Shown: one piece after another, positions 1-44,382 of the stretch
How positions within the stretch are numbered: position 1 is the first letter of the stretch
Layout of the letters: each line of letters opens with the position of its first letter
Assembly (NCBI GenBank): GCA_016930875.1
Contig: JAFGFW010000106.1
Coordinates: forward strand, 1-44,382
Direction of reading: 5' to 3'
DNA from: Deltaproteobacteria bacterium
GTDB taxonomy: Bacteria; Desulfobacterota; Desulfobacteria; Desulfobacterales; C00003060
Length of the DNA: 44,382 nucleotides
Position numbers and translations under genes: made by a program
Notes under the pieces: generated by a model
The model's input: the letters and a program-made list of their open reading frames with translations, nothing else
Databases searched by the model: none
Told to the model about the DNA's origin: nothing

Positions 1-44
1 ATTCGATGCCTGTCGAGAGCCTCAAGGTCGAGCGATTGGACGTT

Positions 45-85
45 CGATGTTCGATGTTCATTTTTTTGTAACCGTGAACGGTTAC
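45..85. repeat. Short tandem repeat plus perfect palindrome downstream of glnS
   Basis: A 7-bp unit TTCGATG is repeated in tandem near 45-60. It is followed by the palindrome GTAACCGTGAACGGTTAC at 68-85, with 8-bp arms around GA. The palindrome lies 18 bp past the glnS stop codon and could form a hairpin at the end of that transcript. Close relatives of the same motif lie at 18117-18133 and 36010-36026, so it is a dispersed intergenic element and not only a local terminator. Confidence 0.6.
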
Positions 86-103
86 AACTCCCCGAAGGGA
101 ACC

Positions 104-1807
104 CTATCTCTTCTTCTGCGCTTTTTCGATCTTGGCCCATGAATCGCGCAGTGACACCGTCCGGTTGAATACCGGTCTTTCATTGGAAGAATCAGCGGCG
201 TCGACGCAAAAATAGCCCTGTCTCAAGAACTGGTAACGACTCCCTGGCGCTGCTCCGGCCAGACTTGGTTCAACACGGCACGAAGTTAAGGTCTCCAAGG
301 AGTCGGGATTTAAATCAGTTCCGGGATCAGCGCCATCCTCTACGTCACCGGGGTTTTCTTTTGCAAACAGGTGCCCGTACAGGCGCACTTCTGCTTCAAG
401 GGCGTGCGCAGCCGAAACCCAATGCAACGTTCCCTTGACCTTACGTCCGTCCTCAGACCAGCCACCTCGCGTCTCAGGATCGTACGTACAGTGCACCTCG
501 GTCACTTCGCCAGTCTGATCGTCCTTAACAACATCTACACATTTAACATAATAAGCGTGTTTCAGCCGCACCTCACGACCAGGAGCCAAGCGGAAGAACT
601 TTTTCGGTGGATCCTCGCGAAAATCCTCTCGTTCAATGTAGAGCACGCGTGAAAAAGGGACCTTCCGCGACCCCATGCCGGGGTCCTCCGGATTGTTTAC
701 GGCTTCCAGCTCTTCAACTTTTTCTTCCGGATAGTTGTCAATAACCAACCTGAGTGGACGCAACACTGCCATCACACGGGGGGCCCGTTTATTGAGATCT
801 TCGCGGACGCAGTGTTCGAGCAAAGCAACATCGACCATACTTTCCTTTTTGGCCACTCCGATGCGTTCACAAAAGTTTCTGATCGACTCCGGCGTGTAGC
901 CACGTCTCCGCAAGCCCGATAGCGTAGGCATCCGAGGGTCATCCCATCCGTTGACATGTCCCTGTTCCACCAATTTAAGAAGCTTTCGCTTGCTCATCAG
1001 GGTGTAGCTGAGATTGAGGCGAGCGAACTCAATCTGCTGTGGATGATGGACGTTGAGTTGGTCAAGAAACCAGTCATACAGCGGGCGATGATCTTCAAAC
1101 TCCACGGTGCAAATTGAATGTGTGATCCCTTCGATGGAGTCAGAAAGACCGTGGGCAAAATCGTACATCGGATAGATGCACCACTTGTCGCCCGTCCTGT
1201 GATGTGTCGCCGTTACGATTCGGTATATGACGGGATCTCGCATATTCAAATTCGGGGATCCCATGTCGATTCTTGCTCGAAGTACGTGGGAACCATCCTC
1301 AAACTCGCCTGCCCGCATACGCCCGAAAAGGTCCAGATTCTCTTCCACGGAACGTGTGCGATAGGGACTGTCTTTGCCAGGCTCAGTCAAGGTGCCGCGG
1401 TACTCTCTGATTTTCTGTGCGCTCAAGCTGCAAACATACGCCTTGCCATCTCTGATTAACTGCAAGGCGTACTCATATAGCTTGTCGAAGTAGTCTGATG
1501 CATAGTAAAGATGATCCCCCCAGTCGAATCCAAGCCATCGAACGTCAGATTTGATCGATTCGATATATTCAACCTCTTCCTTGCTTGGATTCGTGTCATC
1601 AAACCGCAAATGGCAAATGCCGCCTTTATTCTCAGCGGCAAGGCCAAAGTTGAGGCAGATCGATTTCGCGTGTCCAATATGCAGATAGCCGTTAGGCTCC
1701 GGCGGAAATCGGGTCACGACTCGACCATCGTTCTTGTTTGTCTTCAAGTCTTCGGCGATCATATTGCGAATAAAGTTGGGTGGGGGTGCAAAATCGGTTG
1801 TGGTCAT
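104..1807 (-). CDS. glnS: Glutaminyl-tRNA synthetase
   Basis: Class I aminoacyl-tRNA synthetase that charges tRNA(Gln) with glutamine in the cytoplasm. The 567-aa product has the expected length. It carries [14 protein letters not shown] near residues 36-48 (HIGH signature) and LMSKRKL near residue 272 (KMSKS-type loop), then the two beta-barrel anticodon-binding domains in the last ~230 residues. The start is the ATG at 1805-1807; no strong ribosome binding site is visible. It is transcribed divergently from kdsC. The genome also carries gatC and gatA about 5 kb away, so tRNA(Gln) can be charged directly here, and the amidotransferase more likely serves Asp-tRNA(Asn). That last point is inference, since asparaginyl-tRNA synthetase may exist outside the window. 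Confidence 0.97.
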
Positions 1808-1947
1808 GTGCGCGAATCCATTCTTGTCATGAGGGCTCTGCTCAATTCTTTTTGAAAGCTTGGTTTTCTTTTAAATCAAAAGGCAATGTTTTTCAAGGGG
1901 TTCGCATTTCCATTCTTACCTGGAAAGATGCTTGGACCAGTAGGACT

Positions 1948-1976
1948 TTGATTTTGGGAACACAGTCTGTTATAAG
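1948..1976 (+). promoter_or_regulatory. Candidate sigma-70 promoter for kdsC
   Basis: TTGATT at 1948-1953 and TATAAG at 1971-1976 are separated by 17 bp, about 55 bp upstream of the kdsC start. Spacing is ideal and each hexamer departs slightly from consensus. It lies in the divergent glnS/kdsC gap. Confidence 0.5.
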
Positions 1977-2030
1977 CCGTGGTTGGACGGGCAAGGCGCA
2001 ATATGACAAAATAAAGAGGGCCGAACACCT

Positions 2031-2633
2031 ATGACAAAAAAAGTTGGATTTCTGGAAGAGCCTGGCGGAAAAGAACCGGTGAGGACCCCTTCCGTGCTCA
2101 AGCGCCTCAATGCCAAGGTCCGGGCGCGAGCGGAGCGGGTGAAGTTTCTTATAGTGGATGTTGATGGGGTCATGACAGACGGTCGCCTTTTTTATCACGA
2201 TGACGGCACGGAATCCAAAACCTTTGATGTACGCGACGGGCACGGGATAAAGATGTTGAAGCATGCAGGAATAGAGACAGCCATCATTTCCGGCAGGACC
2301 TCTCCCTCGGTAGACAAAAGGGCCGCTGATCTGGGGATCTCAGACGTTGTACAAGGCGTGAGGGACAAAATGCCTGTCCTTGAAAAGATCCTGTCTGAAA
2401 GGCGCCTCCGGCCAGAGGAAGTTTCCTTTGTCGGCGACGATTTGGTAGATCTATCCGTGATGAACCGCGTGGGTTTTGCCGTTGCCGTAGCCGATGCCTC
2501 AGAGTATCTATTCGATACAGCCCATTACGTCACCCTGGCCCCTGGCGGCAGAGGCGCCGTAAGAGAGGTTGCAGAACTCATCCTTGCGGTTAAGGGCTTG
2601 TGGAATAAGGTCGCTGGGCCGTATTTTGACTGA
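2031..2633 (+). CDS. kdsC: 3-deoxy-D-manno-octulosonate 8-phosphate phosphatase, KdsC-like HAD
   Basis: HAD-superfamily phosphatase that releases phosphate from Kdo-8-phosphate, giving free Kdo for the lipopolysaccharide inner core. The DVDGVMTDG motif near residues 43-51 supplies the two catalytic aspartates. IISGRTS supplies the motif II serine, and GDDLVDLSVM near residue 140 supplies the motif III/IV acidic residues. There is no cap domain, as in the C0 subfamily. The family is usually 160-190 aa. This 200-aa product has about 35 extra polar N-terminal residues, so a later start remains possible. Related C0 phosphatases for other nonulosonic acids cannot be excluded. It precedes argS in the same direction. 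Confidence 0.85.
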   Translation: MTKKVGFLEEPGGKEPVRTPSVLKRLNAKVRARAERVKFLIVDVDGVMTDGRLFYHDDGTESKTFDVRDGHGIKMLKHAGIETAIISGRTSPSVDKRAADLGISDVVQGVRDKMPVLEKILSERRLRPEEVSFVGDDLVDLSVMNRVGFAVAVADASEYLFDTAHYVTLAPGGRGAVREVAELILAVKGLWNKVAGPYFD

Positions 2634-2714
2634 TCGGGAAAAAGTCGGTGGGAAACGAGCGCCTGTTTCCAAATCCTCTTTATTGACCTGGACGAGAAGA
2701 CTAAGACGCAGCTC

Positions 2715-4391
2715 ATGAAAGATATACTCGGGTCCAAGGTGCAGCAAGCGCTAGAATCTGCTTTTGCCGCTGGTGATCTTCGGCCGGTGGATGTCCCATC
2801 CCCCATCGTTCTCGAGACCCCCAAGGTCGCGGCCCACGGTGACTATAGTACGAATATTGCCATGACTATGGCCTCAAGGCAGAAAAGACCCCCCAGGGAA
2901 GTTGCAAACATTATCATCCATCATATTGAAAACTCCGATCAACTGTTTTCAAAGATAGAGGTTGCAGGGCCGGGTTTTATAAATTTTTTCATCTCCCGGG
3001 ACAAATGGTTCGAGGTTCTAATAAATGTTCATGACAAAAACAAGGCCTATGGCGCCTCCAAAATCGGGCAAGGAAAACGCGTTCACGTCGAGTTTGTCAG
3101 CGCTAATCCCACTGGCCCTCTCCACGTGGGCCACGGACGTTGTGCGGCCGTGGGCGACACGCTGGCGGCAATATTGAGAGCGGCAGGTTACGACGCCAAA
3201 ACAGAGTACTACGTTAATGACTCTGGTCGCCAGATATCTACCCTGGGAAAATCCGTATTTTTCCGGTATCGACAACTCCTGGGCCACGCGATCGAGTTCC
3301 CAACAGATGCCTATCAGGGAGGCTATATCAAGGACCTGGCAAAAAAGCTTCTTGTTAAGGAAGGCAACCGCCTGTTGGAGCTTCCGGAGGAGGATGCCAT
3401 AGGAATCTGCGCAAGATTTGCAGGCAATGAAATCCTTGCAGGGATCAAAAACGACCTGGACGCATTTAACGTCTCCTTTGACCAGTGGTTCAGCGAACAG
3501 TCTCTGTTTGATTCAGGGTCTGTCCAGGCGGTAATTGACGACCTTAAGAGCCAAGATGTCATCTATGAACACGAGGGGGCCATGTGGTTTCGTACGCGGG
3601 ACTTTGCTGATGAAAAGGACCGGGTTGTCGTTCGGACCAATGGGCAAACTACCTACTTCGCCTCAGACATTGCCTACCATAAAGCCAAGCTAGAAAGAAA
3701 ATTTGACCGGATTATTGATATCTGGGGCGCAGACCATCATGGTTATGTATCCAGAGTTTCCGCTTCGATTCAGGCCCTGGGCTATGACAAGCAAAAGGGT
3801 GCGTTCATCCTTGTGCAACTGGTCAACCTTCTGAGGGATGGCAAGCCCGTGGCTATGTCAACACGGGCCGGCGAGTTTGTTACCCTAAAAGAGGTCATGG
3901 ATGAAGTAGGTCGGGATGCGGCACGTTTCTTGTTCCTGATGCGTGACTATAACAGCCCGCTGGATTTTGATCTTGAGTTGGCCAAGAAACAATCAAATGA
4001 AAATCCTGTGTACTATGTCCAGTATGTCCATGCCCGGATCTCAAATATTCTGAGAAAGGCCGAGGAGCGGGGTTACAAGAATATTTGCTGGCATGAGGGC
4101 TTCTCCAGTCTCATCAGTCTGCCCGAGGAAATTCAACTGATCAAGCTTATGGGGCGCTATCCGGAGGTCGTGGCTCAAAGCGCCCGGCTCATGGAACCTC
4201 ACCGGATTCCATTTTACCTGCAAGAACTCGCAGGGGCCTTTCATGCCTATTACCATGATCGCAACAAACATCAGGTCGTTAGTGATGATGCCGGGTTGTC
4301 AGCGGCAAGGCTTTTCCTTGTATCCGCCATTCGAATTATAATAAAAAACGGACTCGCCCTAATGGGCGTATCAGCGCCGGAAATTATGTAA
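2715..4391 (+). CDS. argS: Arginyl-tRNA synthetase
   Basis: Class I synthetase that attaches arginine to tRNA(Arg). The 558-aa product shows the N-terminal Add-1 domain (residues 1-100), NPTGPLHVGHGR near 131-142 (HIGH signature), AMSTRAG near 390 in place of KMSKS, and a C-terminal DALR anticodon-binding domain with PFYLQELAGAFHAYYH. Length and order are typical. It lies 82 bp after kdsC and 17 bp before the SPOR-protein gene, suggesting one transcript that continues into gatCA. The translation theme (argS, gatC, gatA) is consistent with joint expression. Confidence 0.97.
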   Translation: MKDILGSKVQQALESAFAAGDLRPVDVPSPIVLETPKVAAHGDYSTNIAMTMASRQKRPPREVANIIIHHIENSDQLFSKIEVAGPGFINFFISRDKWFEVLINVHDKNKAYGASKIGQGKRVHVEFVSANPTGPLHVGHGRCAAVGDTLAAILRAAGYDAKTEYYVNDSGRQISTLGKSVFFRYRQLLGHAIEFPTDAYQGGYIKDLAKKLLVKEGNRLLELPEEDAIGICARFAGNEILAGIKNDLDAFNVSFDQWFSEQSLFDSGSVQAVIDDLKSQDVIYEHEGAMWFRTRDFADEKDRVVVRTNGQTTYFASDIAYHKAKLERKFDRIIDIWGADHHGYVSRVSASIQALGYDKQKGAFILVQLVNLLRDGKPVAMSTRAGEFVTLKEVMDEVGRDAARFLFLMRDYNSPLDFDLELAKKQSNENPVYYVQYVHARISNILRKAEERGYKNICWHEGFSSLISLPEEIQLIKLMGRYPEVVAQSARLMEPHRIPFYLQELAGAFHAYYHDRNKHQVVSDDAGLSAARLFLVSAIRIIIKNGLALMGVSAPEIM

Positions 4392-4407
4392 AAGGTCTCG
4401 CCTCATT

Positions 4408-5106
4408 ATGAGCCAAAAGACAACGCCACCTAAGAAGCCGAAAAAAAAGAGCACAGGGGAAAAGAGCCGGTTCGCCTTTCAACTGACCCGAAAAGAGCTT
4501 TTTCTTTGGCTGGGGGTTGCTTTCCTTGCCATGGTGTGGATGTTCACCTTGGGCGTTATTGTGGGTCGTGGAATTTCGCCAGTGCGTTTTGATGTAGAAA
4601 AGCTCAAGAAAGAGCTATTGGCCCTAAAGGAAGATGCCCTCACGGGGAAGGAAGGCGCTAACAAAGCGGGGGTGAATGCTACGCCCGACAAAAGACATCT
4701 GGGTTTCTACGACGTCCTGACCGACAAGAAGGAAGAGGCCAGGTTGAAATCTCTGCCAAAGGCGCCGCCGCCGGCAAAAAGAGAGATCGCTCGCAGACCG
4801 GAGTCGAAAAAGCAGCAGAAAGTATCTGAAGCCAATAAGCAAAAGCCCTCTTCAGCAAAAGGAGAAACCCCTGCCAAGTCTTTCACCCTGCAGGTAGCGT
4901 CTCTAAAGGACTCCGCGGGGGCAAAAAAGCTGGTTTCCGACCTTCAAAGCAAAGGCTACGGCGCTTACGCGCTCACGGCTCGTCTGAACGGAAAAGGGAC
5001 CTATCACAGGGTCCGCGTAGGCCATTTCAAAGATCTCAATGAGGCCAGGACGATGGCTACACGGCTCAGACACGAAAAGCTTGAGCCGATTTTCATACGC
5101 GAATAA
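4408..5106 (+). CDS. SPOR-domain inner-membrane protein
   Basis: A 232-aa bitopic membrane protein. A lysine-rich cytoplasmic start is followed by one transmembrane segment at about residues 30-52 (LFLWLGVAFLAMVWMFTLGV). A long charged, proline- and lysine-rich linker follows, then a C-terminal SPOR domain (about residues 155-232) beginning SFTLQVASLKDS and ending RLRHEKLEPIFI. SPOR domains bind denuded peptidoglycan glycan strands at division sites, as in FtsN and DedD. The exact role cannot be told from sequence; a cell-envelope or division role is inferred from the domain. It sits between argS and gatC with short gaps. Confidence 0.85.
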   Translation: MSQKTTPPKKPKKKSTGEKSRFAFQLTRKELFLWLGVAFLAMVWMFTLGVIVGRGISPVRFDVEKLKKELLALKEDALTGKEGANKAGVNATPDKRHLGFYDVLTDKKEEARLKSLPKAPPPAKREIARRPESKKQQKVSEANKQKPSSAKGETPAKSFTLQVASLKDSAGAKKLVSDLQSKGYGAYALTARLNGKGTYHRVRVGHFKDLNEARTMATRLRHEKLEPIFIRE

Positions 5107-5149
5107 AAACATAGTAACTGAAGTCGACGTTCAACGGGGATTTATTGTC

Positions 5150-5437
5150 ATGAAGATTACCAAGGAAGTGATTGCTCATGTGGGAGAGCTTGCCAGACTG
5201 CACTTAGATGATGCCGCTGTTGAGCTTTACACCAGGCAATTGGGAAATATCCTGACATATATGGATACCCTGAATCGGCTCGATACAAAGGGCGTATCGC
5301 CGACCTCCCATGCCATTTTCATCAACAATGCCTTTCGGGATGATGAAGTCCAACCCTCCATGCCTGTGGAGCGTGCATTGACCAACGCACCGGAGTCTGA
5401 GGATGGGGCCTTTGTTGTCCCGAAGATAATCAAGTAA
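5150..5437 (+). CDS. gatC: Asp-tRNA(Asn)/Glu-tRNA(Gln) amidotransferase subunit C
   Basis: Small 95-aa subunit that wraps around GatA and stabilises the GatCAB complex. The start was set at the ATG at 5150, preceded by ACGGGGA at about nine bases. A longer in-frame opening begins at 5039 but overlaps the SPOR gene and adds residues the family lacks. The product begins MKITKEVIAHVGELARLHL, has the central ILTYMDTLNRLDTKGV segment, and ends with the usual DEVQPS...FVVPKII tail. It lies 27 bp upstream of gatA. gatB is not in the window. Confidence 0.92.
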   Translation: MKITKEVIAHVGELARLHLDDAAVELYTRQLGNILTYMDTLNRLDTKGVSPTSHAIFINNAFRDDEVQPSMPVERALTNAPESEDGAFVVPKIIK

Positions 5438-5464
5438 TTCCTATCACGGAAGGCAGGCCCTTGC

Positions 5465-6922
5465 ATGGACCCCTATAGACTGACAATACACGAAGCGAGC
5501 AAATTGCTAAAGAGAAGAGAAATCAGTTCCGTTGAGTTGACCTCAGCGGTTTTTGACCGAATCGAGGAAGTCGAGAATAAGATTTCCGCATATCTCACCT
5601 TGGTCAAGGATAGGGCCATGGCTGAGGCTGAAACTGCAGATAATGTGATTGGACGTGGCGAGGGCAGACCCCTTACCGGTATCCCCATGGCAATCAAAGA
5701 TCTTCTTTGCACAGAAGGAATCAGGACTACCTGCGGATCCAAAATATTGGCAGATTTCGTCCCAACGTATAGCAGCACAGTCGTAAACAAGCTGAAGGAC
5801 GCTCACGCGGTCATAGTAGGCAAAACCAATCTCGATGAATTCGGCATGGGCTCTTCAAACGAACACTCGGCATTTATGTTAACTCATAATCCGTGGGACC
5901 TGACAAGAATTCCCGGAGGTTCAAGCGGGGGCTCGGCAGCGGCCGCAGCGGCCGACGAATGTATCGGAGCCGTTGGAACGGATACAGGGGGCTCTATACG
6001 ACAGCCCTGTTCTCATTGTGGCGTTGTGGGCCTGAAACCGACATACGGCAGAGTGTCTCGTTTCGGACTTGTGGCTTTTGCCTCGTCTCTTGATCAGGTG
6101 GGCCCCATTACCAAGGATGTAACTGACTGTGCCCTCCTCATGAATGAGATCTGTGGCTACGACTCCGTGGATTCCACGTCTGTTCCTCACCCGGTTCCTG
6201 ACTATACTGAAGCCCTGCGGTCCGGGCTCAACGGAATTGTGGCCGGGATACCCAAGGAATATCATGTTGAAGGTCTGAATCAAGATGTGTCACAAGCTAT
6301 CGGCAATGCAATCAAGGCGCTTGAGGGGCTTGGATTGGTCTGCAAAGACGTTTCTCTTCCCCATACAGAGTACGCTGTGGCGACCTACTACCTCATAGCG
6401 CCTGCTGAAGCAAGTTCAAACCTGGCTCGCTACGATGGCGTGAAGTACGGGCTTCGAGATGCCGATTCCGGTGATTTGATGGACATGTACCGAAACACGC
6501 GGTCAAAAGGTTTTGGACCGGAAGTGCAAAGACGGATTATTATCGGCACCTATGCCCTGTCAGCAGGCTATTATGAGGCTTATTACGGAAAGGCGTCCCA
6601 AGTCCGCACCCTTATTATGCAAGATTTCAAGAAAGCCTTTGAAACCTGCGATGTTTTGCTCACGCCTGTGGCTCCCTCGCCTGCTTTCAGACTCGGAGAA
6701 AAACTTGACGATCCCCTGTCGATGTATCTCTCTGACATCTTCACACTGCCTGCCAGCCTGGCTGGAATACCAGGTCTTTCTGTCCCGTGCGGGTTCAGCA
6801 GGGAGGGGCTTCCCATCGGGTTGCAGATCCTGGGCAAACACTTTGACGAGGAAAAACTCATCAGAGTGGCCTACAATTTAGAACAGGCAACGGATCACCA
6901 CAGCAGAAGACCGAAGCTGTGA
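5465..6922 (+). CDS. gatA: Asp-tRNA(Asn)/Glu-tRNA(Gln) amidotransferase subunit A
   Basis: Glutaminase subunit of GatCAB. It releases ammonia from glutamine for amidation of misacylated Asp-tRNA(Asn) or Glu-tRNA(Gln). The 485-aa length is standard. The amidase-signature triad is complete: Lys78 in MAIKD, the cis-Ser153 in GGSSGGS (151-157), and nucleophile Ser177 in [11 protein letters not shown]. Because glnS is present nearby, the likely substrate in this organism is Asp-tRNA(Asn), although dual use is possible. It follows gatC with a 27-bp gap. The transamidation subunit GatB must be encoded elsewhere. Confidence 0.96.
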
Positions 6923-7021
6923 TTTGCCGTTCGCCATTTGTCTTAAGATATACGGATTTTGGCGCCTGTGGCTTTTACTAAACATAAGCGACCAATAACT
7001 GACAACAGAAGGGGGTACACC

Positions 7022-7198
7022 ATGACTATTCAGCCTGAAGGTGAGGATCTGAGAAAGGCAACAAAATGGATATCAGACGAGCGCCTCGATAACCCAGGGG
7101 CAAATCTGACTAATTTGGTTGAACAGGCATGTGCCAGATTTGACCTGCCACCCAAGGATGCCGAATTCCTTCTGCGCTTTTTTGCCAAGAAGGACTAA
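7022..7198 (+). CDS. Small conserved-looking protein of unknown function (58 aa)
   Basis: A 58-aa acidic, helical-looking protein starting MTIQPEGEDLRKATKWIS and ending FLLRFFAKKD. It begins at the ATG at 7022, which has a strong ribosome binding site (GAAGGGGG) about seven bases upstream. A longer frame back to 6959 lacks such a site. No cysteines, signal peptide or membrane segment are present. It lies between gatA and mutL in the same direction. I do not recognise a named domain; similar short proteins may occur in related bacteria, but this was not tested. Confidence 0.65.
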   Translation: MTIQPEGEDLRKATKWISDERLDNPGANLTNLVEQACARFDLPPKDAEFLLRFFAKKD

Positions 7199-7202
7199 GG
7201 GT

Positions 7203-7245
7203 AACAGGGGGCCACATCACAGCTCGTTTCCGTAGCCCTGTTTTT
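7203..7245 (+). terminator. Weak candidate rho-independent terminator
   Basis: AACAGGG at 7203-7209 can pair with CCCTGTT at 7236-7242, and a run of T follows. The loop is long (26 nt), so this is weak. Its place directly after the 58-aa gene would fit the end of the argS-gatCA transcript. Confidence 0.25.
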
Positions 7246-7276
7246 CATAGGACGCGATGTCATTAACTTAAGGACA

Positions 7277-7314
7277 ATTCTCCCCCCTTTTCTAAAGAGG
7301 GACCGGGGGGATTT
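7277..7314. repeat. C6/G6 palindromic intergenic repeat before mutL
   Basis: CCCCCC at 7282-7287 and GGGGGG at 7305-7310 enclose an AT-rich core (TTTTCTAAAGAGGG), flanked by AATT and ATTTT. The layout resembles a common class of extragenic palindromes in bacterial genomes. It lies about 50 bp upstream of mutL. No second copy was seen in this window. Confidence 0.4.
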
Positions 7315-7360
7315 TCTGGAACTGCCTAAAATCCCCGAATCGCAAAGCGATTTCATCAAG

Positions 7361-9097
7361 ATGGCACGGATAAGAATTCTTCCTGAAATACTCTCCAACA
7401 AGATCGCTGCAGGCGAGGTGGTGGAGCGTCCGGCCTCCGTGGCAAAGGAGCTCATAGAAAACGCCATTGATGCCATGAGTACCCAGGTCACCGTGGAAGT
7501 AAGAAAGGGTGGACGGGCCGTCATTAAAATCTCAGACAACGGGATTGGCATGGAGCGCGATGACAGTCTCCTTTCCTTGGAACGCTATGCAACCAGCAAG
7601 ATCTATGATGAAAAAGGCCTTTTTTCCATATCCACCCTCGGTTTCAGGGGAGAAGCCCTTCCCAGCATTGCCTCTGTCTCAGACATGGAGATTGTCACCA
7701 GGACCGAGTCCTCTGATGTGGGCACCCGAATTGTCATGAAAGGCGGACAGATCAAGCAAGTGTCTGAAGTCGGAGCCGCTAAAGGGACCATGATTACGGT
7801 CAGCCGTTTGTTTTTCAATACTCCAGCCAGACGGAAATACCTGAAAACTGACCAGACCGAGATGGGCCACATCAGCGATACTGTTACGCGTATGGCTCTG
7901 GCTTGGCCCGGCATACACTTTAAATTTTACCACAACGCAAAGGCCCTGGGAAACTGGAGTCCCACCTCAACTCCTCTTCACCGCATAATCGAGATCCTGG
8001 GAGGCGGCTTGAAAGATAAGCTGTTTGAGGTAGACTACAAGAGCGACAACCTCAGCGTCAACGGGTTCGTCGCGTCTCCACAGATCACCCGAACAACTTC
8101 CCGCGGGCAATATGTATACGTGAATGGTCGCTTCGTTCGAGACAAGGTGCTCTATCACGCCATCATGGAAGGCTATGCCGGGCGCCTAATGAAAGGAAAC
8201 TTCCCGGTGGTCGTGCTCTTTCTGAGACTGCCCCCGGATCAGGTAGATGTAAACGTTCATCCTACCAAGAGTTCGGTCCGTTTCGATGCTCCTGGCCGAG
8301 TTCATTATGCAATTGCAAGGGGCATAGCCGCAACACTCAACACCTCAAGCCGGCAGGCCTGGGGAAAGCTGCCTGCGCCCGAAGGTGTTCACAAGCCCCG
8401 GCGTTACACGATTTTTCCACCTCATGGCCAGATCAGCGAACCCATGCCCGAAGCCCTGCCAAAGCCCTACAGCGCCCCCCTTCATGCCCAGCCACGATTG
8501 TGGGAGGAAAAGCCTTTTGCTTCCCTCAGGGTCATTGGGCAGCTCCGCAACACCTACATCGTATGTGAATCCGAAGAGGGTCTGGTCCTCATCGATCAGC
8601 ATGCCGCCCATGAACGGGTGGTTTTTGAATCCCTCAAGGCTGCCTACGAACATTCAAGGATTGCCACCCAGGGCCTGCTTATCCCTGAACGACTGGAACT
8701 GAGCCATCGAGAAGCCGGTATCTTGGACACCCTGCTGAAAGACCTGGGTGAAATTGGCGTGGAAATAGAACCCTTCGGAGGGAGGACTTACTTGATCAGG
8801 TCTGTTCCGAACATCCTTGCCAGCAAGCCTGCTGAGCCCCTTGTCATGGAAATAATCGAAAAGATGGCTGACATCGGACTTGCCTCCGGCCTCCTCCGTG
8901 CGGTGGACGAGTGTCTGATCATTATGGCCTGCCACGGGGCCATTAGGGCCAACAAAAGGCTCTCAGATGAAGAAATGAAAACGCTCCTGAAACAACTGGA
9001 CACCATCGAACATCCTACCCATTGTCCCCATGGTCGCCCAACCATAATCTCAAAGACCCTGCGGGAGATCGAAAAGGACTTCAAGCGTATCGTATAG
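7361..9097 (+). CDS. mutL: DNA mismatch repair protein MutL with endonuclease motif
   Basis: GHKL ATPase that links MutS mismatch recognition to strand incision. The N-terminal ATPase region shows IAAGEVVERPASV, ELIENAIDA and DNGIGM. TLGFRGEALPSI follows, then the transducer domain with VNGRFVRD and VDVNVHPTK. The C-terminal dimerisation domain (about 385-578) carries DQHAAHERVVFE, matching the DQHA(X)2E(X)4E metal-binding motif, plus ACHGAIRA and CPHGRPT. The protein is therefore predicted to nick DNA itself, as in bacteria lacking MutH. The 578-aa length is normal. The 3' end overlaps the convergent cysteine-cluster gene by 17 bp. Confidence 0.96.
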   Translation: MARIRILPEILSNKIAAGEVVERPASVAKELIENAIDAMSTQVTVEVRKGGRAVIKISDNGIGMERDDSLLSLERYATSKIYDEKGLFSISTLGFRGEALPSIASVSDMEIVTRTESSDVGTRIVMKGGQIKQVSEVGAAKGTMITVSRLFFNTPARRKYLKTDQTEMGHISDTVTRMALAWPGIHFKFYHNAKALGNWSPTSTPLHRIIEILGGGLKDKLFEVDYKSDNLSVNGFVASPQITRTTSRGQYVYVNGRFVRDKVLYHAIMEGYAGRLMKGNFPVVVLFLRLPPDQVDVNVHPTKSSVRFDAPGRVHYAIARGIAATLNTSSRQAWGKLPAPEGVHKPRRYTIFPPHGQISEPMPEALPKPYSAPLHAQPRLWEEKPFASLRVIGQLRNTYIVCESEEGLVLIDQHAAHERVVFESLKAAYEHSRIATQGLLIPERLELSHREAGILDTLLKDLGEIGVEIEPFGGRTYLIRSVPNILASKPAEPLVMEIIEKMADIGLASGLLRAVDECLIIMACHGAIRANKRLSDEEMKTLLKQLDTIEHPTHCPHGRPTIISKTLREIEKDFKRIV

Positions 9098-9719
9098 CCT
9101 TGGCTCTCTTCGCCCCCCTTGCCTGCGCCTTTACCCTCAACAGCCCGGGACTGTTGTGAAGATACATGAGGCTGGAGGGATATCCCTTTTCAATGAAATA
9201 TGTTTCCAGGTCATCAAAAAGTACGGGGCGGCTCGGCCAGGTGTATCTTTTTTCTCTGCGTTTCAGTCTTTCCCATTCCCTCAGCGCCCGGGGCTCTTTG
9301 TCAAAAACCGCATTTCTGGCATGTTCGCAAAGAAACATCTCACAAACGATGGGCTTTACGCGCCATAGGCAACCCTTTTTTCCAAGGTACACACATTTTG
9401 AGCTCACGTTTGGCACACTGAGGACCTGAAGTAGCCCATCAATTTCTTGCTCCGGAGACACCAAAACATTGATCATCACATCAGCAAAAAAAGTAGTAAT
9501 CCCTTCACGACTGCAGCATGCGCTATATTGGTTCTGAAAACACGTCTCGGTGCATAGCTCAGAAAAATGGCGTCGCAAAAACGAGTCCACGTCCTTTCTG
9601 AATCCAAGATACTTTCCTATCCTTGTCCTCAGGCTTGCCATTGCCGAGGCAGGAAGCGTTTTGAGGTGATCCCGCACCACAGCAATGGCATCTGATTGTT
9701 CCCGGTGGTATTCATTCAT
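9081..9719 (-). CDS. YkgJ-family cysteine-cluster protein
   Basis: A 212-aa soluble protein with eight cysteines at about residues 56, 60, 68, 69, 109, 117, 126 and 131. They follow the spaced pattern C-x3-C...CC...C-x7-C-x8-C-x4-C, including KCVYLGKKGCLW and KPIVCEMFLC. This resembles the YkgJ/UPF0153 family, thought to bind zinc or an iron-sulfur cluster; the biochemical role is not established. The C-terminal tail is basic. It converges with mutL and overlaps its last 17 bases. No operon partner is evident. Confidence 0.7.
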   Translation of the reverse strand: MNEYHREQSDAIAVVRDHLKTLPASAMASLRTRIGKYLGFRKDVDSFLRRHFSELCTETCFQNQYSACCSREGITTFFADVMINVLVSPEQEIDGLLQVLSVPNVSSKCVYLGKKGCLWRVKPIVCEMFLCEHARNAVFDKEPRALREWERLKRREKRYTWPSRPVLFDDLETYFIEKGYPSSLMYLHNSPGLLRVKAQARGAKRAKAIRYA

Positions 9720-9867
9720 TCTTTAAGCGTTCCCACACCCCAGTGAGCTCCGATCTCCATATTCGGATATACAAGAAGACTGACTGGAAAACTAATATCA
9801 CACTACGGAATAACTGCTAACTGCACAGGTCGCAAAAGTTGAATTGAATTATTTCTTCGAAAAAGAG

Positions 9868-10440
9868 CTAGTTCAGATCTTTGTCCTTCCAATATTTCGT
9901 TCCGGCTATCGTTGCTTGCAGAGCCACCCCGGCTTCTGTTAACTGATAGATAGCAATGCCGGTTTCAACATATGCTTCGCCACCAACAGCGCCACCTTTT
10001 TCCCCGGATTTGGCAGCAGCATCAGCCTGCGCCCCAAATTCCCAGCCTTTCTCGACAAATTCACTTAATACTCTCTTGTTCTTGAAAAGAAAAACTACCC
10101 TGAAGTCTTTTACACCCAACCCCAGGCCAACACCTACTGATCTCATTTTCATATAGGTTTTCTGCCCTGTCGAATTGTCAACCACAACCCCGTAGCCACT
10201 ACCACCGGCAAGCAAAAATATGTGCGTGCCTATGTTGCTAAAAACTCCGTACCCAGCAGCCTTCTTGATCATGGCTTTTGTTTCTGGTTTTTGCGCGTAC
10301 AGTTTGGCCAGCGTCTTTTCTCTCATTTTCAGGACATAATCCCTTTGTTCCTGTTTTGTCACTCCCTTTGGAGTAGCACAACTCACTAGAAATCCAGTGG
10401 TTACAAACAATAGCAGAACTGTCAAACATCGGTTTCTCAT
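9868..10440 (-). CDS. YSC84/SYLF-domain lipoprotein
   Basis: A predicted lipoprotein of 190 aa. The hydrophobic signal peptide ends in a lipobox (FLVSC), giving a lipidated cysteine near residue 21. The SYLF/Ysc84 domain follows, with AAGYGVFSNIG, GGSGYGVVVDNSTG and the glycine-rich VGVGLGLGVKDFRVVFLF. SYLF domains bind phospholipids in eukaryotic homologues; the bacterial role is unknown. The start was set at the ATG at 10440, which has GAAGGA eight bases upstream. An ATG at 10461 in frame is less well placed. A broken gene in the same direction begins upstream. Confidence 0.8.
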   Translation of the reverse strand: MRNRCLTVLLLFVTTGFLVSCATPKGVTKQEQRDYVLKMREKTLAKLYAQKPETKAMIKKAAGYGVFSNIGTHIFLLAGGSGYGVVVDNSTGQKTYMKMRSVGVGLGLGVKDFRVVFLFKNKRVLSEFVEKGWEFGAQADAAAKSGEKGGAVGGEAYVETGIAIYQLTEAGVALQATIAGTKYWKDKDLN

Positions 10441-10476
10441 AGCCCACGTCCTTCGGTTCATTTGTAATCCATCGTC

Positions 10477-10716
10477 TTATTCTGAAGTTGTGTCGTCCTC
10501 TTCTTCAACCTGTTTGTCCTTACTCAAGCTCGGGGCCTTCTTCTCAATTCCTGGAGGAACATCGGAGTGCCAGCCTTTCTTTTCCCCTTTGTCTCAACCA
10601 GGGGGCCTATCGCTACCACGCCCCTTACCCTTGCCTTTGGCAAAGGCAGCCGAACTAACCAAGAAAAGCGACAAGACCATTACTACAACCCAACATGTTA
10701 TCAGCTTTTGCATCAT
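10477..10716 (-). pseudogene. Small secreted protein gene interrupted by an in-frame TGA
   Basis: An 80-codon frame opens with ATGATG at 10716 behind a strong AAGGAAGG ribosome binding site. It encodes a clear signal peptide (residues 3-26, ending SSAAFA) and a lysine/glycine-rich segment. The frame is cut at codon 41 by TGA (10594-10596) in the context GSDRPPG-stop-DKGEKKGW. The frame then stays open for 38 more codons to TAA and contains a second copy of the motif, SDVPPGIEKK. Because the motif is repeated, a TGG (Trp) to TGA change is the simplest explanation, or a sequencing error. No SECIS-like hairpin follows, so selenocysteine is unlikely. Function unknown. Confidence 0.6.
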
Positions 10717-10985
10717 CTGCTCCTTCCTTGATTGATACGCAGAACAGCAATATTGCCTTTGTTGGTAAGAATGTATAGGTTGGATACGATATCACAGCTC
10801 TTACAAACTGGAAAGCTCAGAAACATATTAGCCCCGCATTACCTCACACCAACAGTCTTCTATGAGATTGATTTAACTGACCTTTGTGGGGGAACCGTCA
10901 TGAACGGATCCCATCTCATCGAAGCCATGCAACTGGACAGAATCATTATATGTATTGAACGGGCTGATGTACTTAAGGAGATGAC
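10717..10985. other. Short unassigned stretch with a weak plus-strand ORF
   Basis: An open frame runs from the ATG at 10771 to 11013 (80 aa, containing LTDLCGGTVMNGSHLIEAM). It has no good ribosome binding site, matches no family I recognise, and its end overlaps the following CGGC-protein stub by 28 bp. It may be debris of the same decayed locus. I do not call a gene here. Confidence 0.3.
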
Positions 10986-11096
10986 ATGGAAGAAAAGACA
11001 AGGATCGGGATAATCATTTGTGACCGCTACCGCAGGCGTGCGGGCGGTAACTGTTTCAGATCATACCGGAACAGGGAAAGTGCGTTTAGCCTGTGA
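10986..11096 (+). pseudogene. N-terminal stub of a CGGC-domain protein
   Basis: A 36-codon frame starts at the ATG at 10986 behind AAGGAG and encodes a product beginning MEEKTRIGIIICDRYRRRAGG and continuing NCF...NRESAFSL, then TGA. That is the usual beginning of CGGC-domain proteins (KIGIIICDRY...AGGKCF...NREGAF), which normally continue for about 80-100 more residues including the CGGC motif. None of the rest is present in any frame downstream. The sequence passes directly into the inverted-repeat element at 11120. I read it as a truncated remnant; a functional 36-aa peptide is unlikely. Confidence 0.6.
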
Positions 11097-11119
11097 CTAA
11101 TGCACAAGTGTTACGCATC

Positions 11120-11215
11120 TTCTCAAGGCGAACGCCGCAACACACGAAAATTCCAATATTATCTCTATTTCGTGCTTTCAATCTTTCGTGTTTTGCGGCA
11201 TGCGCCTTAGGAAGA
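11120..11215. repeat. Inverted-repeat element with a second 31-bp copy at 30079
   Basis: The left arm 11120-11150 and right arm 11184-11215 are imperfect inverted repeats with the common core AAGGCG-N3-GCCGCAA-N-ACACGAAA. They are separated by about 33 AT-rich bases. The left arm recurs identically, in inverted orientation, over 31 bp at 30079-30109. This is a dispersed, REP-like or miniature element. It begins 24 bp after the truncated CGGC stub. Confidence 0.65.
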
Positions 11216-11285
11216 GGCGTGATTATCTTTTAGGTGTTTTGCCAAAAAAACCACGAAGTTCATAAGTAACGAACTAACATGAAAC

Positions 11286-12164
11286 TCAGTGGAACTGGTC
11301 CGTAAATCGTTCCACTTCAACTCTCAATTCGTAGATGTCTCCCATCATGGTCATAAACTCTGGTTCTCCGCAGTCCAGAGTTGACCTCACCGCAGAAGCT
11401 ATCTCTTGCTTGGTGTCGTTGTTCAGTTCATCGGTGGACAGAACCGTCAGCAAATTCCCAAGGCAGATCATCCGTCGAAAACGTGCTGATGAATCCTCTT
11501 TATCGATGTCTGTCAGATCTTTTAAGGTATGACACTCGCAGGCGCGCCTGATGTGACCTGGCAACCTCCAGTGGTCACACAAGAGTGTGCCAAAAAAGCC
11601 GCTCGAAGGTAATGAGTAATGCTTTTCTGCCTCAAAAAACAAACGGCCCTCTTTATTGCAAAACAACTGAAGTGTCTTGTAATGATCAGGAAAGAACTTG
11701 AGGTAGACCAGCTTGCCGATGTCATGCAAGATGGCTGCAGACCATAATTCCTCAAAGGAGAGGTGGGGTTCGTATCTCTTGGCCAGATATTTGGTGCAAA
11801 GGGCAGCATAAAAAGAATGGAACCAAAACCTCTTGAGCTCCTCCTCCTTATCTATGGCCAATGTGTTGACCACAGATAGTGAAAGGACCATACGATAAAT
11901 CTCGTTGAGTCCCAGAAACGCAATTGCAAATTTTACCGCTGTCATCTCCCTCGACAGTCCAAAATAGGCCGAGTTAGCAACTTTGAGCACCTGGGCCGCC
12001 AGCGCCGGTTCGCCGCTGACAAGCTCGGCCACGTTTGCCATGTCCGCATCACCGCCTTCGATCAGATTCTGAATCTTGCTTACCACCTCTGGCAAGGCGG
12101 GAAGCGCAAAATGCTCACGAAGAAATGTTCTTGGGTCAATCTCAATGGGGGCTAGTCCGGTCAT
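11286..12164 (-). CDS. HDOD-domain signalling protein
   Basis: A 292-aa protein made almost entirely of an HDOD domain (about residues 15-215), with LPALPEVVSKIQNLI, GEPALAAQVLKVANSAYFG and AILHDIGKLVYL. HDOD proteins are HD-fold relatives usually linked to signalling and chemotaxis-type regulation, and many lack full phosphohydrolase residues. Here the HD pair in HDIGK remains, but the full metal site was not verified. The frame extends upstream to a TTG at 12245. I prefer the ATG at 12164 because the domain then starts at the usual distance. No ribosome binding site settles it. Confidence 0.8.
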   Translation of the reverse strand: MTGLAPIEIDPRTFLREHFALPALPEVVSKIQNLIEGGDADMANVAELVSGEPALAAQVLKVANSAYFGLSREMTAVKFAIAFLGLNEIYRMVLSLSVVNTLAIDKEEELKRFWFHSFYAALCTKYLAKRYEPHLSFEELWSAAILHDIGKLVYLKFFPDHYKTLQLFCNKEGRLFFEAEKHYSLPSSGFFGTLLCDHWRLPGHIRRACECHTLKDLTDIDKEDSSARFRRMICLGNLLTVLSTDELNNDTKQEIASAVRSTLDCGEPEFMTMMGDIYELRVEVERFTDQFH

Positions 12165-12485
12165 AAGCTCATCATGCCAAAAAAGTTCCTTCTTTCCTTG
12201 ACAGTTTGCAGGACAACTAACGCTGAACTGCATTTTATATGCCAACTGGAACGGCCCAACTTGGTATAATCATGAATATCTGGCCACGATGCCCGGGCAT
12301 GATTGGTCCGCCGTAGGCGGATTGATATCGCCTGGAAGAAAAAGCCTTCATCCACCAGGTTATTGAGAACTTACGACAACCCTGACACAGCCTTTGGCTT
12401 CAGTATCCCCGCTCACTGGCAACGACAGTCCCTTGTCTGCCAATAATTTGACACAGCAAGGCTTGGAATTTGACGTATAAGAAAA
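12165..12485. other. Gap without a recognisable gene
   Basis: No coding frame with a plausible start was found between the HDOD gene and the 266-aa gene. It contains a small hairpin, TCCGCC-GTA-GGCGGA at 12307-12321, of the same CCGCC/GGCGG type as those at 31611-31700. Part of it may be the untranslated leader of the HDOD gene, or up to 27 extra codons if the TTG start is used. Confidence 0.4.
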
Positions 12486-13286
12486 CTAGTGGATGGTCGG
12501 GCCATCCCTCTTCAAGACCTCCTCTTTTAAGAACTGGAAGACCCCGTACTCCTCAGCGTCCGGTTCAAGTTCGCCAAGGGCAACCCCTGGGATGATATCT
12601 CTTGCGATAGGATCGCTTACAGACACCTTCTGTTTTATCAGCCTAAGAATATTCCTTTTGTCGTTGTACATGATAATAGGGCCAAAAGATTTTCTTTCAC
12701 CTTCTTCATGGCAATGCCCAAACATCACGTAGTCGTTTACCATCACCTCTGCAGGCGCTGGCTCGTAACCCATGATTTCAGCAAAAAGATCCAGGATCTC
12801 CATGACTCCATCGGAATCTGCCCTGGCAAAGGCCTCAAGCCCCTCATCGGCCATCTCTTCTATGTCCCTTTTTTCATAACGAAGATCTAACAACTCCAAA
12901 GCGCGATCTTGCACATAGCGAAGAGCCTCACGACCTTTGCACATGAGAATATCTGAGTCGTTTAAGATCTTGATAATGTTTCGAATGCTGATCATTTCCT
13001 TCAATTCAGGACTCTTGCGCAGTGTCACATCATCAGGGGTCGTGTTCCCGTAAAGGGGAAGTTCGTTATCCAAGACAAGGATCTCTGCCCTGCCTTCATC
13101 CAACTCTCGAACATAAAGATCGAGGTCTCTTCTTTTTTCAAAAAGAAAAGGACTTAGGGCAAGAAGTCTCCGCATCGATTCCTTGTCCACCTTGCGAGAT
13201 ACCCCGGAAGGTCCTGCGGACAGGGAGACGGTCCTTGAAATCCTGTCTATTAACATCTTTTTTTTCAGGTTCTCTTTAAATGACAT
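12486..13286 (-). CDS. Conserved-looking cytoplasmic protein of unknown function (266 aa)
   Basis: A 266-aa acidic protein without signal peptide or membrane segment. The start ATG at 13286 follows a strong TAGGAGGG ribosome binding site. The sequence is charged and helical (for example RYEKRDIEEMADEGLEAFARADSDG) with a C-terminal part containing GHCHEEGERKSFGPIIMYNDKRNILRL. I do not recognise a family. The gene stands alone on the minus strand, divergent from the nitroreductase. Codon use looks like the neighbours, so it is probably a real gene. Confidence 0.75.
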   Translation of the reverse strand: MSFKENLKKKMLIDRISRTVSLSAGPSGVSRKVDKESMRRLLALSPFLFEKRRDLDLYVRELDEGRAEILVLDNELPLYGNTTPDDVTLRKSPELKEMISIRNIIKILNDSDILMCKGREALRYVQDRALELLDLRYEKRDIEEMADEGLEAFARADSDGVMEILDLFAEIMGYEPAPAEVMVNDYVMFGHCHEEGERKSFGPIIMYNDKRNILRLIKQKVSVSDPIARDIIPGVALGELEPDAEEYGVFQFLKEEVLKRDGPTIH

Positions 13287-13471
13287 GTGGCCCTCCTAAT
13301 CCGGACAAACCGGAATCAATATGTTAAGGACACTGTTCCTCCCAGACCGCCTTCATGGCTTGAAATGATTAATACCATACCGACGGCGCGAGGTAAACCC
13401 AAAAGGTCCTTTCCCTTGACTCCAACTCATCGTTCTGATAGGTTTTTTTATATTTCAGAAAGGAGTCAACC

Positions 13472-14041
13472 ATGGATCTCTATGAAGCAATCAAGTGCCG
13501 CAGAAGCATCCGGAGATTCAAACCGGATCTGGTCCCTGAAGATGTCCTTGCGAGGATCTTGGAGATGGCCATCTGGGCGCCATCTGGCATGAACTTGCAA
13601 AACTGGCATTTCGTGGTGATTACTGGGGATCGAAAGGAAACCCTTGTTGAAATATCAAGCAAGGGTTATGATTACATAGAGCCGGTCCTTAGGGAGGTAT
13701 TTGCCGAAAATCCTGGAGTGGTGGAGTTCACCAAGAAATTTTTCAAGCGGCTCGGAGGCGCTCCGGTCATTGTCTTTGCCTATTATGCGCCAACCAGGGA
13801 AAGGCCCGAAACGAGCATTCAAACCGTGGCTGCAGCCATCCAGAATCTCTTACTGGCAGCCCACGCCGAGGGATTAGGCGCCTGTTGGATGACGGGTCCC
13901 GTGCACGTAGCCCGCCAGATCAACGAGTTCCTTGGCATTGCCGACAAGACATTGGTGGCAGTCATCCCTGTCGGCTATCCTGATGAGTCACCTCCTGCCC
14001 CGAAACGCAAGCCAAACCGGGTGATCTACGAAGGGTTCTAA
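13472..14041 (+). CDS. Nitroreductase-family flavoprotein
   Basis: A 189-aa FMN-dependent oxidoreductase. It opens with MDLYEAIKCRRSIRRFKPD, the phosphate-binding basic motif of the nitroreductase fold. WAPSGMNLQNWHFVVI (flavin contact), AAAIQNLLLAAHAEGLGACWM and VIPVGYPDE follow. These enzymes reduce nitroaromatics, quinones or other acceptors with NAD(P)H; the natural substrate cannot be inferred. A strong AGAAAGGAG ribosome binding site precedes the ATG at 13472. pcm follows 19 bp downstream and is probably co-transcribed. Confidence 0.88.
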   Translation: MDLYEAIKCRRSIRRFKPDLVPEDVLARILEMAIWAPSGMNLQNWHFVVITGDRKETLVEISSKGYDYIEPVLREVFAENPGVVEFTKKFFKRLGGAPVIVFAYYAPTRERPETSIQTVAAAIQNLLLAAHAEGLGACWMTGPVHVARQINEFLGIADKTLVAVIPVGYPDESPPAPKRKPNRVIYEGF

Positions 14042-14060
14042 GGCAACCAGGCTATCAGAC

Positions 14061-14705
14061 ATGAAATTCAGGCGACTTCTGGAAAAGATGGTCAGCACCC
14101 AAATCGAGTTCCGCGGCATCCACGACCAGAGGGTGCTGGAAGCCATGCGGAAGGTTCCCCGTCATCTTTTTGTCAGTGAGGCCCTCCAGGACCAGGCCTT
14201 CGGAGACTTCCCCCTTCCAATTGGAGAAGGCCAAACCATATCCCAGCCGTTTATCGTGGCCGAGATGACACAGGCCCTTGACTTGACCCAAAACGACCGC
14301 GTACTCGAAATTGGAACCGGTTCGGGTTATCAAACGGCGATCCTTGCTGAACTGGCCTACCGGGTCTATACCATTGAACGGGTACGCAAGCTATTCATAG
14401 GGGCCCGAAAGATTCTTGACCAGCTGCATTACCACAACGTGGTTGCAAAGTGCTCCGATGGAACCTTGGGATGGGCAGAGGAAAGTCCTTTTGATGCAAT
14501 CATAGTCACAGCCGGCGCTCCGGAAGTGCCAGACACCCTAGTCGAACAACTTCAGGAGGGAGGCCGCTTGGTTATCCCGGTGGGAGGAAGGCTTTCACAG
14601 ACCCTCCTCAAGATCGAGAGGCGCGAAGATGGTATTCGCAAAATCAACTTAGGGGGTTGCCGGTTCGTAAAGCTCATTGGAAACCATGGCTGGAAGGAAT
14701 ATTAG
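14061..14705 (+). CDS. pcm: Protein-L-isoaspartate O-methyltransferase
   Basis: SAM-dependent methyltransferase that methylates isoaspartyl residues in damaged proteins so they can revert to aspartate. The 214-aa product is of normal length. Family features: MRKVPRHLFV, GEGQTISQPFIVAEMTQAL, the SAM-binding VLEIGTGSGYQTAILAELA and IIVTAGAPEVPDTLVEQL. The C-terminus ends NHGWKEY. It follows the nitroreductase by 19 bp, and the YqaA-like gene begins 3 bp after its stop. Confidence 0.95.
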   Translation: MKFRRLLEKMVSTQIEFRGIHDQRVLEAMRKVPRHLFVSEALQDQAFGDFPLPIGEGQTISQPFIVAEMTQALDLTQNDRVLEIGTGSGYQTAILAELAYRVYTIERVRKLFIGARKILDQLHYHNVVAKCSDGTLGWAEESPFDAIIVTAGAPEVPDTLVEQLQEGGRLVIPVGGRLSQTLLKIERREDGIRKINLGGCRFVKLIGNHGWKEY

Positions 14706-14708
14706 GCC

Positions 14709-15290
14709 GTGCTGAGGAGGCTCTACGACTGGGTTCTTCACTGGGCAGAAACTCCCTATGGAACGTGGGCGCTGTTTCTTTTGGCCTTTTCCGAGTCCTC
14801 CTTCTTCCCGATTCCGCCTGATGTTCTCTTGATAGCCCTTTGCGTTGGCTTGCCCAGGAAATCCCTCAAATATGCCTTGGTCTGTTCCGCCGGATCTATA
14901 TCGGGAGGTTGTGCGGGCTATTTCATCGGCTGGCAATTCATGGTTAGTATAGGAGATGCCATTATCCGGTTTTACGGATTGCACGACAAGTATGAATATA
15001 TCCGGCAGCTCTATACTACTTACGATGCCTGGGCAGTGGGGATTGCCGGGCTTACTCCCATTCCCTACAAGGTCTTTACGATTACGGCCGGCGCCTTTCA
15101 TATCAACTTTGTGGTTTTTCTCATTGCATCTGCGGTTTCCAGATCAGCAAGGTTCTTCGTGGTAGGAGGTCTCATCTATATATTTGGCCCGAAAATCCAG
15201 TCGTTTATTGATCGGCATTTTAATACTCTGGCTGTCGTTTTTGTGATATTGTTGATATTGGGTTTTATTATTATCAAGTGCTTTTTCTGA
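14709..15290 (+). CDS. YqaA/DedA-like membrane protein (VTT domain)
   Basis: A 193-aa integral membrane protein with about five hydrophobic segments. The first part reads FLLAFSESSFFPIPPDVLLIAL, typical of the YqaA branch of the VTT (formerly SNARE-assoc/DedA) superfamily. GLTPIPYKVFTITAGAF and the SRSARFFVVGGLIYIFG motif carry the conserved basic and glycine residues. DedA relatives are implicated in lipid flipping and membrane homeostasis; the substrate here is unknown. Translation starts at a GTG at 14709, just after the pcm stop. A GAGGAGG stretch lies inside the first codons, so initiation may be coupled to pcm. Confidence 0.85.
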   Translation: MLRRLYDWVLHWAETPYGTWALFLLAFSESSFFPIPPDVLLIALCVGLPRKSLKYALVCSAGSISGGCAGYFIGWQFMVSIGDAIIRFYGLHDKYEYIRQLYTTYDAWAVGIAGLTPIPYKVFTITAGAFHINFVVFLIASAVSRSARFFVVGGLIYIFGPKIQSFIDRHFNTLAVVFVILLILGFIIIKCFF

Positions 15291-15301
15291 GGGAAAAGAC
15301 G

Positions 15302-15883
15302 GTGAACAAAATAAAGCTTAACAACTGGCTGATTTTGCTGGTAATAACAGGACTGCCAGCCCTCGCCTCAGCGGAATTCTACAAATACCTGGACAAAAAC
15401 GGTAACGTTCGCTTCACGGACAACCTCGCCAATGTCCCGGCTGATCAGCGGTCAAAGGTTGACGAATATGAGAACCCCCCTTATCCGTCAAGCCAAGAGA
15501 AGAAGACCGAAGTGGAGGCAGACGAAAAACTGGACCGTGAAAAATCTGATCAACCGGCCCAAGCAGGGCGCCCCCCAAAAGAACCTCTGATCGAAAGAAT
15601 GAAGAGTAATGCTGCGGCGCAGAAACTGAAAGAGACCGGAGCGAGGTTACGAGAAGAATATGAGGCTCTCATGAAGGAAAGGGAACAACTCGACAAAATA
15701 TCAACGATACGCATGACACCAGCCGCGCGGAAAGAACTTGTCGAGAAAATAACGCACTTTAACGCAAGAATTAGAGACTACGACAAAAGAAAAGAAGCAT
15801 ATAACAAAGAAACTCAAGCCCACAATGCCAGCATAAAAGATGCACGGAGGACCCTTTTACCCGAGGAGCAGCCAACAGATTGA
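15302..15883 (+). CDS. DUF4124-domain exported protein
   Basis: A predicted exported protein of about 193 aa. The signal peptide (residues 1-25, ending LASA) is followed by EFYKYLDKNGNVRFTDNLANVP, the DUF4124 signature, then a long charged coiled-coil-like tail rich in Glu, Lys and Arg. The frame could start at 15278 inside the previous gene. The GTG at 15302, behind GAGGG, gives a normal signal peptide and is preferred. DUF4124 proteins are common in proteobacteria and their function is unknown. It lies in the pcm-to-miaA run. Confidence 0.8.
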   Translation: MNKIKLNNWLILLVITGLPALASAEFYKYLDKNGNVRFTDNLANVPADQRSKVDEYENPPYPSSQEKKTEVEADEKLDREKSDQPAQAGRPPKEPLIERMKSNAAAQKLKETGARLREEYEALMKEREQLDKISTIRMTPAARKELVEKITHFNARIRDYDKRKEAYNKETQAHNASIKDARRTLLPEEQPTD

Positions 15884-15904
15884 GAAATTAGAAGCGACGC
15901 CACC

Positions 15905-16828
15905 ATGACTGAAAGGCCGCGCCTAATCATCATTTCAGGCCCTACCTGCGTTGGTAAGACCCGTACGGCCATTGCCCTGGCCGAGCCTCTTGCAGGCGAG
16001 ATCATCAGCGCTGATGCCATGCAGGTTTACAGGCATATGGATATCGGCACGGCAAAGCCCACCGAACAAGAACGAGATCGCGTGCAACATCATTTGATTG
16101 ACGTAGTGGACCCTGACGAATCCTTCAGTGCAGCCCGGTTCAAGTCCATCGCAGAGCCTTTGATTGGAAAGCTGCATGAAAAAGGGCTCCCTGTTTTTGT
16201 AGTTGGCGGCACCGGTCTCTATATCAAGGCCATTACCCAAGGGCTCTTTAGGGCTCCAAGAACGGACGAGGCTATCCGGAAAAGGCTGCGAGCCGAGGCT
16301 GACGCCCGCGGCTCACGGGTGCTCCACAAGCGCCTTCAGGCAGTCGATCCAGTGGCCGCGATAAACATCCACCCCAACGATGCCTATCGTATCATACGGG
16401 CCCTGGAGATCTTCGAAGTCACGGGAAAGCCCCTCTCTGAACACCACCGTGCCCACGGCTTTTCGGACAATCCCTACCGAACGCTCAAGATCGGCCTTCT
16501 CGTGGATCGCCACATCCTGTATGATCGAATCAACAAGCGTGTGGACGAGATGCTTGCATCAGGATTGCTGGAAGAGGTAAAAGGGTTGCTGGACAAAGGG
16601 TACAGCCCTCGCCTGAAGTCCATGCGCTCTATCGGCTACCGCCACATGACAGACCATTTGCAGGGGAAGGCCACATGGGGCGAAACCATAGACTTTTTCA
16701 AGCGTGATACCCGCCGCTATGCCAAGCGACAGTTGACATGGTTCAGGACAGATCCGGAAATCGAATGGATCAAGCCGTCAGACGTTGACGTCATGCGAAA
16801 AAAGGTGATAGAGTTCTTGACAAGATAG
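15905..16828 (+). CDS. miaA: tRNA dimethylallyltransferase
   Basis: Adds the dimethylallyl group from DMAPP to N6 of A37 in tRNAs reading UNN codons. The 307-aa product has the P-loop GPTCVGKT near the N-terminus, then SADAMQVYRHMDIGTAKP and HHLIDVVDPDESFSAARF. VVGGTGLYIKAI and KRDTRRYAKRQLTWFR (tRNA-contact segment) complete the family signature. It is the fourth gene of a five-gene run from pcm to the DHH phosphoesterase; the gaps are 21 bp before and 78 bp after. Confidence 0.96.
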   Translation: MTERPRLIIISGPTCVGKTRTAIALAEPLAGEIISADAMQVYRHMDIGTAKPTEQERDRVQHHLIDVVDPDESFSAARFKSIAEPLIGKLHEKGLPVFVVGGTGLYIKAITQGLFRAPRTDEAIRKRLRAEADARGSRVLHKRLQAVDPVAAINIHPNDAYRIIRALEIFEVTGKPLSEHHRAHGFSDNPYRTLKIGLLVDRHILYDRINKRVDEMLASGLLEEVKGLLDKGYSPRLKSMRSIGYRHMTDHLQGKATWGETIDFFKRDTRRYAKRQLTWFRTDPEIEWIKPSDVDVMRKKVIEFLTR

Positions 16829-16906
16829 GCGCCCGGCCCGTAATCTCCATAATCCGCACGAAGGGCCGCGGAACCGAACACAAGAACCGGTCATCGATCA
16901 TCTGCC

Positions 16907-17887
16907 ATGGCAACTACTGCTTTAGAAAGACTACGACGACTGCTGAGCCTTTTTTCGCGTGAAGATCGTCTGTTGATCATCATCAACGCAGACCCGGATG
17001 CCATGGCCAGCGCCATGGCTTTGAAACGCCTTTTGTGGCGGCAAGTGTCTGCCACCTGTATCGCCCATGTGAATACTATCAGTCGACCCGACAATCTGGC
17101 CATGATCCGACACCTTAAGCTGGATCTCCTCCCATTTGAAAAGGTGTCCCCAGAGCAATTCACCCGCTTTGCTATCGTCGATTCCCAACCATCCCACCAC
17201 GAGGGGCTTGAGGGCATCGGTTTTGATGTCATCATTGACCACCATCCTGCCAGCGGCGATGAGGCCACCTTTGTGGACATACGTCCGGAGTACGGGGCCG
17301 TATCCACCATCATGACCCAGTATCTGCGGGCTGCCAAGATAAAACCCTCTGTAAAGCTCGCCACCGGGCTCTTCTACGGCATCAAGACAGACACAAGCAA
17401 CTTTGAGCGAAAGTCCGTCATGGAAGATGTGAATGCCTTTCAGTTTCTTTTTCGTTACGTAAACGTGCATATGGCAAGGAGCATTGAGCAGGCGGAACTT
17501 ACCCTGGATTCTCTGAAATACTACCGGAGAGCGTTGGAAGCGATGCGCGTGCAAAAGCGCCGTGTCCATGTGCACCTGGGGCCTGTGTCAAACCCTGATG
17601 TGTGCGTATCCATTGCAGATTTCTTTATGAAGATTCATGATATTGCCTGGACTGTTGTGTCTGGCACCTATCAGGGCCGGTTGGTCATTATTGTCAGAAA
17701 CGACGAGATTCGAAAGGATGCTGGCAGGCTATTGAGTAACGTTTTTGGGCACTTGGGCACCGCCGGAGGACACAAGGGAATGGCCAGGACCGAGATCCCT
17801 CTGGAGAACCTGAAAGGTGTGGTTCAATACAAGGATGACAAGGTAATTTCTCGATGGATTGCCAGACAGCTAGACAGACACACGTAG
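16907..17887 (+). CDS. DHH-family phosphoesterase (NrnA-like)
   Basis: A 326-aa DHH/DHHA1 protein. The N-terminal half shows IIINADPDAMASAMALK, where the usual motif reads DPDA(I/L)GS. AIVDSQPS and FDVIIDHHPASGDEATFVD (the DHH motif) follow, with GLFYGIKTDTSNF after that. The C-terminal DHHA1 half ends GTAGGHKGMARTEIPL, with the GGH nucleotide-binding motif. Relatives degrade short oligoribonucleotides or 3'-phosphoadenosine phosphate, and some hydrolyse cyclic dinucleotides. Which applies is not decided by sequence. It probably ends the pcm-miaA run; an inverted repeat pair follows. Confidence 0.85.
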   Translation: MATTALERLRRLLSLFSREDRLLIIINADPDAMASAMALKRLLWRQVSATCIAHVNTISRPDNLAMIRHLKLDLLPFEKVSPEQFTRFAIVDSQPSHHEGLEGIGFDVIIDHHPASGDEATFVDIRPEYGAVSTIMTQYLRAAKIKPSVKLATGLFYGIKTDTSNFERKSVMEDVNAFQFLFRYVNVHMARSIEQAELTLDSLKYYRRALEAMRVQKRRVHVHLGPVSNPDVCVSIADFFMKIHDIAWTVVSGTYQGRLVIIVRNDEIRKDAGRLLSNVFGHLGTAGGHKGMARTEIPLENLKGVVQYKDDKVISRWIARQLDRHT

Positions 17888-17910
17888 GCATGAAAGCTCA
17901 AAGCATAGGC

Positions 17911-18133
17911 GTTCAGAGTTCACCGTTCAGGGTTACTTTATGTTTTGTTGGTTCAACGCTATGTAGAGCGCACTCTGGACTTCGGGGCAAGTCCGTTTTA
18001 CATACCGATTCAGCGGTCGCAGCCGCTTTGGCGAAGTCGGCAGAAAACCCAACAGACTCCCAAATCCCACGAATCACCGGTTCAGAGTTTCGTGAACCCT
18101 GAACCGTGAACCTCTGAACCCGTGAACGGTTAC
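17911..18133. repeat. Inverted pair of GTTCA-rich repeats between converging genes
   Basis: The left copy 17911-17936 and the right copy 18092-18119 are near-perfect inverted repeats (about 26 bp, core AACCCTGAAC-N-GTGAAC). They enclose about 150 bp. The right copy runs into AACCCGTGAACGGTTAC at 18117-18133, shared with 36010-36026 and nearly with 68-85. The enclosed DNA has small hairpins (GGACTT...AAGTCC near 17979) and no gene. Transcripts from both sides converge here, so it may act as a bidirectional terminator. Confidence 0.6.
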
Positions 18134-18149
18134 CTGAAAGCTACACTCA

Positions 18150-18500
18150 TCACTTGTTCAACAGATTCCTGATGGCAATAAGTTCCTCCCTGAGCTGTTC
18201 AATGGTGAATGGTTTGCTGTTGCGCGCTGCGAGGCCGTCATCTCTTTGGCGCTCCTTGAGATACTGTTTGGCGCCAGCTATGGTATATCTCTTTTCGTAG
18301 AGCAACTCCTTAATCTCCAAAATGATCTCTATATCACGTTTTCTGTAAAGGCGTTGCCCTGAGCGAGACCTGACAGGGCTGATCCTTGAGAACTCCGTCT
18401 CCCAGTACCGCAGTACATACGACTCAAGACCGGTTGCAGCGCTAACCTCACCGATCCTGAAATACCGTTTTGCGGGTATCTCGGCCTCTATGGGCCTCAT
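18150..18500 (-). CDS. MerR-family transcriptional regulator
   Basis: A 116-aa DNA-binding protein with an N-terminal MerR winged-helix domain: YFRIGEVSAATGLESYVLRYWETEF and RSRSGQRLYRKRDIEIILEIKELLYEKRYTIAGAKQYL. A short C-terminal helix follows, with no cysteine-rich effector domain. The start ATG at 18500 has AAGGAG eight bases upstream, inside ihfA, and the two genes overlap by 53 bp. This pairing after ihfA recurs in related bacteria as known gene order. The target genes are unknown. Confidence 0.88.
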   Translation of the reverse strand: MRPIEAEIPAKRYFRIGEVSAATGLESYVLRYWETEFSRISPVRSRSGQRLYRKRDIEIILEIKELLYEKRYTIAGAKQYLKERQRDDGLAARNSKPFTIEQLREELIAIRNLLNK

Positions 18501-18768
18501 TGATTTGCTCCTTCAGCACCCGGCTGACCTTGAAACTCACTACTTTCCTGGCAGGAATTGTCATGGCCTCGCCTGTTTGCGGGTTCCTCCCCTGCTGTGC
18601 CTTTCTTTCACGGACAGCGAATTTTCCAAAGGCCGAAATCATGACCGGCTCCCCATTTGTCAAGGAGCTTTTGACTAACTCAAGGGCTGCATCAACAATC
18701 GCCGCGGTCTCTCGCTTCGGAAAGCCGACTCTCTCGTAAATCGCCTCAACGATGCTTTTCTTGTTCAT
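18448..18768 (-). CDS. ihfA: Integration host factor subunit alpha
   Basis: DNA-bending histone-like protein of 106 aa, acting as a heterodimer with IHF-beta. It starts MNKKSIVEAIYERVGFPKRE. GEPVMISAFGKFAVRERKAQQGRNPQTGEAMTI carries the DNA-intercalating loop with the conserved RNP-TGE. HU-like alternatives are possible, but the location after pheT is the classical ihfA position. It lies 22 bp after pheT and overlaps the downstream MerR gene. Confidence 0.9.
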   Translation of the reverse strand: MNKKSIVEAIYERVGFPKRETAAIVDAALELVKSSLTNGEPVMISAFGKFAVRERKAQQGRNPQTGEAMTIPARKVVSFKVSRVLKEQINEAHRGRDTRKTVFQDR

Positions 18769-18790
18769 ATTTGATTATTCGTTTCTCGGT

Positions 18791-21208
18791 CTACCCTGCT
18801 GGCAGCTCGGCCCTAAACCGTCGCAGGATCTTCTGGGTAACGGCTACGTGAATGCTGTTGACCTCGCTATCAGTAAGATTTCTTTCAAAAGAACGATATG
18901 TTAACCTCAAAGCCATGCTCTTTTTCCTCGCCGGGATTGGAGAGCCTTTATAGACATCAAATATCTCCACGCCATCGATCAGCTCCTGGCCCAGGCCTTC
19001 AATGAAATCCAAAACACTCTGGGCCTCAAGAGCATCATCTACAATCAAGGCGATATCCCGCGCAGTGGCCGGAAACCTGGATATCGGCTTTACGCGTTTT
19101 TCCTCGGAACACAGACAGACAACCTGTTCAAAGTTCAGGTCAAGGCAATAGGCCGGTTGCTTCAATTCAAAATTGTGCAAGACCTGACCGGTCACTTCTC
19201 CCACTGTGCCCACTGATTTCTTGCCTGAATACACCTCGGCGGCATGGCCGGGTCTCAGGTAAGGATGACCCGGACCCTTCAGTGCCCTAAAGCTCACATG
19301 GGGAATATTCAAAGCTGCATACAAGGTATCAACGATCCCCTTGATATCAAAAAAATCCAGCTTTTCTTCCTGGACATTCCATGTGCTATTGTGCTTCGTC
19401 CCGGTCCAAAGGCCGGATATCATCTCCACCTCTTCAGGAAGTTCATCATGGCCGGTCTTCAAAAAGATCTTGCCCAGTTCGAAAACCCTCAGGTTCTCGT
19501 TTCGCTGCGTGCTATTTCTAAACATAGTAGTCAGCAGGCCTGGAAGCAACGAGGTCCTCATGACGCCAAGCTCTTCGGTAAGAGGGTTGACGATAGACAC
19601 CATCCGCCGACGCGGGTCGTTATCTGCGAGCAGAAGCCTGTCACAGGCATCTTCGCCTATGAAACTGTACGTTACAATCTCCGAGAACCCACAGCCGGCA
19701 AGGACCTGGCGGAGCAGATCCCTGACCCGAAGCCGTTTTTCCTGTTCCTTGGCCACCACATGCGACACAGGTTGGGTGGTGGGGATCTTATTGTAACCAC
19801 TCAACCGCGCCACCTCCTCCATGAGGTCCTCTGGACGTTCGATATCCACACGGCAAGTTGGCGGCGCCACCTTGAGCCTATCTTCATCCAGGACCTCAAC
19901 GTCAAACTCAATGGATCCCAGGTGAGAGATAATCGCGTCCCGGCTTAATCCAGTACCCAGAAGCCGGTTCGTGCGATCCACACTGAGTTCTATCACCCTT
20001 TCAGGAATTGGCCGCGGGTAAACATCAATGACGCCGGCAGCTAGACTCCCACCTCCCATCTGAACCATAAGTTGAGCTGCCCGATCCAAGGCCCTTACTA
20101 TCCCTTCAGGGTCTACGCCCCTTTCAAACCGGTGTGACGATTCGGTGCTCAAACCGAGCCTCTTGGCGGTACGCCTGATGGTGATTGGATTAAAATAGGC
20201 GCTTTCAATAAGGACACGAGTCGTATCATCTTCGATTTCCGATTCAAGCCCGCCCATGATTCCGGCCAGGGCCACAGGCCCTTTGCCGTCGCAGATCATG
20301 AGCGCTTCATCTGTAAGGTTGCGTTCCGTGCCGTCCAGGGTGGTAAAGATCTGCCCCTCTTTCGCTGTTCTTACAACGATACGATGCTCGGCCAAGCGGT
20401 CGAAATCAAAAGCATGCAAGGGTTGACCAGTCTCCATAAGGACAAAATTGGTCGCATCCACCACGTTGTTGATGACCCGGAGCCCCACGGAATTCAACCT
20501 GTCTTGTAGCCAGAAAGGAGAGGGGGCTATGTGGACCCCTGTGACGAGCCGCGCGCTATACCGAGGACAGTGATCCGGGACTTCGATGGTCACGGACGCA
20601 AGCTCCTCAATGGGTGTTTCGCCTGATGGGAGCTTCACCTCCGGATAATTCAAGGGCACGCCAAGAATGGCTGCCACCTCACGGGCTATGCCAATGACGC
20701 TGAGACAGTCGGAACGATTTGGGGTAAGGTCAAACTCGATGACGGTATCTGAGAGGCCAAGGGCCGCGGCAACCCCCCTGCCTGGTACGCTTGACTCAGG
20801 CAGAACAAGGATGCCGGATCTGTCCGTTCCAAGGGCAAGCTCTGCTTCAGAACACAACATGCCTTCTGAAACTCGTCCCCGGATACGACCGGCTTCAATC
20901 GTATCGCCTGAAGGAAGCTGAGTCCCAGGAAGCGCTACCGGCACCAAGTCGCCCTTCTTGATATTGGAGGCTCCGCAAACGATGGACTTAACTCCCGCGC
21001 CTACATCCACTTTGCACACGGAAAGTGTGTCGGCATCAGGATGGGGTATTATTTCAACAAGACGTCCCGCCACAACGCCATCCAGATAAGCATATCGATC
21101 TGAAAGGGCGTCCACCTCCAGTCCTGCCATGGTAAGAGCCTCGGCAAGCTCAACCACATCCGCATCGACAGTTACATAATCCTGAAGCCAGCTTAGACTA
21201 ACTTTCAT
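18791..21208 (-). CDS. pheT: Phenylalanyl-tRNA synthetase beta subunit
   Basis: Large subunit of the (alpha-beta)2 PheRS, 805 aa. It shows the N-terminal KVSLSWLQDYV, a tRNA-binding OB fold (about 40-150: HPDADTLSVCKVDVG and IVCGASNIKKGD), and the B3/B4 editing region (about 210-380: ATNFVLMETGQPLHAFD). A B5 DNA-binding-like domain (about 405-475) and the C-terminal ferredoxin-fold anticodon-binding domain (about 710-800: SRFPATARDIALIVDD) follow. B3/B4 edits Tyr-tRNA(Phe). The length is normal. It follows pheS by 154 bp in the thrS-to-merR operon. Confidence 0.97.
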   Translation of the reverse strand: MKVSLSWLQDYVTVDADVVELAEALTMAGLEVDALSDRYAYLDGVVAGRLVEIIPHPDADTLSVCKVDVGAGVKSIVCGASNIKKGDLVPVALPGTQLPSGDTIEAGRIRGRVSEGMLCSEAELALGTDRSGILVLPESSVPGRGVAAALGLSDTVIEFDLTPNRSDCLSVIGIAREVAAILGVPLNYPEVKLPSGETPIEELASVTIEVPDHCPRYSARLVTGVHIAPSPFWLQDRLNSVGLRVINNVVDATNFVLMETGQPLHAFDFDRLAEHRIVVRTAKEGQIFTTLDGTERNLTDEALMICDGKGPVALAGIMGGLESEIEDDTTRVLIESAYFNPITIRRTAKRLGLSTESSHRFERGVDPEGIVRALDRAAQLMVQMGGGSLAAGVIDVYPRPIPERVIELSVDRTNRLLGTGLSRDAIISHLGSIEFDVEVLDEDRLKVAPPTCRVDIERPEDLMEEVARLSGYNKIPTTQPVSHVVAKEQEKRLRVRDLLRQVLAGCGFSEIVTYSFIGEDACDRLLLADNDPRRRMVSIVNPLTEELGVMRTSLLPGLLTTMFRNSTQRNENLRVFELGKIFLKTGHDELPEEVEMISGLWTGTKHNSTWNVQEEKLDFFDIKGIVDTLYAALNIPHVSFRALKGPGHPYLRPGHAAEVYSGKKSVGTVGEVTGQVLHNFELKQPAYCLDLNFEQVVCLCSEEKRVKPISRFPATARDIALIVDDALEAQSVLDFIEGLGQELIDGVEIFDVYKGSPIPARKKSMALRLTYRSFERNLTDSEVNSIHVAVTQKILRRFRAELPAG

Positions 21209-21362
21209 GGGTCAAAGGTCTGCTCATGGTGGTTACTAGTTGGCTTATCCGTGATCAGTCATCACTTATTATTAGCGCCATTACACTACCCGATGCAGGA
21301 AAAGCATATCACTTGACTCAACGTGCCAGAGATTTATCGGGCATCTGGTATCCGGCATCCGG

Positions 21363-22370
21363 TCAAAACTGCTTAAGAAATCTGATATCATTTTCGTAGA
21401 ACTTTCTGATATCGTCAATACCGTACTTGAGCATTGCAATACGCTCGATACCCATGCCAAAGGCAAAACCAGTGTAACAGTCCGTATCATAGCCCACCAT
21501 CTCAAATACCGCAGGGTGCACCATGCCGGCGCCCAGAACTTCCAGCCATCCGGTATGGGAACAGACCCGGCAGCCTTTGCCGCGGCAAATCACACACCGT
21601 ATGTCGACTTCAGCGCTCGGCTCCGTGAACGGGAAGAAGCTGGGACGAAAGCGCAGACTGGTTTCTTCGTCAAATATTTGATGCACCAATGTGGTCAGTA
21701 TCCCCTTCAGATCACCGAATGAGATATTTTCTCCTACCATCAGCCCCTCTATCTGGTGAAACATTGGCGTGTGAGAAACATCAGAATCGACGCGGTAGAC
21801 CTTGCCTGGCGCAATGATACGTATCGGTGGTGATCGCTTTTCCATGACGCGGATCTGGATGGGCGAAGTATGGGTTCGCAAAACCACGTCATCCGAAATA
21901 TAGAAGGTATCTTGCATGTCACGGGCAGGATGATCTTTGGGAATGTTGAGGGCCTCAAAGTTATAGTAATCGAGTTCCACGTTAGGGCCCTCAGCAATCT
22001 CAAAGCCGAGTCTAAGGAAGATCTCGGAAATCGCCTGTGTCATTTGCGTAATTGGATGTAAATGCCCTCTGGCAAAGGGCCGCCCAGGTAAAGTCACGTC
22101 CAGGCCGCCTGAAGGCTCTTTGCTGTCAGCGTCGAGTCTTTCGATGGCCTCCCTGAAGGCGACCTCAAGCCTTGTCTTCACCTCGTTGGCAAGCCTTCCC
22201 ACCTCAGGCCGATCCGCGGCAGGCACGGTCGAAATCCCTCGCAGGCATTGTGTCACCACGCCTTTGCGCCCCAGGTACCGAGTTCGCAAGAGGTTGACTC
22301 CTTGCAGATCGCTGGTTGTCTCCAGGCTCTTCAAGGCTTCCTGTTCTGTTTTCTTCAGTTCCTCCTTCAT
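21363..22370 (-). CDS. pheS: Phenylalanyl-tRNA synthetase alpha subunit
   Basis: Catalytic class II subunit, about 335 aa. It has an N-terminal coiled coil (residues 1-90) for tRNA binding, motif 2 HTSPIQIRVMEKRSPPIRII...GKVYRVD, FHQIEGLMVGENISFGDLKG, and motif 3 FAFGMGIERIAMLKYGIDDIR. The start was placed at the ATG at 22370; a TTG three codons earlier (22379) is also in frame. It lies 59 bp after rplT. Four cysteines in the segment VDIRCVICRGKGCRVCSHTG replace the shorter loop of many homologues and could hold a metal. Confidence 0.96.
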   Translation of the reverse strand: MKEELKKTEQEALKSLETTSDLQGVNLLRTRYLGRKGVVTQCLRGISTVPAADRPEVGRLANEVKTRLEVAFREAIERLDADSKEPSGGLDVTLPGRPFARGHLHPITQMTQAISEIFLRLGFEIAEGPNVELDYYNFEALNIPKDHPARDMQDTFYISDDVVLRTHTSPIQIRVMEKRSPPIRIIAPGKVYRVDSDVSHTPMFHQIEGLMVGENISFGDLKGILTTLVHQIFDEETSLRFRPSFFPFTEPSAEVDIRCVICRGKGCRVCSHTGWLEVLGAGMVHPAVFEMVGYDTDCYTGFAFGMGIERIAMLKYGIDDIRKFYENDIRFLKQF

Positions 22371-22429
22371 TAGCGGCAAATATCTATGCGTTTTCCAGTG
22401 ACAGAACTTCCGATTGTCCGGTTGCCGAT

Positions 22430-22783
22430 CTACGAAGCAGCGCCTGCGGCCATGACCGCCAATTCAGAAAAGCCTTTTGGATCTGAAACGGCCAGCTCCG
22501 CCAGTATTTTTCGATCAATCTCCACGCCTGCGCTTTTCAATCCATTGATAAGCCTACTGTAAGAAAGATCGTTAAGGCGTGCCCCTGCGTTGATCCGGGA
22601 TATCCACAGTCTTCTGAAGTCACGTTTTCGGGTCCTTCTATCCCTGTATGCATACTGAAGGGCCTTGTCTACGGCATCGGCTGCTGTGCGATACAGCTTG
22701 CTGCGACCGCCGCGATAACCCCTAGCCAGCTTCAATATCTTTTTTCGCCTCCTTCTGGCCTTAAATCCTCGTTTGACTCGCAT
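22430..22783 (-). CDS. rplT: 50S ribosomal protein L20
   Basis: A 117-aa basic protein needed early in 50S assembly. It starts [22 protein letters not shown] and has [39 protein letters not shown] and the C-terminal globular domain. A strong AAGGAGG lies before the ATG at 22783. In enterobacteria L20 represses rpmI-rplT translation by binding the leader. An unusually long gap (298 bp) separates it from rpmI here, so that control, if present, would have a different layout. Confidence 0.97.
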
Positions 22784-23081
22784 GACTAGTACCTCCTTGG
22801 AGTGCGTTTTTGGCCCTCTTGCCTAAGAGCTGGGTCAAAAATTGAATAATTCAGGAACCTGCCTCGCCGGCAGGCGGGTTGGCGGAATTGCATCTAATCC
22901 CATCATCGCTAAGTTCTTGAATCTCTGCGATGTTCTCAAGCCGTCTAGGCGCAATTCTTAAATTCTTCAATTAGTTGTCAGTATTCAAAAACAGTGTATT
23001 CCAAATATTTTCTGCCAGAAAAAACACGAATTTCATAACTAACGGACTAAATTCCTCAATCATTTATGAGTAACGAACGAC
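22784..23081. other. Expanded rpmI-rplT gap with repeat-like sequence
   Basis: No gene is visible. The gap holds a palindrome-rich stretch near 22858-22885 (CCTGCCTCGCCGGCAGGCGG). A segment near 23013-23055 resembles 11253-11280: both have TGCCA, A-rich, CACGAA-N-TTCATAA-N-TAACG-N-ACTAA. The rpmI-rplT gap is usually a few tens of bases, so these look like dispersed repeats inserted into the ribosomal-protein operon. Confidence 0.5.
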
Positions 23082-23279
23082 TCATACATAAGGAATCAAG
23101 CGTTTAACCATGGCAATGTTGGTTTTGTCCACCGTACCTGGCTTTCTCAGGGTCCGCTTCCTTTTTGTCGTCTTCTTTGTTAAGATGTGGTTTGCATGGG
23201 ATTTTGAAAATCTTATTTTCCCTGTTCCCGTGACCTTAAAACGCTTTGCAGCGCCACGGTTTGTCTTCATCTTTGGCAT
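23082..23279 (-). CDS. rpmI: 50S ribosomal protein L35
   Basis: A 65-aa highly basic ribosomal protein. The start was set at the ATG at 23279, giving the universal [21 protein letters not shown]-terminus. The longer frame to 23315 adds 12 residues unknown in the family. A GAGAGG sequence lies upstream as ribosome binding site. The product contains [19 protein letters not shown] and ends MVKRLIPYV. It lies between infC and rplT, the conserved position. Confidence 0.96.
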
Positions 23280-23574
23280 TGTATTTGTCCTCTCATCTCT
23301 GTTTCGCAATTTCAAACGTCAAGGCGGTGAGTTGCTCATCCTATGGCAAAAAAAGTCCCCTTGGCTGAAATAGAGCGCCATTGCTTCGAACACGGGAATC
23401 CCTTCGCGATCCAATATGGTCCTGCCTTGGGCGGGTTTCGCCGTCCATTTGATAACTTTCTACGAGTTCATCAAAAAGGGATTTCCTATGCAATCAAGTA
23501 AAATATACTCGTCTTGGAGCAATAATCTGTCAAGGCATGATTTTTCGCATCCGAAAGAGGGAATCTGCTGGAAG
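23280..23574. other. Expanded infC-rpmI gap
   Basis: A 295-bp non-coding gap where a short spacer is normal. On the minus strand TTGACA (forward TGTCAA near 23527) is followed 20 bp later by TATATT, a poor promoter spacing. A GC palindrome (CTTGGGCGGG/CCGCCC-type) lies near 23436. No frame with a good start was found. It may carry a repeat and regulatory leader for rpmI-rplT. Confidence 0.4.
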
Positions 23575-24081
23575 TTATCTATGGGCAAGAATCATGAACA
23601 TCTGGCGGCCCTCTCGCCTCGCCTCTTGCTCCACACCGGCGAAGTCCGATGTCTCGTCAGCTATTCGTTTGAGTAGTTCCGATCCACGCTCTGTGTAAGC
23701 CAGTTCCCTTCCTCTGAACATGATCGAAACTTTCACCTTATCCCGATTTTCCAAGAACCGTTTGATCTTTCGCAGCTTCACCTGGAAATCATGCTCGCCG
23801 GTCATTGGACGGAATTTTATCTCTTTGATTTGATAACCCGACGACCGCTTCCTGGACTCTTGAATCTTTTTACTCTGTTGGTACTTATATCGACCATAAT
23901 CCATGATCCGACAAACCGGCGGATTGACCTGAGGGGCAACCTCAACCAAGTCCAACCCGGACTCTTCTGCAATTCCCAGAGCCTCCCTGACCGGCACAAC
24001 CCCCAGTTGATCGCCGTCAGCACTTATCAGCCTGACCTCTTTGGCCCGAATCCTTCGGTTAACATTAACGCGCTTTGCTAT
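23575..24081 (-). CDS. infC: Translation initiation factor IF-3, probable AUA start
   Basis: IF-3 keeps ribosomal subunits apart and checks the start codon and initiator tRNA. The product shows the N-domain NRRIRAKEVRLISADGDQLGVVP, the linker RKRSSGYQIKEIKFRP and the C-domain KVKVSIMFRGRELAY. Only the GTG at 24088-24090 is a conventional start, but it overlaps the Shine-Dalgarno GGGAGGTGA (24087-24095). The codon with correct spacing (eight bases after GGAGG) is ATA at 24079-24081, which gives an IAKRVNVNRRIRA start (Ile read as fMet), 168 aa. Rare start codons in infC (AUU in E. coli) are the known basis of IF-3 autoregulation. If GTG is used, the protein has three more residues. Confidence 0.9.
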   Translation of the reverse strand: MAKRVNVNRRIRAKEVRLISADGDQLGVVPVREALGIAEESGLDLVEVAPQVNPPVCRIMDYGRYKYQQSKKIQESRKRSSGYQIKEIKFRPMTGEHDFQVKLRKIKRFLENRDKVKVSIMFRGRELAYTERGSELLKRIADETSDFAGVEQEARREGRQMFMILAHR

Positions 24082-24162
24082 GTGCTTCACCTCCCTGATG
24101 GTTCATGATTCACAATTTAAAAAATATACTAAAAATAGGGCTTTTACGCAATATCTTTCTTT

Positions 24163-26043
24163 CTAACCGACAAAAATGGGACGCCTGGAAATGTCTTGAG
24201 GCAAGGGAAGATCAAGAAACGGTTTTCCTTTCATCTGAGGTTCAATTTCAGCTAAGAGCTCAGGCAGAGTCATCTTTCTCTGGGCCCCGTCTCTGGTTCG
24301 AACATTCAAATACCCTCCAGCCACTTCTTTTGCTCCAACAACCAGAATGTAGGGGATCCATTCTCTTTCTGCCCCCCTTATCTTGCGTCCCATGCTGCTA
24401 TCGCGATCATCATAGTCGATTCTATAGGGGATGCCCGACAAAACCTCTCTACATGCCTTATCGAATTTTTCAGAGACCGGAATTATACGCAACTGTACAG
24501 GAGCAAGCCAAAAGGGGAAGGCGGCCTTCTGCCCTCTTTTCATACGTATGGCCTGGGTCTCCAGTATGGCATAAAGCACCCTGTCGACAGAACCGGATAT
24601 AGAGGCATGCAAGAGAAGCGGGTGCTGTTTCTCCCCGCTTTCGTCAACATAGGTTATGTCAAATCTCTCAGGATTTTCAACATCTATCTGCACTGTTGAC
24701 AGACAAGCCGCTTTGTCCAGGGCGTCGATGAAGTTGAACTCAAGCTTTGCAACAAAGTAAAACGAGCGCTCCTCCCAAAGTTCAATCAAGGCGGGCCGTC
24801 CACAGCGGGAAACGAGATTTTGGACAAAAGGCTTATGCTGTTCAGCGAAATCCTGGACAAACCTGATGGCCACTTCGAAATCAAGGCCAAAGCCTTCCAA
24901 ACATTCAATGGCCAGGTCGGCCTGGCGGACGAACTCCTCTTTGGCCTGCTCCATATCCTTGGCCAATGTATGAAGGTCCGGCATGGTGAACGTTCGCAGG
25001 CGTTTGAGGCCAGCCAGTTCTCCTGATTGTTCACGCCTGAATGAATAATGGGTTAACTCATAGAGTTTACACGGCAGATGGTGATGAGAGATCTGCATGT
25101 CATGCTGAATCAGGTATTGGCCAAAACAAGCTGCAAACCGGAGAAAGTATTCCTTCTGGCCTGAAAGGAGCACATATTGTCGAGCCGGGAACCGCTGCAG
25201 GTACAGGTTAAGCTTTGGGTGTTGATAGTCGTACATGATAGGGGTTTCGACCTGCATGCCTCCGTACCGGGTATTAAAGTCGCTCACGTATTTCTCGGCC
25301 AGCCTTTTTATCAACTGCCCCTTCGGATACCACCGAAAATTCCCTTGGTCAGAGCCAGGCTCATAGTCCACCAACTCCATACGACGCATCAAGTCGATAT
25401 GTGGGGGCGATTGCTCGGAGATACGGCTTCCGGACTTCTCGTACCGGAACAGCCGCTCCAAATTCGGCCGGGTCGCAAAAGAAAACCCCTCTGCCGGGCC
25501 GCTGTAAGCGGATTTGCCTTCCGGCGTCATGATCATCCACTCCGACTTAAGGGTCTTTTCTGCCTTGATGGCTTGAGATTCTTCAGCCTCATCAGCTTTA
25601 TCAGTATGCCCGGATGGCGTGATAGTCTTGGCCAGCTCAGACAAGGGATGCCCTTTGCATGATATCTCAAAAGCCTTGTAATAGCCAAAAGGGGCTCGTA
25701 TTATCTTTAAGTGGTTGTGGCTTTGAAGCCGGGTGAAGATCTCATCCAGCAGCTTCACAGCGACCCGGGGGGAACTGAGTGAGCTTGAAAGATGGGCATA
25801 TGGATAGATTACCAGATTCTCCGCGCCTATCTGTGCCGCAAGAGTCAAGACTTCTTCGGTCACTTGGTCGGCTACGGAACCAACATTGGCGTTATCGCCC
25901 TTTTCGGCTGCCATGAAAACCACCAAGGCTTCGCTGACATCTCCCTCCGACTTGGACTTGTCGAGTTCCCCGGGCAAGGCCGCGGTGGTTTCGCCCGTTA
26001 CACGAAACGAGAACCTGTCTGCATGTATTAGAAGAATACGCAT
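24163..26043 (-). CDS. thrS: Threonyl-tRNA synthetase, archaeal type with archaeal editing domain
   Basis: Class II synthetase charging tRNA(Thr). The N-terminus MRILLIHADRFSFRV, with NLVIYPYAHLSSSLSSP and IIRAPFGYYKAFEISCKGHP (residues 1-140), is the archaeal ThrRS editing domain, related to D-aminoacyl-tRNA deacylase. The bacterial TGS and HxxxH editing domains are absent. Motif 2 reads FRREQSGELAGLKRLRTFTMPD, also archaeal-like. Zinc ligands appear to be Cys of AACFG, His of MPDLHT and His of LLHASISGS. The C-terminal anticodon domain is complete. A GTG-started frame extends 10 codons further (26073); the ATG at 26043 matches archaeal N-termini. 626 aa. It still sits immediately before infC, as bacterial thrS does. 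Confidence 0.93.
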   Translation of the reverse strand: MRILLIHADRFSFRVTGETTAALPGELDKSKSEGDVSEALVVFMAAEKGDNANVGSVADQVTEEVLTLAAQIGAENLVIYPYAHLSSSLSSPRVAVKLLDEIFTRLQSHNHLKIIRAPFGYYKAFEISCKGHPLSELAKTITPSGHTDKADEAEESQAIKAEKTLKSEWMIMTPEGKSAYSGPAEGFSFATRPNLERLFRYEKSGSRISEQSPPHIDLMRRMELVDYEPGSDQGNFRWYPKGQLIKRLAEKYVSDFNTRYGGMQVETPIMYDYQHPKLNLYLQRFPARQYVLLSGQKEYFLRFAACFGQYLIQHDMQISHHHLPCKLYELTHYSFRREQSGELAGLKRLRTFTMPDLHTLAKDMEQAKEEFVRQADLAIECLEGFGLDFEVAIRFVQDFAEQHKPFVQNLVSRCGRPALIELWEERSFYFVAKLEFNFIDALDKAACLSTVQIDVENPERFDITYVDESGEKQHPLLLHASISGSVDRVLYAILETQAIRMKRGQKAAFPFWLAPVQLRIIPVSEKFDKACREVLSGIPYRIDYDDRDSSMGRKIRGAEREWIPYILVVGAKEVAGGYLNVRTRDGAQRKMTLPELLAEIEPQMKGKPFLDLPLPQDISRRPIFVG

Positions 26044-26158
26044 CCCAAAAACACAAAAGGCATCTGAAAGCACATCAACCCAGATGCCCCATCCATTTTG
26101 AACTTTAAAACATAACTTAAACTGCTCTCGTAATAAGATCGCGCCGCAATTTTATGCA

Positions 26159-26175
26159 GCGCGGCTTTGCCGCGC
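26159..26175 (-). promoter_or_regulatory. GC-rich hairpin in the thrS leader
   Basis: GCGCGGC-TTT-GCCGCGC forms a perfect 7-bp stem within the predicted thrS leader, about 45 nt downstream of the predicted transcription start. It has no T-run on the minus strand, so it is not a plain terminator. It could be a translational operator or a stabilising element. Confidence 0.4.
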
Positions 26176-26225
26176 GAAACCCACGAAAAAAGAAAATCCC
26201 CATACAACCAAGTTGAAAATCTGGT

Positions 26226-26256
26226 ATCATATATAAACATGTCCACGAAAAGTCAA
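26226..26256 (-). promoter_or_regulatory. Candidate promoter of the thrS-infC-rpmI-rplT-pheST-ihfA operon
   Basis: On the minus strand TTGACT (26251-26256) precedes TATATG (17-bp spacer) or TATGAT (26226-26231, 19-bp spacer). Transcription would begin near 26219, giving a thrS leader of about 175 nt. The position in the divergent thrS/hxlB gap fits. Confidence 0.5.
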
Positions 26257-26298
26257 GACTAAGTTTAGTAATGTGTCAGCCCGCAAGCTGGTATCCGA

Positions 26299-26325
26299 TT
26301 GACTCTGAGGTCTCTTTCCTATAAC
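26299..26325 (+). promoter_or_regulatory. Candidate promoter for hxlB
   Basis: TTGACT at 26299-26304 and TATAAC at 26320-26325 are 15 bp apart, about 55 bp before the hxlB start. The spacer is shorter than ideal, so confidence is modest. Confidence 0.35.
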
Positions 26326-26380
26326 CTCACTTCCGGTCAGTATTTGAAGATGTTCGTCATGTTGTTGAAAGGACAATCTA

Positions 26381-26938
26381 ATGAACGTCCAAGGGCTTGT
26401 TGAAGCCATACTAGACGACGCCCGAAACCTCGTTGCAAAAGCGCCAAGAGAGCCGATTGAGCGTTTCGTTGAAGGGCTTGGCCAGGCAGAGAGGATTTTT
26501 TGTGCGGCCCAGGGAAGATCCGGATATGTCTTGAGGTGTTTTTGTATGCGCCTGATGCATTTGGGATATAGGGCCTACTTTGCCGGCGAGACCATCACTC
26601 CCCGGGTAGGCGCGGGAGACATGGTTGTTGTTGTTTCGGGTTCGGGCCAAACCAGATTCACGTGCGAGTTTGTCAAGCTGGCAAAGCGCCAGGGGGGCAC
26701 AACCTATGGTATAATCGGGGTTGAAGATTCCCCCGTGGCAAGGGCCCTGGATCATGTCATTTGTCTTCCAGGAGGATCAAAGGCAGACATGACCCATGAG
26801 CCCGTGTCTCTCCAGCCTTTGGGGTCTTTGTTTGAACAGGCCGCCTTTGTGTTGTTGGAAGCGATCGTGCTGGAGCTGTTCCAGAGGCAGGGCAGCAATC
26901 ATCAGGCGTTGCTCGAGCGACATGCCAACCTGGAATAG
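26381..26938 (+). CDS. hxlB: 6-phospho-3-hexuloisomerase (SIS domain)
   Basis: A 185-aa SIS-domain isomerase that interconverts 3-hexulose-6-phosphate and fructose-6-phosphate in the ribulose monophosphate pathway. It shows RIFCAAQGRSGYVLRCF, ITPRVGAGDMVVVVSGSGQT and a C-terminal PLGSLFEQAAFVLLEAIVLEL (catalytic Glu region). AAGGACA precedes the ATG. Other SIS sugar-phosphate isomerases look alike, but the hexulose-phosphate synthase gene 72 bp downstream settles the call. Together they could fix formaldehyde, or run in reverse to make pentose phosphate, as in archaea lacking a full pentose pathway. Confidence 0.88.
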   Translation: MNVQGLVEAILDDARNLVAKAPREPIERFVEGLGQAERIFCAAQGRSGYVLRCFCMRLMHLGYRAYFAGETITPRVGAGDMVVVVSGSGQTRFTCEFVKLAKRQGGTTYGIIGVEDSPVARALDHVICLPGGSKADMTHEPVSLQPLGSLFEQAAFVLLEAIVLELFQRQGSNHQALLERHANLE

Positions 26939-27010
26939 TACAAGTTCCACGGCAACGTCAAAGTCGAACAATCAACTTTTAAGACACTGGAGTAGTTTTG
27001 AGGTGCAACG

Positions 27011-28297
27011 ATGAAACCGGTTCTTCAATTGGCTTTGGATTTTGTTGATCTGAAACGGGCCGTAAAAAACGCTCGGGCCGCTGTGGAGGGTGGAGCGGAC
27101 TGGATTGAGGCCGGAACGCCCTTGATCAAGAGTGAGGGGCTTGAGGCTGTCAGGGAGCTGAGGAGGCTATTTCCTCGGGCAACGATTGTTGCTGATATGA
27201 AGATCATGGATGCAGGTCGCATCGAGGTTGAAACGGCTGCCAAAGCAGGCGCCAACGTAGTCGATGTCCTGGGCGCTGCAAGCGACGCCACGATTCGCGA
27301 ATGTATCCAGGCAGCAAAAAACTACGGGGCCAGGATTGTCGTGGATCTCATCGCAGTCAAGGACCCTGTGTCGCGAGCCAAGGAGGTTGAGGGCTTTGGA
27401 ACCGACTACATAACGATTCATTGTTCCATAGACGAACAGATGGAGGGAAAAGACCCCTTTGAAACGCTTCGCAAAGTTGCTCAAAGCGTCTCTGTGCCCG
27501 TGGGGGTGGCAGGGGGGATCAACTCAGAGACAGCTCCCAGAGCCCTGGAGGCGGGGGCATCGATTGTGATTGTGGGTGGGGCCATCACAAAAGCTGTTGA
27601 TCCTGAGAAGGCGGCCAAAACCATCAAAAAGGCCATGAAAGAACTGGTTGCCATTCCCACAAGGCTCTTTAAAAGAGGATCGGAGGCGGAGATTCGAGAA
27701 ATCCTTGACAAGGTCTCGGCAGCGAACTTGTCAGATGCCCTGCACAGAGGTGGCGTGATGGAAGGCCTGCGGCCTTTATTTCAAGGGATCAGGCTTGTGG
27801 GCCGGGCGCTCACGGTCAGGACCTATCCCGGAGATTGGGCCAAGCCGGTCGAAGCCATTGATGTTGCTGAAGAAGGAGACGTGATCGTCGTTGACGCAGG
27901 CGGCCTGGGACCGGCTATTTGGGGCGAACTGGCCACGCATTCTGCCCTGCAAAGGCGACTGGCAGGTGTGGTCATAGACGGCGCCATGCGCGACACCTAT
28001 GACATCGGCCAGATGAAATTGCCCGCCTTCACAAAATTGATCATGCCTAATGCAGGCGAACCTAAGGGCTTCGGCGAAATCGGCGTGCCCGTGACAGTAG
28101 GCAATCGAAAAGTGGAAACCGGTGACTGGATTCTAGGGGATGATGACGGGGTTGTGGTGCTGCCAAAATCAATGGCTACCGAGTACGCCAACCGTAGCAT
28201 GGACGTATTGGAACGAGAAAACCGCATCCGCGAGGAAATCAAGGAAGGAAGCACCCTCAGCAAGGTGACTGAACTGCTCCGCTGGGAAAAGAAATAG
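27011..28297 (+). CDS. hxlA: 3-hexulose-6-phosphate synthase fused to an RraA-like domain
   Basis: A 428-aa two-domain protein. Residues 1-210 are an orotidine-decarboxylase-fold HPS domain (LQLALDFVDL, GADWIEAGTPLIKSEG, ATIVADMKIMDAGRIE, YITIHCSIDEQ, GVAGGINSETAP). It condenses formaldehyde with ribulose-5-phosphate or does the reverse. Residues 220-428 are an RraA/HMG-aldolase-like domain (AANLSDALHRGGVM, GDVIVVDAGGLGPAIWGELA, and GVVIDGAMRDTYDI with the DG-x2-RD motif). This fusion is familiar from archaeal genomes, where the second domain's role is unresolved. It follows hxlB, and a 4-bp gap separates its stop from the convergent DUF2062 gene. Confidence 0.9.
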   Translation: MKPVLQLALDFVDLKRAVKNARAAVEGGADWIEAGTPLIKSEGLEAVRELRRLFPRATIVADMKIMDAGRIEVETAAKAGANVVDVLGAASDATIRECIQAAKNYGARIVVDLIAVKDPVSRAKEVEGFGTDYITIHCSIDEQMEGKDPFETLRKVAQSVSVPVGVAGGINSETAPRALEAGASIVIVGGAITKAVDPEKAAKTIKKAMKELVAIPTRLFKRGSEAEIREILDKVSAANLSDALHRGGVMEGLRPLFQGIRLVGRALTVRTYPGDWAKPVEAIDVAEEGDVIVVDAGGLGPAIWGELATHSALQRRLAGVVIDGAMRDTYDIGQMKLPAFTKLIMPNAGEPKGFGEIGVPVTVGNRKVETGDWILGDDDGVVVLPKSMATEYANRSMDVLERENRIREEIKEGSTLSKVTELLRWEKK

Positions 28298-28301
28298 CCC
28301 C

Positions 28302-28913
28302 CTATCGTTGCCTTCTTAGTCGGAGCTTACGGGCTTTTTCCCTGGCGGTCTTCACCATGGACAGAATCACGAAATAACCTATCAGGGCAACAGCAACGCC
28401 GGTGATGGCGCCACCCAGGGTGAGGGAAAGAAAGACGTGCCTGCCGGCATGCCAAAATGTCTCCCAGGAAGGGTTTGAAAGGAAACCAGCCTTTACCGGG
28501 TAGCCGAGCAGCCTTGCCCCCACTTTGTAATTGAACCAGTAGATAAAAGGCGCGGTAGCCGGATTTGTAAGCCATACGCTTGCAGCCGCTGCCACTTTGT
28601 TGACTTTGAACAAGGCGGCAATGGGCACGGCTATCAGCATCTGGAATCCCATGGTCGGAGACATGGCAACAAAAAAACCTGCCGCTGCCCCCCATGCGAT
28701 TTGTTCAGGGTTACCGTGGAGGCGGATGAAACGATCATAGAAATACCGGGCGAACCTCCTGATGCGACCGGGCGACGGATCTTGCCATTGCGGGTCATAC
28801 TCGGGCGGGAGGGTCGACCATTCCGGGTCATGGCCGGTGGTGAAATGCCGATCTTCTGTAGGTTGTTTTTCCTGCAAAGCGTTTCTCACAAGAATGATTA
28901 CCTGGTTGATCAT
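28302..28913 (-). CDS. DUF2062-domain membrane protein
   Basis: A 203-aa protein with a charged N-terminal cytoplasmic part (residues 1-75), then the DUF2062 region: PEQIAWGAAAGFFVAMSPTMGFQMLI, LFKVNKVAAAASVWLTNPATAPFIYWFNYKVGARLLG. It has three or four membrane segments and a basic C-terminus (KLRLRRQR). DUF2062 proteins are sometimes fused to or near glycosyltransferases; their function is unknown. It converges with hxlA and is followed upstream on the same strand by the PrmA-like gene. Confidence 0.82.
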   Translation of the reverse strand: MINQVIILVRNALQEKQPTEDRHFTTGHDPEWSTLPPEYDPQWQDPSPGRIRRFARYFYDRFIRLHGNPEQIAWGAAAGFFVAMSPTMGFQMLIAVPIAALFKVNKVAAAASVWLTNPATAPFIYWFNYKVGARLLGYPVKAGFLSNPSWETFWHAGRHVFLSLTLGGAITGVAVALIGYFVILSMVKTAREKARKLRLRRQR

Positions 28914-29056
28914 TTCCAGAAAAGTTTGAAAACAGGCTCTCCAAAAAATTGTTTCTTATCAGGATTTTTGTTCAAATTCCACAGAAAACCAATAACCACG
29001 ATTTTTCCAACACCCCAAGAAGTACTGAGGTGTGCTGCCAAATGACTGATTACTGT

Positions 29057-29977
29057 TTAGGAATCCGGTTTGCGCAGTAAAAGACCAGCCCAACCCTGAT
29101 CGCGCAAGTAGGCCTTCTCCTCCGCCTCGTTGTGGATGTACGGTCTTGAAATGAGTTCTTTCTGGCCTTTGCAAAACCCTGCCAGTATCAGCCACCCCCC
29201 TGGCCGGACAGCCCTCCAGAGGCTCTGATGCGCTTCAACGTGGACTGAAGGCACCAGGTTGGCCAGCACAACGTCAAAGGGTCCGCGGCAGCACGACAAT
29301 TTGCCCAGAACCAAATAGACCCTCGATCCTGCCATGGGATTGAGCTGCAGGTTAACTCGTGCAGCAACCACCGCCTCAGCCGAAATGTCCACGGCAAGCA
29401 CCTTGAACCCTCCGAGGGCTGCGCCAGCCAACGCCAGAATGCCGCTCCCGCATCCTGCGTCAAGGGCCCAGGCCCCACGCACGGGCGGCAACCCAAAGTC
29501 ACCTGCAAGGAGGACGTCCAGCAGCTCTAATGACAGGAAGGTGCTCGGATGACTTCCGTCGCCAAAGGCGTCCTTTGCGTCAATGCGGAGCACGGTCTGG
29601 CTGCCTTCGGGTTCGACGTGCTCGAGGGGCGGAGCCACCACGAGGCGGGAAGAGACACGGACAGCCTGTGGCTTTCCTTGCTCCCCACCAACACCATCAT
29701 AGGCCTCAAAACCCCTGAGATTAATACCGAGCGACTCCCAGAGACCGTATTCTCTCTCAAGTTGCCTCACCATCCCTTCTATTCCTGCAAGCCGGGAATC
29801 AACCTGCGCATTTCGTTTGATGATCCCCTTGACAAGCCAGACGCCGGTCGTTCCCGCAGGCTCTTCCCGGACAGGTGAACCTGTGAAACCGCCAAGCGCT
29901 TCACTCACAGTCTTTCTTAGCCGAAAAGGTGTGCTCACCGCCACTTCTATCCATGGTTGACTTGTGTGCGCTGCCAT
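29057..29977 (-). CDS. prmA: Ribosomal protein L11 methyltransferase-like protein
   Basis: A 306-aa SAM-dependent methyltransferase with the PrmA layout. An N-terminal substrate-recognition domain begins MAAHTSQPWIEVAVSTPFRL; a Rossmann domain follows with DAKDAFGDGSHPSTFLSLELLD, WALDAGCGSGILALAGAALG and FDVVLANLVPSVH. The usual AFGTGxHxTT loop is AFGDGSHPST here, and the post-I motif VLAVDISAEAV is standard. PrmA trimethylates L11, but the Thr-to-Asp change at the loop leaves the substrate less certain. The gene stands alone on the minus strand with a repeat upstream. Confidence 0.75.
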   Translation of the reverse strand: MAAHTSQPWIEVAVSTPFRLRKTVSEALGGFTGSPVREEPAGTTGVWLVKGIIKRNAQVDSRLAGIEGMVRQLEREYGLWESLGINLRGFEAYDGVGGEQGKPQAVRVSSRLVVAPPLEHVEPEGSQTVLRIDAKDAFGDGSHPSTFLSLELLDVLLAGDFGLPPVRGAWALDAGCGSGILALAGAALGGFKVLAVDISAEAVVAARVNLQLNPMAGSRVYLVLGKLSCCRGPFDVVLANLVPSVHVEAHQSLWRAVRPGGWLILAGFCKGQKELISRPYIHNEAEEKAYLRDQGWAGLLLRKPDS

Positions 29978-30078
29978 GTTCTTGTTAATTCCTGAATCGT
30001 GAAAGTGGTGTTTTTTGCGGAAAACAAAAAAAACACGAAATTAGGCCTGGTTGCAAGGTGCAGAGCAGAAAATGACGT

Positions 30079-30109
30079 TTTTCGTGTGTTGCGGCGTTCG
30101 CCTTGAGAA
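30079..30109. repeat. Second copy of the dispersed 31-bp element
   Basis: These 31 bp are the exact reverse complement of 11120-11150. Upstream, near 30010-30040, an A-rich stretch ending AAAAAACACGAAATT may be the degenerate partner arm, as in the first copy. It lies between prmA and the MFS gene. Confidence 0.7.
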
Positions 30110-30193
30110 CATCACGTGGTAAATTTTGTTTCTCCTTTTTTGTTCCGGATTGTCCAAGTTAGATCCTATCATTACCACAATAGCTGGTGTTTT

Positions 30194-31408
30194 ATGAACA
30201 CAAAGGTGTTTGCTACCCTGTTTTTAGCTGTTTTTTCCGTCACACTGGGCGTGGGCCTGGTGGTTCCGTTGCTGCCGGTCTATGCCCACAAATTGGGCGC
30301 AACCGGACTTTGCATAGGCTTTATCTTCGGGGCCTTTTCGCTATCAAGAACGGCCTTTCTCCCCCTTTTTGGCAGAATGTCGGATATTAGGGGCCGGAAA
30401 CCCTTCGTCACAACCGGGCTTCTGGGATATTTCCTGGTCTCAATCGCCTTTGCATTTTCCGAAAGCGTGGAAATTTTTATCCTGATCCGCTTCTTGCAGG
30501 GAATTGCGTCGGCCATGATCCTGCCCGTGGCCCAGGCCTATGTCGGGGAAATCACGCCCGCGCAAAAGGAAGGCTTCACCATGGGCCTGTTTAACATGTT
30601 CCTTTACGCGGGTCTGAGTCTCGGGCCGGTTGTCGGGGGCGCGGTCAACGATGCCTTTGGCATTCAGGCATCCTTTGTGGGCATGGGGCTGGTTTCGCTC
30701 CTTGGTTTCCTCCTGTGTCTTGTCTTGCTGCCGCCCAGAAGCAAGGAAAAACCTCTTGTAAAGCCCAAGCTGCCGGTTCGTTACGCAATCCTCATCAGAA
30801 ACAGATACATTTGCGCTCTTTTCATGTTCCGATTGGCCTACACCACCTGTATCGGGATTGTGTGGGCCTTCCTTCCCCTTCTTGCAGACTCTGGTTTCAA
30901 TCTGTCAAGCTCGTCTATCGGAATCCTGGTTATGCTCGGGGTGCTCACCTCCGGTCTCCTGCAGACCCCAATGGGCCTTTTGGCTGATCGCTTCAGCAAG
31001 AGAGTCCTGATCGTTGTGGGCGGAATGGTGACTGCGGGAGCCATCTTTTCATTCGTTTACGCTCAGGGATTCTGGGGGCTCTTTGTGGCCAACATCTTGT
31101 TCGGAATCGGCGGAGGGATTGCAATACCGGCTGTCATGGCCATGACAGTCATCTTAGGACGTCACACAGAGTCCATGGGCTCTATCATGGGCCTTTTGAC
31201 CATGGGCCACAGCCTGGGAATGCTTGTGGGCCCTATTCTGGCGGGCCTGATGATGGATGCCTTTCGATTGGAGCTGGCCTTTGTGGGAGGCGCTGGTGTC
31301 ATGGGAATTGGGGTTTGTGTTGCGCTTGCGTTCACTTCCGGCTTCAGAATGAGTATAGAGGAAAAACAAAAACGAGACGCTACTATTTGCGTCAAGACCC
31401 TTAAGTAA
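30194..31408 (+). CDS. Major facilitator superfamily transporter
   Basis: A 404-aa integral membrane protein with 12 predicted helices. The loop 2-3 motif reads FGRMSDIRGRKPFV, matching the MFS motif A (G-x3-D-x-RGR+). A second copy after helix 8 is MGLLADRFSKRVLI. IRFLQGIASAMILPVAQAYVGEI is motif B-like and GLSLGPVVGGAV motif C-like, which is typical of drug/proton antiporters. The substrate is unknown. The frame runs back to 30116, but the ATG at 30194 starts just before the first helix. No strong ribosome binding site is seen. The gene has no obvious operon partners. Confidence 0.88.
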   Translation: MNTKVFATLFLAVFSVTLGVGLVVPLLPVYAHKLGATGLCIGFIFGAFSLSRTAFLPLFGRMSDIRGRKPFVTTGLLGYFLVSIAFAFSESVEIFILIRFLQGIASAMILPVAQAYVGEITPAQKEGFTMGLFNMFLYAGLSLGPVVGGAVNDAFGIQASFVGMGLVSLLGFLLCLVLLPPRSKEKPLVKPKLPVRYAILIRNRYICALFMFRLAYTTCIGIVWAFLPLLADSGFNLSSSSIGILVMLGVLTSGLLQTPMGLLADRFSKRVLIVVGGMVTAGAIFSFVYAQGFWGLFVANILFGIGGGIAIPAVMAMTVILGRHTESMGSIMGLLTMGHSLGMLVGPILAGLMMDAFRLELAFVGGAGVMGIGVCVALAFTSGFRMSIEEKQKRDATICVKTLK

Positions 31409-31743
31409 GGCCGAAAGTGCTATTACTATTCCTCCAAAACCATTAGTCCAATGTTCCAGCGCTCCAGTACTCCAATTGGAGCCCTCGCATACAAAGAGCC
31501 TTCCAAATTGTGTGTCAGCCGACGGGCGAGCCTCTCAGGCATGATTGACAATAGAATCATACTGGTTTAGATTTGACATACTCTGAAGAAGCCCGCATGA
31601 AACAGCAAAGTGATCCGCCCGGGGCGGATCGCAGTGACCTGCGTGCGTGCAAAGCACAGGCAGGGGGAAGGTGAAGCAAAATCCGCCGGAGGCGGCAAGA
31701 TGGAATTTTTGCGAAGCCGACAACAATGGAAAGGCAATAGATT
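31409..31743. other. Intergenic region rich in small palindromes
   Basis: No gene is visible in 335 bp. It holds CTCCAATTGGAG near 31471-31482, the palindrome GATCCGCCC-GGGGCGGATC near 31611-31630 and ATCCGCC-GGAGGCGG near 31682-31697, all of the CCGCC/GGCGG type also seen at 12307. These look like extragenic repeats before the MoxR cassette. The ATG at 31744 is preceded by GGAAAGG. No convincing promoter was found. Confidence 0.5.
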
Positions 31744-32577
31744 ATGAAGTCACAAACTAGCGAAACCGTCACCATGGGTTCACTGGAAATCATGCTGGCC
31801 CAGCCTGCGGAGTTGCCTTTGAAATGGGTGGGACAGAAGGAATTGATAAAGCAGGTACTGGCCGCATGGATGGTCATTCACGAAAAGGATGCTCCTTTCA
31901 ACCCCCGTCTCGTTGGGAAACCTGGCGTTGGCAAGACCACACTCGGGTATGCTGCGGCCAAACAGCTAAACAGGCAGATATACCTGTTTCAAGCTACCAT
32001 GGACACTCGACCTGAGGACCTCATCATCACCCCTGTGATGGGGGGAGACGGCAAGGTGAAATACGCTGCCAGCTCTTTGGTTACGGCCATGATCAGGGGC
32101 GGTGTGTGTATCTTGGACGAAGGGAACCGGATGAGCGAAAAATCGTGGGCATCTCTTGCTCCTCTACTGGACGACAGGCGATATGTGGAATCTATCATAA
32201 CCGGTTTGACCATATCAGCCCACCCTGACTTCAGGTTTGTGGTCACGATTAACGAAGATGCTTCCACCTATGATATCCCCGAATATATCCACTCAAGACT
32301 GCAGCCCCAGATATTTATCGATTTTCCGGACCGAGAAGACGAACTGCTGATCCTAAAGGAAAACCTCCCCTTTGCCGACGAGGACATCCTGAACTACATG
32401 GTCGATTTTCTCCAACGGAGCCATATGGCAGACGAGGTCTATTCTGTGCGCGACGGAATCAATATGGCCAGGTACGCCCTTAAGATGATGCACGGAACTC
32501 GAATGACAAAAAAAGAAGCCCTTCACCTTGCGCTCCTCAATGTGCTTGGGGATGAGGCCCTTCGTTATCAAGAGTAA
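31744..32577 (+). CDS. MoxR-type AAA+ ATPase
   Basis: A 277-aa AAA+ ATPase of the MoxR/AAA_5 (dynein-related) type. Walker A is GKPGVGKTT at residues 58-66, Walker B VCILDEGNRM at about 121-130, and sensor 1 is in FRFVVTINEDASTYDIPEYI. The arginine finger lies in IHSRLQPQ. A C-terminal lid with YSVRDGINMARYALKM follows. MoxR ATPases act as chaperones that remodel or activate partner proteins, often with VWA-domain proteins encoded beside them. No VWA gene is adjacent; the partner is instead the 649-aa protein that begins 2 bp after the stop, suggesting tight co-translation. Confidence 0.85.
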   Translation: MKSQTSETVTMGSLEIMLAQPAELPLKWVGQKELIKQVLAAWMVIHEKDAPFNPRLVGKPGVGKTTLGYAAAKQLNRQIYLFQATMDTRPEDLIITPVMGGDGKVKYAASSLVTAMIRGGVCILDEGNRMSEKSWASLAPLLDDRRYVESIITGLTISAHPDFRFVVTINEDASTYDIPEYIHSRLQPQIFIDFPDREDELLILKENLPFADEDILNYMVDFLQRSHMADEVYSVRDGINMARYALKMMHGTRMTKKEALHLALLNVLGDEALRYQE

Positions 32578-32579
32578 AG

Positions 32580-34529
32580 ATGATCAATGAGCCCTTGAAC
32601 CCATTCGGCCCTATCTATCCTGTCCCCATCGTCCATTACAGCATGGAGTTTGCCGATGCAGTACGGCGCCTGTTTCAGCACGTAAGGCCCGAGGCTGTAG
32701 CCGTTGAACTGCCCCACTCCATACAGGCCGTAGTCCAAAAAGGCGTTCAACGCCTTCCTGAGTTATCCGTGGCCCTGTACCAGAATATGCGAGGGGAAAC
32801 CATCTATCTCCCGATCGAACCGACAGACCCTCTCGCAGAGGCCATCCGGTCCGGCCTAGAGGCCAACGTACCTGTCTACTTTGTGGACCTTGACCTGGAT
32901 ACGTATCCTTCACATCGTGATCATGTGCCTGACACCTATGCGGCCCACCGGTTGGGAATCAATGCCTACTACAGTATTTGCGCACAGGTGTTGCTGCCGG
33001 CACAAGCAAAAGGCCCTGCTGACATCAGGCGCGAGGCCGGCATGGCCTACCGACTGCAAAAGCTTGCGGCCAAACATGACAAGATACTCTTTGTTTGCGG
33101 GCTGGCACATCTTGAAGGTGTGAAGGCGGCTTTTTTTCGCCCCCAGGCCGAGCCCCTTGAAAAAACAAAACGTACCGGGGTCAGCCTGTTTAATCTTCAC
33201 CCAGAGGATCTGGCTGAAGTCATAACAGAATACCCCTTTTTGGCGTCCGTATATGAATACCGGAGAAAAACACTTCCGCCAGAGCCTGAACTCTCGAAGT
33301 TTTCGGTCCGAAAGAAACTCGGCGTTCTTACCCTGATGAGTGGAGGCAAGGAGACCTGTTCTGAAGAAGATGCCCTGGATGCGTCCATAAGATGGGCTGT
33401 GCATCATGTCAAACCGGGCGCCGTGGATCGCCAGTTGGCAACCCTCCGACTTTTTGACGAGGCAGCGCGGCATTATCACCAGGATACTGGGGAGGAAGTC
33501 TACCGGTGGCAGAAACGGGCCTTTTTCCGTTTTTCGAGAAATTATGCCCTCCTGGAAAACAGGCTCCTCCCGGACTTCTACCAACTTCTTGCTGCAGCCC
33601 GTGGATGTGTGGACGACAATTTCTGCTATGCCTTCTGGCGATTGGGCTCTTTTTACCCGTGGCAAAAGGCCCAGTCTTCCGTTGCCACCATCCGTATGAG
33701 TGGAGAGATGCTTTGGCTGGGAACACGAAAGATTCACATCCGCAGGAGGCTTCCCAGGATCAAGCGCCGACCGGTGTATATCCCGAAAAAACGCCGAATA
33801 AGGGAGCACAGGCCCGGAGAATGGCTGGAGGGTTTTGAGGACCCTTATATCTGCTCATATCCTCCTGAGGACCTTGCCGTTGAGAATTATGGCAGCTTTC
33901 TTAAATCCAAGGGCTCATTTGTGCTGTCAGCCGATGATGCAGCCAGCGTGCCCTTTGAAACCACTATTCTGGACGGCATTGACATGCGGGAGACAGCCCG
34001 CCACCTCAACGAAGGCCGTATCTACGTCAAGGAGTTCAAGAGGGTCAAAGGTGGCGTAGGGTCTGTTGTTGTGATATTTGATGAAGACACGACAGGAGAC
34101 AAATACCCCCACCTGATGACATGGCTCGGAGAACATGACCAGGAGTCGGACATGGCCTTTTATGCCACCAGTCCGGCCGAGCACATTGTCGGGCCCGGGA
34201 TCTCAAGGTGTATCTATGGGGGGTTTCTTATGACGTTTCCTCCTCTCAGGCTCGCTGACGTCTGGGGGGACCCCGAGTATGATTGGGCGCGGACCAAGGC
34301 AGAGCGCCTCCTTCTGGCCGGCCTGGAATACAGCGTGGAAAAGCATGTGGTTTATGTGGCCAAGTCTGCGCCCAGGTCATTTATTAAGCAGGTGGCAACC
34401 AAGTGGGGCAAACGTATCGTTTACATACCGATCGGCCAGCTTTCGCCCATTAAGTTGAAACAGATACGCACGCTTCACGTGCTGTCAGGCAAAGACAAAC
34501 GAAGGATTGCCGGTGATTACATATGGTAA
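32580..34529 (+). CDS. Large protein of unknown function, partner of the MoxR ATPase (649 aa)
   Basis: The N-terminal ~210 residues contain a stretch beginning VRPEAVAVELPHSIQAVV, then IYLPIEPTDPLAEAIRSGLE, VYFVDLDLDTYPSHRD and KILFVCGLAHLEGVKAAFF. The order (group of related acidic/His motifs, 'x-vElP', GLAH) resembles the TraB/ChaN-like fold and DUF5682 proteins known beside MoxR ATPases; this is inference. A lysine/arginine-rich segment near residues 385-425 (RRRLPRIKRRPVYIPKKRR) divides it from a C-terminal part containing VVVIFDEDTTGDKYPHLMTW and GPGISRCIYGGFLMTFPP. No membrane segments or signal peptide are seen. It starts 2 bp after the MoxR stop and is followed by a Usp gene 34 bp later. 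Confidence 0.75.
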   Translation: MINEPLNPFGPIYPVPIVHYSMEFADAVRRLFQHVRPEAVAVELPHSIQAVVQKGVQRLPELSVALYQNMRGETIYLPIEPTDPLAEAIRSGLEANVPVYFVDLDLDTYPSHRDHVPDTYAAHRLGINAYYSICAQVLLPAQAKGPADIRREAGMAYRLQKLAAKHDKILFVCGLAHLEGVKAAFFRPQAEPLEKTKRTGVSLFNLHPEDLAEVITEYPFLASVYEYRRKTLPPEPELSKFSVRKKLGVLTLMSGGKETCSEEDALDASIRWAVHHVKPGAVDRQLATLRLFDEAARHYHQDTGEEVYRWQKRAFFRFSRNYALLENRLLPDFYQLLAAARGCVDDNFCYAFWRLGSFYPWQKAQSSVATIRMSGEMLWLGTRKIHIRRRLPRIKRRPVYIPKKRRIREHRPGEWLEGFEDPYICSYPPEDLAVENYGSFLKSKGSFVLSADDAASVPFETTILDGIDMRETARHLNEGRIYVKEFKRVKGGVGSVVVIFDEDTTGDKYPHLMTWLGEHDQESDMAFYATSPAEHIVGPGISRCIYGGFLMTFPPLRLADVWGDPEYDWARTKAERLLLAGLEYSVEKHVVYVAKSAPRSFIKQVATKWGKRIVYIPIGQLSPIKLKQIRTLHVLSGKDKRRIAGDYIW

Positions 34530-34563
34530 CCTTGCAAACCCCGGCGAGAAAGGAGGATCACTC

Positions 34564-35487
34564 ATGGAGAAAAAAATCCTGCTGGCAGTCGACGATTCCA
34601 TCCATTCAAAACATGCGATTCAGTATGCCGTCAGAATGTCGTCGGCTGTGAAAGATCTCACCTTCACCCTCTTTCATGTACAGCCTGCCATCTCACAGTT
34701 CCTCCTTGACGAGGCCAAGACTGACTTCAAAGCCAATGCCGAGTTGAAGAAAGCCATCCGAAAAAACACCGAGCACGCCCAGGGGATCTTGGAAAAGTTC
34801 AAGGGTCAAATGGTCAGGATGGGAATTGACGGCAAACACATTGAGGTGACTACCCAGCCGAAGTTGTTGGGGCTCGCTAAAGATGTTCTGGAGCGCGCCC
34901 AGCAAGGGCTCTATGACGCAATTGCCATAGGGAGAAGGGGACTTTCCCGGGTCCAGAAGACCTTTGTGGGGAGCGTTACCGCCAAACTGGTGGAGCATTC
35001 CACAGCAACTCCTGTGTGGGTAGTAGACGGCAATGTGACATCCACAAAGATCATGGTAGCCGTGGACGGCTCTGAAGCTTCGCTTAGGGCCGTGGATCAC
35101 TTGAGCTTCATGATTGGGGGAAATCCTAAGGTCAGATTAACTCTTTTTCATGTCATACCGAAGCTTGGAGACTACTGCGTAATAGACTTTGAGGGAAGCG
35201 GCGTCGAGCAAGTCATTGCAAGAAGCAACAGGCGATGTATAGAGGATTTCTACGCTCATGCACGGAGAATACTTGAGGATGCTGGCATGCAGGATAAGCA
35301 GGTTGAGATCAGGACGGCTAAGCGAAAGAGGAACCCGGCCAAGGCCATTGTTGAAGAAGCCAGAAAGGGAGACTACGGCACAGTGGTTGTCGGCAGACGG
35401 GGTAGAGGCAAAGCATTTTTTATGGGAAGTGTGTCAAGATACGTGCTGGACAGAACGTCGAACCGGGCACTATGGCTTGTTTCCTAA
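34564..35487 (+). CDS. Tandem universal stress protein
   Basis: A 307-aa protein with two UspA domains (about residues 1-150 and 155-307). Each begins with a KILLAVDDS / KIMVAVDGS strand and ends with a nucleotide-binding loop: GRRGLSRVQKTFVGSVTAKLVEHS in the first and GRRGRGKAFFMGSVSRYVLDRTS in the second. Both match G-x2-G-x9-G-(S/T), so ATP binding is predicted in both halves. The start was set at the ATG at 34564, with AAAGGAGG eight bases upstream; a longer frame overlaps the previous gene. It is probably co-transcribed with the MoxR/649-aa pair. It converges with the small gene at 35484, overlapping by 4 bp. Confidence 0.9.
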   Translation: MEKKILLAVDDSIHSKHAIQYAVRMSSAVKDLTFTLFHVQPAISQFLLDEAKTDFKANAELKKAIRKNTEHAQGILEKFKGQMVRMGIDGKHIEVTTQPKLLGLAKDVLERAQQGLYDAIAIGRRGLSRVQKTFVGSVTAKLVEHSTATPVWVVDGNVTSTKIMVAVDGSEASLRAVDHLSFMIGGNPKVRLTLFHVIPKLGDYCVIDFEGSGVEQVIARSNRRCIEDFYAHARRILEDAGMQDKQVEIRTAKRKRNPAKAIVEEARKGDYGTVVVGRRGRGKAFFMGSVSRYVLDRTSNRALWLVS

Positions 35488-35660
35488 TCGTTATGCGTAG
35501 ACACGTCATGGAAAACCTGCGTTTTTTCCGCGCGTTTTGCCTGGCCACCGACCTGGCAGGAGTCTCTGAGTCACGTGGGAATACCAAGCTTGGGAAAGAC
35601 ATAAAGCTGGAGCAGGACCCAGACAAGGAAAATAACTAGTATGATTAGTATCTCGGACAT
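35484..35660 (-). CDS. Tiny membrane protein with in-frame UGA, candidate selenoprotein
   Basis: An ATG at 35660 with GAAGGAAAAAGG upstream opens a 29-codon frame: MSEI, a hydrophobic helix (residues 4-22), then FPKLGIPT. It is stopped by TGA at 35571-35573. If the UGA is selenocysteine the frame continues 28 codons (ULRDSCQVGGQAKRAEK... to TAG), total 58 aa, with Sec five residues before a Cys (U-x4-C). After the UGA the RNA can form a hairpin whose apical loop starts 16-20 nt downstream and has G within its first two bases, meeting the bacterial SECIS rule. The alternative is a plain 29-aa membrane peptide. It lies 38 bp downstream of fmdB on the same strand. Selenocysteine genes are not in the window. 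Confidence 0.45.
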
Positions 35661-35698
35661 TCCTTTTTCCTTCAGCCAACGGCTGAAATGATTTAGGC

Positions 35699-35908
35699 TC
35701 AGGAAAAACCTCCGGCAGACGTGCCGCAGGAAGACGCTGCGGAAGCTCCCAGTTCGCCGGCTGCACTGCCCGAGGAAAAGATTGACAGCAGGCGCTCCGT
35801 ATCGGTTGATTCACATTTTGGGCACTTGATGGGATCACGATCAGTTGAAAAGACAATTTGCTCAAATTCTGCGCCACATTTTAGGCAACGAAATTCATAT
35901 AGAGGCAT
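35699..35908 (-). CDS. FmdB-family zinc ribbon protein
   Basis: A 69-aa protein starting MPLYEFRCLKCGAEFEQIV, with CPKCES completing the CxxC...CxxC zinc ribbon (Cys at about 8, 11, 29 and 32). It ends in the serine/glycine/alanine-rich tail with SSCG and GGFS seen in this family. FmdB was first linked to regulation of formamidase or amidase genes, but most members are uncharacterised. A GAGGAA ribosome binding site precedes the ATG. The small UGA-containing gene follows 38 bp downstream and may be its partner. Confidence 0.88.
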   Translation of the reverse strand: MPLYEFRCLKCGAEFEQIVFSTDRDPIKCPKCESTDTERLLSIFSSGSAAGELGASAASSCGTSAGGFS

Positions 35909-36009
35909 CTGTTCCTCCTCGTAACGTACCAGACTCCTTCGTCAAGAAAGCCGAAGGAGATTTCGGCATCTTTAATGTATACACAAAAGTAGTCTACACT
36001 TTGTTTTCA

Positions 36010-36026
36010 GTAACCGTTCACGGGTT
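36010..36026. repeat. Copy of the GTAACCGTTCACGGGTT repeat
   Basis: These 17 bp are the exact reverse complement of 18117-18133. The region to about 36073 continues with GTTCA-type repeats (CTGAACTCTGAACCTGTGAAC), again like 17911-18133. It lies in the divergent gap between fmdB and the J-domain gene. Confidence 0.6.
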
Positions 36027-36145
36027 TAGAGGCTCAAAGGTTGTAACTCTGAACTCTGAACCTGTGAACGCCTACATTGTAATTATTAAGCATCCAGTCA
36101 CGTATTGCAAGGTCTTTTGTCACTGTTGATGATTATTTGGTTGAA

Positions 36146-36577
36146 ATGATTACGAAATATTTGCCCTGGCTCATAGCGCTGGTATACTTCATATGTCCGT
36201 ATGATGTAATTCCGGATTTTCTTTTCGGACCGGGATGGCTCGATGATCTCGGTGTGCTCGCCCTGGCATGGTGGTGGGCAACCAGAATCAAAAGGGCCTA
36301 TCAGACTCGAACCGGCCCGGAGCCCAGGGGAACATACCAACAGAAATCCTCCAGCGCAAAGGGACAGGCCGCAGAGGATCCGTACGAGGATGAGGACCCT
36401 TACAACATATTGGAAATCGAAAGAGGCGATTCCAAAGACAAGATCAAAGCAGCGTACAAGAGACTCGCAGCCCAATACCACCCCGACAAGGTACAGCACC
36501 TTGGAAAAGAATTTCAGGAGCTTGCCCACAACAAGTTCGTGGCCATTCAGAGGGCCTACGATAAGCTCATGAAATAA
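36146..36577 (+). CDS. DUF1232 and J-domain membrane protein
   Basis: A 143-aa protein with an N-terminal DUF1232/YkvA-like membrane segment (residues 1-55: IALVYFICPYDVIPDFLFGPGWLDDLGVLALAWWW), an acidic linker with PYEDEDPY, and a C-terminal J domain (about 82-143). HPD appears in AAQYHPDKVQHL, the motif that stimulates Hsp70 ATPase. It is therefore a membrane-anchored DnaJ-type co-chaperone. The ATG at 36146 was chosen; a TTG three codons earlier is in frame. No strong ribosome binding site is seen. Confidence 0.85.
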   Translation: MITKYLPWLIALVYFICPYDVIPDFLFGPGWLDDLGVLALAWWWATRIKRAYQTRTGPEPRGTYQQKSSSAKGQAAEDPYEDEDPYNILEIERGDSKDKIKAAYKRLAAQYHPDKVQHLGKEFQELAHNKFVAIQRAYDKLMK

Positions 36578-36826
36578 TTCAAAGACTCAGGGCGGGCATA
36601 GGCAGATAACTAAGCTTCTATGAGCCGACAGTTGTTTTCTTCAGCATACTGTTCGCCTCTTTTTATGCAGCAGCCATATCAACACATGTCCAGTTTGTCC
36701 AGGACGTCCCTATTGCCCGGCTATTAACCGTAGAAAGGCTTTCCAGATTTTCTAGCGACATTTTCTTGTTGACTCTGCCGTCCTGTTCCTTGCTAAACTC
36801 ATTGTAACTATTGGTTAAATTGCGCC
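36578..36826. other. Non-coding gap before the liv promoter
   Basis: No coding frame, tRNA or clear terminator was found between the J-domain gene and the liv promoter. The DNA is unremarkable and has no obvious repeat. Confidence 0.4.
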
Positions 36827-36855
36827 TTGACTCGCCTTGGCCAAGTGGTTATAAA
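36827..36855 (+). promoter_or_regulatory. Strong candidate sigma-70 promoter of livKHMGF
   Basis: TTGACT at 36827-36832 and TATAAA at 36850-36855 are separated by exactly 17 bp. Transcription would start near 36862, about 43 nt before livK. Both hexamers differ from consensus at only one position. Confidence 0.65.
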
Positions 36856-36878
36856 CAAAAAAATATTGGAGGGAGTTT

Positions 36879-36914
36879 ATGGCCAACAATGTAATGAGGA
36901 AGATATGGCTATGA
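36879..36914 (+). CDS. Candidate 11-aa leader peptide translationally coupled to livK
   Basis: ATG at 36879 follows GGAGGGAG at five to six bases and encodes MANNVMRKIWL before TGA at 36912-36914. The TGA overlaps the ATG at 36911-36913 that begins the MTKNR version of LivK. The strongest ribosome binding site of the locus is therefore in front of this peptide and not livK. It may couple livK translation to the leader. There are no leucine or valine codon runs, so classical attenuation is not suggested. Confidence 0.4.
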   Translation: MANNVMRKIWL

Positions 36915-38044
36915 CTAAAAATCGATTTGGACGACTGTTTGTTTCGGCCATCATTGGAATGTGTTTGGTACTCTCAACGTCCGACATCGGCCTTGCTGCC
37001 GAGCCGATCAAGCTGGGGGTGGCCGGGGCACATAGTGGCGATCTTGCTTCCTACGGTATTCCATCCATAAGGGCAGCGGAGCTTGTGGCGGAGGACATTA
37101 ATGCAAGCGGTGGAGTCCTTGGGAGAAAAGTGGTGCTGCTGACAGAAGACGACGTGTGCAAGCCGGAAGTCGCCACAAACACGGCGACAAAGCTCCTATC
37201 CCAGGGCGTTCATGTAGTCCTGGGCCACATTTGTAGCGGTGCAACCAAGGCGGCTCTTGGTATCTATAAGGATTCAAAGATAATTGCCATGTCCCCGTCT
37301 GCAACCAACCCAGCCCTGACTCAGAGCGGTGACTATCCCAACTTTTTCCGGACCATTGCTTCTGACGATGCCCAGGCAAGGCTCAATGTGGATTTTGCGC
37401 TTGACGTTCTAAAGCTGAAAAAGATCGCCATAATCCATGACAAGGGCGACTATGGTAAAGGGTTTGCCGGGTTTGCAAAGAAATTCCTGGAAGAGTCTGG
37501 CAGGGCAGAAGTCGTATTGTTCGAAGGCGTCACTCCTGGTGCTGTTGATTATTCTGCAGTTGTACAAAAAATAAAGCACTTAAAGGCCGAAGCCGTAATA
37601 TTTGGCGGTTATCATCCTGAAGCATCGAAGATAGTCAGCCAGATGCGCAAGAAAAGGATGAAAACCATATTCATTTCTGATGACGGCGTCAAAGATGATA
37701 CTTTCATCAAGGTTGCAGGCAAATATGCAGAAGGAGTGTATGCCTCAGGTCCCAAGGACACGTCAAAAAACCCAATGAATATTGCTGCCGTCGAAGCCCA
37801 TAAAATGAAGTACGGCTCGGATCCTGGCGCTTTCTTCACCAATGCCTATGCAGCGACTCTGGCTCTGCTCAATGCCATTGAAAAGGCCGGCACAACTGAC
37901 TACGATGGGGTGAGAAAGGCCCTCAGGACTGCATGGGTTGAAACGCCCATCGGAAAAATCCGTTTTGATGAACGGGGAGACGCAATCGGTGCAGGCTTCT
38001 CCGTCTACCAGGTACAAAATGGTGTCTATGTAGAACTGAAATAA
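36905..38044 (+). CDS. livK: Branched-chain amino acid ABC transporter, substrate-binding protein
   Basis: Periplasmic binding protein, 379 aa from the ATG at 36905 (377 from 36911). The signal peptide covers about residues 1-31, with a hydrophobic core FVSAIIGMCLVLS and cleavage after GLAA. The mature protein starts EPIKLGVAGAHSGDLASYGIPS, and shows INASGGVLGRKVVLLTEDD and SPSATNPALT typical of Peripla_BP_6. Substrates of the family include branched-chain amino acids, amides and aromatic acids; the exact ligand is not known. A GAGGA sequence lies just upstream. It is the first gene of the liv operon. Confidence 0.9.
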   Translation: MAMTKNRFGRLFVSAIIGMCLVLSTSDIGLAAEPIKLGVAGAHSGDLASYGIPSIRAAELVAEDINASGGVLGRKVVLLTEDDVCKPEVATNTATKLLSQGVHVVLGHICSGATKAALGIYKDSKIIAMSPSATNPALTQSGDYPNFFRTIASDDAQARLNVDFALDVLKLKKIAIIHDKGDYGKGFAGFAKKFLEESGRAEVVLFEGVTPGAVDYSAVVQKIKHLKAEAVIFGGYHPEASKIVSQMRKKRMKTIFISDDGVKDDTFIKVAGKYAEGVYASGPKDTSKNPMNIAAVEAHKMKYGSDPGAFFTNAYAATLALLNAIEKAGTTDYDGVRKALRTAWVETPIGKIRFDERGDAIGAGFSVYQVQNGVYVELK

Positions 38045-38198
38045 CATGTTGATGAATATTTCGCCTTCTCAGGGGACAGGCTGGAAGGCCTAACGCCTGA
38101 TTTGTTGCACTCCATTGTTCCGATACTGTCCGCCGAAAGCAGGAGGACCAACGCCGAGTTTTACGTCTAGCAGTAATACAAGGAGCAAAACCACCTAA

Positions 38199-39107
38199 AT
38201 GGACTGGGAATATTTTTGTGAGCTTTTCCTGGGAGGGCTGACTCGTGGGAGCATCTACGCGCTTGTTGCCTTGGGTTACACCATGGTTTACGGAATCATC
38301 CAGCTCATCAATTTTGCCCACGGCGAAATCTACATGATCGGGGCTTTTACTGCCCTGATTGTTACCAGTGTCCTTACCCTACTGGGCCTTAACCAAATCG
38401 CGATCATTGTACTGGCGTCAATCGTAGCGGTTATCTACTCATCCGCATACGGTTTTACCATAGAAAAGATGGCCTATAAGCCCTTACGCCATGCACCACG
38501 ACTTTCTGCTCTTATCAGCGCCATCGGCATGTCACTGTTCCTTCAAAACTATGTCCTTTTGGCCCAAACCTCAGATTTCCTCCCATTCCCTAGCCTTATT
38601 CCTGATTTCAAAGTTGTGGAGCCCTTTGCACACATCATCGGTTCAACGGAGATGGCCATACTAATCACAACCATAGTTGTCATGATTCTGCTGACATTTT
38701 TGATTAAGTTCACAAAGATCGGAAAGGCGATGCGGGCAACGGCCCAGGACAGGGATATGGCAATGCTGGCAGGTGTCGATGTGAATCGGATCATCTCAAT
38801 CACCTTTATTTTGGGGTCTGCAACGGCTGCGATTGGCGGGATTCTCATTGCTTCCCATATCGGTCAGATCAATTTTTATGTCGGTTTTATCGTAGGAATA
38901 AAGGCATTTGTAGCCGCGGTACTCGGAGGCATCGGCAGCATACCAGGGGCTGTATTAGGGAGTCTGGTTCTTGGATGGACGGAGAGCTTTTTTACCGGTT
39001 ACGTTTCTAGCGACTATGAAGACGTATTTGCCTTCTTGTTCCTTGTCTTCATCCTGATATTCAGGCCGACAGGAATACTGGGACGATCGGAAACGCAACA
39101 AGTGTAG
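38199..39107 (+). CDS. livH: Branched-chain amino acid ABC transporter permease LivH
   Basis: A 302-aa inner-membrane permease with about eight hydrophobic segments. It starts MDWEYFCELFLGGLTRGSIYALVALGYTMVYGI and has LINFAHGEIYMIGAF. GKAMRATAQDRDMAMLAGVDVNRI (the EAA-like ATPase-contact loop) and AVLGGIGSIPGAVLGSLVLG follow. ACAAGGAG precedes the ATG. A 154-bp gap separates it from livK, longer than the other gaps in the operon, with no clear terminator. Confidence 0.93.
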   Translation: MDWEYFCELFLGGLTRGSIYALVALGYTMVYGIIQLINFAHGEIYMIGAFTALIVTSVLTLLGLNQIAIIVLASIVAVIYSSAYGFTIEKMAYKPLRHAPRLSALISAIGMSLFLQNYVLLAQTSDFLPFPSLIPDFKVVEPFAHIIGSTEMAILITTIVVMILLTFLIKFTKIGKAMRATAQDRDMAMLAGVDVNRIISITFILGSATAAIGGILIASHIGQINFYVGFIVGIKAFVAAVLGGIGSIPGAVLGSLVLGWTESFFTGYVSSDYEDVFAFLFLVFILIFRPTGILGRSETQQV

Positions 39108-39138
39108 CGGGATTTTTTCGAGACTATCATGGTGCCAT

Positions 39139-40365
39139 GTGATCCAATTTGAAGAAATAAAAAAATCTTTCCTGGTTTCGATCTGGTTCATGTTTTTGAC
39201 TTTTCCGATTATGGTCATTCGGGTCAACACCATCGAAAAGGTGGTGGAGTGGCGATGGGGAAATCTGCTGATCGTGGGAGTTGGAGTTTTTGTTCTCTCA
39301 TTTGTTTGGCGATATCTCATCAGAAAAAAGGAGGCTGGAACGCAAAAGACAGAAGCAGGTGAAATCCACAGGGTTCCTCTGGCCCAGCAAATTTCGAAAA
39401 AACCAAGGATCTATATCCCCGCATTCATTTTGATTGCCGGTTTCGCAATAGCCTTTCCCTTTGCCTTTTCCATGTATCAGACCAATATCATGATAACTGC
39501 TCTCATCTATGTGATGATCGGTTTGGGGCTCAATATCGTTGTGGGCCTAGCCGGACTTCTAGACCTGGGATACGTCGCTTTCTACGCAGTGGGCGCCTAT
39601 ACTTACGCACTCCTGAATCACCATTTCGGTCTGGGTTTTTGGACCGTACTGCCTGTCGGCGCCGCCGTAGGTTTTCTTTTCGGCATCTTGCTTGGCTTTC
39701 CGGTTTTACGTTTGCGGGGCGATTACCTGGCTATCGTCACCCTGGGGTTTGGAGAGATAATACGACTCATTCTTGAGAACTGGAATGAATTTTCTTTCGG
39801 CCCCAGCGGGATTGCGAATATCCCGCGCCCCGGCTTTTTCGGTATCCAACTCTCACTTCAAAACGCGACCATGTATATGTATTTTCTGATGATCGGTCTT
39901 GCCCTTTTCACAATTTTCGTTGTCAACCGGTTGCAAAATTCCAGGATCGGCAGGGCCTGGATCGCATTGAGGGAGGACGAAATCGCCTGTCAGGCCATGG
40001 GAATCGACAAAACAAAAACCAAGCTTACCGCATTTGCCCTGGGCGCAACGTGGGCAGGTATGGGAGGGGTCATATTTGCAGCCAAGACCACCTTTATCAA
40101 TCCCGCAAGCTTTACCATATGGGAGTCGATTATCATTCTTTGTGTTGTCGTATTGGGTGGAATGGGATCCATTATTGGCGTTATTTTGGGGGCGCTCATA
40201 TTGATTCTGTTGCCGGAATATCTCAGGGCTTTTTCCGAATACCGAATGTGTCTTTTCGGGGCAATGCTAGTCATCATGATGGTCTTTCGTCCCGGGGGCA
40301 TCATCAGCAATGTGCGCCGGACATATGAGTTTAAAGGGCTGGAAGCCCACAGCAGGCAAGAATGA
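39139..40365 (+). CDS. livM: Branched-chain amino acid ABC transporter permease LivM
   Basis: A 408-aa permease partner of LivH, starting with a GTG at 39139. The extra N-terminal ~110 residues include two hydrophobic segments, found in the longer LivM type. The core has VGLAGLLDLGYVAFYAVGAYTYALL, VLRLRGDYLAIVTLGFGEIIR, GRAWIALREDEIACQAMGID (contact loop) and VVLGGMGSIIGVILGALIL. It overlaps nothing and is followed 4 bp later by livG. Ligand as for livK. Confidence 0.92.
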   Translation: MIQFEEIKKSFLVSIWFMFLTFPIMVIRVNTIEKVVEWRWGNLLIVGVGVFVLSFVWRYLIRKKEAGTQKTEAGEIHRVPLAQQISKKPRIYIPAFILIAGFAIAFPFAFSMYQTNIMITALIYVMIGLGLNIVVGLAGLLDLGYVAFYAVGAYTYALLNHHFGLGFWTVLPVGAAVGFLFGILLGFPVLRLRGDYLAIVTLGFGEIIRLILENWNEFSFGPSGIANIPRPGFFGIQLSLQNATMYMYFLMIGLALFTIFVVNRLQNSRIGRAWIALREDEIACQAMGIDKTKTKLTAFALGATWAGMGGVIFAAKTTFINPASFTIWESIIILCVVVLGGMGSIIGVILGALILILLPEYLRAFSEYRMCLFGAMLVIMMVFRPGGIISNVRRTYEFKGLEAHSRQE

Positions 40366-40369
40366 CGAC

Positions 40370-41158
40370 ATGGGACCGATACTTCAAGTCAAGAAACTGA
40401 GCATGGATTTCGGGGGCCTGCGGGCACTCGACGAGCTTGATCTGGATGTTATTGAAGGAGAAATTGTCGCTCTCATCGGACCGAATGGCGCAGGGAAAAC
40501 CACCTTTTTTAACTGCGTAACGGGGATTCACAAACCCACGGAGGGCATTGTGGAGATCTCACCTCCCGGCAAGAAGCGTGAACGACTGAAAAATCTCAAG
40601 CCGAACCAAGTGACAGAAAGAGGACTGGCCCGGACCTTTCAAAACATTCGCCTCTTTTTCAATATGACCGTTCTTGAAAATGTCATGGTTGGCCGTCATT
40701 GCCGCATGTCTTCAGGTATTGCGGGCGCCATTCTAAGAAATAGAGCAACCGTCAGGGAAGAAAAAAAAATAGTTGAAGACAGCTTCAATATACTCGAAAA
40801 GATCGGCCTTGCAGGGTACGTTAATAAGTTCGCCAATAGTCTTCCCTACGGCGCCCAGCGGCGTCTTGAAATCGCACGGGCCTTGGCAACAGAGCCTTTC
40901 ATCCTTCTTCTGGATGAACCGGCTGCCGGTATGAACCCGCAGGAGACCAAGGAGCTTGACGATCTGATAGTAAAGCTCCGTGATGAGGAGGGGATTTCCA
41001 TATTGCTTATAGAGCACGACATGAAACTGGTAATGAGTCTCTCTGACAGGATATTTGTCATGGATTACGGAAAAAGAATAGCAGAAGGTACACCAGAGGA
41101 TATAAAAAATAATCCAGTTGTGATCCAGGCGTATCTCGGGGAAGAGGTCCATGCTTGA
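40370..41158 (+). CDS. livG: Branched-chain amino acid ABC transporter ATP-binding protein LivG
   Basis: A 262-aa ABC ATPase. Walker A is GPNGAGKTTFFN, Q-loop FQNIRLFFNMTVLENVMVG, signature LPYGAQRRLEIARAL (replacing LSGGQ, as usual in LivG), Walker B FILLLDEPAAGM, with H-loop IEHDMKLVM. The C-terminus ends IKNNPVVIQAYLGEEV, typical of LivG. The frame extends back into livM; the ATG at 40370 was chosen because it gives the standard N-terminus (LQVKKLSMDFGGL). Its 3' end overlaps livF by 8 bp. Confidence 0.95.
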   Translation: MGPILQVKKLSMDFGGLRALDELDLDVIEGEIVALIGPNGAGKTTFFNCVTGIHKPTEGIVEISPPGKKRERLKNLKPNQVTERGLARTFQNIRLFFNMTVLENVMVGRHCRMSSGIAGAILRNRATVREEKKIVEDSFNILEKIGLAGYVNKFANSLPYGAQRRLEIARALATEPFILLLDEPAAGMNPQETKELDDLIVKLRDEEGISILLIEHDMKLVMSLSDRIFVMDYGKRIAEGTPEDIKNNPVVIQAYLGEEVHA

Positions 41159-41858
41159 GCTGAAAAACGTCCAGACTTTCTACGGGAACATTCAGGCGTT
41201 AAAGGGTGTGAGCATGGATGTATCCGAAGGAGAGATCATTACGCTTATCGGGGCAAACGGAGCCGGCAAGACCACGACTCTCATGTCGGTTTGTGGATTA
41301 GTACCGCCAAGATTCGGCGAAGTGCTTTTTGAGCGCAAGCCGATTCACAATGTTCCGGCGCACAAAATAGTATCCCTGGGAATTTCTCAGGTCCCAGAAG
41401 GGCGCCATATTTTTCCATACTTGTCCGTTATTGAGAACCTGGACATGGGGGCTTTCCTGAGGAAAGACAGGGACGGAGTGAAGAGGGATCGGGAATACAT
41501 ATACCATCTTTTTCCGATATTAGCTGAAAGACGGCATCAGCCCGGTGTCACGTTGAGCGGAGGAGAACAGCAGATGCTTGCCATATCCAGGGGACTCATG
41601 GCCAAACCTCGGCTTTTACTCATGGACGAACCTTCTTTGGGGCTTGCACCCCTTGTTGTTAAACATATTTTTGAGATCATAAAGAAAATAAATACGGAGC
41701 AAAACACAACTATTTTCCTCGTGGAGCAAAACGCGAACCTTGCATTGAAAGTGGCACATAGGGGTTATGTGATGGAAAACGGCAGAATAACGCTTGCAGA
41801 TTCTGCAAAAAATCTGCTTTTAGACGAAGGTGTGAAGAAAGCGTACCTGGGGCTTTAG
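41151..41858 (+). CDS. livF: Branched-chain amino acid ABC transporter ATP-binding protein LivF
   Basis: A 235-aa ABC ATPase partner of LivG. It shows LKNVQTFYGNIQALKGVSMDV, Walker A GANGAGKTT, GISQVPEGRHIFPYLSVIENL, signature LSGGEQQMLAISRGLM and Walker B LLLMDEPSLGLAP, and ends VKKAYLGL. It overlaps livG by 8 bp, indicating translational coupling, and is the last gene of the operon. No clear terminator directly follows. Confidence 0.95.
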   Translation: MLELKNVQTFYGNIQALKGVSMDVSEGEIITLIGANGAGKTTTLMSVCGLVPPRFGEVLFERKPIHNVPAHKIVSLGISQVPEGRHIFPYLSVIENLDMGAFLRKDRDGVKRDREYIYHLFPILAERRHQPGVTLSGGEQQMLAISRGLMAKPRLLLMDEPSLGLAPLVVKHIFEIIKKINTEQNTTIFLVEQNANLALKVAHRGYVMENGRITLADSAKNLLLDEGVKKAYLGL

Positions 41859-41996
41859 GTGAAACTTGCGGGGAGGCGAATAGGGTCGCATCTTAACGGG
41901 CTGGAATGGGAATGCCCGGGGTGTGGATGCGGACTACGTCCGGTACCTTAGCAAGCAAGAAGGTGTTTCAGCAGTTAAGTAGTGCCCCATTAATCC

Positions 41997-42025
41997 TTGA
42001 CACACAACCCCTTTTTTGCTATGTT
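41997..42025 (+). promoter_or_regulatory. Candidate sigma-70 promoter upstream of the phosphate operon
   Basis: TTGACA (perfect) at 41997-42002 and TATGTT at 42020-42025 with a 17-bp spacer. Transcription would start near 42032, about 264 nt upstream of the CBS-protein start codon. Confidence 0.6.
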
Positions 42026-42031
42026 TTCTCT

Positions 42032-42223
42032 TCAAAAAAGCAAGTTATTATCAATTCTTATCCATTATCCATTGATCCATTCTTGAAGAAAGAATCAGCA
42101 AGCTGGACCTGGAGGCGGCTACGTGCAAACGGTCTCTGACACGGGCAAGCGGTGTGTCAGACCCTGGAAGAAGGGGGACATGACGAGAGACGGAGGGAGA
42201 CATCCCTTGTTGTCTCCCTTTTT
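42032..42223 (+). ncRNA. Candidate structured leader or small RNA
   Basis: The predicted transcript from about 42032 to the terminator at 42223 (about 190 nt) contains a perfect 8-bp hairpin TCTGACAC / GTGTCAGA at 42135-42161 with an 11-nt loop. It then has GC-rich spacer and the terminator hairpin. It matches no riboswitch class I can identify. It may be an attenuator of the CBS-DUF47-PiT genes or an independent small RNA; sequence alone does not decide. Confidence 0.4.
42195..42223 (+). terminator. Rho-independent terminator
   Basis: GGGAGACA (42195-42202) pairs perfectly with TGTCTCCC (42211-42218) around an 8-nt loop, followed by TTTTT. It lies between the promoter at 41997 and the start of the CBS gene at 42296. 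It could also end read-through from livF. Confidence 0.75.
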
Positions 42224-42295
42224 GTAGTTTTTGGATTCTGCGGACACGTTCTCCCATGGGGATCGAGTCATAGACATTTTGTTGGAGGTGTAAGC

Positions 42296-42700
42296 ATGAA
42301 AGTCAAGGAATTCATGAAAACCAAGCTGGCATACATTGATGCCGACAGCACCGTGTATGAGGCCATCGAGGAGATGTTGGACAAAAGAATCCGTTCTTTG
42401 GTGGTCAATCCGGAGAATGCCGAGGAGGTCTATGGCGTTATCACTGCCAGAGATGTGGTTTTTAAGGTATTGGGCAAGGGGCTCATGCCAAGAGACGTCA
42501 AGGTGTCTGAGATTGCATCCAAGCCCGTGGTATGCATTGATCAAGACACGAAACTGATCGATGCCGCAGTGCTTATGGAGAAGCTCGGTATCGCCAGGCT
42601 ATTCGTTTGTGAAGGGAAAAAACTCCTCGGCATCTTTACGCTCACGGATGCCATGGGAGGTTCACTGATCTTGATAGCAAGGAGTGGTCATGTTGCTTAA
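42296..42700 (+). CDS. CBS-domain protein
   Basis: A 134-aa protein consisting of two CBS motifs (about residues 7-60 and 72-125): MKVKEFMKTKLAYIDADSTVYEAIEEMLDKRI and VYGVITARDVVFKVLG, then VSEIASKPVVCIDQDTKLIDAAVLMEKLGIARLFV. Such pairs bind adenosyl nucleotides and regulate partner proteins. The start was set at the ATG at 42296 with GGAGGTG eight bases upstream; a longer frame runs upstream through the terminator and is not real. It overlaps the DUF47 gene by 11 bp, so it may sense energy state for phosphate uptake (inference). Confidence 0.85.
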   Translation: MKVKEFMKTKLAYIDADSTVYEAIEEMLDKRIRSLVVNPENAEEVYGVITARDVVFKVLGKGLMPRDVKVSEIASKPVVCIDQDTKLIDAAVLMEKLGIARLFVCEGKKLLGIFTLTDAMGGSLILIARSGHVA

Positions 42701-43319
42701 GAAATTGCTTGCTCCGGGAAAGAAAGAGAAAGCCGTTATCGAAGATCTGACAAGGCATATCAAACTGCTGTATTCCGGCCTGGACGCTTTTGAAAGGGCC
42801 TTTCGAGATAAGGACAGGGATCTTATGGCCAGTATCATCGATCTGGAGCGGGAAGCGGATGTGATTCGAAGGGATGTGATATCGAATATCTATGAGGGAG
42901 CTTTCTTACCCTATCTCCGCCCAAGGCTGTGCAGATTTGCAGAGGTCATAGACTGCGTGTTTGATCTGCTGGAAGATGCCGCGTATCAGTACTTGGATTT
43001 AGTGATCGATGCGTCGATACAAAATTATTGTACCCAGATTGCCGCGTTGAACGAAAGAATGTGCGAAATGCTCTTACTCAGTTTTGAGACCCTTATGGGT
43101 GGCGGCGATTTGAGAGACAAGGCGCTGGCCATCAGAGTCTACGAGAAGAAAGTGGACGACATCAAGCTTGATCTGGTCAGAGACCTTAGAAACGTGGAGG
43201 TGAAGACGTTCTGGGATGGGAAGGCCCTGTCGGATTTTGTTTCGAGCCTCACGAGTGTAAGCGACATCATCGAAGATGCCAGTGACTATCTCCAAGTTAT
43301 TAATGTTAGTATGAGATAG
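42690..43319 (+). CDS. DUF47/PhoU-like phosphate transport regulator
   Basis: A 209-aa all-helical protein. The family features are MASIIDLEREADVIRRDVISNIYEGAFLPYLRPRL and FAEVIDCVFDLLEDAAYQYLDL, with acidic metal-binding ExxxD patterns. DUF47 proteins (Pit accessory proteins) usually sit next to PiT transporters and are thought to regulate them. The ATG at 42690 follows AAGGAG at six bases; a GTG two codons earlier is adjacent to that site. It overlaps the CBS gene and precedes the PiT gene by 11 bp. Confidence 0.88.
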   Translation: MLLKKLLAPGKKEKAVIEDLTRHIKLLYSGLDAFERAFRDKDRDLMASIIDLEREADVIRRDVISNIYEGAFLPYLRPRLCRFAEVIDCVFDLLEDAAYQYLDLVIDASIQNYCTQIAALNERMCEMLLLSFETLMGGGDLRDKALAIRVYEKKVDDIKLDLVRDLRNVEVKTFWDGKALSDFVSSLTSVSDIIEDASDYLQVINVSMR

Positions 43320-43330
43320 GTGGATTTTCA

Positions 43331-44299
43331 ATGCCCGGGATGGCCACACTGCTTCCGCTCATAGGCTGCGTCTTCATCGCCTTTGTCGTTGGGTCCAATG
43401 ACACGTCCAATGCCTTCGGTATCTGCATCGGATGTGACATCCTCAAGTTCAAGAAAGCCTTATGCCTTTTCGGGCCCGTTGTTCTGCTTGGCGCCGTCCT
43501 GCAGGGCCAGAAGGTCATGAAAACCGTGGGCAGTGACCTGCTGGAGGTGAACCTCTCCATTCTAGGGGTTTCCCTGATCGTTTCCGCGTTGCTCATCGCT
43601 TTTTCTAACTGGAAAAAACTTCCTCTGTCCACCCATCAGGTCATTGTCGGCAGTTTTACGGGCGCCGGCATGGCATCCGGCATCCCGGTAAGTATGACAT
43701 TTGTGGTCAAGATCGTGCTTTCATGGATCGTCTCACCATTGGGAGCGCTGTTTTCCGCCGTGTTGATCTACAAACTCATGGAAAAGACGCTCTCACGCTT
43801 TTCCGTGTTTCGGATTGAAACCATTCTCAAAAATCTTCTCATTCTGTGCGCCATTGTTATCGCCTATACGACGGGGGCCAATGAACTGGCCACAGTCCTT
43901 GGCGGTGCAGTCCATGCCGGTTTGTTCAGCACGACGGCGGCTTCTTGCGGCGGCGCCTTGTTCGTGTTCTTGGGAGCCTTGTTTCTGAGCCCTCGGGTGA
44001 TAGAAACGGTAGGCAAAGGAATCACTACCCTGGACCCCTATTCAGGCTTTGCCGCTCAATTTGGTGCTGCAACAAGTGTCTTCATATTCACCTGTTTGGG
44101 GATGCCTGTTTCAACCACATTTTGTATTATTGGCGGAATCGTAGGTGTCGGGGCATTGAAGGGAATGGAGACGGTTCGGTTCGATCTTATGAGGAAGATG
44201 ATGGTTAGTTGGGTTGCAGCGCCCCTTTTGTCTTTCTGCATCTGCTTCATCGCTACTAAGGGGTTGATGTTCTTCCCGAAAGGCTTTTTCTGGGTCTAG
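43331..44299 (+). CDS. PiT-family inorganic phosphate transporter
   Basis: A 322-aa membrane protein with about nine or ten helices and the duplicated PiT signature: AFVVGSNDTSNAFG near residues 15-28 and AYTTGANELATVLGGAV near 178-194 (GANDVANA-type motifs). It probably carries metal-phosphate or sodium/proton-coupled phosphate; sulfate is an alternative for some members. STHQVIVGSFTGAG and VSTTFCIIGGIVGVGAL are also family segments. It is the last gene of the CBS-DUF47-PiT set. The ATG at 43331 (or 43340) follows AGGTGGA. Confidence 0.9.
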   Translation: MPGMATLLPLIGCVFIAFVVGSNDTSNAFGICIGCDILKFKKALCLFGPVVLLGAVLQGQKVMKTVGSDLLEVNLSILGVSLIVSALLIAFSNWKKLPLSTHQVIVGSFTGAGMASGIPVSMTFVVKIVLSWIVSPLGALFSAVLIYKLMEKTLSRFSVFRIETILKNLLILCAIVIAYTTGANELATVLGGAVHAGLFSTTAASCGGALFVFLGALFLSPRVIETVGKGITTLDPYSGFAAQFGAATSVFIFTCLGMPVSTTFCIIGGIVGVGALKGMETVRFDLMRKMMVSWVAAPLLSFCICFIATKGLMFFPKGFFWV

Positions 44300-44353
44300 G
44301 AGGCTGTCGGAAAACCCACATCTGCGGCGTTATCCTCATCCCTCGTCACTGCA

Positions 44354-44371
44354 GCGTACTTGTAAGTACGC
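44354..44371. repeat. Extragenic hairpin at the window end
   Basis: GCGTACT-TGTA-AGTACGC is a perfect 7-bp hairpin in the 83 bp after the PiT stop. The surrounding sequence (CTGCGGCGTTATCCTCATCC before it, CCTCATTCCTCA after it) looks like a dispersed extragenic element cut off by the window edge. Confidence 0.5.
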
Positions 44372-44382
44372 CTCATTCCTCA

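Follow-up and report, generated by a model that had tools for sequence, protein, structure and literature searches.

An archaeal-type threonyl-tRNA synthetase at the thrS-infC locus of an uncultured Desulfobacterales-type genus

Threonyl-tRNA synthetase (ThrRS) is an essential enzyme that exists in a bacterial and an archaeal form, and the domains with which the two proofread are unrelated. The common form of bacteria and eukaryotes, arranged as TGS, N2, core and anticodon domain, edits through the N2 (tRNA_SAD) domain, whereas the archaeal rare form (ThrRS-R; NF003068/PRK03991) carries a DTD-like editing domain. The literature places the rare form in archaea only (Andam and Gogarten 2011, PMC3191353; Fournier et al. 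2015, PMC4427996), and the same editing domain is known in bacteria fused to SepRS (PMC5424206; PMC8762117). A literature search, with most subscription journals outside its coverage, returned no report of a whole archaeal-type ThrRS in bacteria. A comparable situation is that of the CPR bacteria, in which archaeal TyrRS and TrpRS likewise occur together with archaeal-type tRNA identity; there the archaeal tRNA identity is itself the reported novelty (PMC5370408), whereas in the present case the relevant tRNA feature appears older than the enzyme swap. Here we describe a rare-form ThrRS that is encoded by a bacterium, inside the infC operon, in a window of 44,382 nucleotides (the whole stretch of DNA analysed). 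We consider it very probable that, in the ancestor of the genus, the gene of a working archaeal-type ThrRS took the place of the bacterial thrS at its native thrS-infC-rpmI-rplT-pheST locus, and that the enzyme charges tRNA(Thr) and edits Ser-tRNA(Thr). The features of the locus are the following:

24163..26043, minus strand: thrS, archaeal-type (rare-form, ThrRS-R) threonyl-tRNA synthetase of 626 amino acids, assigned from NF003068 (781 bits), its being the sole ThrRS, and the tree
25621..26043, minus strand: putative DTD-like Ser-tRNA(Thr) editing domain (PF08915), assigned from Pfam, the Pyrococcus abyssi structure match and residue alignment
24556..25158, minus strand: class II catalytic core (PF00587) with the ThrRS zinc ligands C306, H358 and H479
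24244..24495, minus strand: HGTP anticodon-binding domain (PF03129), assigned from Pfam
23575..24090, minus strand: infC (IF-3; PF00707, PF05198), directly downstream of thrS
23082..23279, minus strand: rpmI (L35), assigned from translation and tblastn
22430..22783, minus strand: rplT (L20)
21363..22379, minus strand: pheS
18791..21208, minus strand: pheT, an ordinary bacterial PheRS beta subunit with B3/4, B5, FDX-ACB and CLM domains, assigned from Pfam

The thrS frame comprises 626 codons from an ATG at 26043 and could extend upstream as far as a GTG at 26073. Its product covers the entire profile of the archaeal ThrRS editing domain (PF08915, E=1.6e-44) and matches the core (PF00587, E=1.2e-20) and the anticodon domain (PF03129, E=1.5e-14), while Pfam gave no match in it to TGS (PF02824) or to the bacterial N2 editing domain (tRNA_SAD, PF07973). 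The best NCBIfam model was the archaeal threonine--tRNA ligase (NF003068/PRK03991), whose cut-off of 484 bits is exceeded by the 781 bits obtained; the general thrS model reached 474 bits. The first 144 residues align along their length with structures of the P. abyssi N-terminal domain (2HL1, E=2.2e-32), and the P. abyssi residues located near the scissile bond, H83, Y120, K121 and E134, have their counterparts in H84, Y122, K123 and E136. Across the genus these editing residues are conserved except for the H83 counterpart, which is Gln in one member. The zinc ligands are invariant in the rows checked, and the arginines of motifs 2 and 3 are conserved in the genus. The motif-2 segment GLKRLRTFTMPD is common to the window protein and to the Candidatus Glassbacteria sequences described below, the archaeal rows reading GL(K/R)RLR(T/A)FTMPD. 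The first-pass annotation had seen an archaeal editing domain at the N-terminus, neither TGS nor bacterial editing domain, and a motif 2 as in archaea; all three points hold, the first being sustained by the Pfam and P. abyssi matches and by the editing-domain tree. The protein has the same domain order, DTD-like domain, H/Y/K/E and zinc residues as the archaeal rare form, with about 50-54% full-length identity to the nearest archaea, whereas its core is about 27-30% identical to that of the common form, which catalyses the same reaction. The sequence predicts a complete ThrRS that is able to edit, and the conserved residues suggest that it is active.

The genus is an uncultured Desulfobacterales-type lineage known from metagenome-assembled genomes (MAGs). 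In the window genome (97% complete) this gene is the only ThrRS, further matches being weak class II partials. An editing-domain gene adjoining a ThrRS core was found in 19 of 22 sampled genomes of the genus and neither ThrRS type was seen in the remaining three (65-85% complete), so that the frame originally called at 24163..26043 on the minus strand is neither a product of chance nor a one-off assembly error. No bacterial ThrRS was found in any of the 22, nor a second thrS of that type in the window genome. Nearly all of 38 other genomes of the same order carry the bacterial enzyme, most scoring 664-735 bits, with fragments or no ThrRS in a few incomplete ones. In a sample of 345 genomes of the phylum, the archaeal type appeared in the window genome only. 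Two MAGs hold frame-disrupted copies, one broken between the editing and catalytic domains (L052:709-2506) and the other inside the core (L056:273-2152); both are probably assembly errors. A natural split into editing and catalytic genes was considered for G012 and discarded, as only this one MAG shows it, the linker having suffered a deletion and the frame being shifted.

Within the genus, thrS sits immediately ahead of infC-rpmI-rplT-pheS-pheT, the order conserved in E. coli and the one that had first been read from the window. No Rfam match to a regulatory RNA was found near thrS (window 17000-32000). That the archaeal gene had replaced the bacterial one in place was also proposed at the outset, and this claim stands with a qualification. 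The nearest sampled relative, G026, of a sister family, has a bacterial thrS, with a tRNA_SAD match, directly before infC-rpmI-rplT-pheS, and it is sister to the genus at 100/100 in a tree of infC, rplT and rpmI; therefore, the shared ancestor most simply had the thrS-infC order. In the sister the native gene thus occupies the corresponding position, and no bacterial copy was found elsewhere in the recipient. However, most order relatives have their bacterial thrS elsewhere, typically ahead of a VanZ-like gene and a 2Fe-2S protein (names read from translations), so that the words in place rest on one sister genome. An unlikely, though not negligible, course of events would have comprised two steps: the bacterial thrS would first have left the neighbourhood of infC; later the archaeal gene would have been inserted before infC and the moved copy lost. 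It would agree with the finding that about 29 of 30 bacterial thrS loci examined in the order lack infC within 1.5 kb, infC being preceded there by other genes, e.g. a deaminase, but it is opposed by the arrangement in G026. In-place replacement is the simplest reading.

A second, unrelated bacterial lineage, which the first-pass annotation did not mention, has the same enzyme. In the phylum of Candidatus Glassbacteria the archaeal type occurs in 6 of 121 genomes (loci L050, L206-L210), and in one of its genomes (G430) it is the sole ThrRS. These proteins are about 60-62% identical to that of the genus, but they belong to a different phylum and their genes do not adjoin infC; bacterial thrS lies beside infC at 5 of 10 loci checked in that phylum. 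In a tree of the catalytic and anticodon domains the genus groups with the archaeal type, and the branch that divides these sequences from bacterial ThrRS has 100/100 support and a length of about 9 changes per site. In the full-length tree, built with archaeal-type sequences only and rooted on Nitrososphaerota, the genus and Glassbacteria form one clade (100/100), joined at 100/99 by Hydrothermarchaeum, the nearest archaeon among those sampled. The editing-domain tree, whose root is unreliable, keeps archaea, Glassbacteria and the genus separate and is compatible with the other trees; there is thus no sign of different histories for the two halves of the gene. An archaeal origin, as first proposed, follows from the position of the catalytic domain outside bacterial ThrRS and from the match of the N-terminal domain to the archaeal editing family. 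Since archaea were represented only by Hydrothermarchaeum, Nitrososphaerota and the phylum to which Archaeoglobaceae belong, the donor can be placed only approximately; it may have been a relative of Hydrothermarchaeota or a bacterial intermediary. The gene may have been transferred between the two bacterial groups, or both may have obtained it from one archaeal lineage. One thaumarchaeal assembly contains two full-length archaeal-type ThrRS genes (L058 and L060).

The single clade formed by two distant bacterial groups could also be taken as the remnant of an archaeal form already present in early bacteria and retained by few lineages. We regard such vertical inheritance as very improbable, given that one in 345 genomes of the phylum and six in 121 of the Glassbacteria phylum would require very many losses, and that the clade nests with Hydrothermarchaeum within the sampled archaea. 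Joining of an archaeal contig into a bacterial bin, conceivable in that the genomes are MAGs and that of the window has an estimated contamination of 3.1%, can practically be discarded, as thrS beside infC recurs in many assemblies of the genus, including a single-contig genome, the flanking genes are bacterial, and protein identity is 76-98% between members of the genus and at most 55% to archaea.

The discriminator base U73 is the archaeal signature of tRNA(Thr), the E. coli tRNA having A73. It was found in the tRNA(Thr) genes of 17 genomes of the genus, 14 relatives in the order (each belonging to a family outside the genus, their ThrRS, where found, being bacterial), five Glassbacteria and seven bacterial-ThrRS genomes of the Glassbacteria phylum. 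For two tRNAs of one genome (G432) the discriminator was called as g, an artefact caused by repeats in the acceptor stem; their 3′ end is ...GGC-U. The editing domain of Methanosarcina mazei hydrolyses archaeal Ser-tRNA(Thr) only, probably through U73, the bacterial N73 is A or U, and how the archaeal domain reads base 73 is stated to be unknown (PMC11295145). U73 of the host tRNA(Thr) is probably the base that the archaeal editing domain requires. However, the domains of P. abyssi and Aeropyrum pernix acted in vitro on Ser-tRNA(Thr) of E. coli (PMC4491819), an A73 tRNA, so that any need for U73 may be quantitative or differ between species, and reviews disagree on which archaeon needs U73 for charging (PMC9976931 versus PMC11295145). 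A change of the tRNA to U73 along with the enzyme was rejected, as U73 is likewise present in relatives of the order that have the bacterial ThrRS; it therefore appears to predate the swap.

Taking these data together with the replacement favoured above, we propose the following model. The archaeal-type thrS would have taken the place of the bacterial gene in the ancestor of the genus, presumably by recombination at the locus. The U73 already present would have made charging and editing compatible on arrival, the enzyme would charge all tRNA(Thr) of the host, and Ser-tRNA(Thr) would be cleared by the N-terminal DTD-fold domain instead of by the bacterial N2 domain. We further suggest, tentatively and as a possibility that may well prove wrong, that base 73 gates the interdomain spread: only bacteria that already have U73 would be able to receive the archaeal enzyme, as clearance of Ser-tRNA(Thr) by its editing domain would depend on this base, and the enzyme would have spread between bacterial phyla by that route. 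With two recipient lineages only, U73 compatibility is a hypothesis and not a statistical result. A genus-wide swap inside a ribosomal-protein/IF-3 operon, together with its occurrence in a second bacterial phylum, indicates that a whole proofreading mechanism is exchangeable across domains, and, as recipients and bacterial-ThrRS relatives both have U73, they provide a natural test of base-73 reading by the archaeal editing domain.

As to the isoacceptors, a first pattern scan had suggested that the genus had lost tRNA-Thr(CGT), which was discarded when a second scan detected, in other members, intact copies whose D-loop is shorter; five other genomes of the genus have an intact gene. In the window genome this gene (L282; G000 C130:3180-3360) is disrupted in its 5′ half, is not called by ARAGORN and looks broken. 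The same genome encodes, outside the window, a free-standing 135-residue PF08915 protein (L002; contig C43:435-842), and homologues 59-79% identical to it occur in a minority of the families of the order (L024-L034). It was considered as an editing partner and rejected: the counterparts of Y120, K121 and E134 are missing, which makes it unlikely as a standard Ser-tRNA(Thr) editor, and from its sequence it likely has a different DTD-fold function. Divergent from thrS, positions 26381-28297 of the plus strand contain a SIS-domain gene and an OMPdecase-family/RraA fusion, which look like a hexulose-phosphate synthase/isomerase pair and are found upstream of thrS only in the nearest relatives of the window. 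Further along the plus strand (31744-35487), a MoxR-like AAA ATPase (AAA_5), a protein with a weak DUF5682 match and a universal stress protein are encoded in a row.
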